A stretch of 64,000 nt of DNA, taken from NCBI GenBank assembly GCA_025766275.1, contig JAFKAC010000032.1, forward strand, positions 1 through 64,000, given 5' to 3'. This DNA comes from Lactarius indigo. Its lineage: Eukaryota > Basidiomycota > Agaricomycetes > Russulales > Russulaceae. The translations under genes and the position numbers were made by a program. Each line of letters starts with the position of its first letter. Within the stretch, counting starts at the first letter, position 1. Below are positions 1 to 64,000 of this stretch, one piece after another. The notes beneath the pieces are model-generated. The model was not told the origin of the DNA. It saw only the letters and a program-made list of their open reading frames with translations, and searched no databases.

Positions 1-1439
1 AGTAGCGGGTCCCGTGAAGGCCTGCACAATCGGCAATGCAGCTTCACACCTCCCTGAACCCAGGGTAGCTCGGGTTGTTTTGGGCAGTGTCCTGACGTGT
101 AGAGACAACCTAGCTCATCAGCAGGTGGTGGTGCTGGAGAGAACCATGGCTGAGGGAGTTGACGGTGAGGGCAGTTGTCATGGGCTCTCCTTCTTGACTT
201 ACTTGACGGACCAAGGGTATGGGACCGTCTTCGATGCCCATTGGCGGATGTCTGGTAGTCTCTGTCCACAGGGAGGGGTTTGGTTAGATGACATAAAAAT
301 TTAGGACTCACAATCGGCAAGCCCACTTATATATGGACATTATGGCATCGCTTAGCTGGGTGGACCCAAACCATGACTTTGAAAACTCACAGCACTATGG
401 AAACCCGTGCATGTATCAGGTGGGACATAGTGGGAGAGGCTAGGATGTGAGCGTGTGAGCATGACAGCTGAGTTTGAGTGTCACGCTAGCCACAAACAAG
501 CCTTGTTTGTTATTGGCACATCACAACTCTGCATCACAACTCCAACACTACCAATTTTGGAATATCAAGTACCCTTTTTCCCAACTGTCTACTGGACTTC
601 TTAGTGCGTTGCATATTCCAGCTATTCTTAAACCGATCACTAACACAGATCCTTATATTCTGATCTACTTTTTTCTAGGTATTTTACCAGGTGCTGGCTT
701 CCCACTTTGAACCACATCGAACCTTTTTTTATTCTAGGCTGCTGTGTGACACAAAACCATGGATACTCTGTTGATGTTGTGCAGCAATGGGTGACTGCTT
801 GGCTTCAGGTGAGTGCCTTGCGTATTTTCATAACTGGTACCTCGATCGCTCACTCAGATCCATCTTTATGGGTATTTTACTGGGAAGTTTGGTCACTAGC
901 AGATATTTTGCCGGGTGTGCTCTGGCTGGACTCAGAATTTCATGTTCAGCCATTATGGATGGCACATCAAACAAACTGTGTGCGCTCTGTTGGGTTTTTT
1001 GTGCGCTCACAGTTGGCTTGAGTGCAGGTAAGTTCACTTTTACTTTTACTTTGTATTGTTTGTCTGACTAGTTTTTCTTGATGCCACGCTACTGCACAGG
1101 CGTACTTGGATGACACTGCCGTTCCTCAACTCCCGTCGCCAATCTACAAGTATTGTAGCCGCCATATTTTGACACCAAATCAATATAACTCCCCTGCAAT
1201 TTCTGTCGGCTGTCCATTTGATCACCATGACCAACCATTCAACTTTCAAAATACATGGTATATGAACCCCCCCTCCTTACACATGTTGACCGTTCCCACC
1301 TCTAGGTACCCCTAGCTGTCCCACCATGAATTGACTTCACAGCGCCTCCAAAAGCAGCTGATGTGAAGCATGCGGACAGTTCTTCATACACAAAGCTAGC
1401 CTCACCAAACACCTCCACAACAACTGCACCGCTGCTCAC
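1..1439. other. No recognisable gene; leading flank
   Basis: I see no supportable gene here. Short open frames exist, such as 14-304, but none shows a recognisable domain or a convincing splice pattern. Part of this stretch may be the decayed 5' end of the Plavaka element that follows, because readable but stop-interrupted protein begins near 1440. Bases 12-52 resemble 7837-7875 (shared blocks around CCTGCACAA and GGCAATGC), which suggests a dispersed repeat of unknown type. Confidence 0.5.
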
Positions 1440-4400
1440 AATTGCTCAAGAGAACTTTGGAAGAATGGCCCTTCTAACATCAAAAAACTCAGAGTGTTGC
1501 TTTCATACTCCCGAAAGCAAGTATGTGAGGAGGTTCTGCCTCATGCTAGTGATGGCCACAGACTACAGGCTGAGCAATCAGTTCCCCCCTCTGCAGATAC
1601 TTGTGACTTTGAGTTGGCTCAGTTGGTATGTATACTACTTGTCATTAATTCAGATCTGGCTGATACACATATTTCTTCCAGGATGTAGAGATTGGTGATG
1701 CTGTCTCGGTGTCAGCAGAGCCACTCTCTTCCCGACGGGTCCACTGGCCAACCTGGAAAGTCCTAGAGAATGCCCCAGTCAAACCCCCATTGTCTAGTGC
1801 TGCCAGCAACAATGGGATCATCTCCTATTGATGGCAACAACAGACATGAGTCCCTTATTGAGATGTCCCCCACTTCACTTTTGTGCCCGCAAATCGGTTT
1901 GGTCTTGTACAAGAATACCAACGATCTACGGCCGTCATCATCTCTGAAGATACACGAAACCCCCTTGCCGTGGACCCCTCCCTATCTTGTCCAAAACCTG
2001 ACAGGGAAGTCTCTGACATCATCTACCCTTATCCGAATATTAGTTCATTTTTATTCAACCTCACCTGGAGGCAGATGCAGGGCATTGTCTCTTCCTCAGA
2101 CTGGGCTTCCGTGGTCAAAGTGCTCCTTGATGAACGCTTTGAGAGTAAGAAACTGGACGGTGTTGACTTTGCAGCAATCGAAAGAGTGATAGCCACGGAT
2201 ATTCAGTCACCATGGGGTGGCAATGGATGGCGACGCAATACTATCATCATTGAGGTCCCAACTGGAAAAAAACCGACAGCAGCTTCACCACATGGAGGCA
2301 AATGCACACGCATGCAGCCAACGATACGATGAGGTAGACCCTGATGGCGATCCCTTTCCTGCATACAAAGTCCCTGTCCACGACATCCGCACTCACTCTC
2401 TCATGCAAACCATGTTGGAAACTATTCAAGAGGGAAGAAATTCTGCGGAGCTGCACTGGTATGGCCATAAAGAAGTCTGGCAGCCACCCTATCGTGATAC
2501 ACCCCTGGAGCATGTCTGGGGAGAGCTATACTCCTCTGACACATTCCTGGCTGCTGAACACGACCTTATTAGTGCCCATCTGGACTCAGTGCACCCTTGT
2601 GTCATAGCTGCATTCATGATATGGTCTGACTCCACATATCTCACACAATTCAGGCAAGCAAAGGCATGGCCGATTTACGCCTACTTTGGTAATCAGTCAA
2701 AGTATACTCAGTGCAAGCCTTCTACACATTCTGCTCAAGTGGTTGGTTATGTCCCTCTGGTGAGTGATCGTTTACTTTTTTTTTTTTTAAAAAAAACACT
2801 GAAACTGTTCAGCTCCCCAACTCCTTTGCAGAGGAGGTACAAAGTCATGGCGTCTCACCGACACCAGCACTCCTTGCCCACTGTCGTCACAAACTATTTC
2901 ATGGGGTCTGGCGGCTCTTATTAGATGCTGAGTTCTGCAAAACTTATGAGCACAGCATTACTGTTACCTGTGCTGACCATGTTGTCCGTCAAGTCTTTCC
3001 CCGAATATTCACGTACTCGGCCAATTACCCTGAAAAGTATGTAGCACAATAACTCAAAGCAACATCCCCATCGTGACTCCAGATACACAGAGTCTTGATT
3101 GCAACAATCTGTGATATGGGACGGTGCCCATGTCACAGTGCATGATCAAGAAGGAAGAATTCCATGCTCTTGGAACAACAACTGATGCAGACTCTCATCG
3201 AACGAATATCAGACAGGACAATGAAACATTCCGAGCCACTGTACAAAAAGCATGCGATAACATCTACCAAAGGGGTTATGCACTTGGCAGTGAGCCCAGT
3301 GTTGAGTGGCTCCTCAGAGAGCACTCTCTCATTCCGACATTGGTAAGTCATATTTTGGTGCGTAAGTGATTTCAAGCTAATTTCTACTCTAGAACATATT
3401 TTCCCACTCACTCAAGGAGTTCGACTTCGACATCTTCCGTACACTTGTCATTGATATCATGCACGAGTTCAAACTGGGGGTTTGGAAAGCCCTACTCACC
3501 CATCTAGTTAGGATTCTGTATTCATGTGGTGCAAATATTGTGCAGGAATTCAATCATCAGTGCATACTCTTTTTTTGACTGTGGCACTGCAGCACGTTCA
3601 CCCCATAACAGTCTTCCAGCAAATATCATCATTTGGTGCATCTACAATCCATTGATTCACGCACAACGTTGCAGACATAAAGAAACTTGCTGCCCAGGAT
3701 TTTGAGGACATCCTTCAGGTGAGCTTGGCTTGCAGTGTAACCTGGTGTTGTTCTATCTACTCACATGGGACGTGTTACAGTGCTGCATCCCTTGCTTTGA
3801 AGGGTTACTGCACTGTGCCACACATTGACTCAGTTCTGAGTCTTCCTATACCTCGTGTCGTATTGGCATTCCCTCACCAAGCTGTGGATCCACATAGAGA
3901 CAACCCTCAAGGTTCTTGATAATGTCACAGTGCTTTTTGCAAAAGTGCTTTGCACTTCACGGAGGTGACTTGCCCATGTTCAACACGGTTGAGACCAACC
4001 ATGAGTACAATGCAAGACGCCTGGGCGGCAGAACAGAGGATGTCTTGCCAATGTGCCAATGCTGTGCTCTCTGCCAGCACTGGTGGGAAGCGGCCTAAGA
4101 CCTTCAACCTATTGACATATAAGCTACATGCGCTTGGGGACTATGTCGAAACTATCAAGATGTTTGGTACTTACTGACTTGTACAGTACCCAGATTGTGC
4201 GCTTCAAAGGCCTTGTATGCGTTGAAAAAGCTACTAATGAATTTTCAATTTTGTCCCAACAGGGTGAACTGGAGCATTGCAACATCAAGAGATGATACAT
4301 GCACACTAATAAGCAATGTTTTATTGACCAAATGATTAATAGAGACGTGGTCGAACAGGTCCACGAATGGATGAATGACAAAATGGTTGCGGCTGAAGCT

Positions 4401-5438
4401 GAGGCAGAGACCCCTTGTGTCAAACCCTCGTGTGAAGGACCTTCCTGGGAATTGGTATCGTATTGCCCAGGATCATCTAATAAATTGTACCTCTCACAGT
4501 TTCTCAACGAGCCCAAAAATGCCGTTGAACCTGCTTTTAAGGTAAGTACCAGGGTGCAGAATGAGAATGTATTCCGATACTAACTAGCTACGCAAGGACT
4601 TTCATAACAGCCTGCTATCACACCTCCTAGCCTGTCATCTCCACAGGTCACTGTCAGCAACAAGCCCAAATATACAAGTACAGAGCTTGCGAATGTGAAG
4701 ATCCAGCACAACACAATTCTCTCGCATGCGACCACAACATTCAACTACACAAACATATGACATAACCAAGACCGCAACTCAATCAACTGCAACCACATCA
4801 CACCATGATGTCATGCTAAGGGCTTGCAATGATGCTCACCACCCCTTCTGGTATGCGTGGGTTTTGGGTATATACCATGCAAACATATATTTTGGTCCAA
4901 ATTTCTGCAGTCAACCAGAACGTGTCGACTTCTTGTTCGTATGATGGTTTGGACATGAACCCGACTGGCAAAGGGGGACCTGGGACCTGTAGGACTGGAC
5001 AGGATCAGCTGGGTTCCAGAAAACAATCCGTCAGGTACATTTGGCTTCCTCAATCCAGCATGTGTGATTTTCAAGCTTGCCATTTGATACCAGCATTTTC
5101 CTGCGGAAAAATGACACAGTTACTGTCACCATCCCAGGCACAGGACTTTGTGACGGGAGATTGGGTCAATTACTATGTCTCAAGGTACATATGAACTTGA
5201 AACTAATCCTTCAATATGTTTGCTAACGTATATACCACCCAGGTTCGTAGATAGAGACATGATGATGCAATACCTTGGTTGGGGTATCGGTCACCACAAC
5301 CCCCCTGATTTTGCTCATGAAGCAAATGCGCTTATTGCTTCAACATCTGACAGGGAACTTGACAACCCAGCAAACGCCCAAACTGATCAAACGGAAATTG
5401 AAATCACCAAGGGGAATGAAATAGAGGATGGAGACTGA
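1440..5438 (+). pseudogene. Decayed Plavaka-type DNA transposase
   Basis: This is a broken copy of the large transposase of basidiomycete Plavaka DNA transposons, enzymes expected to cut and paste the element in the nucleus. Blocks appear in family order: NRFGLV near 1892, EVWQPP near 2475, WSDSTYL and AKAWPIYAYFGNQSKY near 2620-2700, IFTYSANYPEK near 3000-3030, HEFKLGVWKALLTHL near 3460-3510, HPFWYAWVLGIYHANI near 4840-4890 and FVDRDMMMQYLGWGIGH near 5240-5295. Probable short introns remain, for example a GTGAGT donor at 2760 ending in TTTGCAG near 2830. The frame changes near an A7 tract at about 2265 and again near 3130, and stops lie between the blocks, so it cannot make a full protein. 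The family call rests on remembered motif order; the decay is seen directly. No terminal inverted repeats were identified. Confidence 0.8.
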
Positions 5439-5454
5439 TCAAGCATTGGCTCAG

Positions 5455-5869
5455 TGTCACGCCACTGCCGGGGCGTGCATTCATTCTGTAACTGATCCTG
5501 CCTGAGGCAAAGGACTCAGAGTTGGACCCCCACTGAGTGGATGGGCTCCTAAGTTCTGATACAATTGCCACTGTCAACTGGACAGTGACAAAGGTCCTCT
5601 TGTTCAAGCACAAGAGCTAGGCTATAGAGAAGAGGGCTGTGATAGAGAAGAGAGGATTGTACTGAGGGACAAGACAGTAGATTGACAAAGCCAAAGCTAA
5701 GGAAATACAGGGCGTGTTACAGGGTTTATATAGCTAGTGTCTGGGGATGCCAGCGAGGCAGTACAAATGCCAGCACAGCGGATGCCAGCGAAGCAAATGC
5801 CAGCAGAATGAAGAAGTGAAGAAATGGAAAAGAAGGGAGAGAAGGGAAGGGTATAGGGCGTTTGTGACA
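5455..5869 (-). repeat. Solo LTR of family G with perfect 5-bp duplication
   Basis: On the minus strand this 415-bp unit starts TGTCACAAAC and ends GGCGTGACA. It is flanked by ctcag at 5450-5454 and 5870-5874, a perfect target-site duplication. It matches the 3' LTR of element G (40432-40943) along its length, including a TATA box (GCTATATAAACCCTG) and the conserved 3' portion. It carries only about four GCTGGCA units upstream of TATA where the G copy has ten. No internal retrotransposon sequence adjoins it, so it is the product of LTR-LTR recombination. Confidence 0.92.
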
Positions 5870-5874
5870 CTCAG

Positions 5875-6569
5875 ACAGTGCGGATGATGGCAGTGTTCAC
5901 AGTGAGCTTGATGTAGCCATGTATGACTACTGAGTTTACATATTGAGTGTTGAATGCTGGGATGGACAAAAATGACAATACTGGGGTATGCAAGTATGCA
6001 CTTGATGGTGTTCGCACAAGCTTGAGAAGGTGGGATGGAGGCATAGTGTTGCCACCACCAGGCCTAGCCTGTATACGTCACAACAGTGCTGTAATTCCAT
6101 TACAATCGACATTGCTGTGTACAAATGTTACAGGCAGAAAGAACATTACATATCGTGGCTGTGTATAATATATTGTGGTTGTGTCAGTTGTACGGAATGA
6201 ACGCAGTAGTCATTAGGGCACCATGGTGGAGCCCCAACCAGCGAGACCGGTCATAGGTGTTATGGTACGGATGAAATACTTGTGAGGTAACACAGTTATT
6301 ATAGTGGTATTGCAGCGCAAGTACAAAGATTGCACAGCTGTGAGGTCCGTCATGATCAACGTAATGCGTTACACTGTGCTATGACACTCTTGAGAAATTG
6401 GCGACAGTATTGTGTTTGGGTCACAAGTGTGCACAGACCATTATTAGCTAAGCATCCTATATATAAGGACTGCTGTTTCTGCCTTCACACTTCAGAGTTC
6501 CTTCTACCTCTGAAGTGTAAGTTCCTTCTTTCTACCTTACTTCTTTCACCTCTACTTGTCTGTTTCTAG
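5875..6569. other. Unassigned; LTR-like or promoter-like features
   Basis: No gene is supported. A TATATATAAGG box lies near 6459. The 23-bp direct repeat at 6494-6516 recurs at 6588-6610. A short intron-like segment (GTAAGT at 6517 to TAG at 6569) ends just before the recombinase fragment, so part of this stretch may be its upstream sequence. Confidence 0.4.
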
Positions 6570-6959
6570 GTGTGTAGTGATGGTATTAGAGTTCCTTCTA
6601 CCTCTGAAGTAACTTGTCTGTCTCTAGCTGTTCAAGCTTATCCTTTGCTTGTTAGTTGTGCGCTTCAACAGAATGTGCATCATCCCCTCACAAAGGCCAA
6701 ATTCCTGGAAAGGATCAGAAAGGCAGCTCATGCAGCCGGTCTGGAGCCCCTACAAGGGCATGGCATTTGAATCAGCTCGACTCTCAAATACCTCCTTCGT
6801 GGGGTCCCTTTCAACGTCGTTAAAGCCATGGGGCGCTGGGCCAGCGACTCTTTCCTCCTTTACCTCAGAAAACACACTGTCATCATAGCACCATACATCC
6901 AATCTGCCCCTGCCCTTCATGAAAATGTCATCCGATACACCATGCTGCCAGTGCACTAG
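6570..6959 (+). pseudogene. Tyrosine-recombinase (DNA breaking-rejoining) C-terminal fragment
   Basis: Read in one frame, this encodes the C-terminal half of a phage-integrase-like catalytic domain of the type scattered through agaricomycete genomes. The blocks are LTKAKFLERIRKAAHAAG, LEPLQGHGI, YLLRGVPFNVVKAMGRWA, SFLLYLRKH and VIIAPYIQSAPAL, ending at TAG 6957-6959. Tyrosine recombinases need an H-x-x-R pair and a late tyrosine. Here HGI is followed directly by TGA (6768-6770) where the arginine is expected, so the catalytic Arg codon appears to have become a stop, consistent with CGA to TGA. The late Tyr in LLYLRKH is present. The N-terminal half and first catalytic Arg are absent. It is probably the end of a Crypton-like element or a domesticated relative; the exact family is uncertain. 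Confidence 0.72.
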
Positions 6960-8479
6960 TTGTACCAGCCTGGTTGCTGATGACTTCCACAGGGTAAGCA
7001 AACCTCTCTATTGCTTCCTAACTAAGGGGTTCCAAGTCTTACTCACTGCGTCATCGATTCCTTCAGGTTGGATGTCATGACCTCGCCTCAGCCACATGAA
7101 CTCTCCTTTTCGATCGAGGAGCGCTTCAAGCTTTCACCTGATCTTTTACACATCATCTGTTGTCTCTCTGCTGAGCCCATTGTACATAACTTCTACACAT
7201 GAGTCCAGTGGTTTTGCCCAAGGGGGTCGTGGAAGTGTAGTTAGATATAGGGGGTACAAAAATCTCATAAGGCCAATGGGGAAAGGGGGGTAGGTATTTA
7301 CATAAGCGAGCGCCTATCCAAATATGGTATTACATTCTTGCACCTACTAAATACAGCAATTGGCTTGGTAATTCACTGCTACCTTTTGCTGTCTGGCCCC
7401 AACTCTCCCAGCCTGTCCTCAGGCTCTCCATCTTCAGTGTGATCTGGAGTCTTGCCTCATTTTGATGCTCTCTTCTCTCCACCCCCATCAACTACTCCTT
7501 TTCTCTCTCACAGACAATAGTAGACTTTTTCCTTTAGATTTCGGACTTTTGAGTGCAGTGAGCCTAATCTCTTGTGTTCCCCAATGTGTCCCAATTGCAC
7601 GCGGCCTTAGAGATTCGAACCCAACACATTCCCAACTATGGCGGTTACCTCTGTGAGGTTTCGTACCATGCAGAAGCGTGCGCGACCATTTGCAACCACC
7701 CTCATTCCATGGGCTCTGTAGCCCACCATTTCCGTTTCTGACCTGTCCGCACTTGCATGCGGCCCTAGCCCTTGTACAATGAGGCGTACATGATCTCTGT
7801 GGGTCCATATACGACAGATTGTGCCCCGCGGAAGCCTGCACAACACCTGGCAATGCTTCAGACACCACCAAATCTTGCATGTGTTGCAAGACCATTTCCT
7901 CTTCAAACAATCTCTTTCATGTGTTAACTGTCCCATTTACCGATTCCACCACCAATTAATGCACTCTTCTCACCCATGCAGTCATGAGTACTAGTAGGAA
8001 TAGATTAATGTATAAATTGTTCTTCACATTTGCTAGATTTGGCTAGAGTAGAGTTAGCGCCCCATAGGTGCTGGTAAATAAAAATCTGCCAAGGGTCCGC
8101 TACACCCCCCCTATGCTCCTAACCAGGGTATGGGTGCTTAAAATCCCGTGACCCCCTTGGTTTTGCTTACATAATACAGAACAATGTTATTGTCTCACCA
8201 GCAGCCCCGCCGTTCTGTGTTGCACCTCCTAAAATATACTCCGTGCTCTACTCTGTGTGACAAGGGACACTCATTGTAGAAGCTGAACAGAGACTCACAA
8301 AGAATGAGGGTGTGGAGAGGTGGGTGAGGAATAGGATTTGACTTTTCACAGAGAACGGACAGTCCGGTCCGGTCTTGCCATGTTTGGGGATGCTGATTAA
8401 GGAGTGACTGATGGACAGAGCGGCACAGTGAGTGTGGCTTACTCAGTATCCAATACAACTCAAAGAGCACGTTGTGAAG
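6960..8479. other. Non-coding, repeat-derived stretch
   Basis: No gene is supported. On the minus strand a perfect polymerase III B-box-like sequence (GGTTCGAATCTC, about 7611-7623) sits some 35 bp downstream of a weak A-box-like CTCACAGAGGTAA, so a tRNA-derived SINE is possible, but no cloverleaf forms. Around 7215 and 8155 are weak inverted ends (CCCAAGGGGGTC against GACCCCCTTGG) that may belong to a degraded TIR element. The segment 7837-7875 resembles 12-52. Confidence 0.35.
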
Positions 8480-11400
8480 ATGTCATCTGCGGCGACCTCA
8501 AGAGACTCACTTGAGTCGATGGACAATATGTGAGTGACTGATTTGAAGGAAAAGGAGACATGGGCTGCTGAGCACTGTATGTACAGTAGCAACAAGAGCA
8601 CAGACATTGATCTGGCGAACGCGGAAGACAAGAAGATGTCGTCGGGCCCAACTGACATCACAGAGATCCCAGATGAGTTGAGTGTAGAGGCTGATGACAG
8701 GATCAAGCAATCGGAAGTGCTGAACATGATTATCGCGAGCAACTATGAAGTTGATGGAAACATCGACAACTTCAACAACAAGGAAGTGAAGAGAATTGAT
8801 TTATCAGAGCTGAAGAAGTTGTATGAGAGGAAAAGCACGAACACGGTGAAGCTGCTGTCAAGACGGAACAGGATCAAGATCGACGAGGAATTCTGCGTCG
8901 AAGCGAGCTCGGGAAACGTCGGGATAAGGACGAATAAAACGATGATCGATTACCACCTGACAATCGGGAATCGTATTGGGCTATCAGCGATACTTCCGAA
9001 CGTCGCGAACTTGCACCGATTCTCATTCGAACTGGACTTGGGGAAGCCATATCGGGATTTCAAGGGAAAGCACGCGATGGTGGGATTCGACACGAAAGGT
9101 CGGTTCCTATTCATTGGGCGGGCGATGAACGAGGACGTGTTCGTGGCGATGGCACCGAACGAGTTCCTACGAGGAAAGACGGCACCGCCAGGGCCTGGGC
9201 ACTCGACAGGAGGGTCGTTACTATCTAGACGGCACTATCGTCAAATGGTAATGATGTTCGCACACTTCCTGGAAAGAATACCAGACCGGGCATACATGAA
9301 CGTGGAAGAGGTATACGAGCAAAACCTAGAAAACGAGGAAGCAGAATGGGACAAAATAACAAACATCTTGTACGTGAACACATGCAGTACGAGGAGTACG
9401 ATATAACAGTGGGAGGAAACTGACGACGCGATGAACGGGACAGAGAGGAACCGACGATTAGGCTGAACTTCGAAGACACTCAGAAACTTGACTCGCTGAT
9501 GGCGAACGGGTACAAGGACTGGGTGGAGAAGGCACCGGACAGCTGGAAGTTAGATGGGTTCCTGAAACGGCACTCACCAATCGTGGTGACGTCGCGGTAC
9601 AGGCAAAACGCAGCGATCGCGCTTGCGGGAAACGAAGATAACGAAGCAGAAAGCTGGGACACGGAAAGAGACTATTCGAAAATATCATATGTTACTTTCG
9701 CGCTAGCAACGTCGATCGAGTAAGTACCCCCCGTGATTAAGAGTGGTTCAAAATGACTGAGCAGAGAGGATGGCTGCGACGAAACGACGCAGGTGCTTCC
9801 ACATACATGAATGGGAAACGATCGCGACAGAAACGATAAGAGAGAAGTACGGGGCGAACATCTACGACAAGCAAGACAAACGGGGAAGACAGCGGGTGAA
9901 AATAGAAACGTGTCCGATGGTGAACGAAGACGGGGACGAGGTGGCAATTTTCGACCGTGATGGGAAACGGATACCGCGGAGACGAGCTCTTGTGGACCCG
10001 GATGAGCCGGATTGCGGAGTACTAATGAATCTTGAGAAGATACACTCACTATTCAACCCTGATCAAGGATACTCTGCAGACGCGGACGAGTTATTTGGAC
10101 AAGATCTTATGAAATATGACATCATCAACGTAGACGTGTACCCTCTTGGATCCCTACGGACGGCAGGCAATGTGCAGGCATCAGGGATACCGCCATGCTT
10201 TTACCGGGCGATTGCAGAAATCAACAAATCGGTGTGTAAAGAGGAAGACGAATCATCGAGCGAGTCTAGCTGGGAAGGATCAGAGGAAGGTGGCAACATG
10301 TGGAGCAGAGGCGGAAGATCTGCTGTGAAGCCAGTGTCATCACAATTCTACAACTACATCTCACACCGTGTAGCAACATGAGCAGGAAGGCTTGACTCGC
10401 AGCAAGGGACAGTAACAGCAGCACTTGCGGGAGCATTCGCGCAGACAGACAAGGAGAAAGCGACAGCAAAAAAGAAACAGGCTTACTGTGACCAAGCTCT
10501 GCCATCGGACCGGTTCCACACAAGAATCGACCGCAAGGACTGCCCGACATGCTGCCGTGCTGAGCTAGTCTACAGTGTGGACGTAAGAGCTCTGAGATCA
10601 CCATCTGGAAAGTACGCCCGACGTGCCACCGCCACGACGACTAACTAACACACGACCAATGGATTAAAGGTTTATATTCAAAAAGATCATACTACCTCTT
10701 GCGAGGGTATGGAGACAGCCAGATGTCCGGAAAGTAATCAAACAGCATATAATTGTGCTCAAGCCGAATGTGAGTCGATGCTCGCTATGATAGAAGAATT
10801 GATAGAAGAGAGAACAACATGTATTCTAGGCATTCCCATCGCTATATGATTGGGTTTCATACCCAATCACACTGCTCATCAAGTCGATATATGACGTGGA
10901 GAGGAAGAGAATACGCAAGGGTCTAACGCCTTGCCACATGCACATCGAATTGGTTGCAGCATTAGAACGAGCACTGTGCTTCTGCCATACTGGAAACGCT
11001 GCTGTGTTGGCAACCAGTCTGATGGGTCCTCTCGGGTTGAGCAAAGGGGCTCTTAAAGATGGGTTTCCAATGCTACAAGACGTGTTCGAACATCCCACGA
11101 TCAAGCAGGCAATGGAGCATGGTCTTGTGATTGCTCATCGAAAATGGCCACTGAAAAATGGATATCCTGCCGTGGCATCTAAGAAAGCTCAAGTTCTATC
11201 ATATTCTATGAGACATTTCCATGTAAGCCCATAATATTCTATCTTCTATCTTTTCTTTTCATCAGGTATATGGAATATCACTCATACGCGGCACCCTTTG
11301 GGTCTGAAATCGACCTCAAAAGGTGCCGCGTATAATGAGATCGAATATACGCGGCACCTTTTTGATCTGAAATCGACCTCAAAAGGTGCCGCGTATATTC

Positions 11401-13632
11401 GATCTCATTATACGCGGCGCCTTTTGAAGTTGATTTCAGATCAAAAAGGTGCCGCGTGTAATGAGATTGATTATACGCAGCGCCTTTTGAAGTTGATTTC
11501 AGATCAAAAAGGTGCCGCGTATAATCAATCTCATTATACGCGGCACCCTTTGGGTATGAAATCGACCTCAAAAGGCGCCGCGTATAATGGTATCGAATAT
11601 ACGCGGCACCTTTTGAGGTCGATTTCAGATCAAAAAGGCGCCGCGTATAATCAATCTCATTATATGCGGCACCTTTTGAGGTCGATTTCAGATCAAAAAG
11701 GTGCCGCGTATAATCAATCTCATTATACGCGGCACCTTTTGAGGTCGATTTCAGACCCAAAGGGTGCCGCATATAATCAATCTCATTATATGCGGCACCT
11801 TTTTGATCTGAAATCAACTTCAAAAGGCGCCGCGTATAATGAGATCAAATATACGCGGCACCCTTTGGGTATGAAATCGACCTCAAAAGGTGCCGCGTAT
11901 AATGAGATTGATTATACGCGGCGCCTTTTGAGGTCGATTTCATATCAAAAAGGTGTTGTGTATATTCAGATTCATTACATACTTACCCTCTTTATTTATT
12001 TGGCTTTTCCATTTCCTTTCTACATTATTGCTCATTTCTTCTTAGTCTTATCAGGCAAAGTTTCGCATCCAACACTCTTTTCATGTCGACCCTCCAAACG
12101 TCTACCCTGGTGTAGAATCCTCATTCGCTAATAGGGCAATGCGCATAGTCGAAATCGCTCTCACTGGCTTATTAGATGACACAAAACAGTTGGTCATGGA
12201 TGGCGTCCGTGCAGATATAGCAGCCCGTATTTCACAAGCCCCATCAGAAGACTCTAGGAACACCGCAGAACTCCTTGGAAGAGACAGGGAGAAACACTTG
12301 AAGAAATGGCTTTCTCTCGACAATCCTCTCTCATATTCCCCACAGGATCATCACCAAACATATCAGCTTCTTCTTCAGGCTGTCGTACACGACCCACACT
12401 CCATTTCCCATGGTCTTCCCAATCTTCAGGCACATGCAATGACCCTCACCGCCTTCGTCCAACATCTCCTCGCCATGTCTTCCCCTCATTCTCCCTCCCT
12501 CGTAGCTGCTCCTGTCCAGACAAACGGCTCCTTTCTTCCTCTTCTTATCGAGGCACATCGCAGCCTCCATCGCCTATCTCAAGAATCTGATCTCGATGCA
12601 CGCGAGTCCTTTGCTCACAACCTCTTCCTCAGGGGGGTCCGTTATCTTCGCATATCCTTCGTTCCCTCTCACAGGCCTAGGTCCTCTACCGCCGGTGCAT
12701 CTCCAAGGAAGCCTGTCTTTGACTCCTGGGCACATTTGGGCCTCAAGGACGCTGCCTCTATTCCTTCCATTCCTTCCCCTCCCGGTCTTCCTTTGCCATC
12801 TCTCCATTTCGCCACAGTCGCTCTTAATCACGCCCTTTCCAATGATTCAACCGTCCAATGGTTTGCTAATGCCCTCTCCCTCGATGCCCTTCAATCTGTC
12901 CTCAACAAAACTTCCCTCCCTCACGACTTCGTCACTCCTTCTCTCTCTCATGTCCCTTATATCGATGACACCTACTCCTGGGTTAGGCAGGTCTACAACG
13001 GTTCCGATCACTTGCATCACCTTGCTTTGCTCGTCGCTATCATCGCTTCGTCCCTCCTCCCAAACCTTTTCATGCCCCTCGACGTTTCCAGACATCGCTT
13101 CGCCAACGCACTCTCTCACCAACAAGTTCGCAACGTTTACAGCCAAATCGATTGGGTCTCTAGAAACAAGAAGGGCATGTCAGACAGGTCCATCTTTATA
13201 GCAATGATTACTTCCTTTATCATCGCTCTTTATGACCCATCTAGCCCCCTTCGAACACACATGAGCAAATCACCTAGGCGTGGCCTCGGCGACGATTGGA
13301 CTAAGAAACATTGTTCGTCCTTTTCTTCCTTTTTTTCTTATCTTATTTTCTTCTTTTTAGCTGTTAAAGGCGTCACCGTTTCCCTTCTTATTCGCCTCGG
13401 CACCGTGTGGGGGAAGGGACCTGGTGCTTTTGATAAGGGTTCTTTTTCCTCTGATTGGGGTTGCCATTCCCCAGACGTCATCCACACTTTATATACTTCT
13501 CTCCTTCACATACTTGCAAGGGACGACCCTTTCGTTCCCTTTGATGCTCTTTCTCTCCTTATAGGTGACAGAAATGCTCGCATCTTCTGTCACACTACAC
13601 TTGGTTTTTCCTCTAGACCTCCTCTCCAATGA
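8480..13632 (+). CDS. Nine-exon gene for a ~1,309-residue protein of unknown function
   Basis: I do not recognise the protein. A continuous model reads 8480-8529, 8587-9369, 9444-9719, 9769-10367, 10413-10611, 10670-10769, 10830-11222, 12055-13312 and 13361-13632. All eight introns start GT, end AG and preserve phase. Splicing removes the apparent stops at 8531, 9421 and 10379, and the coding total is 3,930 nt. Introns are 45-74 bp except the seventh (832 bp), which holds a satellite array. The weakest junctions are the acceptor at 9768 and the donor at 10368. The N-terminal half is acidic with blocks such as YHLTIGNRIGLSAI and FELDLGKPYRDFKGKHAMVG. The middle has LERALCFCHTGNAAVLATSL, and the C-terminal part is Ser/Pro/His/Leu-rich. 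Base composition shifts from purine-rich to pyrimidine-rich after exon 7, so two neighbouring genes (split near 12055) remain possible. It could be a host gene or a mobile-element gene of unknown class. Confidence 0.6.
11286..11953. repeat. 63-bp palindromic module array, modules in both orientations
   Basis: About eleven units each consist of a 37-bp near-palindrome (GGTGCCGCG ... CGCGGCACC around an AATGAGAT-type core) and a 26-bp spacer. Both parts occur forward and reversed. Reading left to right, the spacers run F,F,R,R,F,R,R,R,F,F,R and the cores F,R,F,R,F,R,R,R,F,F,R. The last unit is degenerate. Because 63 is divisible by three and the unit is palindromic, both strands stay open across the array and give the same 21-residue pseudo-repeat; I regard those frames as non-coding. 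The array lies inside the putative intron 11223-12054. The same core recurs in the palindrome at 39098-39582. Confidence 0.93.
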
Positions 13633-15091
13633 CCCCTTTTCGTCCTTTATGTACCATCTGTTGACCAATTTCCACAAATATACTTGCCATCCCTCTTGTC
13701 CTCTCTATCTGTCTGCTTTTTCACACTTCAAAACATCTTCCTTCTCCTCCCACCCATTCCCTCTTGCCATCTCTAACATAGAAGACATCCACAATAGAAG
13801 ACATCCACACCTGACATCATCATCTCACGCTATATCTACCCTCACTTTTGATTATGTAAGCATCCCTTTTTCATTCACTCACCCCACCCTCTACTCCAAA
13901 ATACATACCTATAAATCCACTACACCACCATATTTCATCCAACCTATATCAACTCACTTACAACCTGCTAATCCAACCTTAAATGCTTCCTTTTCATTCA
14001 ACTCATCCACCACAGTCACAACATCATCAACTCTACTTCAACTATAATCCTGGAAGGCTACACACACAAACATCCTACCAAAAGCTCAACTCTTACATGT
14101 TCCCCAACACATACCCCATCACCTGCTCCATCCCTGTAATCCCATTGCAATTGTTACCTCAACCTCAGCTTTCAAAGCACCAATGGTCTAACCCAAATAG
14201 GGGCACTCAAACATCCTTCTAACCATATGCCTCAAAGGCAAGTAATATGCTCCCATGCACTTCAGCTCAAAGCCTACAGACAATCTCTGCCCAATCTCAG
14301 AGATGAACAGTTCACAATGAAGAACAACTAACAATTCAAGAAGACCAACATGGCATATCTTGGTCTTTCCAGTACACCTTAAATACAAGTAACGTCAGAC
14401 TAAAAACTGCCACCTAAGTAGCATCCAATCAATCGTGTAAGTATCCCAAACCCTAGTACAACTACTACTAGGCTCAAGTCATCACTATCGTACATCTGAT
14501 ATATCCACACTGAGTCCGTGACAGATTAACTACTCACAATCCCAGCCACAATCAATAAGTGAGAGTTCATCCCCAAAACACCCAAAATATAACAATCCCT
14601 CCTTTTCCTCAAGTTATCAGACCAACAATACAACACAACAAAGAAGAGACAGCAGTACATCCCATGCTTTAACACCACCAAGAGCACCTTGCCTCCCCAT
14701 CAGCTAACTTCTCACACCTCTGCAGTCATATCGTCTTCTGTGCTGGTGTGATGTCGCCCACTTCCATGTGACTTCTGACTAAGGGTTTGTGATGGCAGTG
14801 AAAGATGGGCAAGACAATTCTGTGATTCCAGTCACAAACTCACTGTTTAAATACATTTCGACTACACACTTGTGCATCACCCTGATGTGGCCTACTCCTA
14901 TCTTACAAGGATCCATCTGACACATTCAGTAGAAGACAATCTCAGAATACCTTCAATATTCAAGCTTGCATGTTGCTTTCATAATACAGAGGGGTCACAA
15001 GACTATCATGAGTCATGCTGACTCATTCCGTTCACAACACTGGCTTCCTGTCATGTGGCAGTTAACAGCCAAGTTAGATCAGCACTGTGTG
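13633..15091. other. Pyrimidine/A-rich intergenic DNA
   Basis: No gene is supported. The first 450 bp are C/T-rich, like exons 8-9 of the preceding gene, and may include its 3' untranslated region. A short tandem duplication (ATAGAAGACATCCACA twice) lies at about 13780-13811. The rest shows no open frame with recognisable protein. It ends where the 5' LTR of element A begins. Confidence 0.5.
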
Positions 15092-15495
15092 TGTCATGGT
15101 CACGTGACATCATCACATCACATCACGCAATGCACAGTGAAGTATAGACCCTCGAAGTTTTGCAGAAGTATCAGTCTCGTCAAAGCACGCCTTATGGTGC
15201 TCATATCACAAATCGTCCACATAGCAGTAGTTAGTGACGTGGCTTGTAGAAAACGGCCCCCGAAAACCCCAGTCTGTGTGAGTATAAGACATAGTGCATC
15301 GAGTAGCACAAATGCTTGTCTACTCTTAGTTCTTGAATACCAAGTAGTATCTTGTTGAAACCCGCTCACTTGTGAACTCCTTGAGTGACACAAGTACCCC
15401 AAACTTGACTTGCTTGAGAATAGCGAGTTCCAACTCTACCCAAACATCAAGCTCAGCTCCATTGAAAACCCATATGGTCCCTCAGAACTGTAACA
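15092..15495 (+). repeat. 5' LTR of element A
   Basis: It starts TGTCATGG and is supported by a second copy of its first ~170 bp at 22477. The 3' edge is placed at the last TGTAACA before coding sequence and is less certain than the 5' edge. About 200 bp of leader separates it from gag. Confidence 0.7.
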
Positions 15496-15703
15496 TAAGA
15501 GCAGACCTCCCCCTACTCTGCCGCAGAACGAGGCGTAAAGTGTTCCCAGACCAGTTGAACGACACAGGCAGTCCTTAGTAGGACGTGTAGTCACTATGGC
15601 ACTCAAACAGAAATACAGGTGTATTGAACCAGAACCTGCAGACAAAGACCCAACAGTGAAAAGACTTGTTATACGATGAAATGTTGATAACCTCTCAGAC
15701 ATC

Positions 15704-16874
15704 ATGACTAGTGGCATCAACTGGATACAAGGAAGAGGCTACATCATTCGTCGCAACCCTAGTCTGGCACTCAATGTCAAATTCTCTGAAGAAGAAAATA
15801 GTTGGTATGAAGTCTATTTCAAAAACACTGGCTGGTACATGTATACAAACGCTCAAGTTGATGGACCACATCTCTGGGGTCTAAAACTTCAATCGCAACC
15901 CCAGCCAACCCCTGAATACAACTGGAATGAACATAAGCATCAAATTGCCAAATCCAAGGGCAAAAGAAAATCACCTCAACTGGCACCTGTACCCTTTGTC
16001 ACTCCAACAATCACATTACTGAGCACACCAATGGCTAGTGGAAGTAGTTCCTCAGGGACGTCAACAGTCACAGGCCCACTACAGGGCACAGCCCCTTCAT
16101 TCTTCAATGGAAACCAAGTGCAAAGTCAACAATTCCTACATGAATTCAATCAGTTCAGGCGTGTCAATAGGACTAACAAGAGGATGGTCAGCCCATACCA
16201 ATGGGTAGCATTAGCACTCACATTGATTTGAGGACCAGCCATTGAAAGCTGGAACCAGAGTCAAGACAAAAAACTGGAAGCAAAAATCAATGATGCAGTC
16301 AACCCCGTACCCAAAACTAGCAAATCCTTGTGAAATGACTTTATGACCAATTTCCAGAACACCTGGACAGACACGTTAAGCCAACAGAATGCTTATGCAA
16401 AGCTGACGGCACTCACCATGAAAGGGGACGATATCAATGAATTATATTGCAACCTTTGAACAACTAGCAGAGGCCGCTGAATGGGATATGACTGCTAAGG
16501 GAACTGTAGACTTGTTCTGACATGGACTACAATGTGAACTCCTAGTCTCTTGCTTCAAGTGAAATAAAATACCTGTCACTATGGATGATTGGAAGTCAGC
16601 CACAAGAGAAGAAGTACAACGATACCGAACCATCACCAACTGCATCGCACAGATCAGAAAAACAACACCATTACCCATACCTCAAACACACCCACCAAAG
16701 CCAACGGCGTGGAATGACCAAGTCGTGCCAATGGAAGTAGACGCCACTCAAACATACATGCCCCATGTGCATACTCCCCAAGAACTCATGGAAATGGACC
16801 AATGCCACCGGGAAGGGTTGTGCTTCCAATGCAAGAAATCGGGACACTTATCCCAAGATTGCCCAAACAAATGA
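15704..16874 (+). pseudogene. Element A gag (nucleocapsid) remnant
   Basis: Gag forms the virus-like particle that packages the retrotransposon RNA. The frame from 15704 runs into a TGA near 16229, continues past further stops (TGA near 16333 and 16518) with a frame change near 16445, and resumes to 16874. The C-terminus carries a CCHC zinc knuckle, CFQCKKSGHLSQDC, at about 16822-16863. The stops sit where an arginine would fit, consistent with CGA to TGA. The copy is non-functional. Confidence 0.8.
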
Positions 16875-17012
16875 ACACCTGCGTGAATCAACAAAACGAT
16901 CAGTACTCCCATAATGTCATCAAAGACAACCAAAGAAACAAAACCAGGACTAACATTGGACCACTTAATATCTGGCATCTTGGGACTCACAGCGACAGAA
17001 TGAAAGGGCGTA

Positions 17013-20000
17013 ATGTCGCAACTGTTGTTAGAGGCTAGTCTCGATGAGGAAGATGAAGATGAAGAGCTTACAATTAATGCTATCCATAGCACTTCTAGTG
17101 ATACACTCACTCTCGAACTCCCACTAGAAGGAACAACAGAAGTCATATCAGCCTTAATCAACTCCAGCTCCTTGGACAATTTTATCAATGCCAAATGTAC
17201 CACCAAATTAGCCCTTCGAACTTACCCTGTGAAGGGACGACTTGTGTATAATGTCAATGGTACCCTCAATGAGAATGGAAGTATAACAATGGCCTGTAAA
17301 GCAATGGTCAACTGGGACAGCATCGGTATGAGACATTGCTATATGTCACTCACCTCAGACACCCTAGAATGATCCTCAGACACCCATGGTTCCAACAAAC
17401 GGACCCACGAATCAACTGGCTGGAAAACTGTCTTGAAGGAGAACCTCGTCAGATTGCGATCGACAGGACAGCAACTATCGCGACCATCACACAACGAATG
17501 GTGGAACGAGCACCACCAAAATAAGAGGAACTACCCACCCAATATGAACCATGGGCGACCATATTCTCAGAAGAGGCTGTGATGCGCTTCCCACCAGAAT
17601 GAGAAGATGACCACATGATCATGCTACTGCCAAACGCACCACCAACTCTGAAATGCAAAATATACCCATTGTGTTACGCCCTAGCAGGGGCGTGGGTTCT
17701 AAAGGTTCTGAATCACACAGGTATCAAGCGAAGACCTCTGTTGTCTTATTGCTATGAAATACGAGTGATAAAAGTGTGGCACAAGGTGCAGCACTACTCT
17801 GTAATGTAGGACTCCTCGTCCGAAGTGTCTAGCACTTCTCTACACTTGATCTTGCTAGTGCACAGAGTATAACAGGTGTAACGCGTTGATATAGTTCAAC
17901 TGCAAAGACTTTGAAGTGTCCTGGTTAGGGACTGAGGTAGGGGATGCACAAGAAGAGAGGGATAAGGCGAGGTCACACCAAAGTACGGAGGCAAGATTGC
18001 TAGATTGCAAACGAAGCCAAGTCTGGCTTCCTACGTCTATGGTACAGGTTTATATAGGACGAGGTTCCAAACAACATGAACACAAGTCCACACAACATCA
18101 AAGAGACTAAACGGAGTAACAGAAGTTCGGATCAAAGAAACAGCGCTACTAATCGTAATAGCTCCTTTGGTAACAAGGTATAGTACAGAAGGGGAAAGGC
18201 AAGGTGGAAACATACTGTGATTGAGGTCCAAAGCGTCGGATCATAACACATTGAATGCCAAAGAGTTGACGCATCTTGAATGAATTTTTGCAAGAACATT
18301 TACAGAAGGGGTATATATGTGAGTCCAAATCACCATACGTGTCATCGTTCTTCTTCTTAAAAAAGAAGGATGGTAAACTGTGCACCAGTCCAAGATTACA
18401 AACTGCTCAATCAGATAACTCTCAAAGACACCTACCCGATTCCACTAATTTCCAATCTGCTCGATCAATTGGCCAACAAAACACTATTCATGAAATTCGA
18501 CATATGATGGGGATATAACAATATCCACATCAAGGATGGCAATCAATGGAAAGCCACATTTAAAATGCCATGTGGGTTATTCGAGCCCATGGTTTGTATT
18601 TCGGGCTTACAAACTCACCTGCAACCTTCGTTCACACCATGAATCGTGTCTTTTGAACACTGCTACTGAAGTACCCCACAGAGCTCTTCGTATACATGGA
18701 CGACATTTTAATCGCTACAATCTTGGACTACGCATGCAACCAGTCGATTGTGGGACAAGTACTTCAGTTATTGAAAGACGAGAGTTATTTCTTGAAACTA
18801 TCTAAATGTGCCTTCGAATGCACTGAGATTGAATATCTTGGGATGACCATCTCGAATCAAACCATTCAGATGGGCAACAACAAGGTTTCCGGACTTGCGA
18901 TTGGCTGCGCCAATTACATACCGTAAAGCAAGTCTGCAGTACTCTCAGTGTTCTCAGGTACCAGCGCCCTTTCATTCCTCAATACGCCGAAATTGCTCAA
19001 CCACTTACTGATCTCCTAAAGAAAGACATTGCCTTTGAGTGGACACCTGAGCATACACGCACCCTCGATACCCTACTCTCCATCGCATGCTCGCGACCGG
19101 CTCTATGACGACTGGACCCAATGCTGCCATACCAACTACAGACCGACACCTTGCTGTTTGCAGCTGGGGGCCATTCTTACACAACCAGACCCACAGAGGG
19201 AAACAACAAGCTGTTGGATATTTCTCACAATCTTTGACCCCGGCCAAGCAAAACTATGATGTTTATGACCGTGAACTCCTCGCCCTTGTCCATGGTCTCG
19301 AACACTGGCAACACCTACTCATTGCTGCTGCACACCCCATTACTGTCCTCATTGACCATCAGAATCTTCTCCACTATCGTGCGCCACAGCACATCAATCA
19401 ACACGTCACACACCTTGTCAATGTTCTTGCCAACTATCACATCCAATTACAGCATGTACCAGGTCCCAGCCTGCACGCTGACACGCTTTCTCGACACCCG
19501 TCACTCGTCCCAGTCAACAACAATAACACCGCAGTCACTGTCCTGCTGTTGACACTGTTCATCAACCTCACTCAAATCACTTCCTTGGATGACCGCTGTC
19601 ATGTTGCTCAAGCCTCCCACCCTTCTTTCTTTGCCGCCATCCAACTGCCACTTACCCACTACCCGTCCAGCCTTTACTTTTGCGACACCCGACTGGTGAT
19701 CATGGATGATCCCTCCCTGAGGAGGGGGGTAATTTGGTCGTTTCATGACCTTCTACCTGCTGGCCACCCATAAACAAACACACACATTGTGGACTATTCA
19801 AAAACACTACTGGTGGCCCAAAATGAAAGACGATGTAACGGACTACATTTGTGGGTGCATGGTCTGCCAGGCCAACAAAAATCTCACAAACCACCCACGA
19901 GTCCCATTAATGCCTATCTTTCCGAACAACGCATTACCCTTCCAGACCATTGCACTCGATTTCATCACCAAACTGCCAAAGTCGCATGGGTTCAACTCCA

Positions 20001-22135
20001 TCCTAACAATCACTGACCAAGGCTGTTCAAAAGCTAACATCTTTATACCTTGGAAAGAGAGGTTCAGTACCAAAGAAGTCACACAGATGTACCTTCGTCA
20101 CGTGTTGCCACACTATGGACTGCCACATAAAGTGATCTCAGATCGAGATCCTCAATTTACAGCTTCTCTAGCAAAGGCCCTATGCACGGCACTAGGCGTA
20201 CAACAAAATATTAGTTTGGTGTATCATCCACGTATGGATGGACAGTCCGAAAGGACCAATCAAAAGCTAGAACAATATCTTCGGATGTATGCTAATTACC
20301 AACAGGATAACTGGGCACCTATGCTTCCCATTGCCCAGTATGCAATGAACATGTGGCCATCCAATACCACACAGAAGTCACCATTCGAACTAATTATGGG
20401 CTTCATCCTATCGGTCCATCAACCAAAGACTCTGATGAACTTGCCAACAGTGGACGAATGCTTGACAACCCTTACCAAAGCATGAACCAACGCTCAGATT
20501 GCGATGAAAAATGTGCAGCAAAAGTGGATCTCAGAATCGCTGTGCTATCAACTCTATTGATTGGGTGATAAAGTCTGGTTAGATACCACTAATTTGTGAA
20601 CCACACATCCATCGGTGAAGTTGGCACCAAAACGATACAGGCTGTTCATAGTCCTACAGAAACTTTTGGACGTCACTTATCGATTACAATCACCAGCCCA
20701 TTGGAAAATCCATGAGGTGTTTCACACAGGTTTGCTGAGCCCATATTCCAAAACAGTAATGAACGATAACAAAGAAGTGAACCCCCCACCTGAACTCATC
20801 AACGGAGAACTTGAATGGGAAGTCAAACAGATTCTTAACTATTGAACATTCAGACGCAAGAAGACACCGCAATATCTGGTGCAATGGAAAGGTTTTTCTG
20901 CAGCCCATGATAGCTGGGAACTGACCACTAACATACACACTCCCGAACTAATCCAACAATATAAAGACAGGACCAGAACAACCATCAACGCCATCAACAC
21001 TATGATGAACCAACACCCCCCACAGTTTCTGATTGTTGCAGCACAGGAACTCCCAGATGATGTCAACCGGCGTATTGACCAAGAGGTCAATGAGTGGGCA
21101 AAGGTGGGGCCATCTTATAACACCCTACTGAACTCACCATGCTCGCACGAGGACATGTGGGGTCTGAGCACGCATATCGGCGACAACAGTAATCACTATT
21201 GCCACTCTCAGGCGAAACAACAATGACAACAGAGGCTCCAACAGGAGGCACTAGAGGACATCGCTAGGCAACAGCTTGATAGAGCTACTTGGGACGCTCC
21301 CTCGCAGAACCCACAGCCTCTACAGCACCCTTTTCCCACCCAACCTGTCACCAGTACTTCACCACCTGCAGGGGACTGGCAGAAAACTCTGCCCAAACAT
21401 CCCTACCAAGTAGAAATACCCTACTCAGACAGTGAACGACGGAATGCAGCATATCTACAGTTTATCATCAACCATTGCGACCAACTGATAATCGTCACCA
21501 CAGAAGGACAAGGAAAACCATACTACTACACAGAACTCAAGGCACTCCTGCACCCTGACATACACCCTCACATACTTGAGAAGGAATTCATTGACATTTT
21601 CCAACCTGACCACCCTGCCCAAGTGGACATCGACAAGGTGCTAGCACAACTTGCCGATCCCGGCATAAGCACTGACATCTACCAACTTAGGGACTTGGTC
21701 ATATGACAGCAAGTGTTAACGCAACGTCTGCGAGAAGCAGAGTTTAGTATGGTGGACTGGGCTAACACTGCTGCTGAAATTGACACTTGTATACTGGATG
21801 CCCATGCAGTGACTTGACTTTCGCCATACCTTCTGAAGCCAATGCCAACCACCCTCTCTAATGTTTTCACTCATGATGGGGTTTCCGACCCTCGCCTCCG
21901 ACATCACCATGCCATCATCATGGCAGAACAAATCCTCCCCATCCCTCCTCGCTTGTTGCCACATACCTTTGTGGAAGCTGTTACAGCTAACCCCCATCAC
22001 CTCACTTACCCACAGTTGCATGAAGAACCGCGTCAAACAGTGTCACCAGGGGAAATTCCTGCCTCTTCCCCTATGACTACAACTGACACGGCTGTCGACC
22101 AGCAAAGGACATCAACTCAACTGCTAGATCAATGA
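17013..22135 (+). pseudogene. Element A pol remnant
   Basis: Order seen: a protease-like block (ALINSSSLDNFI near 17150, where family members have a D-S-G triad, so the catalytic Asp is lost); RT start KCKIYP near 17652 interrupted by a solo LTR; RT palm VYMDDILIAT near 18690; RNase H near 19130-19500; integrase with ATHKQTHT, a CGCMVC zinc half, IALDFITKLP, ISDRDPQF and the glutamate in NQKLEQYL (19745-20485); chromodomain YLVQWKGFSAAHDSWEL near 20872-20922; then an extension to about 22135. Multiple stops and frame changes break it throughout. A functional enzyme would copy the RNA to cDNA and integrate it, with the chromodomain guiding it to chromatin. Confidence 0.85.
17672..18248 (-). 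repeat. Solo LTR of family F in element A pol
   Basis: This 577-bp insertion starts TGTTATGATCC and ends GGGCGTAACA on the minus strand, with cattg duplicated at 17667-17671 and 18249-18253. Removing it and one duplicate rejoins the RT reading frame of element A. It is the same length as, and highly similar to, the plus-strand copy at 26438-27014, including a TATA box (CCTATATAAACCTG). The parent internal region is not in this window. Confidence 0.95.
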
Positions 22136-22476
22136 GCATCAATCCATAGTTGAGACAGCCTACCCGCATGCACATGGTGTGAGTCAACCAAACATCTCAC
22201 ATTCAAATGTAAGATGCCACATGCATGATGTGTGCAACGATGAGTCTGTCACATATCACCAACAACGTCACATACAAATACTTACTGCAGATGGCTCACT
22301 GTGCTCGGATGAGCAGTCGACCATGAACGAGCCACTCAAGCAACTGCACGTCTTTGTGCCCAACGCCATGGGGAACCGTACTGCCGACCCAAACACTACA
22401 TGTTCCAACACGACTACAACTTCACGCATGCCACCAGTAGCGTGAGTTGAGACGACTTGGCCTAGTAGGGGGGTTA

Positions 22477-22645
22477 TGTCATGGTCACGTGACATCATGA
22501 CATCACGTCATGCAATGCGCGGTGGAGTATAGACCCTCAAAGTTTTGCAGAAGTATCAGTCTCGTCAAAGCACGCCTTATGGTGCTCATATCACAAATCG
22601 TCCACATAGCAGTAGTTAGTGACGTGGCTTGTAGAAAACGGCCTC
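22477..22645 (+). repeat. Truncated 3' LTR of element A
   Basis: It begins TGTCATGGTCACGTGAC directly after the purine tract and matches 15092-15260. It stops abruptly at GTAGAAAACGGCC, where a chromodomain fragment of another element begins. Confidence 0.9.
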
Positions 22646-23859
22646 CACCTGACCTTATCAATGGAGAAGAAGAATATGAAGTGGAGTGAATTGAAGACAC
22701 CCAGGAATGAGGCTGAGGGTGCAAACTCCACTTCCTGGTAAAGTGGAAGGGATTCCCCACAAGTGACAACACATGGGAACCTGTGACCAATCTAACACAC
22801 ACCAAGGACACAATTAGAGACTACTATTGTTCACACCCATCCGCCACAAGGGCTGAACGAAAGATATAAAGAGAACACCCTCAATCAAACCCTTTAGCAG
22901 CACAACACCATGGCTACCACCCCAGTCCCTGACACAACCCTCGTCAATGTCCTCAACGTGGATCCCCAACTCACTGCCCTCTTCAATGGTGAAACCATCG
23001 CTGTCACCAACCTGTCATTCACCATCCCTGGAATCCCTTGATTGTCGCCACCACCACCATCCACAGACTCTCCCCGGTCTACTGTGACCATCAACCCAGT
23101 ACCCATCATCCCCTGCTCCCCTGAACAAGAACCAGGGGAACTCATGCCATCTACACCCAAGGAAGGCCAATACTCACCAACTCCCCCTCCTTGTCAAAAC
23201 CCTACACCATCACCTGAGGCACCTGTACCATCACTGACACCCTCGACACCACCACCCCCACTAGAATCCCCTCCTACACCACTCACCCCCATCTGAGTTC
23301 ACACCCCCATCAACTACAACAGACCCAACACCCCTAGCGAAGAAACTGATGACCCAGGTGCCCCCTTCTTCCCAAACACCCCCGGCTTGCCCAAGTACTA
23401 CCCATTGCAAATCCCACTACCTGAGGGTGGATTCCACATTGCGAAGTACATATACTATCGCAAAGGATTCACCAAGGTAGTGGGAACAATGCGGCAAGAA
23501 CACCCTCACTATGGCAAAACCATCTACCTGTCTACTGTGTCCCAACATCTCTGCTCCCCCATTCACTGCAGAGCAACTCCAGTTCTTTGATCCAAATGAC
23601 ATCCACACCTGTGCTCTGGACAAAACCCTGATTGAGCTTAACTCCCCACACCTCACTGCCAAAATAACTCAATTACACACAGGACTTGTGGCTCTGAAGG
23701 AGCTGGATGAAAAACACGAGAAGCTAGAAGAGGATGCCTGAAAACTCAGAGCAGAACAGCTCATGGTGGACCTAATGCTAGCCAGTACAAAAAGATGTTT
23801 GCAGTATGCAGGAGCCCTCACCACCATCGCTGACAAGTATGCTCATCTCACTGCACTCC
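22646..23859 (+). pseudogene. Decayed Gypsy chromodomain and tail, left part
   Basis: The first 200 bp read PPPDLINGEEEYEVE, a stop, then [17 protein letters not shown], a clear chromodomain with its acidic lead-in. Pro/Thr-rich sequence follows, with scattered open frames (23042-23296; 23511-23741 containing ELDEKHEKLEEDA). It is the C-terminal end of a different Ty3/Gypsy pol, joined without its own integrase to the broken LTR of element A. Element B then interrupts it at 23860, and it resumes at 36811. The stops and frame changes show it is dead. Confidence 0.6.
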
Positions 23860-24376
23860 TGTCACGTTTCGGTTCGTATGGATTGGACCCCCTTACTGTA
23901 CTGGTTGCGACTACAGCGGTAAGGTATATTAGTCGTGGACTTTACTACGGTGATATGGCAGAACGATAGGAGATACGGTACGATTGCTGACTGATGACTG
24001 GCGCCACTAATACTAGTAGTCGTAGTATTAGTTTTGAGTTGTTTCTGTGATACGTTGGACGCTACTTTACTGTGACTCATAGCAGCGCTTCTAAGCCTGC
24101 TAGAATTGTATTTATAGTGCCTCATGAAGACCAAGATACGCCATCTTGGTCTTCTTAAATCGCCACTTGCATTCTCTTCTCTTGCCTCCCGCTTTTGTCT
24201 CTAAAGAAGTCGTCCGACTCTGTTCGTGACTAAGACAGTAACTTGCCAGTGTACCTTCGCGTATTCACCGAGGCAAGGACTTGGACCTCCGTGTCTTCAA
24301 GCTGACAGATTGATACCCGCTAAGTTATTACCGCCATTCCGCGCTCTAGTCGAGCTAACGTCGTGGCGACATTACA
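23860..24376 (+). repeat. 5' LTR of element B
   Basis: It runs from TGTCACGTTTCGG to GGCGACATTACA and is related to the D LTRs. The hairpin arms AAGACCAAGAT (24127-24137) and ATCTTGGTCTT (24143-24153) lie downstream of a TATTTATAG promoter-like box. The 14-nt TTAAGACCAAGATC follows at 24377-24390. Confidence 0.92.
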
Positions 24377-24631
24377 TTAAGACCAAGATCTCATCGTGGC
24401 CGTAACAACAAGAGACCAGTGGATGAATTTCCGTCCTTATTCACTCCCAAGGAGAGGAGAACGAAACGTCCCTACGCACTTTTTACAAGCTGCCAGTTGG
24501 AGGGAAAGACAAGAAGAAACTGGGTACTTTGTGGAATTTAATGGACCTACTAGGTTCTGCCCAGTTGAGTTCAACTTCAACCACCTGTGTTGGGTAGAAG
24601 TTACGTGGAACCCCATAGACTCCCAGTGGGA

Positions 24632-25235
24632 TGATGAACAGCACACATGGATAGCTTACTCACAGAGGGACAAAGTGTTCTGTGGTGAGACAAGCTGGGT
24701 GGCTGGAAAGCAGCAACAGGAGATCTAGCAAAGTGAAGCAGAGGTGTCTGGCACACAGAGCAGTGAGGAACTGATGATACAATTGAAGGGATGAGACATA
24801 CCTGGCACACAGAGCAGTGAGGAACTGATGTGGACCAGGAGCGTACAAGCCTACTACTTATACTATACAGGGGAGTGACACTACTACAAGGGAAGTAACA
24901 TAGAGTCACACAATACAAGAGACGTTGTTCTACATGTGGGACAAAGGAGTGTGCTAATGGAGAACAAGGAGCGCAAAACAAAGAAAGTCCAGACTAAGAT
25001 GATATCATAATGACATCACAATAAAGATAACGCTAGAAAGAGAACAAAGGAAGGAGTACAATGAAGAGTCCGGAGTAGTCCATATGATGTCATTGTACAG
25101 TGATGTCATAGAAGTCCTAGATTGTACAGATCAAATCAAATCTAATCTAAAGCGGTCCTAATTAATCTACAGCAGTCCATATCTGTAAGTCCGGTCCGTT
25201 AGAGCCGCTAAGTGCGCAAGGGTCACTTATCAACA
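24632..25235 (-). repeat. Solo LTR, probably Ty1/Copia type, in element B gag
   Basis: It is 604 bp and flanked by tggga at 24627-24631 and 25236-25240. Removing it with one duplicate (609 bp) restores the gag frame. On the minus strand it starts TGTTGATAAG, has a TATAAGTAG box and ends TGTTCATCA, which is more like Copia than Gypsy ends, so the orientation and class are inferred. A 29-bp segment is repeated inside it (24748-24776 and 24802-24830). Confidence 0.88.
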
Positions 25236-26437
25236 TGGGACGCCGTACGACCAGCGGGACCCAGGTATCACTGCGATATTGACGCACGAGAGCTCAATAG
25301 TCGAGCCGACTGGGGCCCTATCGACGGGGAAGTGCGAGAACACTCTACCAGAGAAGTAGTATCAGAAGAAGATGCACAAAGCCAAGAAGAAAGTGAAGGA
25401 CGAGAACCAAACCAAACAGAGACTAGCAGAGGAGCGATACAAGACCTCCTCATTGAACGAGCTGAGTCCACGCACATCACAGAACCCAAGCCAATTCACA
25501 TCCGATCACCAGCTATCATGGCAACACTAACGCAAGCAATGGAGGAAGCCGCGATCGAAGAAGCGCGCGCAATATGATCTGAGGCAAGAGAAATCCTCTT
25601 GCCCATCAACCCTGAAACCGGTGTATAAATGACCATGGACGACGCCGCCATCTTTCGAGCAATAGGATCCGATCGAGGAGATCCCCCATCCGAACGACGA
25701 CCCACTCTAGAACTCCCCCCAGGTGTGGGAGGACCTGGCGGAGATCCACCACCACCACCAGGAAGAGGTATCCCATTTGACCTGCGAAGGACCGAACCTC
25801 CAAGAGGACCGCCTGCCGGACCGCCGGGTGGCGGCAGGGGTGGAGGTGGAGATGGCCACGGAGGAGGAGGAGGAGGAGGAGGACACAACAACGAAAAATT
25901 AACCGGCGAGCCACCTTCTATTTTCGATGGTGACAGACTCAAAGTAGACCAGTTCCTAACACAGTGGCACGTCTACTGGGGCATGAACCTAGACGCCCCC
26001 ATTATGCGAAATGACTATAGGAGATGTCTCCTATTTCTGTCCTACATCAAAGGAGGAGCGGTCAGCGAATGGGTCTTGTCCTTCCTGAACTGGCTCAATC
26101 AACAAATACAACGAGGGATTAGTCCCTACACAAGAGAGTTATGGGAAGCCATAGCCGACGGCTTCAGCCAACGATTCGAAAACACATTGGAGCGAGAACA
26201 AGCACAAGCCATACTGAGAAAGGGCTTCAAAATGATAGGGGAGGACATTGACAAGTACGTCAACGACTTCGAACAGCTGGCACGGAAGGCTCATTATCAC
26301 CTCAACGAACCACAAACCATCGACCTCTTCACATCGGGGCTGCCCAAGGAGCTGTTCAAGAATGCATTCCAGTTCAATGACCCGGTTACGTTCGACGACT
26401 GGAAAAGAGCCATCCTTAAAAGACAGAAGAACTACAT

Positions 26438-27014
26438 TGTTATGATCCGACGCTTCGGACCTAAGTCACAGTATGTCTCCACCCTGCCTTCCCCCTTTGT
26501 ACTATACCTTGTTACCAAAGGAGCTACTGTTACCAGTGGCGCTGTTTCTCTGATCCGAACTTCTGTTTACTCCGTTTAGTCTCTTTGATATTGTGTGGAC
26601 TTGTGTTCATGTTGTTTGGAACCCTGTCCTATATAAACCTGTACCCTAGACCGTAGGAAGCCAGACTTGGCTTCGTTTGCAATCTAGCAACCTTGCCTCC
26701 GTACTTTGGTGTGACCTCGTCTTATCCCTCTCTTCTTGTGCATCCCCTACCTCAGTCCCTGACCAGGACACTTCGAAGTCTTTGCAGTTGAACTATATCA
26801 ACGCGTTACACCTGTTATACTCTGTGCACTAGCAAGATCAAGTGTAGAGAAGTGTTAGACACTTCGGACGAGGAGTCCTACATTACAGAGTAGTGCTGCA
26901 CCTTGTGCCACACCTTATCACTCGTATTTCATAGCAATAAGACAACAGAGGTCTTCGCTTGATACTTGTGTGATTCAGAACCTCTAGAACCCACGCCCCT
27001 GCTAGGGCGTAACA
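26438..27014 (+). repeat. Solo LTR of family F in element B gag
   Basis: It is 577 bp, starts TGTTATGATCC, ends GGGCGTAACA, and has tacat at 26433-26437 and 27015-27019. Removing it rejoins gag at KNYI-HLKARLNEYK. It is the sister of 17672-18248. Confidence 0.95.
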
Positions 27015-27625
27015 TACATACACCTCAAAGCGAGGCTCAACGAATACAAGAATACACCCCCACAGCCAAAGAAACAAAGCGGCAACGCAGGATGGGCGCT
27101 CCCACAAAACCTACCACAGACAAACCCCTGGGCCATGGATACGTCGGCGGACCATGCCAAGGTACGGCTCGCGGGCTCAGAGGATATCGATTTTAACAAC
27201 TTGCCTCATCGCGACTGGCCCGCACCCCCTTTCCCACCAAGAGGAGGACCCGGAGCGCGAGGATGAGGAAGAGGAGGGTCCCGACGGGACTTAAGGAACG
27301 TCCTCTGTTATAACTGTCGCGCCCTGGGGCATCTCTCATGAAATTGCCCATACCCAAGGAACCAGAGGCAGTGGCCTAATGCCCCCTCGAGCAGCAGGAT
27401 GACCGAGACTGCCTGGTCGCCTCAGCAACTGGGATCTCCTGGTCCGGTGTCCCAATACAAACCATCGCTACCGGGGTATGCTACACCAGCGCCCAGTGCG
27501 ACACCCGCACCGCGAATCAGCGCAGCAAAAATGGCAGGAGAACAAGCAAAGGAATGGCTAACGCAAGTAGCCAACAGCATGGATGAGGTAAAGGACCTCA
27601 TCCTCCAAGATTTGTGGGGAAAAGA

Positions 27626-29005
27626 GGGTTTTCAGGGCGCCTGAACCCATCAGTCTGGGTGAGGGCTTTACAATGTAATTCTGTAATTGTGACAATGCGC
27701 TATCGATCTCTACGAATCCCAGTGACTGTCCACACGAATTACCAAACGACTGAAACAAACGTGCTGGTAGACTCCGGAGCTACCGACAACTTCATTAAGC
27801 CAGGAATGGCCGCCCGGGCAGGAGTCCCAATATGGCCACTAGAAACGCCTTGCAAAATATGGAACATAGACAACACGGAAAACAAAGCTGGGTTAATCAC
27901 TCATTACGTTAACCTAGAAGTGAAAACACGGGGACAGGTTAAGCAAATGACCTTCCTGGTCACCGACCTCGGCAGCGAAAACATGGTACTGGGCTACCCA
28001 TGGCTGAGCGCCTTCGAACCCACTATCAGTTGGGCAACAGCAACCATGCATCCCGATATGCAACCGGTGGTACTGGCAACCACCGAAGAACTACTCACGA
28101 CGCCCACTATTCGGGCTCTAACCACGACCGAAAAAGACACGATAGTCCAGGAGCTGGAGGAGGAACGTACCTTCGCTCGGGCCACCACCTCGACGGAGTT
28201 GGCCATATCGGCAAAACAACAACAGACAGCAGCTGTGCTTCCGCCAGTCTATGCAGAATTCAGCAAGCTGTTTAATGAGCAGGCTTCACACCGCTTCCCT
28301 CCATCACGACCCTGGGACCACGCGATTGACTTCAAACCATCGGCGCCAGCATTGATCGACTGCAAGGTATATCCCCTGACACAAAAAGAAGAGGGGGAGT
28401 TGAAAGAGTTCCTTGATGAAAAGTTGAAACAAGGGTATCTGCACCCTTCCATTTCCCCGTACGCATCCTCCTTCTTCTTCATTAAAAAGAAGGACGGAAA
28501 ACTGCGCCCAGTACAGGACTATTGGGTCATCAACTCGCACATGATTCGTAATCAATACCTGCTGCCGCTCATCCAAGACCTCATTCTCGACCTCAGTAAC
28601 GCCCACATTTACACGAAACTTGACATTCGTTGGGGCTATAACAACATCCGAATTCGCGACGGTGACCAGGAGAAAGCGGCATTCAAGACCAAATTTGGCC
28701 TCTTTGAGCCCACGGTCATGTTCTTTGGCCTTACCAACTCCCCTGCCACCTTCCAGGCGATGATGAACCACATTTACCGCGATACGATCGCGAAGCATGA
28801 GCGCCTTGGAACTATGATACATGTTTACATGGACGATATTGGTATCGCCACTCATCTTGCCTACGATTTGGCAGCCCATATAGCAGCCGTACGCGACGTC
28901 CTACATGTCGCGGAAGAACACGACCTCTACTTCAAGCTCGAGAAATGCCTGTTCCACCAGCCGCGGATGGATTACCTGGGGGTAATCCTTGAAAGGGGGG
29001 TGACA
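27626..29005 (+). pseudogene. Element B pol, truncated by element C
   Basis: Pol lies in the -1 frame relative to gag and is entered at GGGTTTT (27626-27632). It contains the protease motif VDSGATDNFI, a linker, and RT with SSFFFIKKKDGKLRPVQDY and VYMDDIGIAT (about 28825-28855), ending at YLGVILERGVT where element C begins. After element C only TRMDPVKVQ follows before the fused 3' LTR remnant. RNase H, integrase and chromodomain are gone. No stop occurs in the surviving part. Confidence 0.9.
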
Positions 29006-29471
29006 TGTTACGGTTTTTGCATTGGGTCCTTACTGTACCGGTTGTGGCTACGGCTGTAAGGTATATTAGTCACGGACTCGGGGTTTACGGTAGGAGTTAG
29101 GCGTTGAAGGATGACTCGATCCTAGTACAGGTGGTAGTAGTATTAGGATTGCGGTACTTACGCGATACGTTGGACGCTACATTATGGTGACTCATAGCAG
29201 CGCTTGAAAGCCTGCTCTTCTTGTATATAAGGTAGCTACGGAAGACCAAGATACGCCATCTTGGTCTTCTTCAATCGTCACTTCCAGTCTCTTTCATTTT
29301 CATCTCTAAAGACGTATCTTCCATCAAAGGGAAGAGCCCCATCCAAATCCTAGTGTCTGCGTACATCTAGAGCCCGCCTTTGAAAGCCATACGCCTTCGC
29401 GCGTGACTAGCTAAGTCATAGGAGTCGCCTTAATCGAGCTCAAGTCGAGCTAACGTCGTGACGGCGTTACA
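29006..29471 (+). repeat. 5' LTR of element C
   Basis: It runs TGTTACGG to GGCGTTACA. GTATATAAGG near 29223 is the likely TATA box, placing transcription start near the hairpin at 29241-29269. Only three bases differ from the 3' copy. Confidence 0.96.
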
Positions 29472-29485
29472 TTAAGACCAAGATC
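29241..29485 (+). promoter_or_regulatory. R-region hairpin and complementary primer-binding site
   Basis: GAAGACCAAGAT (29241-29252) and ATCTTGGTCTTC (29258-29269) form a 12-bp stem. The site just inside the LTR, TTAAGACCAAGATC (29472-29485), contains AAGACCAAGAT, the exact complement of ATCTTGGTCTT. If the RNA begins at about 29258, its 5' end can prime minus-strand synthesis on this site, as in Tf1 of fission yeast. B (24127/24143 with 24377), D (45615/45632 with 45888) and E2 (51114/51132 with 51374) keep the same arrangement. No tRNA-type TGG primer site is seen. Confidence 0.8.
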
Positions 29486-29491
29486 TTCATT

Positions 29492-31483
29492 GTGGCGACT
29501 GTCAACACCAGAGAACAGTGGACGAATTTCCGTCCTTATCATCTAGACCAAAGAGGAGACCGTAACGTACCAACCCGATTCCTAGGAGCAGCCAGGTGGA
29601 GAGACCGGGGAGACGAAACCGGATATTTTGTCGAATTCAACGGACCTACGAGGTTCAGACCTGTTGAGTTCAATTTTGATCACCTGTGCTGGGTGGAAAT
29701 TACGTGGAATCCCATAGACCACCACTGGGACGTCATCAGACCAGCAGGAAGACAATACCAGTGCGACATCGACGCACGCGAACTCAATTCACGGGCCGAT
29801 TGGGGCCCTATCGACGGCCAGCTACGAGAACACTCCACTGGAGAAGCAGTCAGCGAGGAAACTGAAGAGGACGAACAAAGCGAAGAAAACCGACCCGCGA
29901 GTGTCGGACCTATTGAACAATATACCATCCAACAAGCTGAGTCCCTGCACATCTCAGAACAACCAGAGGTCATTCACGTGCGATCACCGGCAGCAGAAAT
30001 GGCAACCACCACCATGACAGCCGAAGAAATTATGACCGTTAGGGAGCAAGTGGCGCGCGAAGCGGCCGAAGCAATTAGACAAGAATCACAGCGGCATCTT
30101 ATGCCTATCAACCCTGAAACTGGACACCGCATGACTGCAGACGACGCAGCAATCTTTTGAGCCATTGGACCCGACCAAGGAGACCCCCCGTCAGGGGATG
30201 GAGGAAGACGAGGAATGCCATTAGACCCCCCACCGGGATGGGGAGGACCACCTGGAGACGACTTTCCCCGACGCCCAGGGAGAGGAGGAAATCCACCCGA
30301 CCTCCCAAACAATCCACCGGAAGGAGGACCCCCGGGAGGAGGAGGGGGCGGCGGTGGAGGGGGTGCCGGAGGAGGGGGACAAGGACATGAAAAACTAACC
30401 GGTGAACCCCCCACCATCTTTGACGGCGAGCGCACTAAAGTAGATTCGTTCCTCACGCAATGGCATGTCTACTGGGGAATGAACCTCGACACCCCTGTTA
30501 TGCGCAACGACTACCGACGAAGCCTCCTGTTTCTGTCCTATATAAAAGGGGTATCAGTCAGCGAATGGGTACTTTCGTACCTCAAATGGCTCAACCGGCA
30601 GATACAACGAGGGATAGACCAGCACACGCGCGATCTGTGGAACGTGGTGGCAGAGGGATTTAACCAAAGGTTCGTCAACACCCTTGAACGCAAACAAGCT
30701 CAAGCGCTTCTTAGAAAAGGACTCAAGATGGTTGACGGGGACATCGACAAGTACGTCAACAAGTTCGAAGAAGCCGCCAGGAAGGCCGGATACCGTCTCA
30801 ATGACCCTCAAACAATTGACCTCTTCACCAAAGGACTACCCAAGAAACTCTACGAAAAAACCTACGATCTAGACGAACCGGAGACGTTCGACGAATGGAA
30901 GCGAGCAACGCTCCACAGGCAACGCAATTACATCCACATCCGCGCACGGGTGGACGAGTATAAAGACAACAAGCCCAAAAAGACAGGAAACGCCGGATGG
31001 ACCGTTCCCCAGAATCTCGCCAATCCATGGGCAATGGACACTTCCGCTGACCGAACCAAGGCACGACTGGCAGGGTCGGAAGAGATCGACTATAGCAAAC
31101 CACCGTATACTAACTCACCCCCCTTCCCGCCGAGAGGAGGGCCAGGAGTCCAAGGCCGAGGGAGGGGAGGATCGCGACGAGACCTAAGGACAGTGTTATG
31201 TTATAACTGCCACGCACCAGGACATCTCTCACGAAACTGCCCCCATCCTAGGCAGCCGCGACAGTGGCAACCACAGAATCCCGGACCCTCCAGTGTCCGG
31301 ATGACGGAAACCGATTACTACGCGCAAGAGTCGCCGCCAGCCCAGATACAGGCTGCCTCAATCAGCAAGACAGCCAAAGAACATGCCAAAGAATGGCTCA
31401 CCGGGGTTGCAAACGCACCCGACGAAGTAAAAGACCTGATATTGCAGGATCTGTGGGGAAAAGAGGGTTTTCAGAGCGCCTGA
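29492..31483 (+). CDS. gag: Element C gag polyprotein (one in-frame TGA)
   Basis: The reading frame opens at GTG 29492, right after the primer site, as no in-frame ATG precedes the conserved TREQWTNFRPYHL block. An N-terminal domain (about 29492-29820) is followed by an acidic linker, a Pro/Gly-rich tract (about 30180-30385), a capsid-like helical region (FLTQWHVYWGMNLD; KYVNKFEEAARKAGYRL) and a CCHC knuckle, CYNCHAPGHLSRNC, at 31199-31240. It ends at TGA 31481. A single TGA at 30158 falls where the E1/D/B pattern IFRAIG predicts arginine, so this genomic copy probably makes only a truncated Gag unless the stop is read through. Gag would assemble particles; pol follows by -1 frameshift. Confidence 0.88.
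31465..31471 (+). promoter_or_regulatory. Slippery heptamer for -1 frameshift, element C
   Basis: G GGT TTT lies in the X_XXY_YYZ register of the gag frame, 10 bases upstream of the gag stop. The same heptamer in the same register occurs at 27626 (B), 47943 (D) and 53361 (E2), and pol is always in the -1 frame. A small inverted repeat (TTCAGR-NCG-CCTGAA) starts inside the heptamer and overlaps the gag stop. Confidence 0.8.
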
Positions 31484-34400
31484 ACCCATCGGCCTGGGTG
31501 AGGGCTTTAAATTGTAATTCTGTAATCATGACGCGCTTTCGTTCTCTTCAAATTCCAGTCTCGATTCGTACGAATTACCGAATGGCCGACATAAAAGCAT
31601 TGGTGGACTCAGGGGCCACCGATAACTTCATACACCCGAATTTCATCAAGAAAATGGGTATAGGGATTCAGCAACTGATCCGACCGCGAAAGGTCTGGAA
31701 TATAGACAGTACGGAAAATAAAGCTGGGTCCATCACTCACTTCACCGATCTGGACGTATACGCCAACGGGTATCACAGGACCATGAGATTCCTTATCACA
31801 AACCTTGGAAACGAAGAGGTTGTCCTAGGTTATCCCTGGCTGGCGACCTACGAACCAACCATTAATTGGAGAGACGCGGTCATACATGAAAAGGTCATGC
31901 CAGTCGTGATCAGCACACAGGACAGTCTAGACCGTCACACCGTCATCGCAACCGCTCTAACTGACGATGAAAAAGAAGCAATAACTCTCGAACTAGACGA
32001 GGAGGACACATACTTGCGAGCAACCACGTCCACAGAACTGGCCATCCAGGCCAAAGGGGAGGAAAGACCCGTAGAACTGCCGGCAGTCTACCATGCCTTC
32101 CAACAACTCTTCAGCGAAGAAGCATCACAACGATTTCCCCCCACCAGGCTGTGGGACCACGCAATAGACTTCAAGCCGGGTACCCCTTCAGCAATAGATT
32201 GCAAAATATACCCATTAACGCAAGAAGAAGAAGGAAAACTCAAGGAATTTTTGGACGAGAAACTGCAGCAAGGATATCTGCGACCCTCCATATCCCCGTA
32301 CGCATCTTCATTCTTCTTTGTCAAAAAGAAGGACGGAAAACTACGCCCCGTACAGGACTATCGCACCATCAATTCGTATACTATACGAAATCAGTACCCA
32401 CTCCCCCTAATTCAAGACCTCATTTACGACCTCAGTAACGCCCACATCTATACGAAGCTCGACATCCGCTGGGGATACAATAATATCCGAATACGAGACG
32501 GTGATCAGGAAAAGGCAGCCTTCAAGACCAAGTTTGGCCTTTTTGAGCCAACAGTGATGTTCTTCAGTCTCACTAACTCGCCGGCCACCTTCCAAACAAT
32601 GATGAACCACATCTATCGCGATACCATCGCGAAGCACGAACTCCGTGGTACCGTCATCCGTGTCTACATGGATGACATTGGCATCGCCACACGGGAGGGC
32701 GCTACATCCACTGACCACATAGCTGCGGTGACGGACGTCCTTCGCGTCGCTCAGGAACACGACCTCTATTTCAAGCTCGAAAAATGCCTTTTCCACCAAC
32801 CTCGGATGGATTACCTGGGGGTAATCCTTGAAAAGGGGGTAACGCGTATGGACCCGGTAAAAGTTCGTGGCATCAGAGACTGGCCGACACCAACCAAGGT
32901 CAGGGACGTACGATCCTTTTTGGGTTTCTGTAACTTTTACCGCCTTTTCATCCAAGGTTTCGCAACCCACGCACGGCCACTCAACCGGTTAACGAGGAAA
33001 GATGCCGAATGGAACTGGGGAGACGATGAAGAACGGGCCTTCGAAACCCTCAAACGACTCGTGACAGAAGAACCAGTATTAGCACACCCCAACTTACAAG
33101 ATCAGTTCGAACTAGAGGTCGACGCGTCAGGATTCGCGGTAGGCGCAGTACTCCTACAAAAGAAAAATGACGGTCGCAAGCATCCTATAGGATATTATTC
33201 GGCAACGCTGAATGAAGCGGAGCGAAATTACGACATTTACGACCTAGAACTTCTCGCCATTGTCAAAGCCCTTCGCCACTGGAGACCTCTACTCGCAGGG
33301 TCTCCACACAAGATCAAAATATTCTCAGATCACCTAAATCTCCAATACTGGAAAACCCCGCAAAAGATCAGTCGAAGGGTCGCTCGAGAAGTACTAGAAT
33401 TAATGGAGTACGACTTCGAAATCCATCACATCAAAGGGAAGAATAATGGCAGAGCGGATGCGCTATCGCGACGACCAGACTACGACCAAGGAGAGGGAGA
33501 CAACCAAGGTGTGGTCGTCTTGCCTCCGGAGGTATTCATACGAGCCACTAACGCTGCGCGTACGTTGGAAATACATCCGATGATGCAACCGCCGAAGCGA
33601 CGGCAAGACCCTGCCATAATCAAAACCTGGGTCGACACCCATCGTCTCAAAAAGATAGAGGGAGAGTGGTACAAGGACGGACGACTGGTAGTTACAGGAC
33701 CCATGACAGCGTACCGGGCCATTATACAAGACCACCACGACCCACCGGTACACGGACATCCTGGAATAAGCAGGACACAACGAATCGTAGAGCGACACCA
33801 CTGGTGGCCGAGTATCCGCCGGGATGTCTATGAGTACGTTACAGGGTGTGCTGACTGTCAGCGAATCAAAGTCAATACCAGACCAACCCGTGCACCACTA
33901 CACCCAATCACCGCTGCCAAGGACGCCCCTCCCTTCCATACCATCGCCCTCGACTTCATCACCAAACTGCCGATCTCACAGTCGTACGACAGCATCTTAA
34001 CCGTTACTGATCATGATTGCAGCAAAGCATCCATATTTATCCCCTGCAACGAGGAGATCACAGCAGAGGGGACCGCCATTCTGTATGTCAACCACGTGTT
34101 CAAACGATTCGGATTACCGCGTAAAATTATTAGTGACCGAGACCCCCGGTTTACCTCCAAATTCACACGAGAAGTATGCCGCATATTGGGCATCCAACAG
34201 AACATTTCCACGGCTTATCACCCATGCACGGACGGGCAGTCGGAACGGACCAATCAATGGCTTGAACAGTATCTACGATTCTGGGCCAACGAGCGTCAAG
34301 ATAATTGGGCGGCGTATCTCCCGATAGCAGAATTCGCTCACAACAATTGGCCCTATGAACACACGAAACAATCGCCATTCATGCTTCTGATGGGGTACAA

Positions 34401-36204
34401 CCCGACCACCAATTGGACGGATAAGCCATCTCCAATCCCAAACGTGATCACCAGACTGACACAATTAAAAGAGGCACGACGGCTTGCCCAAGACCTTATC
34501 AAAAAGGCACAAGACAGCTGGGTTCAGCACAAAGATACTCCACGCTATCAAGTTGGTGATCAAGTGTGGCTGGAAGGAAGGCATCTACGGACCAATCAAC
34601 CCACGGCGAAACTGGCGGCGCGACGCCACGGACCATTTAAAGTAGTACAGGTGATGTCCCCATACAACTACCGTCTCGAACTTCCCACGCAGTGGAGTAT
34701 CCATCCAGTGTTTCACATTGATCTTCTCACGCCATACAAACGTACGGCCTTTCACGGCGAGAATTTTCCACGACCACTGCCGGATCTTGTGGAAGGAGAA
34801 GAAGAATATGAAGTCGAGGCCATTCTGGACTCGCGGCATTTCGGCCGCCGCAGAAGGCTCCAGTACCTCATCAAATGGAAGGGTTATTCGGACTCGGAGA
34901 ACCAGTGGGTCGACAAAGATGACGTATTTGCACCAGACGCGATCAAGGTGTATCAAGAGGGCCGGACAAGTGTGCGATCCCTTAAAAGCCAGCCCATGAA
35001 CGACCAAGGAGAGTATCCCTCTTACCTCCGATCCACTCAGACGTCTATGCCCACTTCCCCTCTCAGACATGTCACCACGGCGATCCTCCTCGACCAAGTC
35101 GCACAAGACGCCGCCAACCTCATCGAAGACGACGAAGAAACCGTGGTTCAACAGGTCCAGCTCACTCCGTACACACCTGCAAACATACGAGCGGGGCATA
35201 TCACCGCTCAAGAATGGGCTAATGTCTTACAGAGGTTCCCCGACCCGACTCACCAGCCCGACGACGAGCAGCAGCATGCCGTCGCTCACATCTTCAGAGA
35301 CGACAATGGCAATCGAGAACCCATTGCCATTATCCCCCCGGGTGACGACCTCATTGGCACAAGGGGAATTCTCCCGGCCGACCGTCCCCTCGAAGACCCA
35401 ACAGGAGTTAGAAGCAGCGGAGGGCTGGCGGAGAATGGCGAAGGGGTGGGCCGACGAACAACTGCACTTAGCGCAGAGGAGATTGAGCGAGTTGCGGCAG
35501 CGCAGGCAGCGCTCCCTAACGACGAGGCTCACGCTGACGACGAGGATTACTACCCGGTCAGACACCCCCTCCTTCGAACGCACAGCCACCCTACTAATCC
35601 CCGAATCACCCCATGGCTCGTCCATACCGACGGAACCCCCATGTCTCGAGGACGTGTGCGACTGCCCGGCATCGCATTTCACACCCCCATTACGCCCGAC
35701 GACGACCCTGCGCAGGTCCTTGCGCCTGAAGGGTTCAGGGCGAATCGACAGCCCCATTACGTTCATTTCCCCATCACCGGACCTGACGGCGTAGAAAGGA
35801 ACGCCAGTCATGTTCAGATTGTTGGAGGTGCGAACCCTTTCATATTGGGGGTTATCCCAGGTTCCCCCCATCTGTATGGCAAACCCCTTTACGCCTTCCC
35901 GATGCTATCGGCTGCGGGACGCGCCTTCATCGCCCACGAGGATCTAGTTATCCTCGCCTCCGACAAGATCACAGACCGCACACTGAACCGCATTGGGGAT
36001 GAGTCCCTGACTGCGGAGGTGACGCGTTATCGAGCTGCCGTGTACGAAGAAGAACGGCTTGCGGCTCACATTCGCCAGCTTCAGGCAATGCGACTATCAG
36101 CAAGGGACGACAAGCGGGACTGCATCTACCGTTTGGAGAGGGCTAACGTCTTCGAACGGATTAGTGACGAGCAGTCTACATGGACGGCGAGGGACTTTCG
36201 GTGA
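31465..36204 (+). CDS. pol: Element C pol polyprotein, open throughout
   Basis: It is expressed by -1 frameshift from gag, giving about 1,580 residues. Order: aspartic protease (VDSGATDNFI near 31600); linker; RT from about 32150 with SSFFFVKKKDGKLRPVQDY and VYMDDIGIAT (YMDD at 32665-32676); internal hairpin and purine tract (about 32808-32842); RNase H (LEVDASGFAVGAVL near 33115); integrase with a zinc H-H-C-C (GCADCQ near 33847), IALDFITKLP, ISDRDPRF and the NQWLEQYLRF glutamate (33640-34450); chromodomain LQYLIKWKGYSDSENQWV near 34858; and a C-terminal extension with PEGFRANR, ASHVQIVGGANPFILG and LYGKPLY. No stop is present. The frame is also open upstream to 31264, opposite the end of gag, which I regard as incidental. 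Confidence 0.95.
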   Translation, partial: GFSERLNPSAWVRALNCNSVIMTRFRSLQIPVSIRTNYRMADIKALVDSGATDNFIHPNFIKKMGIGIQQLIRPRKVWNIDSTENKAGSITHFTDLDVYANGYHRTMRFLITNLGNEEVVLGYPWLATYEPTINWRDAVIHEKVMPVVISTQDSLDRHTVIATALTDDEKEAITLELDEEDTYLRATTSTELAIQAKGEERPVELPAVYHAFQQLFSEEASQRFPPTRLWDHAIDFKPGTPSAIDCKIYPLTQEEEGKLKEFLDEKLQQGYLRPSISPYASSFFFVKKKDGKLRPVQDYRTINSYTIRNQYPLPLIQDLIYDLSNAHIYTKLDIRWGYNNIRIRDGDQEKAAFKTKFGLFEPTVMFFSLTNSPATFQTMMNHIYRDTIAKHELRGTVIRVYMDDIGIATREGATSTDHIAAVTDVLRVAQEHDLYFKLEKCLFHQPRMDYLGVILEKGVTRMDPVKVRGIRDWPTPTKVRDVRSFLGFCNFYRLFIQGFATHARPLNRLTRKDAEWNWGDDEERAFETLKRLVTEEPVLAHPNLQDQFELEVDASGFAVGAVLLQKKNDGRKHPIGYYSATLNEAERNYDIYDLELLAIVKALRHWRPLLAGSPHKIKIFSDHLNLQYWKTPQKISRRVAREVLELMEYDFEIHHIKGKNNGRADALSRRPDYDQGEGDNQGVVVLPPEVFIRATNAARTLEIHPMMQPPKRRQDPAIIKTWVDTHRLKKIEGEWYKDGRLVVTGPMTAYRAIIQDHHDPPVHGHPGISRTQRIVERHHWWPSIRRDVYEYVTGCADCQRIKVNTRPTRAPLHPITAAKDAPPFHTIALDFITKLPISQSYDSILTVTDHDCSKASIFIPCNEEITAEGTAILYVNHVFKRFGLPRKIISDRDPRFTSKFTREVCRILGIQQNISTAYHPCTDGQSERTNQWLEQYLRFWANERQDNWAAYLPIAEFAHNNWPYEHTKQSPFMLLMGYNPTTNWTDKPSPIPNVITRLTQLKEARRLAQDLIKKAQDSWVQHKDTPRYQVGDQVWLEGRHLRTNQPTAKLAARRHGPFKVVQVMSPYNYRLELPTQWSIHPVFHIDLLTPYKRTAFHGENFPRPLPDLVEGEEEYEVEAILDSRHFGRRRRLQYLIKWKGYSDSENQWVDKDDVFAPDAIKVYQEGRTSVRSLKSQPMNDQGEYPSYLRSTQTSMPTSPLRHVTTAILLDQVAQDAANLIEDDEETVVQQVQLTPYTPANIRAGHITAQEWANVLQRFPDPTHQPDDEQQHAVAHIFRDDNGNREPIAIIPPGDDLIGTRGILPADRPLEDPTGVRSSGGLAENGEGVGRRTTALSAEEIERVAAAQAALPNDEAHADDEDYYPVRHPLLRTHSHPTNPRITPWLVHTDGTPMSRGRVRLPGIAFHTPITPDDDPAQVLAPEGFRANRQPHYVHFPITGPDGVERNASHVQIVGGANPFILGVIPGSPHLYGKPLYAFPMLSAAGRAFIAHEDLVILASDKITDRTLNRIGDESLTAEVTRYRAAVYEEERLAAHIRQLQAMRLSARDDKRDCIYRLERANVFERISDEQSTWTARDFR
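35069..35794 (+). CDS. Overlapping +1-frame ORF in the element C pol tail
   Basis: Starting at an ATG, this 241-codon frame lies +1 to pol inside its C-terminal extension. Its N-terminal half is Ser/Thr/Pro-rich. Residues about 112-150 (35402-35518) read as a charged helix with GWRRMAKGWADEQLHLA, and the end carries SLRLKGSGRIDSPITF. The D copy (59212-60078) has GWRRVAAEWQKEQL and SLRLKGSGRTDDPITF in the same relative frame, and the E copies have WKETAGRWQQEQLH and SLKGSGSIEDPITF. Over the helix segment the pol frame is not conserved between families while this frame is. It may be reached by +1 shift or internal start. Function unknown. Confidence 0.55.
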   Translation: MSPRRSSSTKSHKTPPTSSKTTKKPWFNRSSSLRTHLQTYERGISPLKNGLMSYRGSPTRLTSPTTSSSMPSLTSSETTMAIENPLPLSPRVTTSLAQGEFSRPTVPSKTQQELEAAEGWRRMAKGWADEQLHLAQRRLSELRQRRQRSLTTRLTLTTRITTRSDTPSFERTATLLIPESPHGSSIPTEPPCLEDVCDCPASHFTPPLRPTTTLRRSLRLKGSGRIDSPITFISPSPDLTA

Positions 36205-36220
36205 GTCTGGGGACTCACGC

Positions 36221-36234
36221 TGAAAAGGGGGTGA
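36221..36234 (+). promoter_or_regulatory. 3' polypurine tract, element C
   Basis: TGAAAAGGGGGTGA abuts the 3' LTR (TGTTACGG at 36235) and should prime plus-strand DNA. The same 14-mer abuts the E1 and E2 LTRs (44905-44918 and 58173-58186), and a close variant abuts D (60506-60519). Confidence 0.88.
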
Positions 36235-36700
36235 TGTTACGGTTTTCGCATCGGGTCCTTACTGTACCGGTTGTGGCTACGGCTGTAAGGTATATTAGTC
36301 ACGGACTCGGGGTTTACGGTAGGAGTTAGGCGTTGAAGGATGACTCGATCCTAGTACAGGTGGTAGTAGTATTAGGATTGCGGTACTTACGCGATACGTT
36401 GGACGCTACATTATGGTGACTCATAGCAGCGCTTGAAAGCCTGCTCTTCTTGTATATAAGGTAGCTACGGAAGACCAAGATACGCCATCTTGGTCTTCTT
36501 CAATCGTCACTTCCAGTCTCTTTCATTTTCATCTCTAAAGACGTATCTTCCATCAAAGGGAAGAGCCCCATCCAAATCCTAGTGTCTGCGTACATCTAGA
36601 GCCCGCCTTTGAAAGCCATATGCCTTCGCGCGTGACTAGCTAAGTCATAGGAGTCGCCTTAATCGAGCTCAAGTCGAGCTAACGTCGTGACGGCGTTACA
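36235..36700 (+). repeat. 3' LTR of element C
   Basis: It is 466 bp, the same length as the 5' LTR. The differences by eye are TCG/TTG, ATCGG/ATTGG and TACG/TATG, all CpG transitions. Confidence 0.97.
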
Positions 36701-36728
36701 TGACACGAATGGACCCCGTAAAAGTTCA

Positions 36729-36805
36729 AGCTGACAGATTGATACCTGCTAAGTTGTTACCGCCATTCCACGCTCTAGTCGAGCTAACGTCGTGGCGACG
36801 TTACA
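36729..36805 (+). repeat. Remnant of the 3' LTR of element B
   Basis: The last ~77 bp match 24300-24376 with about four transitions and are followed by actcc. It is joined directly to the pol sequence GTAAAAGTTCAAG, so RNase H, integrase, chromodomain and most of the LTR were deleted. Confidence 0.92.
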
Positions 36806-37487
36806 ACTCCCTGCTCCACAACACCATTCCCACTATGCCATCCCCTTTTCCCCCAGACATGGTGGACCAGTCGAGTTTCCTTGACTCATCGACAGACCCT
36901 GCTGACGATGGTGTTACCAGTGTAATAGTCCTCACCACCTCGTATGTGACTGCCCCACGAGACCAAGGCCAGCCTGCTGACATTGTCAAAGCCAGGAGCA
37001 CCAATTGTATCGGTGTATCTTCCGTCGTGCAGAGATGGTCACCGAGGTGATTACCATGCAACAAGCAGAAGAATGGATATGTCAGGAGATGTCCCCTGAT
37101 GAAACCACCTCCTTCACTGTGCCCTCCCCACCAACCACTACAGCTGCCACTCAGGGAAGGTGGTATGGGCAATGCTTCTGTTCCAATGCTAATCACGACG
37201 AGATCCATTGTCCACAATACAAGATGTGTCGCAAGTGTGGTGCATGGGGTCCCTTCCTTTTCCTCCGCACTCACTACTGCCCCACAGATATGGTGGGATG
37301 GAGTACACATGGCGTGTCTGCAACATCACCATCCACTTCTCAATCTAATGCATGCTCTGGCACTTGGTGCACACATGGCATGTCTCCCGTGTCACCATCC
37401 ACTTCTCAATCCAATGCACACTCTGGCACTCGATGCACAATGTGGCACGTCTCCCATGTCACCGTCCACTTCTCGTCTGACCCTTGA
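36806..37487 (+). pseudogene. Gypsy tail, right part: Cys-rich domain and repeats
   Basis: This continues the segment interrupted by B at 23859. A frame from 37005 to 37487 contains a Cys/His-rich block, CFCSNANHDEIHCPQYKMC then CRKC and a terminal HYC (about 37176-37281), that could bind zinc. Imperfect 65-bp repeats follow. Frames on the two sides of B do not join cleanly, so the source gene is decayed. I infer it is the C-terminal extension of the same old Gypsy element as 22646-23859; a separate gene cannot be excluded. Confidence 0.45.
37306..37475 (+). repeat. ~65-bp tandem repeat, about 2.5 copies
   Basis: Copies begin CACATGGCGTGTCTG (37306), CACATGGCATGTCTC (37372) and, degenerate, near 37436. 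Each contains TCACCATCCACTTCTC-like sequence. The period is 64-66 bp, so the reading frame is not strictly preserved. Confidence 0.8.
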
Positions 37488-37987
37488 CTCCCCAATCTCA
37501 ACCATCACCCCTTCCACTCAACCTGCACCACCCATTGTGCCTACAGCAACAGATGGCAGCAACACACCCACCATGCATGAGGATCAGGGTCCCATGATGT
37601 CTGGTGCCCCCAAAGGTCTGCCAGGACCATCCAATACTCAACATGCTGCTGTGACAACTGGTGGCCCTAACACAGAGATGTCCATAGTACATCTACTATC
37701 ATCCTACCTGCATTCTATGTGACTAACAACACACTTTCACAAAGATTATCCCAAACCCACTGTATGTCTCTGCAACCCCACACACCCCATTTTGCTAACT
37801 TGATTCCCAGCACCAGCATCATCTAGAAGACTCCTGTCCCAACTACCCCTCCAGTACTGCTGTTGGAAGATGCCAACATCCAAACCCAGGAAGGTATGCC
37901 CTTTATGCTATCACAACAGTTACCAACCACACCCTGCTAGAACCTGCTCCCCATCCCAACTCAGCTGGCACAAACGATGACACATGG

Positions 37988-38577
37988 ATGATGGACACAA
38001 TGGCAAGCACCCCTGACCAAGCTTCAGAAGGTGCACTGTCAACTGCCACCAATGGCATCCCTGCAAAGCCTGGCCCCCAATGCAAGTCCACCAACACAAC
38101 TGACAATGTGCCAATGACACTGATGGACACAGTGACAATTGCTCCAATGCCTGGAGCAGTGTTGACTGGTGATGCCTCAAAGGCAACCAGCAAGACTGAT
38201 AAGAGCACCTCAAAGACCAAGATAAAGAAAGCAGGCATCATGTGCCCTGGAAAGAGCACAACTGCAAGGTAGGTATTAGGATCATTTCAATCACTTGTCC
38301 TAACACAGACCCATAGGAACCTCTACGCAATCAACTTCCTCAAGGACCATCAAGTGACATGCAACGAGTTTGTGAAGATATGAAACAAGTTGGACAAAGA
38401 TACCTGCATAGTAAGTCATTCATTTCTCACCTGACACAATCTAACCCAATTATATCTACAGACATATACCTGGTGCAAACTCAAGGTGATGAAGAAGAAA
38501 ACTGCTGGCTCAATGCCAGCTTGAAGACCTCACTGGAGCCTCAGTTGAATTGGTGGTTTCTTGGTAGTGTAGAATGA
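37988..38577 (+). pseudogene. Small spliced hypothetical gene, probably decayed
   Basis: The frame from ATG 37988 is Thr/Ala/Pro-rich, then Lys-rich, ending KAGIMCPGKSTTAR. A clean 48-bp intron (GTAGGT at 38269 to CATAG at 38316) preserves phase into NLYAINFLKDHQVTCNEF. TGA at 38380 stops the frame just after VKI, where continuing sequence reads NKLDKDT, so TGG to TGA is likely. Another GTAAGT donor lies at about 38409 with a CTACAG acceptor near 38460. I do not recognise a function. The Lys-rich segment and short helix may be nuclear, which is a guess. Confidence 0.4.
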
Positions 38578-38958
38578 TTTCTTTTGTTGTGTACTGCAGT
38601 AGAATAGACTCAGCTCAACTGAACTCAATGTAATTCAATTCTCCACATTTGTGCATGGTTCAACAACATTCAGTAAGATTCAATGGATATCAATAAGATT
38701 CAATAGGTGAAATCAATTGTTGTGCAATTGCATGCAACAAATATCAATTATTTACAACACACAAATGAATCTGATTGGATATAGTCTGGAAAGTTGAATT
38801 TGATTGAATCAATTCAATTAAATTCAATCCTATCCTGTTTTGTTCATCAGGGTTTTGACTGGGTTTCAAGGGGGATATCAAGGGAGAACATCAGGGAAGG
38901 AGCTGCTGACTAAGCATAATTGTAGAAACAGAAACGGAAACAGAAATAAATATATGGA
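38578..38958. other. AT-rich spacer with ATTCAAT-type direct and inverted repeats
   Basis: No gene is supported. ATTCAAT, CAATTCAATT and AAGATTCAAT motifs recur many times around 38620-38830. The stretch separates the decayed Gypsy tail from the palindrome. Confidence 0.6.
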
Positions 38959-39097
38959 CTATGTATAATGAGAGTTGATATATGTGGTCAATATGGGTAC
39001 CACAAAGGTGCCATGTATATCATTTCTCATTATATGCAGTTGATACAGGCACTGAAAAGGTGCCATGTATAATGAGATATGATATACATGGTCAATA
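38959..39097. repeat. Degenerate copies of the GGTGCC-GTATAATGAGAT module
   Basis: Sequences such as AAAGGTGCCATGTATA, TTCTCATTATATGC and GGTGCCATGTATAATGAGAT repeat the core of the 63-bp module with GC to AT changes (CGCG to CATG). They adjoin the left arm of the palindrome. Confidence 0.7.
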
Positions 39098-39582
39098 TAT
39101 AAACATGGGTGTCGAAAGTTCATCTGCATCAGCAGATAGGTCGTGTTTGTACTTGAAATATATGTTTTATTGTATTCCGAGTAGAATGGTATATTCTGGG
39201 AGCCCAAACCGGCCGCGTATAATGAGATACGATATACGCGGCACCTTTTGGGTTCCGATATTTCCCAAACTGGCCGCGTATAATGAGATGCAATATACGC
39301 GGCACCTTTTGGGTGTCCATATCGACCATGTATAATTAGATCAATTATACATGGTCGATATGGACACCCAAAAGGTGCCGCGTATATTGCATCTCATTAT
39401 ACGCGGCCAGTTTGGGAAATATCGGAACCCAAAAGGTGCCGCGTATATCGTATCTCATTATACGCGGCCGGTTTGGGCTCCCAGAATATACCATTCTACT
39501 CGGAATACAATAAAACATATATTTCAAGTACAAACACGACCTATCTGCTGATGCAGATGAACTTTCGACACCCATGTTTATA
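39098..39582. repeat. Perfect palindrome: 240-bp arms, 5-nt spacer
   Basis: The left arm 39098-39337 and right arm 39343-39582 are exact reverse complements by inspection; the spacer is AGATC (39338-39342). Pairing breaks just outside the arms. Each arm holds two modules of the type (G)GCCGCGTATAATGAGAT...ATATACGCGGCACC, plus about 110 bp of unrelated sequence at its outer end. The reading frames seen here on both strands are mirror images and not evidence of a protein. It is a MITE-like foldback, a recent inverted duplication, or an assembly artefact. Confidence 0.93.
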
Positions 39583-39673
39583 CATCCTATATATGAGGGA
39601 CTATATTGGATCTCAAATGGAGAGATTAAACCCATAAACCCACCATTAACCCTTTACCGAATTAGCTTTTACC

Positions 39674-40420
39674 TCCCTACAATACCTGCGCTTCTTCTGC
39701 AACGGACGACAGACAGATTGGGTAGACTGGCTCCCCTCTGCCCAGTTTGCGCACAACAGCTGGCCAAACGCCACTACGCGCCACACCCCATTTGAACTCC
39801 TCATGGGACACACCCCTCGTACCCCTGGCGCTCATCTAACCAACCAGGTTGTCCCATCTGTCGATGAGCGTCTCACTGCAGTTTCAGACTTACGTGCGCT
39901 GGCACAGCAGGGTATCAAGGCAGCTCAGGAAATGACTACCAAAATCCCTACTTCCTTTGTCCCCTACAAAGAAGGCGACCTCGTTTGGCTGGAAGCAAAG
40001 AACCTTAACACGTCGCACCCTACTGCTAAACTGGCACCTAAACGTTATGGTCCATTCCCCATTACCAAGGTCATTTCCCATGTTGCCTATCAGCTGGCAC
40101 TTCTGACGACATGGAAGATCCATAATGTCTTCCATGCGTCCCTCCTACTCCCTTACCATGAAACTACCGAGCATGGCCCGAACTTCTCACGCCCAGCCCC
40201 TGATCTTATCGATGGGGAAGAGGAGTATGAAGTCGAAGAAATTCGCGACTCGCGAAGACGACGCCACCAACTCCAGTATCTCGTTAAGTGGAAGGGATAT
40301 CCTGATGCAGACAACACTTGGGAACCCCACGGCAATGTCCACGCCCCTGACCTCATCCAGGCGTTCCATGACATGCATCCAGATGCCATCCGACTTGGTG
40401 ACGTGGAAGTCACTCCTTAG
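39674..40420 (+). pseudogene. Element G pol, 3' fragment (integrase end and chromodomain)
   Basis: One frame begins abruptly inside the integrase core (SLQYLRFFCNGRQTDWVDWL, after the catalytic Glu region) and runs to TAG 40418. It includes FAHNSWPNATTRHTPFELLM, the GDLVWLEAKNL and KLAPKRYGPF integrase C-terminal blocks, EEEYEVEEI and the chromodomain LQYLVKWKGYPDADNTWEP. There is no internal stop. The 5' two-thirds are missing, apparently lost together with the 5' half of E1. Its tail is short, unlike the long extensions of C, D and E. Confidence 0.9.
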
Positions 40421-40431
40421 AATGGGGGTAA

Positions 40432-40943
40432 TGTCATGAATGCCCCATATTTCTCTTCTTTTCTTTTCCATTCTTCCTTTCCATTCTTCCTTCACTTCTT
40501 TGCATTGCTGGCATCCGCTTTGCTGGCATCCGCTTTGCTGGCATTTGCCTTGCTGGCACTACATTTGCCTCGCTGGCACTACATTTGCCTCGCTGGCACT
40601 ACATTTGCCTTGCTGGCACTACATTTGCCTCGCTGGCACTACATTTGCCTCGCTGGCACTACATCGCCTTGCTGGCACTCCAGGACATCAGCTATATAAA
40701 CCCTGTAGTACGCCTTGTATTTCCTTAGCTTTGGCTTCGTCAATATACTGTCTAGTTTCCCTCAGCACATTCCTCTCATCTCTACCACAGCCCTCTTCTC
40801 TGAAGCCTTGTTACCTTGAGCTATATCAAGGAACACCCATCAGACTTAGACGCTGTTCTGCTCAGCAGCGGGTCGACTCAGTATCCTTTGCCTAAGGCAG
40901 GACCTGTTACAGATCAGACGTACGCCCCGACAGTGGTGTGACA
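40432..40943 (+). repeat. 3' LTR of element G (inserted in E1 RT)
   Basis: It starts TGTCATGAATG after AATGGGGGTAA and ends GTGGTGTGACA, 512 bp. It matches the solo LTR 5455-5869. CAAGT follows (40944-40948), at the RT position where E2 reads CAAAT, so G lies inside E1. Confidence 0.92.
40505..40680 (+). repeat. 20-bp minisatellite in the U3 of the G LTR
   Basis: Ten GCTGGCA units are present, six of them in a regular 20-bp form (CGCTGGCACTACATTTGCCT with minor variants), just upstream of GCTATATAAACCCTG. The solo LTR of the same family has about four units, which accounts for most of the length difference. Confidence 0.92.
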
Positions 40944-43900
40944 CAAGTCCCCCTACGCCTCATCCTTCTTCTTTATCAAAAAGAAGGATGGAAAATTACG
41001 ACCCGTCCAAGATTACCGAAAAATCAATGCCGTTACCATCTGGAATCAATACCCACTCCCTCTCATCTCTGATCTCATCACTGACCTTAGCAATGCTCAC
41101 ATCTATACCAAGCTCGATGTTAGATGGGGGTATAACAACATACGCATCAAGGAGGGAGATGAAGAGAAAGCCGCGTTTAAAACGCGTTATGGCTTGTTCG
41201 AACCTACAGTGATGTTTTTCGGCTTGACCAACTCCCCGGCAACGTTCCAGACTATGATGAATTTCATCTTCAGGGACATCATCGCGAAACATGAAAAACG
41301 GGGAACGATTATTCGAGTTTACATGGACGACATCGGCATCGCTACGGGGCTTAACCATTCCTTACTGGACCACATCAAAGCAGTCAAAGACGTTCTCCGC
41401 GTATCCGCAGAACACGACCTATACTATAAGCTTGAGAAATGTCTCTTCCACTCCCTGCGTATGGATTACCTGGGGGTAATCCTTGAAAAGGGGGTGACAC
41501 GCATGGACCCTGTCAAAATTTCGGGTATTAAAGACTGGCCTACGCCAACTAAAGTTAAGGACATCCGCTCTTTTCTCGGATTCTGCAATTTTTACCGACC
41601 CTTCATACGAGGATTTGCAACCAAAGCACGACCTCTTAACAAACTCACACGCAAAGATACCGAATGGCATTGGGGAACAGAGGAAGAAAAGGCGTTCCAA
41701 GACCTCAAAATCCTTGTCACTAGCAAACCCGTCCTCACACACCCAGACCTCACACAACAATTCGAGCTAGAAGTCGATGTGTCAGGATTTGCCACCGGAG
41801 CCGTTCTTCTCCAGCGTAAAACAGACAGCAAACGGCACCCCATCGGCTATTACTCATCCACTCTCAACGAAGCCGAACGAAATTACGACATCTACGACCT
41901 TGAACTTTTGGCAATCGTCAAAGCATTCCACCACTGGAGACCCCTCTTAGCGGGCTCCCCCCACAAAATCAAAGTGTTCTCCGACCACCTCAACCTACAA
42001 TATTGGAGATCACCACAAAAGATTAGCAGATGTGTAGCCAGGGAAGTACTCGAACTCTCCAAATACGATTTCGAGATTCACCACATCAAAGGCACTTCCA
42101 ACGGACGTGCTGATGCATTGTCACGAAGACCAGATTACGACCAGGGAGAAAACGACAACGAAGGGATCACGGTATTACCAGAAAACATCTTTGCATGTGC
42201 TACCACACTGGAAGAACCGCGACATCTGCACGGGAGACCCGAAATTCTACCCGCAGAAATGACTCCGGAACATCCAATCTACGAGCAAGACATAGCTAAG
42301 TTGAGACCCTGGGTTGACGCACATAAACTAAATGACATCGAAGGAACATGGTATAAGGATGGGCGTTGAGTAGTCACTGGCGGGATCCACGATAAACGCA
42401 CTATCATAGCCGCCCACCACGACTCCCCTGTCTATGGCCATCCAGGTATTAAACGAACTCTCCAGCTTACCGAACGACACTACTGGTGGCTGCAGATGAA
42501 AAACGACGTCACAGACTATGTCAGGGGTTGCGCGGAATGCCAGCGGCACAAAGTCAACCTACGCCCCATTAGGGCACCGCTACAACCAATCTACCCTAAA
42601 CCAGAAGCCTTACCATTTGAGACCATCGCAGTGGACTTCATCACTAAACTCCCCGTATCCCATGGCTATGACTCAATCCTAACAGTAACGGACCACGATT
42701 GTACCAAAGCTGCTATCTTTATCCCCTGCAATGAAGAGATAACCGCCAAAGGAACGGCAGCCCTGTACGTCTCTCATGTGTTTCCACGATTTGGACTCCC
42801 CTCGCGTGTTATCAGCGACCGAGATCCCTGCTTTGCATCAAAGTTCATGCGAGAGATATGTAAAATTCTTGGCATCAGCCAAAATATCTCAACCACTTAT
42901 CACCCTCGAACCGATGGCCAATCAGAACGAACAAATCAGTGGCTCGAACAATATCTCCGCTTCTGGGTAAATGAGCGGCAGGATGACTGGGTTCGTTATC
43001 TGCCTATGTCAGAATTCACGCATAACAACTGGCCTAACGAGACAACACGGGAGTCCCCCTTTTTCCTCTTATCAGGGTTCAACCCTCGCGCTGATTGGAC
43101 CGATAGACCTTCTCCTATTCCGCAAGTATCTTTAAGATTGGACCAATTCAAGCAGGCGCGACAGCGCGCATTCTCGTGCATGCTCAGGGCGCAGAAGTCA
43201 TGGGTCAAGCACAAAGATACGCCCAAATTCAAGGAAGGAGACCTCGTGTGGCTTGAAGGGCACCACCTACGCACACACCAACCAACCGCAAAACTAGCGG
43301 CCAAACGACATGGACCATTTAAGGTCATTCAGGTGATGTCCCCTGTCAACTATCGCCTTGAGCTTCCCACGCAGTGGAGCATCCATGATGTCTTCCACAT
43401 AGATCTTCTCACACCTTATTGTGAGACACCCACACACGGACCAAACTATCAGCGCCCACCACCTGATTTGGTCGATAACGAAGAAGAGTATGAGGTCGAG
43501 AAGATTCTAGACTCTCGGCGGTTCGGCAGAAGACGCCGGCTCCAGTACCTTGTCAAATGGAAGGGCTACTCGGACTCCGATAACCAATGGATAGATAAGG
43601 ATGACGTATTTGCCGACAAAGCCGTTTGGGAATTCAAACATTCCAACCCCAACAGGGAAACTCATATAAGGATGACCTTCTGTCGTGATAAGTCCCCATC
43701 ACTCACTCATCCCATGTCCTCTACTCAACGAAATGACCAGCTCGCACTCCTCTCTACCCTCGTCAATGACTCCTCCGCCACACTTGTCGACCCCAACTCC
43801 ACCAATGACACCGCAACCACTGGAGTTACGGGAAGAGGCCGTACCTCCATGCAGCATGAGGAAGACAGCCCTATCACTAGTGAGGAACTGCGCCAGACAC

Positions 43901-44886
43901 TGCAACGATTCCCTTTGCCCCTACAGGGAGTTGTCGACGATGATCCAGCAGCAACTCAACCAGCACCTCCACCAATGTACGCCCTCACAAACCCCAGCAC
44001 TGGTGAGCCCAAAGTCTTCCTCACCGAAGATGAGCTCTTTCGGCTTCAAGCAGCTGTCCCGCGCAGTGAAGCCACCAGACGCCATGAAGAAGTACGAACA
44101 AGAGTGGAAGGAGATGGCGGTGCGGTGGCAGCAGGAGCAACTGCATATCGCTGCCTGCCGACGCCGAATGATGAAGGAGCGGAGGGAGTACTGGACGAAG
44201 ATGAGGATGAGGACGAGCTTGGAGACCACTACCCTATCAGGCACACATTCCTTAAACATGAATTCTACGCTGAAGATCCAGCCGCCACTCCCTACCTCGT
44301 CGACGCAGCGGGGGGGCCTCTACACCAGGGACGAGTCGCCATGGCACAAGTGGCTCGTTATACACCAATGGGCGAACGAGACCCAGCAACCAGGGCTGTC
44401 GTCCCTGAAGGGTTCCAGGTCAATAGAGGACCCGATTACATTCCGTTCCCGATCAAGCTCCCCAACGGACCGACGGTACAAGCCTCTCACGTACAGGTTA
44501 TCCGAGGAGGAGACCCCTTCATACTCGGACTAGCTCCGGGATCGGGCTTCCTTTACAGCAAGCCCCTTTACACCACCCCCCATCTGCCAAAAAACAACCG
44601 CGCTTTCATACCCCACGAGGAGTACTTCATGCTCCGCGATCGACATCCCACCGACCTGTTACTAATGCGCATCAGGGATGTCACCCTTACTCAAGAGTTG
44701 CGCCGATTCCGGCAATTCGCGTTTGCCGAGGACCAACTGGAGAAGAGGATTCGGCAGTTGCAGATGGAGAAGCAGATGGTGGCTGACGATAAAAAGGACA
44801 GTCTCTACCGTCTTGAGTGGGCTAACATACTAGCACGCATGGAGGACGAAGCTGAACAGATGAGGACGGAATCGCAGGTGGATTAG
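40944..44886 (+). pseudogene. pol: Element E1 pol (RT to C-terminal extension)
   Basis: The frame is open except for TGA at 42367-42369, where E2 has CGA (GRRVVTGG). It contains the RT palm VYMDDIGIATGL, the hairpin plus purine tract (41484-41497), RNase H LEVDVSGFATGAVL, the integrase zinc region (GCAECQRHKVNL), VDFITKLPVS, VISDRDPCF and NQWLEQYLRF, the chromodomain LQYLVKWKGYSDSDNQWI near 43540 and the extension with PEGFQVNRGPDYIPFPI and ASHVQVIRGGDPFILG. It lacks protease and the RT fingers. The stop makes it inactive. Confidence 0.9.
43685..44533 (+). CDS. Overlapping +1-frame ORF in the E1 pol tail
   Basis: This 282-codon frame is +1 to pol, the same length and position as the E2 copy. 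It contains WKEMAVRWQQEQLHIA (about 44100-44150) and a terminal SIEDPITF. It remains open although pol upstream has acquired a stop. No consistent ATG is shared with C or D. Confidence 0.5.
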   Translation: MISPHHSLIPCPLLNEMTSSHSSLPSSMTPPPHLSTPTPPMTPQPLELREEAVPPCSMRKTALSLVRNCARHCNDSLCPYRELSTMIQQQLNQHLHQCTPSQTPALVSPKSSSPKMSSFGFKQLSRAVKPPDAMKKYEQEWKEMAVRWQQEQLHIAACRRRMMKERREYWTKMRMRTSLETTTLSGTHSLNMNSTLKIQPPLPTSSTQRGGLYTRDESPWHKWLVIHQWANETQQPGLSSLKGSRSIEDPITFRSRSSSPTDRRYKPLTYRLSEEETPSYSD

Positions 44887-44918
44887 TGAGGTGGGCCTCA
44901 CTCCTGAAAAGGGGGTGA

Positions 44919-45357
44919 TGTTACGGTACAGACTTCATGACTCATCACATATGACTCATGACCAGTTATGACTACGGTCCGGTATCAGTATTAGTCATGG
45001 ACTCTTACATCGTATCAGTCAGCACAAGCAGTTTACGTGTGATTGCGACTTGTGTATGACTCATTCCTAGGATAGCTGTACTAGGGTTCGAGCTAGTTAC
45101 GCTATTGGATAGTTACCATTCTAGCGGCGCTTTAAAGCCCGCGCGTATCTGTATAAGTAGTCGTCTTAGAAGACCAAGAGTCCCCATCTTGGTCTTCTTC
45201 AATCCACCACTTGACTCGTCTCTTGCCTTAGTCTCGGACTAAGCGTGCTTCCACTTGTGTCCACCAAGGGACACTTCTCTTAATATCCTTCTGCTGCAGC
45301 GTGTGCCAGTAGTGCCCCTGTTCAGCTTGCGTTGGGTTGACCCATGATCCCCATTCG
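44919..45357 (+). repeat. 3' LTR of E1, left part
   Basis: It begins TGTTACGGTACAG after TGAAAAGGGGGTGA and aligns with the E2 LTRs, including the AAGACCAAGA/TCTTGGTCTT hairpin near 45171-45199. It is broken by element D after CCCCATTCG. Confidence 0.93.
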
Positions 45358-45887
45358 TGTCACGTTTCATTCGAGTACCCTTACTGTACCGGTTGCAACT
45401 ACGGCGGTAAGGTATATTAGTTGCGGACTTACCTATGGTGATACGGCAGTGCGATAGGAGATACGGTACGATTGCTGACTGAGGACTGACGCCACTAGTA
45501 CTGGTACTAGTAGTATTAGGGTTCGAGTTGTTTCTGCGATACGTTGGACACTACCTTACCATGACTCATAGCAGCGCTTGAAAGCCTGCTGGATTTGTAC
45601 TTAAACCGTGTTGCGAAGACCAAGATACACCATCTTGGTCTTCTTGAATCGTCACTTCTTTCTATTCTCTTTCGCTTCCTCTCTCCCTTTTCCTTCTCTC
45701 TGAGACTGTCGAAATTGCGTCCAACTCCCGTTGTGACTCGGCATAGAGATATCAAGTCCTGCCGGTGTACCTCCGTGTATTCACTAAGGCAGGAGCACGG
45801 ACCTTCGTGTCGTCGTGTTAGGACATTTGCTAAGTTGTCGCCGCCTCTATCGAGCTCAAGTCGAGCTAACGTCGTGACGACGTTACA
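45358..45887 (+). repeat. 5' LTR of element D
   Basis: It runs TGTCACGTTTCATTCG to GACGACGTTACA. The hairpin arms GAAGACCAAGAT (45615-45626) and ATCTTGGTCTTC (45632-45643) and the primer site TTAAGACCAAGATC (45888-45901) are intact. Confidence 0.95.
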
Positions 45888-45906
45888 TTAAGACCAAGAT
45901 CCCACC

Positions 45907-47961
45907 GTGGCCGTGACAACAAGAGACCAGTGGACGAACTTCTGTCCTTACTCGCTCCCAAGAAGAGGAGAACGCAACGTTCCCACGCGCTTTTTACAAG
46001 CTGCCAGTTGGAGGAGCAGACAAGAAGAAACTGGATATTTCGTGGAGTTTAACGGACCTACTAGGTTCCGCCCAGTTGAGTTTAACTTCGACCACCTGTG
46101 CTGGGTAGAAGTTACGTGGAATCCCGTAGATTCTCAGTGGGACGTTATACGGCCAGCAGGACCCAGATACAATTGTGACATCGACACACGAGAGCTCAAT
46201 AGCCGAGCTGACTGGGGCCCCATCGATGGGCAGATACGAGAACACTCTATCGGAGAAGTAGTATCGGAAGAAACCGAGGAAAGCGAGCAAGGTCAGGAAG
46301 AAAGCGAAGGACGAGAACCAAACCAGACGGAGACTAGTGGGGGGGCCATACAAGACCTTCTCATCGAACGAGCTGAGTCCGCACACATCACGGAGCCAGA
46401 GCCAATTCACATCCGATCACCAGCCATCATGGCAACTTTAACACAGGCAATGGAAGAAGTCGCATTGGAAGAATCGTGCGCAATACGAGAAGAGGCAAGA
46501 GCAGTCCTCATGCCTATTAACCCAGAAACCGGACGACAAATGACAGCGGACGACGCTGCAATATTTCGAGCCATAGGATCCAACAGAGGAGATCCACCGT
46601 CGGGAAGACCTATAGGTATAGAATTACCACCAGGAGTGGGAGGCCCGAGTGGCGATCCACCGCCGCTGCCAGACGGAGGCATCCCTTTTGACATAAGAAG
46701 AACCGAACCGCCACGAGGACCGCCAATAGGGCCGCCAGGAGGAGGCGGCGGAGGAGGCAGCGGGGGAGGCGGCGGAGGAGGCGGTGCCAGAGGAGGAGGT
46801 CATAATGAGAAACTCACCGGCGAGCCACCTTCCATTTTTGACGGCGAAAGACTTAAAGTCGATCAATTCCTAACACAGTGGCACGTGTACTGGGGGATGA
46901 ACTTGGATGCCCCCATAATGTGAAACGACTACCGGAGGTGCCTCCTGTTCCTATCCTACATCAAAGGAGGAGCAGTCAGCGAATGGGTATTATCCTTCCT
47001 GAACTGGCTCAACAGGCAAATACAATGAGGAATCAGTCCCTACACGTGGGAACTCTGGGATGCTGTAGCCGACGGGTTCAGCCAGAGATTCGAGAACACA
47101 CTAGAACGAGAACAAGCCCAAGCAGTACTAAGGAAGGGCTTCAAAATGACGGGAGAAGACATTGACAAGTACGTCAATGATTTTGAACAACTAGCGCGGA
47201 AAGCTCACTACCGCCTCAATGAACCACAAACCATTGACCTCTTCACGTCGGGCCTGCCGAGGGAATTGTTCAAGAACGCCTTCCAATTCGACGACCCAAT
47301 TACGTTCAACGACTGGAAGAGAGCGGTTCTCAAACAACAAAAGAACTACATACATCTCAAGGCAAGGCTTAATGAGTACAAGAATACGACCACACAGCCG
47401 AAGAAACAAAGTGGCAACGCAGGATGGGCACTGCCACAGAACTTGCCGCAGAATAACCCGTGGGCCATGGACACCTCTGCCGACCGCGCCAGGGTAAGAC
47501 TTGCGGGGTCTGAAGATATCGACTTCAACAAGCTGCCCCACACGTGGTCTCAACCCCCATTCCCACCACGAGGAGGACCCGGGACCAGGGGACGAGGACG
47601 AGGGGGGTCTCGAAGAGACTTAAGGAACGTCCTCTGTTATAACTGTCACACACCAGGACATCTCTCATGAAATTGTCCACACCCGCGACAGCAGGGGCAG
47701 TGGCAGAACGCCCCATCAAGCAGCAGAATGACCGAGACAGCATGGCCCCCGGGACCAGTATCGCAGTATGAACCATTGCTACCCGGCTACGCAACGCCAT
47801 CATTCAGCGCAACACCCATGCCCCAAATTAACGCGGCAAGCACGAAAACGGTGGGAGAACAAGCAAAGGAATGGCTCACACAAGTGGCCAATAGTACAGA
47901 TGAGGTAAAAGACCTCATACTTCAAGATTTGTGGGGAAAAGAGGGTTTTCGGGACGCCTGA
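45907..47961 (+). pseudogene. gag: Element D gag
   Basis: It opens at GTG (AVTTRDQWTNFCPYSL) 19 nt after the start of the primer site. The layout is as in C: N-terminal domain, acidic linker, Pro/Gly-rich tract (about 46600-46800), capsid-like region, basic linker, and knuckle CYNCHTPGHLS followed by TGA. In-frame TGA codons at 46921, 47026 and 47668 all fall where B or C has CGA. It ends at TGA 47959. Pol follows by -1 shift at 47943-47949. Confidence 0.9.
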
Positions 47962-50873
47962 ACCCGTCAGTCTGGGTGAGGGCTCTACAATGTAATTCTG
48001 TAATTGTGACAACACGCTATCGATCTTTGCAAATCCCAGTGACCGTCCGAACGAATTACCAAATGACTGAAACCAATGCGTTGGTCGACTCTGGAGCGAC
48101 CGACAACTTCATCCGACCAAGTATGGCAGCACGGGCGGGCATCCCAGTGCAACAATTGGAAATGCCACGCAAAATATGGAATATAGATAACACGGAGAAC
48201 AAAGCTGGGTTAATCACTCATTACGTTAACCTAGAAGTAAAAACGCGTGGACAGATAAAAAAGATGACCTTCCTGGTCACCGACCTCGGTAGCGAAGACA
48301 TGGTACTTGGCTACCCATGGTTAGGCGCTTTCGAACCCACTATCTGTTGGGCAACGGCAACAATACATCCCGACATGCAACCCGTAACACTAGCCACCAC
48401 TGAAGAGTTGCTCACCGCCCCCACCATTCGAGCCCTAATTACGGCCGAAAAGGAAGCCATCTTACAAGAGTTGACCGAAGAAACATTTGCACGCGCCACT
48501 ACCTTGACGGAGTTGGCCATCTTAGCAAAGCAACAACAAATGGCAGCTGTGCTGCCACCAGTATATGGGGAGTTTAGCAAACTCTTCAATGAACAGGCTT
48601 CACATTGATTCCCTCCGGCGAGACCTTGGGATCACGCAATTGACTTTAAACTGTCCGCGCCGGTGTCGATAGACTGCAAAATATACCCCATGACGCAGAA
48701 AGAGGAAGAAGAGCTGAAGGAATTCCTTGAAGAAAAGTTAAAACAGGGATACCTATGCCCTTCCATTTCCCCGTACGCCTCCTCCTTTTTCTTCATTAAA
48801 AAGAAGGACAGAAAACTACGCCCGGTCCAGGACTACCGTGTTATTAACTCGCACACTATCCATAATCAGTACCCGCTACCGCTGATCCAAAACCTCATTC
48901 TCGACCTCAGCAACGCACACATTTACACAAAACTTGACATTCGCTGGGGTTACAACAACATACGCATCCGTGACGGTGATCAAGAAAAAGCGGCCTTCAA
49001 AACCAAATTCGGTCTTTTCGAACCCACGGTCATGTTCTTTGGCCTTACCAACTCTCCGGCAACTTTCCAGGCAATGATGAACCACATCTATCGGGACACG
49101 ATCGCGAAGCACAAACGCTTGGGCACTACGATACGTGTTTACATGGATGACATTGGTATTGCCACTCACTTCGAACATGATTTGGCGGCCCATGTCAATG
49201 CGGTTCGTGACATTTTGCGCGTCGCGGAGGAGCACGACCTCTACTTCAAACTCGAAAAGTGCTTGTTCCATCAGCCGCACATGGATTACCTGGGGGTAAT
49301 CCTTGAAAGGGGGGTGACCCGAATGGACCCTGTAAAAGTTCAAGGCATCAAGGACTGGCCGACGCCGACAAAGGTCAAGGACGTTCGTTCCTTTCTCGGC
49401 TTCTGTAACTTTTACAGACTTTTCATCCGCGGCTTCGCAACTCACGCCAAACCGCTCACCAAACTAACACAAAAAGACGAAGAATGGCGGTGGACAGAGG
49501 ACGAAGACAAGGCGTTCAAAACCTTGAAACGTCTTGTAACGGAGGAACCAGTGCTGGCACACCCCGTCCTCCAAGACCCGTTTGAGCTGGAAGTTGACGC
49601 GTCGGGATACGCGGTGGGAGCCGTCTTACTACAAAAGAAATCTGACGGAAAACAACATCCCATAGGATATTACTCCGCAATGCTCTCGGAGGCAGAACGC
49701 AATTACGACATTTACAACCTGGAACTACTGGCGATCGTCAAAGCATTGAGAAACTGGAGACCGCTACTCGCGGGAGCCCCACACAAAATCAAAATTTATT
49801 CGGACCATCTCAACTTGCAGTACTGGAAGTCGCCACAAAAGATCAGTAGACGGGTCGCTAGGGAAGTGCTTGAACTCTCCGAATATGATTTCGAGATTCA
49901 CCACATCAAGGGAAAAAACAATGGGAGAGCAGACGCGTTGTCAAGACGACCAGACTATGATCAAGGGGTCGAAGACAACAGCGAAGTAGTCGTTCTGCCT
50001 CCTGAAATCTTCGTACAAACCCTTAACACCGCACGCACCTTCACCGCGAACCCAAATCTACTACAACCACGCCATCAACAAGATGAAGAAGTAATTAAGA
50101 TATGGGCTGACCCTCATCGCCTCAAAAAAATACAAGGAGAATGGTACAAGGACGGCAGGTTCATAATCACAGGGCCTGCATCAAGCCAACGAGCGCTGAT
50201 ACACGACCATCACAATCTACCGATACACGGCCACCCGGGAATCGTGAGAACTCAACGCATCCTGGAAAGACATTACTGGTGGCCACAACTACGAAGGGAT
50301 GTATATGAGTACGTACAAGGCTGCGTGGAGTGCCAACGAAACAAAGTAAACACAAGACCCATATGAGCCGCGTTACATCCCATTACACCGGTACTGGAAG
50401 CCATGCCGTTTCACACAGTAGCAGTGGACTTCATTACCAAACTCCCCGTATCCAAAGGGCATGACAGCATACTAACCGTCACGGACCACGACTGCAGCAA
50501 GGCGTCCGTTTTTATCCCATGTTGAGAAGAAATTACTGCGGAAGAGACAGCAACCCTGTACGTCGCTCACATATTCAAACGTTTCGGGCTGCCGCGCAAA
50601 ATCATCAGCGACCGCGATCCCTGCTTTACATCCAAATTTGTCAGGGAAGTCTGCCGCATCCTGGGGATCCAACAGAACATATCGACCGCGTATCACCCGC
50701 GCACCGATGGACAATCTGAACAAACAAACCAGTGGCTGGAACAGTATCTACGCTTCTGGGTGAACAAGCGGCAAGATAACTGGACGACTTATCTGCCAAT
50801 CGCGGAATTCACACACAATAACTGGCCCCATGAACACACCAAGAAGTCGCCATTCCAACTTCTGATGGGTTAT
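47943..50873 (+). pseudogene. pol: Element D pol, part 1 (protease to integrase)
   Basis: It holds the protease VDSGATDNFI near 48090, RT with SSFFFIKKKDRKLRPVQDY and VYMDDIGIAT near 49135, the hairpin and purine-tract copy (49279-49316), RNase H LEVDASGYAVGAVL near 49590 and the integrase as far as FQLLMGY. TGA stops lie at 48606, 50364 and 50523. E2 enters after gttat (50869-50873), and the frame continues at 58692. Confidence 0.9.
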
Positions 50874-51373
50874 TGTTACGGAATGGTACGGACTTCACGA
50901 CTCATGACCGGTTATGACTACGGTCCGGTATCAGTATTAGTCATGGACTCTTACTTCGCATCAGTCAGCATAGTAGTTCGCATGTGATTGTGACTCATGT
51001 ATGACTCATTCCTAGGATAGCAGTACTAGGGTTCGAGCTAGTTACGCTATTGGTTACGTACTATTTGAGCGGCGCTTTAAAGCCCGCGCGTATCTGTATA
51101 AGTAGTCGACTCGGAAGACCAAGAGTCCCCATCTTGGTCTTCTTCAATCCACCGCTTGACTCGTTTCCTATCTGCCTTAGTCTTTGGCTAAGTGTGCCTC
51201 CGCTCGTATCTACCAAGGATACTCCTTCTTATCCCTTTCGCTGCAGTGTGAGCTAGAGGAGCCCCTGTTCAGCTTGCGTTGGGTTGACACGTGATCCCCA
51301 TTTGCCTAACTTTCGCTAAGTCGATTACGCCTACTATAAGTCCAGGTCGGACTAACGCTGGTGGAGCGTAACA
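50874..51373 (+). repeat. 5' LTR of element E2
   Basis: It runs TGTTACGGAATGG to GGAGCGTAACA. The hairpin is GAAGACCAAGA (51114-51124) with TCTTGGTCTTC (51132-51142), downstream of TGTATAAGTAG. The primer site is 51374-51387. Confidence 0.96.
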
Positions 51374-51393
51374 TTAAGACCAAGATCCCCATC

Positions 51394-53379
51394 ATGGCGT
51401 ACTCGACCAGAGACCAGTGGACGTCTTTCTGTCCCTATCATATCGAACGACGAGGAGACCGCAACGTACCAACAAGATTCCTAAGAGCGGCTCAGTGGAG
51501 AGAAAGAGGAGAAGACACTGGATATTTTGTAGAGTTCAACAGTCCTAACCGTTTCCGACCCGTTGAGTTTAATTTCGAACATCTCTGTTGGGTCGAGGTT
51601 ACTTGGAACCCCATAGATCATCGCTGGGACATTATACGACCAGCGGGAAGAAACTACAACTGCGATATCGACGCACGAGAGCTTAATAGCCGCGCAGATT
51701 ACGGTCCTATCGACGGACAAGCACAAGAACACACCGACGAAGGAGTCAGTGGAGGAGAAGAAGCCTCCAATAGTCAACAATCGTCAAGTCGAGGGACAAC
51801 GCCAGCCAAAGAAGCAAGACTAGGAGCTATCGGCGATCACATCATACAACGAACCGAGTCGTTAACTATTCATCAACCCGAGCCGGAAGTAATCCACATC
51901 CGTAGCCCAGCAGTCGCAATGGCAACAACCACCATTACTCAAGAAGAGGGATACCTCACTAGTGAAGCAAGGGATCAGATTGCCCTAGAAGAGCAAAGAC
52001 GTATTACAGAAGAATCGCGAGCTAATCTAGCTCCTATTAACCCATACACTGGTCATCGAATGACTGAAGATGACATAGCAATTCACCGTGCCATTGGGCC
52101 CGACATAGCTGACCCCCCCAGTGGAGGAGGTGGACCCCCGGGTGGCCTACCCGGCGGAGGAGGTGGAGGACCCCCACCAGGAGGACCAGGGTTCGAAGGG
52201 TTCCCTGGAGGATTCCCAAGAGGACCACCAGGAGGAGGACCACCAGGAGGAGGACCTCCGGGAGGAGGACTACCAGGTGCAGGTCCCATTGTTCCCCCTC
52301 CAAGCAATAAGTTAGCTGGCGAAGCACCCACAGTATTCGACGGAGAACGCGCCAAAGTTGAAGCGTTTCTCACTCAATGGCATGTCTACTGGGGCATGAA
52401 CGCAGACGAAGGCATAATGGCCACGCCCTATTGACGAGCCCTACTTTTCCTATCGTACATCAAGGGCATCAATGTCAGCGAATGGGTATTGGCGATGCTT
52501 ACCTGGCTTAACGGCCAGATACAAGCTGGCATACTCCGAACTAGTGAGGGACTATGGAACGAAATCACGCGCAGCTTCATGCAGCGCTTCCGCAACACGA
52601 TGGAACAAGAACAAGCTCAATACGAGCTCAAGAAAGGAGTCAAGATGATCGGAGGCAATCTAGATGAGTATTGCACCCAATTCGAACAATTAATACGCCG
52701 CGCTCAGTATCGACTCGACAATCCGCAGACGCTAGACTTATTTGCGAGCGGACTACCAAAAGACCTATATGAAAAGGTCTACACTCTTGACAACCCCCAC
52801 AACTACCGCGAGTGGAAAGAAGCAGCCACCACTCGTCAACAACAGTATCTTCACCTTAAAGTGGTGTTGAACAAGGGAGTTTCTCCTGGACAAGGACAAG
52901 GAAGGCAACGACAACAACGACAGTGGCAGGGACCACCAAGAAGTTCATGGCAGCCAAGAAATTTGCGAGACCCAAACGCCATGGATACCTCTGCAGACCG
53001 AATTCGAGGGTGACTCGCAGGAGCTGAGGACATACTCGCCCCTCGTCCCCCATACCGACCAAGAGGAGGATTTTTACAGAAAGGGGGGGGGCGTAATAAC
53101 CAAAGGCCAGTCACGTGTTATAACTGTGGAAAGGACGGACACATGGCCCCCGATTGCAGACAACCGCGAGGAGGATATCAGCCTCAAGCATCAACTAGTC
53201 GGTACATCGACACTGACTACCACCAACAAGAACCAGAAGTCGCTACCAGGGCGGTCCAAGAAGTGCCCCCTCAACAGCGCGCCAGCGACTGGCTTAATGG
53301 AGTAGCTGGAGAATCAGACGACGTAAAGGACATTATCCTCCAACAGTTGTGGAAAAAGGAGGGTTTTCAGGACGCCTGA
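51394..53379 (+). pseudogene. gag: Element E2 gag (two in-frame TGA)
   Basis: Unlike B, C and D this copy has ATG at the conserved start (AYSTRDQWTSFCPYHI). The N-terminal domain is followed by an acidic linker, a long Gly/Pro-rich tract (about 52110-52300), a capsid-like region (FLTQWHVYWGMNAD) and the knuckle CYNCGKDGHMAPDC near 53118-53159. TGA at 52432 and 53011 interrupt it at sites compatible with former CGA. Gag ends at TGA 53377, and GGGTTTT at 53361-53367 leads to pol. Confidence 0.9.
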
Positions 53380-56300
53380 ACCCATCGGCCTGGGTGAGGG
53401 CAGTTAATTGTAACAGTGTAATCATGACTCGCTATCGTTCTATGAGAGTTCCAGTATCGATTCGCACCAGTTACGCAATGGCCGACATACGCGCATTAGT
53501 CGACTCAGGAGCAACCCATTGCTTCATGAAACCATCATTCGCAAAAAGAATGGGACTTGGAACCAAACCACTCGATGTTCCAAAGAAAATATGGAACATT
53601 GATAACACAGAAAATAAATCGGGGCGTATCACCCATTATACCGATGTTGATGTCCAAACTAAAGGCATTCACAAGGAAATCCGCTTCCTCATCACAGACA
53701 TCGGAAACGAAGATATCGTGTTAGGCTATCCCTGGCTTGCCATCTATGACCCGCATATTAAATGGTCACAAGCGGCCATACACGAAGACATGCTCCCCAT
53801 CATTATTCGATCAATCAATCCCTACATTAAAACAACGCCCGTAGTGGCAGCAGCTGTCATTCAAAATGATGATTATGAGGTCGTACACTCCTGCGTCATC
53901 ACTGATGAACAACGACAGCAATTTGAAGAAGGATGCCGAATCAGGGCCACTGCCACTGATCTCGCCATAGCCGCTCAACAATATGTCACGAAAGCTGAGT
54001 TACCCTCCGAATATCGCGAGTTTGAACGCCTCTTCAGTGAAGAAGCATCGGACAGGTTTCCACCCAGCAGGCCCTGGGATCACGCCATTGAATTCAAACC
54101 AGGAACAGCCGACGCGATTGACTGCAAAATATACCCCATGACACAAGAAGAGGACAAGAAATTACGCGAGTGGATCGACGAACAACTCAAAAAGGGGTAT
54201 ATAAGACCCTCCAAATCCCCTTACGCGTCATCCTTTTTCTTCATCAAGAAAAAGGATGGAAAACTACGACCCGTCCAAGACTATCGAAAAATCAACGCCA
54301 TCACCATCCGCAACCAATACCCTCTTCCCCTCATTTCTGACCTCATTACCGACCTCAGTAACGCCCACATCTACACTAAGCTCGACGTTAGATGGGGGTA
54401 TAACAATGTACGCATCAAAGAAGGAGATGAAGAAAAGGTGGCATTCAAAACACGTTACGGCTTATTCGAACCCACGGTGATGTTTTTCGGCTTAACCAAC
54501 TCCCCGGCAACGTTCCAGACGATGATGAACTTCATCTTCAGGGACATCATCGCAAAACATGAAAAACGCGGCACAGTTATTCACGTCTACATGGACGATA
54601 TCGGTATCGCCACGGGACTTGACCATTCGCTGCAGGACCATATCGAAGCTGTCAAAGACGTGCTCCGTGTATCCGCGGAGCATGATTTGTATTACAAACT
54701 CGAAAAATGTCTCTTCCACTCCCCACGCATGGATTACCTGGGGGTAATCCTTGAAAAGGGGGTGACACGCATGGACCCTGTCAAAATTTCGGGCATCAAG
54801 GATTGGCCTACGCCAACGAAGGTTAAGGACGTCCGCTCTTTTCTTGGCTTCTGCAATTTTTACAGACCTTTCATACGAGGATTCGCAACCAAAGCACGAC
54901 CATTGAACAAACTTACACGCAAAGATACCGAATGGCACTGGGGCGCGGAAGAAGAAAAGGCATTCCAAGACCTTAAAACCCTCGTCACTAGCGAACCGGT
55001 CTTAGTGCATCCAGATCTTACGCAACAATTTGAGTTAGAAGTCGACGCATCGGGTTTTGCCACGGGAGCAGTCCTTCTTCAACGGAAAACAGATGGTAAA
55101 CGACACCCTATTGGCTACTACTCGTCCACCCTCAACGAAGCCGAACGAAATTATGACATTTACGACCTCGAACTCCTGGCCATTGTCAAAGCCTTTCGCC
55201 ACTGGAGACCCCTCCTAGCGGGCTCCCCTCACAAGATCAAAGTATTTTCCGATCACCTTAACTTACAATATTGGAAGTCACCACAAAAGATTAGCAGACG
55301 TGTAGCCAGGGAAGTACTCGAACTTTCGGAATACGACTTCGAAATTCACCACATCAAAGGTACCTCCAACGGGCGCGCCGATGCACTATCCCAAAGACCA
55401 GATTACGATCAAGGAGAAAATGACAACGAAGGCATAACAGTACTGCCCGAAAGTGTCTTTGCGCGTGCCACCACACTAGACGAACCGCGACACCCCCACT
55501 GGAGACCCGAGATCCTACCTGTAGAGATGACGCCAGAACATCCCATTTACGAACAAGACACAGCTAAGTTGAAACCCTGGGTTGACGCTCACAAATTAAA
55601 AGACATCGAAGGAACATGGTACAAGAACGGACGTCGAGTAGTCACCGGAGGCATCCATGACAAGCGTACTATTATCGCCGCTCACCATGACTCCCCCGTC
55701 TACGGCCATCCTGGTATCAAACGTACTCTCCAACTTACTGAACGACATTACTGGTGGCCGCAAATGAAGAACGACGTCATGGATTACGTCAAAGGTTGTG
55801 CAGAATGTCAGCGACACAAAGTCAACCTCCGACCTATCAGAGCACCCCTACAACCCATCTACCCTAAACCGGAAGCCCTGCCATTCGAGACCATCGCAGT
55901 AGACTTTATTACCAAACTCCCCGTCTCTCGCGGTTACGATTCCATTCTCACGGTGACAGATCACGATTGCACTAAAGCTGCTATCTTCATCCCTTGTAAT
56001 GAAGAGATAACGGCCGAGGGAACGGCTGCCCTGTATGTCTCTCATGTTTTCCCACGATTTGGACTCCCTTTGCGTGTTATCAGCGACCGAGATCCCCGCT
56101 TCGCATCAAAGTTCATGCGGGAGATGTGTAAAATCCTTGGCATCAGCCAAAACATCTCAACCGCTTATCACCCCAGGACTGACGGCCAATCGGAGCGAAC
56201 AAATCAATGGCTGGAGCAGTATCTCCACTTCTGGGTAAATGAACGGCAAGACGATTGGGTCCGTTATCTGCCTATGGCAGAATTCACGCACAACAACTGG

Positions 56301-58154
56301 CCTAACGAGACCACACGAGAGTCTCCCTTCTTTCTCCTGTCCGGGTTCAACCCTCGCGCTGATTGGACCGACAGGCCTTCCCCCATCCCACAAGTATCAT
56401 TAAGACTAGACCAATTTAAACAAGCGCGACAGCGCGCTTTCTCCTGCATGCTCCGGGCGCAGAAGTCATGGGTCAAACATAAAGATACGCCCAAATTCAA
56501 AGAAGGAGACCTCGTGTGGCTAGAAGGACGCCACTTACGCACCCATCAACCAACCGCAAAACTAGCGGCTAAACGACACGGACCATTTAAGGTCATCCAG
56601 GTGATGTCCCCTGTTAATTATCAACTCGAGCTTCCCACGCAGTGGAGCATCCATGACGTGTTCCACATAGATCTCCTCACGCCTTATCGTGAAACACCCA
56701 CGCACGGACCAAATTATCAGCGCCCACCACCTGATTTGGTCGATAACGAGGAAGAATACGAAGTCGAGAAGATTCTAGACTCCCGGCGATTCGGCAGAAG
56801 ACGTCGACTTCAATACCTTGTCAAATGGAAGGGCTATCCGGACTCAGACAATCAATGGATAGATAAGGATGACGTATTTGCCGACGAAGCCATTCGGGAC
56901 TTCAAACATTCCAACCCCGACAGGGAAACGCATATAAGGGTAGCCTCCAGTCGTGATAAGTCCCCATCTCCCATTTACTCCATGCCCTCTACTCGACACA
57001 ATGACCAGCTCGCACTCCTCTCTACCCTTGTCAACGACTCCTCCGCCACGCTTGTCAACCCCGACTCCACCAATGACACCGCAACCACTAGAACTACGGG
57101 AGGAGGCCGTCCCTCCATGCAGCATGAGGAAAACGGCCCTATCACTGGTGAAGAATTGCACCAGACACTGCAACGATTCCCTATGCCCGTACAGGGAACT
57201 CTCGACGACGATCCAGCAACAACTCAACCAGTACCTCCGCCAATGTATGCCCTCACAAACCCCGACACCGGTGAGCCCGAAGTCTTCCTCACAGAAGACG
57301 AGCTTTTTCGGCTTCAAGCAGCTGTCCCGCGCGGTGAAACCACCCGACGCCATGCAGAAGTACAAACAAGAATGGAAGGAGACGGCGGGGCGGTGGCAGC
57401 AGGAGCAACTGCATATCGCTGCCTGCCGACGCCGAATGATGAAGGAGCGGAGGGAATATTGGACGAGGATGAGGATGAAGACGAGCTTGGAGACCACTAC
57501 CCCATCAGGCACGCATTCCTTAACCATGAATTCTACGCTGAAGATCCAGCCGCCACTCCCTACCTCGTCGACGCAGCGGGGGGGCCTCTACACCGAGGAC
57601 GAGTCGCCGTGGCACAAGCGGCTCGTTATACACCAATGGGCGAACGAGACCCAGCAACCAGGGCCATCGTCCCTGAAGGGTTCCGGGTCAATCGAGGACC
57701 CGATTACATTCCGTTCCCGATCAAACTCCCCAACGGACCGACGGTACAAGCATCCCACGTACAGGTTATCCGAGGGGGAGACCCCTTCGTACTCGGATTA
57801 GCTCCGGGGTCGGGTTTCCTTTACGGTAAACCCCTCTACACCACCCCCCATCTCCCAAAAAATAACCGTGCATTCATCCCACACAAGGAGTACTTCATGC
57901 TCCGCGACCGACACCCCACGGACCTATTACTAATGCGCATTGGGGATGTCACTCTCACCCAGGAGCTGCGGCGGTTCAGGCAATTTGCGTTTGCCAAAGA
58001 TCAGCTGGACAAGCGGATTCGGCAGCTGCAGATGGAGAGGGAGATGGTGGTCGCGGACAAAAGGGACAGTCTCTATCAGCTGGAGTGTGCTAACATACTG
58101 GCTAGGATGGAAGATGAAGCGGAACGAATGAGGACGGAATCGGTAGCGGATTAG
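53361..58154 (+). CDS. pol: Element E2 pol polyprotein, intact
   Basis: It is entered by -1 shift and open to TAG 58152, about 1,597 residues. Protease VDSGATHCFM near 53503; RT with SSFFFIKKKDGKLRPVQDY near 54230 and VYMDDIGIAT near 54587; hairpin plus purine tract 54731-54765; RNase H LEVDASGFATGAVL near 55038; integrase with GCAECQRHKVNL, VDFITKLPVS, VISDRDPRF and NQWLEQYLHF (55690-56260); integrase C-terminal GDLVWLEGRHL; chromodomain LQYLVKWKGYPDSDNQWI near 56812; extension with PEGFRVNRGPDYIPFPI, ASHVQVIRGGDPFVLG, LYGKPLY and a terminal charged helix. All catalytic motifs are present, so it could supply enzymes in trans. Confidence 0.95.
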   Translation, partial: GFSGRLNPSAWVRAVNCNSVIMTRYRSMRVPVSIRTSYAMADIRALVDSGATHCFMKPSFAKRMGLGTKPLDVPKKIWNIDNTENKSGRITHYTDVDVQTKGIHKEIRFLITDIGNEDIVLGYPWLAIYDPHIKWSQAAIHEDMLPIIIRSINPYIKTTPVVAAAVIQNDDYEVVHSCVITDEQRQQFEEGCRIRATATDLAIAAQQYVTKAELPSEYREFERLFSEEASDRFPPSRPWDHAIEFKPGTADAIDCKIYPMTQEEDKKLREWIDEQLKKGYIRPSKSPYASSFFFIKKKDGKLRPVQDYRKINAITIRNQYPLPLISDLITDLSNAHIYTKLDVRWGYNNVRIKEGDEEKVAFKTRYGLFEPTVMFFGLTNSPATFQTMMNFIFRDIIAKHEKRGTVIHVYMDDIGIATGLDHSLQDHIEAVKDVLRVSAEHDLYYKLEKCLFHSPRMDYLGVILEKGVTRMDPVKISGIKDWPTPTKVKDVRSFLGFCNFYRPFIRGFATKARPLNKLTRKDTEWHWGAEEEKAFQDLKTLVTSEPVLVHPDLTQQFELEVDASGFATGAVLLQRKTDGKRHPIGYYSSTLNEAERNYDIYDLELLAIVKAFRHWRPLLAGSPHKIKVFSDHLNLQYWKSPQKISRRVAREVLELSEYDFEIHHIKGTSNGRADALSQRPDYDQGENDNEGITVLPESVFARATTLDEPRHPHWRPEILPVEMTPEHPIYEQDTAKLKPWVDAHKLKDIEGTWYKNGRRVVTGGIHDKRTIIAAHHDSPVYGHPGIKRTLQLTERHYWWPQMKNDVMDYVKGCAECQRHKVNLRPIRAPLQPIYPKPEALPFETIAVDFITKLPVSRGYDSILTVTDHDCTKAAIFIPCNEEITAEGTAALYVSHVFPRFGLPLRVISDRDPRFASKFMREMCKILGISQNISTAYHPRTDGQSERTNQWLEQYLHFWVNERQDDWVRYLPMAEFTHNNWPNETTRESPFFLLSGFNPRADWTDRPSPIPQVSLRLDQFKQARQRAFSCMLRAQKSWVKHKDTPKFKEGDLVWLEGRHLRTHQPTAKLAAKRHGPFKVIQVMSPVNYQLELPTQWSIHDVFHIDLLTPYRETPTHGPNYQRPPPDLVDNEEEYEVEKILDSRRFGRRRRLQYLVKWKGYPDSDNQWIDKDDVFADEAIRDFKHSNPDRETHIRVASSRDKSPSPIYSMPSTRHNDQLALLSTLVNDSSATLVNPDSTNDTATTRTTGGGRPSMQHEENGPITGEELHQTLQRFPMPVQGTLDDDPATTQPVPPPMYALTNPDTGEPEVFLTEDELFRLQAAVPRGETTRRHAEVQTRMEGDGGAVAAGATAYRCLPTPNDEGAEGILDEDEDEDELGDHYPIRHAFLNHEFYAEDPAATPYLVDAAGGPLHRGRVAVAQAARYTPMGERDPATRAIVPEGFRVNRGPDYIPFPIKLPNGPTVQASHVQVIRGGDPFVLGLAPGSGFLYGKPLYTTPHLPKNNRAFIPHKEYFMLRDRHPTDLLLMRIGDVTLTQELRRFRQFAFAKDQLDKRIRQLQMEREMVVADKRDSLYQLECANILARMEDEAERMRTESVAD
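54731..54765 (+). promoter_or_regulatory. Hairpin and internal polypurine tract in pol
   Basis: GGATTACC (54731-54738), loop TGGG, GGTAATCC (54743-54750), then TGAAAAGGGGGTGA (54752-54765), identical to the 14-nt 3' purine tract. The 28 nt from 54729 are identical in B, C, D, E1 and E2, though flanking codons vary. It may act as a central polypurine tract giving a second plus-strand start. Seen directly; the role is inferred. Confidence 0.65.
56953..57801 (+). CDS. Overlapping +1-frame ORF in the E2 pol tail
   Basis: A 282-codon frame, +1 to pol, from shortly after the chromodomain to 57801. The first 130 residues are Ser/Thr/Pro-rich. Residues about 133-172 (57349-57468) form a charged helix with WKETAGRWQQEQLHIA, and the end has SLKGSGSIEDPITF. 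In the same window the pol frame of E2 (GDGGAVAAGATAYRCLP) bears no resemblance to the C or D pol frame, while this frame does resemble their +1 frames. No ATG is shared; entry by +1 shift or reinitiation is inferred. Function unknown. Confidence 0.55.
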   Translation: MISPHLPFTPCPLLDTMTSSHSSLPLSTTPPPRLSTPTPPMTPQPLELREEAVPPCSMRKTALSLVKNCTRHCNDSLCPYRELSTTIQQQLNQYLRQCMPSQTPTPVSPKSSSQKTSFFGFKQLSRAVKPPDAMQKYKQEWKETAGRWQQEQLHIAACRRRMMKERREYWTRMRMKTSLETTTPSGTHSLTMNSTLKIQPPLPTSSTQRGGLYTEDESPWHKRLVIHQWANETQQPGPSSLKGSGSIEDPITFRSRSNSPTDRRYKHPTYRLSEGETPSYSD

Positions 58155-58186
58155 TGAGGTGGGCCTCACTCCTGAAAAGGGGGTGA

Positions 58187-58686
58187 TGTTACGGAACGGT
58201 ACGGACTTCACGACTCATGACTGGTTATGACTATGGTCCGGTATCAGTATTAGTCATGGACTCTTACTTCGCATCAGTCAGCATAGTAGTTCGCATGTGA
58301 TTGTGACTCATGTATGACTCATTCCTAGGATAGCGGTACTAGGGTTCGAGCTAGTTACGCTATTGGTTACGTACTATTTGAGCGGCGCTTTAAAGCCCGC
58401 ATGTATCTGTATAAGTAGTCGACTCGGAAGACCAAGAGTCCCCATCTTGGTCTTCTTCAATCCACCGCTTGACTCGTTTCCTATCTGCCTTAGTCTTTGG
58501 CTAAGTGTGCCTCCGCTCGTGTCTACCAAGGATACTCCTTCTTATCCCTTTCGCTGCAGTGTGAGCTAGAGGAGCCCCTGTTCAGCTTGCGTTGGGTTGA
58601 CACGTGATCCCCATTTGCCTAACTTTCGCTAAGTCGATTACGCCTACTATAAGTCCAGGTCGGACTAACACTGGTGGAGCGTAACA
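58187..58686 (+). repeat. 3' LTR of element E2
   Basis: It is preceded by TGAAAAGGGGGTGA (58173-58186) and has the same length as the 5' LTR. The seven differences by eye are all C/T or G/A, mostly at CpG. Confidence 0.96.
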
Positions 58687-58691
58687 GTTAT

Positions 58692-60488
58692 GATCCACAA
58701 GCAGATTGGACGGATAAGCCATCCCCTCTTCCCCAAGTAACGGAGCGGCTGACACAATTGAAAGAGGCTAGAGAGGACGCCCAACGCCTCATGAAGAAGA
58801 CGCAAGAAGCCTGGGTCTGTAACAAAGATACACCCAAGTTCAAAAACGGGGATCTTGTTTGGTTAGAAGGTAAACACCTGCGGACCAATCAACCCACGGC
58901 GAAATTAGCGGCGCGATGCCACGGACCCTTTCGGGTAGTTCAGGTGATGTCCCCCTATAATTATCGATTGGAACTTCCCACGCAGTGAAGCATTCACCCA
59001 GTGTTCCACATCGATTTGCTCACGCCATACAAGCAAACCCTGATTCATGGGGAAAACTTCACACGACCGCCACCTGAGCTGATTGATGGAGAAGAAGAAT
59101 ATGAAGTCGAGGCCATTCTAGATTCTCGGCACTTCGGCAGAGGACGACGCCTTCAATACTTGGTCAAATGGAAGGGATACCCAGACTCGGAGAACCAGTG
59201 GGTCAACAAGGATGACGTCTTTGCACCTGAGGCCCTCCGCCTATATCAGGAAACACAGATGCACAGGAAAACGATTAAAATGGGCAGCGCAAAGACAGAG
59301 GAAAGTCATCCCCTCTTCCTACGTGCCACTACCACCCTTATGCCTACATCCCCATTGCGACATGTCACACAAGCGCAACTCCTCGACTCCCTCACAGAGG
59401 ACGCCCACACCCTCTTGGCTGAGGACGATGACACCGAAGTACCCAACACTCAGCTCGCGCCATGGACACCTCTTACGCCAGCAGAGGGGCCCATCACCGT
59501 GCAAGAATGGATCAACGTTGTCACCAGATTCCCCGACCCAACAACTACTGCCGACGACGAACGAGCAGTCGTCCACGTCTTCCGAAATGAAGACGGTGAG
59601 CGCAAACCGATCGCCGCTATCCCCCCAAGCGACGACCTCATCGGCGTTCGTGGAGTTTTCCCGAGCAACAACCAGCGTTCAAGCGCTGATGGAGTATGAG
59701 TTGGAGGGGTGGAGGAGAGTAGCAGCGGAGTGGCAGAAGGAGCAGTTGGACTCAGCCGTGGCCCGACTGAGAGAGATGCGCGAGCGACGGCAGCGATGGC
59801 AGCAGCTGAGGCTGGCCATGACGACGAAGATTATTACCCGGCGAGACACTCCTTCCTTCGAACGAAACGCGACGCTGATAATCCCCGGGTCACACCCTGG
59901 CTCGTCCACTCCGACGGGTCCCCCATGTATCGAGGACGTGTGCGCGTGCCTGGTGCCGCTGATCACCGTCCGTTCACCGCCGCCGAGGACCCCACGCATG
60001 TCATTGCGCCTGAAGGGTTCCGGGCGAACCGACGACCCCATTACATTCAATACCCCATCACCGGACCCAACGGAGTAGAGCGGGACGCGTCGCACGTTCA
60101 GATTATTGGAGGGGCAGACCCCCTCATACTAGGAGTTATACCGGGCTCGCCGCACGTATACGGTAAGCCCTTCTACGCTGAGCCCCACGTGTCGGCCGCG
60201 CTCTGTCCCACGTACCCCCACGAGGACCTTGTCGTCTTCAAGGCGGACCGAATCACCGACCGCGCGCTCAACTGCATTAACAACGAGTTGCTTACAGCTG
60301 AGGTTACGCGCTTCCGCGCGGCCAGCTACAAGCTCGACCGTCTTCGCGCTCGAGTTAGCCAACTCCGAGCCATGATCGAATGTGCACAGGACGACAGAAG
60401 GGACTCCATTTATCGGCTGGAGCGAGCGACGGCGCTGGAGCACATTGCCGATGAACAACGCGATTGGCCGGTGAGGGACTTTCGGTGA
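58692..60488 (+). pseudogene. pol: Element D pol, part 2 (integrase end to extension)
   Basis: It continues the frame of 50873 with ADWTDKPSPLPQV, GDLVWLEGKHL, the chromodomain LQYLVKWKGYPDSENQWV near 59154 and the extension (PEGFRANRRPHYI, ASHVQIIGGADPLILG, YGKPFY), ending at TGA 60486. TGA at 58986 replaces TGG (QWSIHP in relatives), and TGA at 59697 falls where the +1 frame, not pol, is conserved between families. A purine tract (60506-60519) and the 3' LTR follow. Confidence 0.9.
59212..60078 (+). CDS. Overlapping +1-frame ORF in the D pol tail
   Basis: A 288-codon frame from an ATG inside the chromodomain region, +1 to pol. It carries EGWRRVAAEWQKEQL (about 59701-59745), ERRQRW, DTPSFERNATLIIPGS and SLRLKGSGRTDDPITF, very close to the C copy. 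It stays open across the pol stop at 59697. Confidence reflects comparison among copies, since no function is known. Confidence 0.55.
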   Translation: MTSLHLRPSAYIRKHRCTGKRLKWAAQRQRKVIPSSYVPLPPLCLHPHCDMSHKRNSSTPSQRTPTPSWLRTMTPKYPTLSSRHGHLLRQQRGPSPCKNGSTLSPDSPTQQLLPTTNEQSSTSSEMKTVSANRSPLSPQATTSSAFVEFSRATTSVQALMEYELEGWRRVAAEWQKEQLDSAVARLREMRERRQRWQQLRLAMTTKIITRRDTPSFERNATLIIPGSHPGSSTPTGPPCIEDVCACLVPLITVRSPPPRTPRMSLRLKGSGRTDDPITFNTPSPDPTE

Positions 60489-60519
60489 GTCTGGGGTCTC
60501 ACGCTGAAGAGGGGGTGAT

Positions 60520-61048
60520 GTCACGTTTCGTTCGAGTACCCTTACTGTACCGGTTGCAACTACGGCGGTAAGGTATATTAGTTGCGGACTTACCTATGGT
60601 GATACGGCAGTGCGATAGGAGATACGGTACGATTGCTGACTGAGGACTGACGCCACTAGTACTGGTACTAGTAGTATTAGGGTTCGAGTTGTTTCTGCGA
60701 TACGTTGGACACTACCTTACCGTGACTCATAGCAGCGCTTGAAAGCCTGCTGGATTTGTACTTAAACCGTGTTGCGAAGACCAAGATACACCATCTTGGT
60801 CTTCTTGAATCGTCACTTCTTTCTATTCTTTTTCGCTTCCTCTCTCCCTTTTCCTTCTCTCTGAGACTGTCGAAATTGCGTCCAACTCCCGTTGTGACTC
60901 AGCATAGAGATATCAAGTCCTGCCGGTGTACCTCCGTGTATTCACTAAGGCAGGAGCATGGACCTTCGTGTCATCGTGTCAGGACATTTGCTAAGTTGTC
61001 GCTGCCTCTATCGAGCTCAAGTCGAGCTAACGTCGTGACGACGTTACA
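60520..61048 (+). repeat. 3' LTR of element D
   Basis: It starts TGTCACGTTTCGTTCG, ends GACGACGTTACA and is followed by attcg (61049-61053). It is one base shorter than the 5' copy, in a run of C near its start. Confidence 0.96.
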
Positions 61049-61053
61049 ATTCG

Positions 61054-61122
61054 CCTATCTTTCGCTAAGTCGATTATGCCTGTCCCATGTCCAAGTCGGA
61101 CTAACGCCGGTGGAGCGTAACA
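61054..61122 (+). repeat. 3' LTR of E1, right part
   Basis: The final 69 bp (GCTAAGTCGATTATGCC ... GGAGCGTAACA) complete the LTR begun at 44919 once D is removed. Confidence 0.92.
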
Positions 61123-61374
61123 CTTCTGAAACGACTACTTATACAGATACGCGTGGGCTTTGAAGCGCCGCTAGAACAGTCGGAAACCAGTAGTGTAACT
61201 AGCTCGAACCCTAGTACAGCTATCCTAGGAATGAGTCATACACAAGCTGCAATCACATGCGAACTACTATGCTGACTGATGCAATGTAAGAGTCCATGAC
61301 TAATACTAGTACCAGGCCGTAGTCATAACTGGCCATGAGTCATTCGTAACATGTAATTGGTCCGTACCGTAACA
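61123..61374 (-). repeat. E-family LTR fragment (U3 only), inverted
   Basis: Read on the minus strand it starts TGTTACGGTACGGACC at 61374 and follows the E LTR to GTATAAGTAGTCGTTTCAGAAG at 61123. It stops at the first arm of the R hairpin. It directly abuts the 3' end of E1 and interrupts the mariner gene on its other side. Confidence 0.9.
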
Positions 61375-62190
61375 TTGTGAATGGAAGCATTGTCAACGAC
61401 GAGTACAGAGTTGGGGAGTGGCCATTCGTTCATGAGCGGGAGTAAGCCCTGAACGAATCGCCGGAAGTCTGCGCCAGTGATAGCGTTCTCGACAACCTCC
61501 AGATGGATTATCCTGTCGAGGGAGATGGCTGGGAGTAGGGAGTACTTCGCCCCTCGGAACTGAAATTCGTACCAACAGGCACATTCGCCACGTAATGACC
61601 ACGCGTACGGCCTCCTCAAGGTCAGCCTGTTGAAATGGCTTTCGTCGGCGAACACGAGTTGTTCCGGGCAGAAGTGCCCATTGATGAGGTTTTTGAAGTC
61701 TTCTCGATCTTGTTCGTTTCGCTTGAGAGCAGTCTGTGTAACCTACAAGGTCGATGGTGAGGGTGGTGCAAGAATCAAGCAAAGATGACCCACCGTCTTC
61801 ATAGTGTAACCCTCCCTTTGGAGGGAATGCGTGATTGTTTGCACCGACACGTCGACATTGCAGACCTCACGCAGTTCAGTCTGCAGTTCTGTGAGAGCTA
61901 GATCAGGTCGATGAGCCACACAGTCACAAAGGAACTGTACATAATGAGACGACGACCGAATTGATAAATAAGACACATACCTTTCTATCCATTGTGGTGA
62001 GAATGCGCGGCCAACCTGCAACAACTGGCTTGCATGAAAAGTGACCAGTATCGCGATGTGTGCTTCGCAATCGCTTGAGAGATCGCACGCTAATTCCTGT
62101 AAGTTCGTGAATATCCGAGTTGTGAAGACCCTGGATGGACAAGGACATGGCCATTTCCTTGAGCTCATCCGAAATGTGGCAGCCGACCAT
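61375..62190 (-). pseudogene. Tc1/mariner-type DDE transposase, 3'-truncated
   Basis: On the minus strand ATG is at 62190 (MVGCHISDELKEMAMSL). Exons 62190-61981, 61934-61794 and 61742-61375 are separated by introns of 46 bp (61935-61980) and 51 bp (61743-61793), both GT-AG and phase-consistent. The N-terminus is a helix-turn-helix DNA-binding region (ISVRSLKRLRST). The catalytic core shows FADESHFNRL with the first Asp and VLVVDNASIHN with the second. The third acidic residue and C-terminus are missing because the inverted E LTR cuts in at 61374. Such enzymes excise and insert elements at TA. Exon frames are open, so only truncation disables it. Confidence 0.85.
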
Positions 62191-62489
62191 GGTCAGGGAG
62201 GGAAGACGGAGGCAGTTCAAGGGAGAGGTAGAGGACAAAAAAAAGGGAGAAAACCTTCCCCAATGGGCAGCATGTATGGGATAACCTTAAGTTTGCAGGC
62301 CCTTTGGCTGCGTGCCGTCCCAGCATCCCACAATAACTATTGAGTATCACGGATAACTATTTAATAACTGTATATTTGTGAGATACCATATTTCCTAGGA
62401 ATTTCAAACAATACTTAACTATGAACCCCGCACGTCAAATTTGGAGGTCAGCTGTCGTCCATTTTTACTCAAGGGGCCCCCCATTTTGG

Positions 62490-62748
62490 ATTTTGCTGTA
62501 GTGGGTAGGAGACCACATCGCGCCTAACCACGGGTGCCCTGTGTCTGAGCCCCACACTATCCCCACACCAGGGGATGTGCGTAAGTGCATTTTCCCTCAC
62601 AACCCGGTTCCCGTTAGGCCCGGCTACAAGCGCGCTAAGTAAAGCTGATGGTAAATCTCCTACTACTTAGCACCTTATTCACTCGATATTTAGTCGTACT
62701 CGCGTAACTAGATGTCAGAATAAAAGCGCTCCTCCAAAAAAAAAAAAA
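62490..62748 (+). repeat. Possible tRNA-derived SINE with poly(A) tail
   Basis: An A-box-like TGCTGTAGTGGG (62494-62505) and a B-box-like GTCTGAGCCCC (62543-62553) are spaced as in polymerase III promoters. The unit ends in 13 A residues (62736-62748). A possible short duplication TTGCT lies on both sides. A single copy in the window and inexact boxes keep this tentative. Confidence 0.4.
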
Positions 62749-64000
62749 GAGTTGCTTCAACTGTCGACGGAAGAGAGTCCGGGGGATTTGTGTTCATGAT
62801 TGTAGGACGAAGAGGGTAGTCGCATCTGATAGAAGGGACCAAACTGATAAGTTCACACCCTTACATTCCCATCCGACCATTCCAGTACAATAAGTACCGT
62901 TTTCGTACGGGCCATCAATATGTCACGGGAAGGTGGCTACGCTCCATTGAGGCTTTCAAATTTATCGATATTCGTCCATATTTGTCCTTGACTGTGCGAT
63001 GTCGTACTTGGGTGTTGACGCACGTCGATACGTTGCTTCGCGCTGAGTCGCAGGAAGACATCTTGGCTCGTTCACGGACATAACCTTGGGCATAACTGCG
63101 GCCAGCCGGGCCGCAGAGAACCAGTCGCTTATCTTCTCGACTATTACTACTGGCACGCTCATACGCGTACGTTCCCACTGATCTATTATGGATTACCACG
63201 CACTGAGGTGGAGACGGAGACGGAAGTGGAGGACCAAGACCGTGACCCCGAGGCATATGGAAATAGGCCAGGGGCCAACGCACGAGATGCATTCAAACAA
63301 CGTCCCCACATCTGTAGGACGGTAGGACCGTTAACCATGCCCGTCGCAATGGTGGCAGGCGCAGGCGCAGAGAACCACCCAGCGCTGCCCCACAGTCGTC
63401 CATGACAACGACCCAGAGCGACTGTAGCTGATGTCCTACCAGTGCATCCCCTGGACGGGTCTTCCAGTTCGATGGTGCACGCGACATAAGTGGTGGACCT
63501 GCTGCCCGGGTCGATCTGCTGTGAGACGGTCCTGAACTGCTCCGTCGATTTTAATGACAGGGGTGATGTGCACGTGCTGCCACGCAAAGGAAAGCACATC
63601 TTCCATCAGGTGTGCGTCAACCTGTGGCTGGTCCGATCTGCCAACACGGTAAGCAACCACCCGTGCCTCATCCGGTATTTTCTATTACATGTCCAGGCAC
63701 TGGAGATGATGCTGGCAGGGTGAGCTGGCCGAGTGTCACACCTGACATCCGCCGCACGCTACCTTCAGTTTGTGTGGCACCGTCACCAGCTCAGTACGAA
63801 TGAACACTGAAAAGGGACTCACTGACCCGCTGCTGTCGCTCGCCCCCAGCCAGGAGAATGGCGGGTATCCCTTCCAAGCTGTGCACCCGACACGATCATG
63901 TCTGCGTACCATACCCTCTAGTTTTCACATTGTTACACCGCATCGCCTTTGGCAACGACGTAGTCAATGCAGACCGCTTCAGGTTCCGTGATGCGCAGAG
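62749..64000. other. Unassigned DNA, possibly decayed coding
   Basis: No recognisable gene. Plus-strand translation shows protein-like runs separated by stops and frame changes, for example ITLGITAASRAAENQSLIF near 63080-63140 and HQVCVNLWLVRSANTVSNHP near 63605-63665, so an old gene on the plus strand is plausible. I do not recognise the family, and the window ends before it resolves. Confidence 0.35.

Follow-up and report, generated by a model that had tools for sequence, protein, structure and literature searches.

A probable second gene nested in the +1 frame of the pol tail in Ty3/Gypsy chromoviruses of Lactarius indigo

Annotation of LTR retrotransposons usually stops at gag and pol. 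In several families of Ty3/Gypsy elements of Lactarius indigo, the tail of pol that follows the chromodomain very probably holds, judging from patterns of sequence variation, a second protein-coding gene that is read in the +1 frame and maintained by purifying selection together with pol. The analysis starts from a 64-kb window (the whole stretch studied, positions 1 to 64,000 of contig JAFKAC010000032.1) and extends to related copies in the same genome.

Host Elements and the Nested Reading Frame

Pfam matches in the pol proteins of the elements designated C and E2 fall in the order protease, reverse transcriptase (RT), RNase H, integrase, and chromodomain, and this domain order together with the flanking LTRs identifies the hosts of the nested gene as Ty3/Gypsy chromoviruses. 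The elements and nested genes of the window are as follows.

31252..36204, + strand, C pol, with domain order and tail as in E2 pol
28998..29297, + strand, C 5' LTR (repeat core), 98 percent identical to its partner at 36227-36526
36227..36526, + strand, C 3' LTR (repeat core)
42370..44886, + strand, E1 pol fragment, integrase to tail
53298..58154, + strand, E2 pol: protease, RT, RNase H, integrase, chromodomain, then the tail overlapping the +1 gene
50867..51166, + strand, E2 5' LTR (repeat core), 97 percent identical to its partner at 58180-58479
58180..58479, + strand, E2 3' LTR (repeat core), starting 25 nt past the pol stop
35069..35794, + strand, C overlapping gene, +1 frame, 241 aa
43733..44533, + strand, E1 overlapping gene, +1 frame, 266 aa
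57001..57801, + strand, E2 overlapping gene (the element of the earlier note), +1 frame, ATG to stop, 266 aa
59362..60078, + strand, D overlapping gene, +1 frame, 238 aa, from the conserved ATG

LTR identities were measured over 300-nt repeat cores. Because the gap between E2 pol and its 3' LTR is only 25 nt, a separate 3' gene cannot fit there. The gag and pol genes of the window elements occupy different frames, and the window contains no Rfam families or tRNAs.

The earlier note had reported open reading frames over the pol tails of C, E1, E2, and D, and all four are present and in the +1 frame relative to pol, running from stop to stop at 35000-35794 (C), 43676-44533 (E1), 56944-57801 (E2), and 59122-60078 (D). 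Its start for C (35069) is a conserved ATG, but those given for E1 (43685) and E2 (56953) are not ATGs and that for D (59212) is a non-homologous upstream ATG; read from the conserved ATG (C 35069, E1 43733, E2 57001, D 59362), the product spans 238-266 residues within the post-chromodomain tail.

The open +1 frame exceeds chance expectation. When pol codons were shuffled synonymously, the +1 span acquired no stop in 31 (C), 16 (D), 0 (E2), and 1 (E1) of 5000 shuffles, and in 51 and 14 for two families from elsewhere in the genome, F and G. Across all copies, stops inside the overlap span in the pol, +1, and +2 frames number 5, 0, and 297 (C), 6, 4, and 318 (D), and 7, 2, and 469 (E). A helix motif of the +1 product, W-x6-W-x2-EQL, written as a DNA pattern, matches the 90.3-Mb genome 1174 times (612 + 562), against a single match for the reversed control.

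Variation and Selection within Families

Copies from the same genome were compared within each family (C, 30; D, 30; E, 29), of which all C and D copies and 20 of the 29 E copies were selected by similarity of the +1 protein, a choice that may favor copies conserving that frame. The comparison of E1 with E2, an E set selected by DNA, and families F and G provide checks independent of this selection.

From the +1 ATG to the +1 stop, shared variation at third positions of pol is 2-4 fold lower than outside. Inside the span 28/241 positions vary in C, compared with 102/227 outside (Fisher 3.9e-16); the corresponding values are 58/238 and 154/227 in D (2.7e-21) and 52/266 and 126/202 in E (1.9e-21). 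Variation climbs back at the +1 stop in all three families. Between E1 and E2, the third-position difference is 0.09 inside the overlap and 0.24 and 0.36 outside it. Synonymous variation in the host frame, one mark by which overlapping genes are recognized, is depressed only within the overlap, weakly so in the first 80 overlap codons of D, where 36/80 third positions vary.

The second mark, purifying selection on the nested frame itself, is also present. Every shared change at pol position 1 is synonymous in the +1 frame (27/27 in C, 42/42 in D, 79/79 in E; 148/148 in total), where the expected fractions are 0.87, 0.88, and 0.82, giving a product of 1.7e-11 if the changes are independent. Beyond the +1 stop, just 8/12 (C), 16/17 (D), and 20/30 (E) such changes are +1-synonymous. 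The DNA-selected E set, composed of E1, E2, and the seven sequences that match E2 next best at the DNA level, gives 35/35 inside and 15/19 past the stop. Against this, in D the ratio of nonsynonymous to synonymous +1 changes over expectation is 0.79, on a par with the low-frequency value for that family, 0.77. The earlier note had named two observations that would speak against a gene, routine +1 stops in related elements and undepressed synonymous variation; both were looked for in the element's own genome, and neither was found.

A pattern of this kind might be produced by constraint on the nucleic acid rather than on a protein, with an RNA structure, packaging signal, or mutation cold spot depressing variation and the open +1 frame a by-product of composition. 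The region is G+C rich, open frames are present on the other strand, the 31 (C) and 51 (F) open shuffles show that composition can leave the frame clear, and in C low-frequency changes are fewer inside the span as well (p 4e-5). Yet low-frequency changes are not reduced there in D (p 1.0) or E (p 0.65), the depression ends at a +1 stop whose position varies by family, +1 synonymy is held in all 148 changes, and the +1 readings align between families, so that such a constraint appears exceedingly improbable as the explanation.

An antisense gene whose codons are the complements of pol codons is a related concern, as its third position likewise falls on pol position 1 and the phase pattern alone is not discriminating. 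Antisense frames are indeed open in C and E2 (34585-35226, 35227-35904, and 56844-57587), but none of at least 200 residues occurs in E1 or D, the boundaries of the depression match the +1 ATG and stop, and position-1 changes are antisense-synonymous in 24/27, 39/42, and 72/79 cases (135/148) where the +1 frame accounts for them all. The antisense reading is barely conceivable on these counts.

Conservation across Families

Around the W-x6-W-x2-EQL helix, the earlier note had described +1 products that align between families and pol-frame products that do not; the +1 products do align, and the pol-frame products do so poorly. Over the overlap, the +1 readings share 24-75 percent identity between families in an alignment for which G was truncated at the first stop in pol and H ahead of an insertion. 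Three further families (F, G, and H) retain the +1 reading frame or the helix; F and G, retrieved through the helix DNA pattern, keep the frame from the homologous ATG, and H, known from one copy (L091), is broken by the insertion and has no aligned +1 ATG. Between E2 and G, however, the third-position difference is not lower inside the overlap (0.39) than upstream (0.38). Among 61 distinct 38-mers from the helix matches, diversity is even over codon positions (0.42, 0.46, 0.37), values for which repeats among about 100 matches listed were left out, inflating rare variants.

Codon usage, used to gauge the relative age of the two frames, favors pol in E2 (0.067 vs -0.106 for +1) and barely does so in C (0.021 vs 0.006). 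On weak evidence, the pol tail is probably the older of the two, with the +1 gene overprinted on it.

Starts, Upstream Signals, and Expression

Candidate signals upstream of the nested gene were located in the window as follows.

34982..34987, + strand, TATA-like TTAAAA before the C +1 ATG, in 30/30 C copies; putative function
43663..43670, + strand, TATA-like CATATAAG before the E1 +1 ATG; putative function
56931..56938, + strand, TATA-like CATATAAG before the E2 +1 ATG, motif kept in 29/29 E copies; putative function
59275..59280, + strand, TATA-like TTAAAA before the D +1 ATG; putative function
35047..35049, + strand, C pol-frame ATG, 22 nt ahead of the +1 ATG, pyrimidine at -3
56982..56984, + strand, E2 pol-frame ATG, 19 nt ahead of the +1 ATG, pyrimidine at -3

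The +1 ATG is kept in 88/89 copies, with a purine at -3 of the aligned start site in 89/89, and lies 19-22 nt downstream of a pol-frame ATG that has a pyrimidine at -3 in 89/89. These starts bear on the second proposal of the earlier note, a +1 shift product, which would join the nested sequence to Pol by programmed frameshifting. The offset of +1, the position within pol, and the different frames already used by gag and pol are all compatible with such a fusion. Against it stand the conserved ATG and its context, a +1 stop 66 nt before the ATG in 9/9 E copies examined, which leaves a shift site only about 60 nt, and +1 stops near the same place in some C and D copies. Third-position variation between reference position 200 and the ATG is, moreover, not depressed in D (14/24; C 6/24, E 7/18). 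Frameshifting is accordingly held to be highly improbable, and of the two proposals it is the hidden overlapping gene that stands, on the bounded depression, the 148/148 count, and the further families.

All six families, C through H, retain an A/T core upstream of the +1 ATG; at this site the D copies carry TTAAAA (14), ATAAAG (15), or ATAAAA (1). The LTRs of C contain TATATAAG and those of E2 TATAAG. Permutation of run lengths lends modest support: of 20000 permutations, 302 in C, 4464 in D, and 812 in E match the longest invariant run, which in E is a stretch other than the TATA-like core. A protein motif, H-I-R, is also conceivable here.

The TATA-like core and the two start contexts suggest an internal promoter and leaky scanning. 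In such a scheme, the role of TATA box would fall to the A/T-rich core located 64-87 nt upstream (CATATAAG, TTAAAA, or ATAAAG); the first AUG, in the pol frame and in weak context, would yield a free tail protein; and the second, 19-22 nt further on in the +1 frame and in strong context, would be reached by leaky scanning to give the overlapping protein. In the C and D window references, however, the TATA-like site is followed by one additional pol-frame ATG before the two of the scheme. Translation of the +1 protein from its own AUG, on a short transcript of internal origin, is given an even chance.

Lentiviral accessory genes are expressed by splicing. The env-like message of barley Bagy2 is described as spliced as well (PMC7264820, in the part drawn on here), and a real gene in the pol tail might likewise be expressed from a spliced long transcript in place of an internal promoter. 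A pyrimidine tract and a CAG 2 nt before the +1 ATG occur in C and F; however, D, E1, E2, and G lack an acceptor at that site, and each family instead keeps the TATA-like core. Splicing is rather unlikely on this evidence.

Extending the internal-promoter scheme, a large group of fungal chromoviruses may, more tentatively, carry a bicistronic 3' cassette inside pol, consisting of an internal TATA promoter, a weak AUG for a free tail protein, and a strong AUG for a basic protein overprinted on pol. Protein data on 41 tail-bearing pols, found among 120 matches listed, hint at the breadth of this reading. H-[IL]-[RK] follows the chromodomain in 37/41; M-[STP] occurs no more than 36 residues away in 29 of these 37 (background windows, 29/310); and a pol stretch compatible with W-x6-W-x2-EQL in the +1 frame is found in 3/41 (shuffles: mean 0.22, maximum 2).

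Properties of the Predicted Product and Searches for Homologs

The predicted +1 product is basic and mostly disordered, with one confident helix, as judged from the model, charge, and hydropathy.

57343..57489, + strand, helix of the E2 +1 product, 49 residues (residues 115-163), containing W-x6-W-x2-EQL, from the AlphaFold2 model and alignments

This helix is the sole confidently modeled part of the +1 product, for which the whole model has a mean pLDDT of 49.5, and the hydrophobic periodicity of the helix varies between families; the model of the pol tail is poor (mean pLDDT 36.5). No transmembrane segment was found in the products of C, D, E1, E2, F, and G on a simple hydropathy scale, the best 19-residue means being 0.22-1.31. 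An env-like or fusogenic accessory frame was considered and rejected on the lack of such a hydrophobic segment in these six copies. As a guess, and one leaning toward doubt, the product might be a self-associating, nucleic-acid-binding accessory protein serving element RNA or particles, or acting against silencing.

The +1 alignment found no homolog at E 0.01 among 5590 candidates in a protein database, and the pol tail alone found none among 7990 candidates scored. As a control search with the RT region gave 3293 matches, 120 of them listed, the database does contain such pols, some of them tailed; the tails are taken to be too diverged for word search. Pfam scans of the +1 products and searches of solved structures returned nothing at the cut-offs, below which lay BcsO (E 0.3), Snx8 BAR (E 0.0033), and DUF6347 (E 0.0098). 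No DNA of relatives was confirmed in viral and genome contig collections, and literature searches turned up no such gene.

Implications and Comparison with Known Systems

If the nested gene is real, "simple" retrotransposons, here very abundant fungal ones, can bear virus-style accessory genes that annotation overlooks, and pol-tail proteins in databases may hold a second message. With several families in one genome and more than 1000 helix matches, these elements would offer a natural series for the retention or loss of overlapping genes, and expression of the nested gene becomes a question directly addressable with RNA data. Were the bicistronic cassette also true, these elements would count as "complex", having accessory genes under regulation, and would be convergent with both foamy viruses and hepadnaviruses.

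Like the hosts, the elements of a fungal chromovirus survey (PMC2864245) are Gypsy elements with a chromodomain; a figure legend there explains "add. ORF" as of unknown function, and section 5 of the survey describes no overlapping frame. Accessory frames beyond gag-pol, with signs of selection, are described in passages on sORF1 and sORF2 of the MDG1 group (PMC11952523) and on plant additional ORFs (PMC7264820). As described there, none of these is nested in pol; their places are upstream of gag or in the stretch from pol to the 3' LTR. Moreover, sORF2 has a transmembrane domain (PMC11952523), which the +1 product seems to lack.

In the sections drawn on here, the Ty1 restriction factor p22/p18 is a regulator from a subgenomic transcript begun inside the coding region of a yeast LTR retrotransposon (PMC8458377), and the product proposed here would similarly come from an internally started transcript. 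Ty1 p22 acts from within gag, whose frame it shares, unlike the nested +1 gene in the pol tail.

Foamy viruses express tas/bet from an internal promoter whose coding-region TATA box, determined by experiment and long conserved, resembles that of the LTR, according to the portion of PMC3798896 used here. The putative TATA box upstream of the +1 gene also lies inside a coding region and may resemble that of the LTRs (C TATATAAG, E2 TATAAG); it is deduced from sequence, however, and foamy accessory genes lie downstream of env (PMC3798896) and are not nested in pol.

A close parallel in arrangement is hepadnavirus PreS/S, which, in the parts of PMC5604429 drawn on, lies wholly inside the RT-bearing P frame with a shift of one nucleotide downstream, partly over the spacer; variability is lowered only in the RT/S overlap, and S is credited to overprinting. 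The pol-tail gene resembles it as a nested +1 gene in an RT-bearing frame, with lowered variability in the overlap and a probable origin by overprinting. S encodes envelope proteins, whereas no membrane segment is evident in the +1 product on a simple hydropathy scale, and the +1 gene covers a C-terminal tail beyond the chromodomain. Host and element are unrelated in the two cases.

Host elements and the overlapping frame

The window holds several Ty3/Gypsy chromoviruses, among them the copies C, D, E1 and E2, the last two belonging to one family, E. C and E2 have LTRs at both ends, with repeat cores 98 (C) and 97 (E2) percent alike, and the pol of each is one long ORF comprising protease, reverse transcriptase (RT), RNase H, integrase and chromodomain. 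A pol tail of about 414 residues follows the chromodomain and ends 22-25 nt 5' of the 3' LTR repeat core. Relative to gag, pol is in the -1 frame, and the two overlap by about 232 nt in C and 82 nt in E2. The gag frames carry in-frame stops, and these two window copies look decayed:

29462-31483, gag of C, in-frame stop at 30158-30160
51340-53379, gag of E2, in-frame stops at 52432-52434 and 53011-53013

Elsewhere in the window (37299-37430), a 66-nt unit is present as two head-to-tail copies that are 83 percent alike.

An earlier note had described a long ORF in frame +1 relative to pol within the tail of all four copies, and this is borne out. The starts it gave for E1, E2 and D differ from the homologous ATGs in the alignment:

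35069, +1 start of C
59362, +1 start of D
43733, +1 start of E1
57001, +1 start of E2

From this common ATG the products are 241 (C), 238 (D) and 266 (E1 and E2) residues long; the +1 stops of C and D are aligned, and that of E lies about 20 codons farther downstream. The pol of D has an in-frame stop within the overlap (59697-59699; tail alignment position 606), where its +1 ORF is still open; among 30 D copies only the window's own has this stop.

Searching the assembly (90.3 Mb, 291 contigs) for the helix pattern W-x6-W-x2-EQL as DNA gave 612 + 562 matches versus 1 for the reversed pattern. Searches with the +1 proteins scored 145 copies of C, 125 of D and 136 of E from 1354, 1651 and 1358 candidates, with a stop listed in 15 of the 145 C rows and 14 of the 136 E rows (tables counted by hand). 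Many D rows list a stop, the D query having started 80 codons 5' of the conserved ATG; from that ATG to the +1 stop there are 4 stops over 30 copies.

Variation by codon position

The second codon position of the +1 frame coincides with pol position 3, and its third with pol position 1. In tail alignments of 30 C, 30 D and 29 E copies, a site was counted as shared-variable if two states each occurred in at least 3 copies. The shared-variable fraction of pol third positions before the ATG, in the overlap and after the +1 stop is 0.378, 0.116 and 0.496 in C; 0.611, 0.244 and 0.723 in D; and 0.452, 0.195 and 0.746 in E (Fisher, overlap versus outside, 3.9e-16, 2.7e-21 and 1.9e-21). This depression in all three families supports the hidden overlapping gene that the earlier note had suggested. 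Variation recovers at each family's own +1 stop (alignment positions 994 in C, 985 in D and, for 9 copies, 1051 in E). In the first 80 codons of the D overlap the depression is weak, 36 of 80 third positions varying (hand sum).

A mutation cold spot is disfavored because low-frequency changes, taken to be mostly decay after insertion, show no drop in the overlap in D (p 1.0) or E (p 0.65); C differs in that they are depressed (p 4e-5), which is not fully explained.

Another confounding issue is that C, D and 20 of the 29 E copies were chosen by +1 protein search, which could favor a +1-conserving result. Three comparisons involve no such selection. At pol third positions, E1 and E2 show a difference of 0.09 within the overlap, compared with 0.24 and 0.36 outside it. 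In a set that joins E1 and E2 with the seven next best DNA matches to E2, +1-synonymous position-1 changes number 35 of 35 in the overlap versus 15 of 19 past the stop. Families F and G, retrieved by their match to the helix pattern, retain the ORF, which starts at the homologous ATG and spans 240 and at least 263 codons, respectively; C versus F gives 0.20 in the overlap versus 0.37 and 0.47 outside, and E2 versus G, diverged in both frames, gives no contrast (0.39 inside, 0.38 upstream). The one copy of family H keeps the helix, has no ATG at the aligned site and is interrupted by an LTR-like insertion. This insertion (about 800-1220 of locus L091) looks like a solo LTR, with a TATATAAA stretch and GCTGGCA-type short repeats that recur in the window at 40507-40681 and 5768-5804.

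Which frame is under selection

Long antisense ORFs also occur, in a register whose codons are the exact complements of pol codons:

34585-35226, minus strand, antisense ORF
35227-35904, minus strand, antisense ORF
56844-57587, minus strand, antisense ORF

As this register shares its third-position site with the +1 frame, the test is the synonymy of shared pol position-1 changes in each frame. All are synonymous in +1 (27/27 C, 42/42 D, 79/79 E; expected fractions 0.87, 0.88 and 0.82, product 1.7e-11 if independent), and 24/27, 39/42 and 72/79 are synonymous in antisense, so that selection gives the antisense ORFs no preference over +1. Past the +1 stop, the +1-synonymous changes are 8/12 (C), 16/17 (D) and 20/30 (E).

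Within the overlap, N/S over expected is 0.37 (C), 0.37 (D) and 0.52 (E) in the pol frame and 0.59, 0.79 and 0.43 in the +1 frame, versus 2.9-4.5 in the +2 frame, so that pol and +1 both look constrained. N/S alone is indecisive as to frame, because the D +1 value is no lower than that for D low-frequency changes (0.77) and values of 0.66 (C), 0.79 (D) and 0.51 (E) are obtained in the antisense register antiparallel to +0.

Mode of expression

A frameshift from pol would require +1 selection upstream of the ATG. In D, 14 of 24 third positions vary between alignment position 200 and the ATG (6/24 in C, 7/18 in E), which tells against the +1 shift product that the earlier note had offered as its other reading. 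A pol-frame ATG with a pyrimidine at -3 lies 22 nt (C, D) or 19 nt (E) upstream of the +1 start in 89/89 copies; at the +1 start, position -3 is a purine in 89/89 and the codon itself is ATG in 88/89. F and G share this paired arrangement, G having an additional third-frame ATG at -44.

Upstream of both ATGs is an A/T core: TTAAAA in 30/30 C copies and in F; TTAAAA (14), ATAAAG (15) or ATAAAA (1) in D; and CATATAAG in 29/29 E copies and in G and H. It lies 87 (C), 87 (D) and 70 (E) nt from the +1 ATG, and 87 (F) and 64 (G) nt by hand arithmetic. Within the LTRs, TATATAAG is present in C and TATAAG in E2. Permutations of invariant columns reached the longest run in 302 (C), 4464 (D) and 812 (E) of 20000, a modest support; the longest run in E, TAAGTCCCCA, is distinct from the TATA-like core.

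The A/T core could thus be an internal promoter element, with ribosomes scanning leakily past the pol-frame ATG to the +1 ATG. Judged from the ATG arrangement and the core, we give this mode of expression an even chance, the main rival being that splicing is the source of +1 expression.

Predicted product

The +1 products of the window copies have a predicted pI of 9.7-11.0 and are 33-41 percent Ser+Thr+Pro; the pol tail has an acidic pI of 5.2-5.5. AlphaFold2, given 4 sequences, models the E2 product with a single confident helix (residues 115-163) and 199 of 266 residues below 50. By a simple measure no membrane segment was found (best 19-residue mean hydropathy 0.22-1.31). A basic, disordered product with a long helix suggests that it might self-associate and bind nucleic acid, a guess we hold at somewhat below even.

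Database pols beyond the genome

Evidence for the +1 gene itself is confined to the Lactarius indigo genome, and the database comparison is at the protein level. The RT region matches 3293 database proteins; among the 120 matches listed, 41 have a tail of at least 130 residues from the chromodomain motif on. Among these matches, H-[IL]-[RK] follows the chromodomain in 37 of the 41 tail-bearing pols, and M-[STP] lies within 36 residues in 29 of those 37, versus 29 of 310 windows from the rest of the tails (22/26 and 16/22 with crude redundancy removal). Since CATATAAGG encodes H-I-R, this retention is compatible with either reading, TATA box or protein motif. A pol stretch able to encode W-x6-W-x2-EQL in +1 occurs in 3 of the 41 among the matches listed (P0005, P0045, P0051; shuffle mean 0.22, maximum 2).

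Downstream of the chromodomain, tail-bearing chromovirus pols from other sources (among P0003-P0105) have both H-[IL]-[RK] and an M-S-S-like internal start. As a hint from sequence, many elements may produce the pol tail as a protein of its own.

Comparison with known systems

None of the titles and abstract openings searched reports a gene nested in a Ty3/Gypsy pol, and the portions consulted of two fungal element surveys (PMC2864245, PMC3248453) and a recoding review (PMC5009743) mention none. This is not proof of novelty, because most subscription papers lie outside the searched literature. From the portions consulted, the hepadnavirus PreS/S gene sits within P, offset from it by one nucleotide (PMC5604429), and foamy virus has an internal promoter (PMC3798896); these two are the nearest to the +1 gene in design. 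Nearest in hosts, on similarly partial reading, are the additional ORFs of plant elements (PMC7264820), insect sORF2 (PMC11952523) and Ty1 p22.
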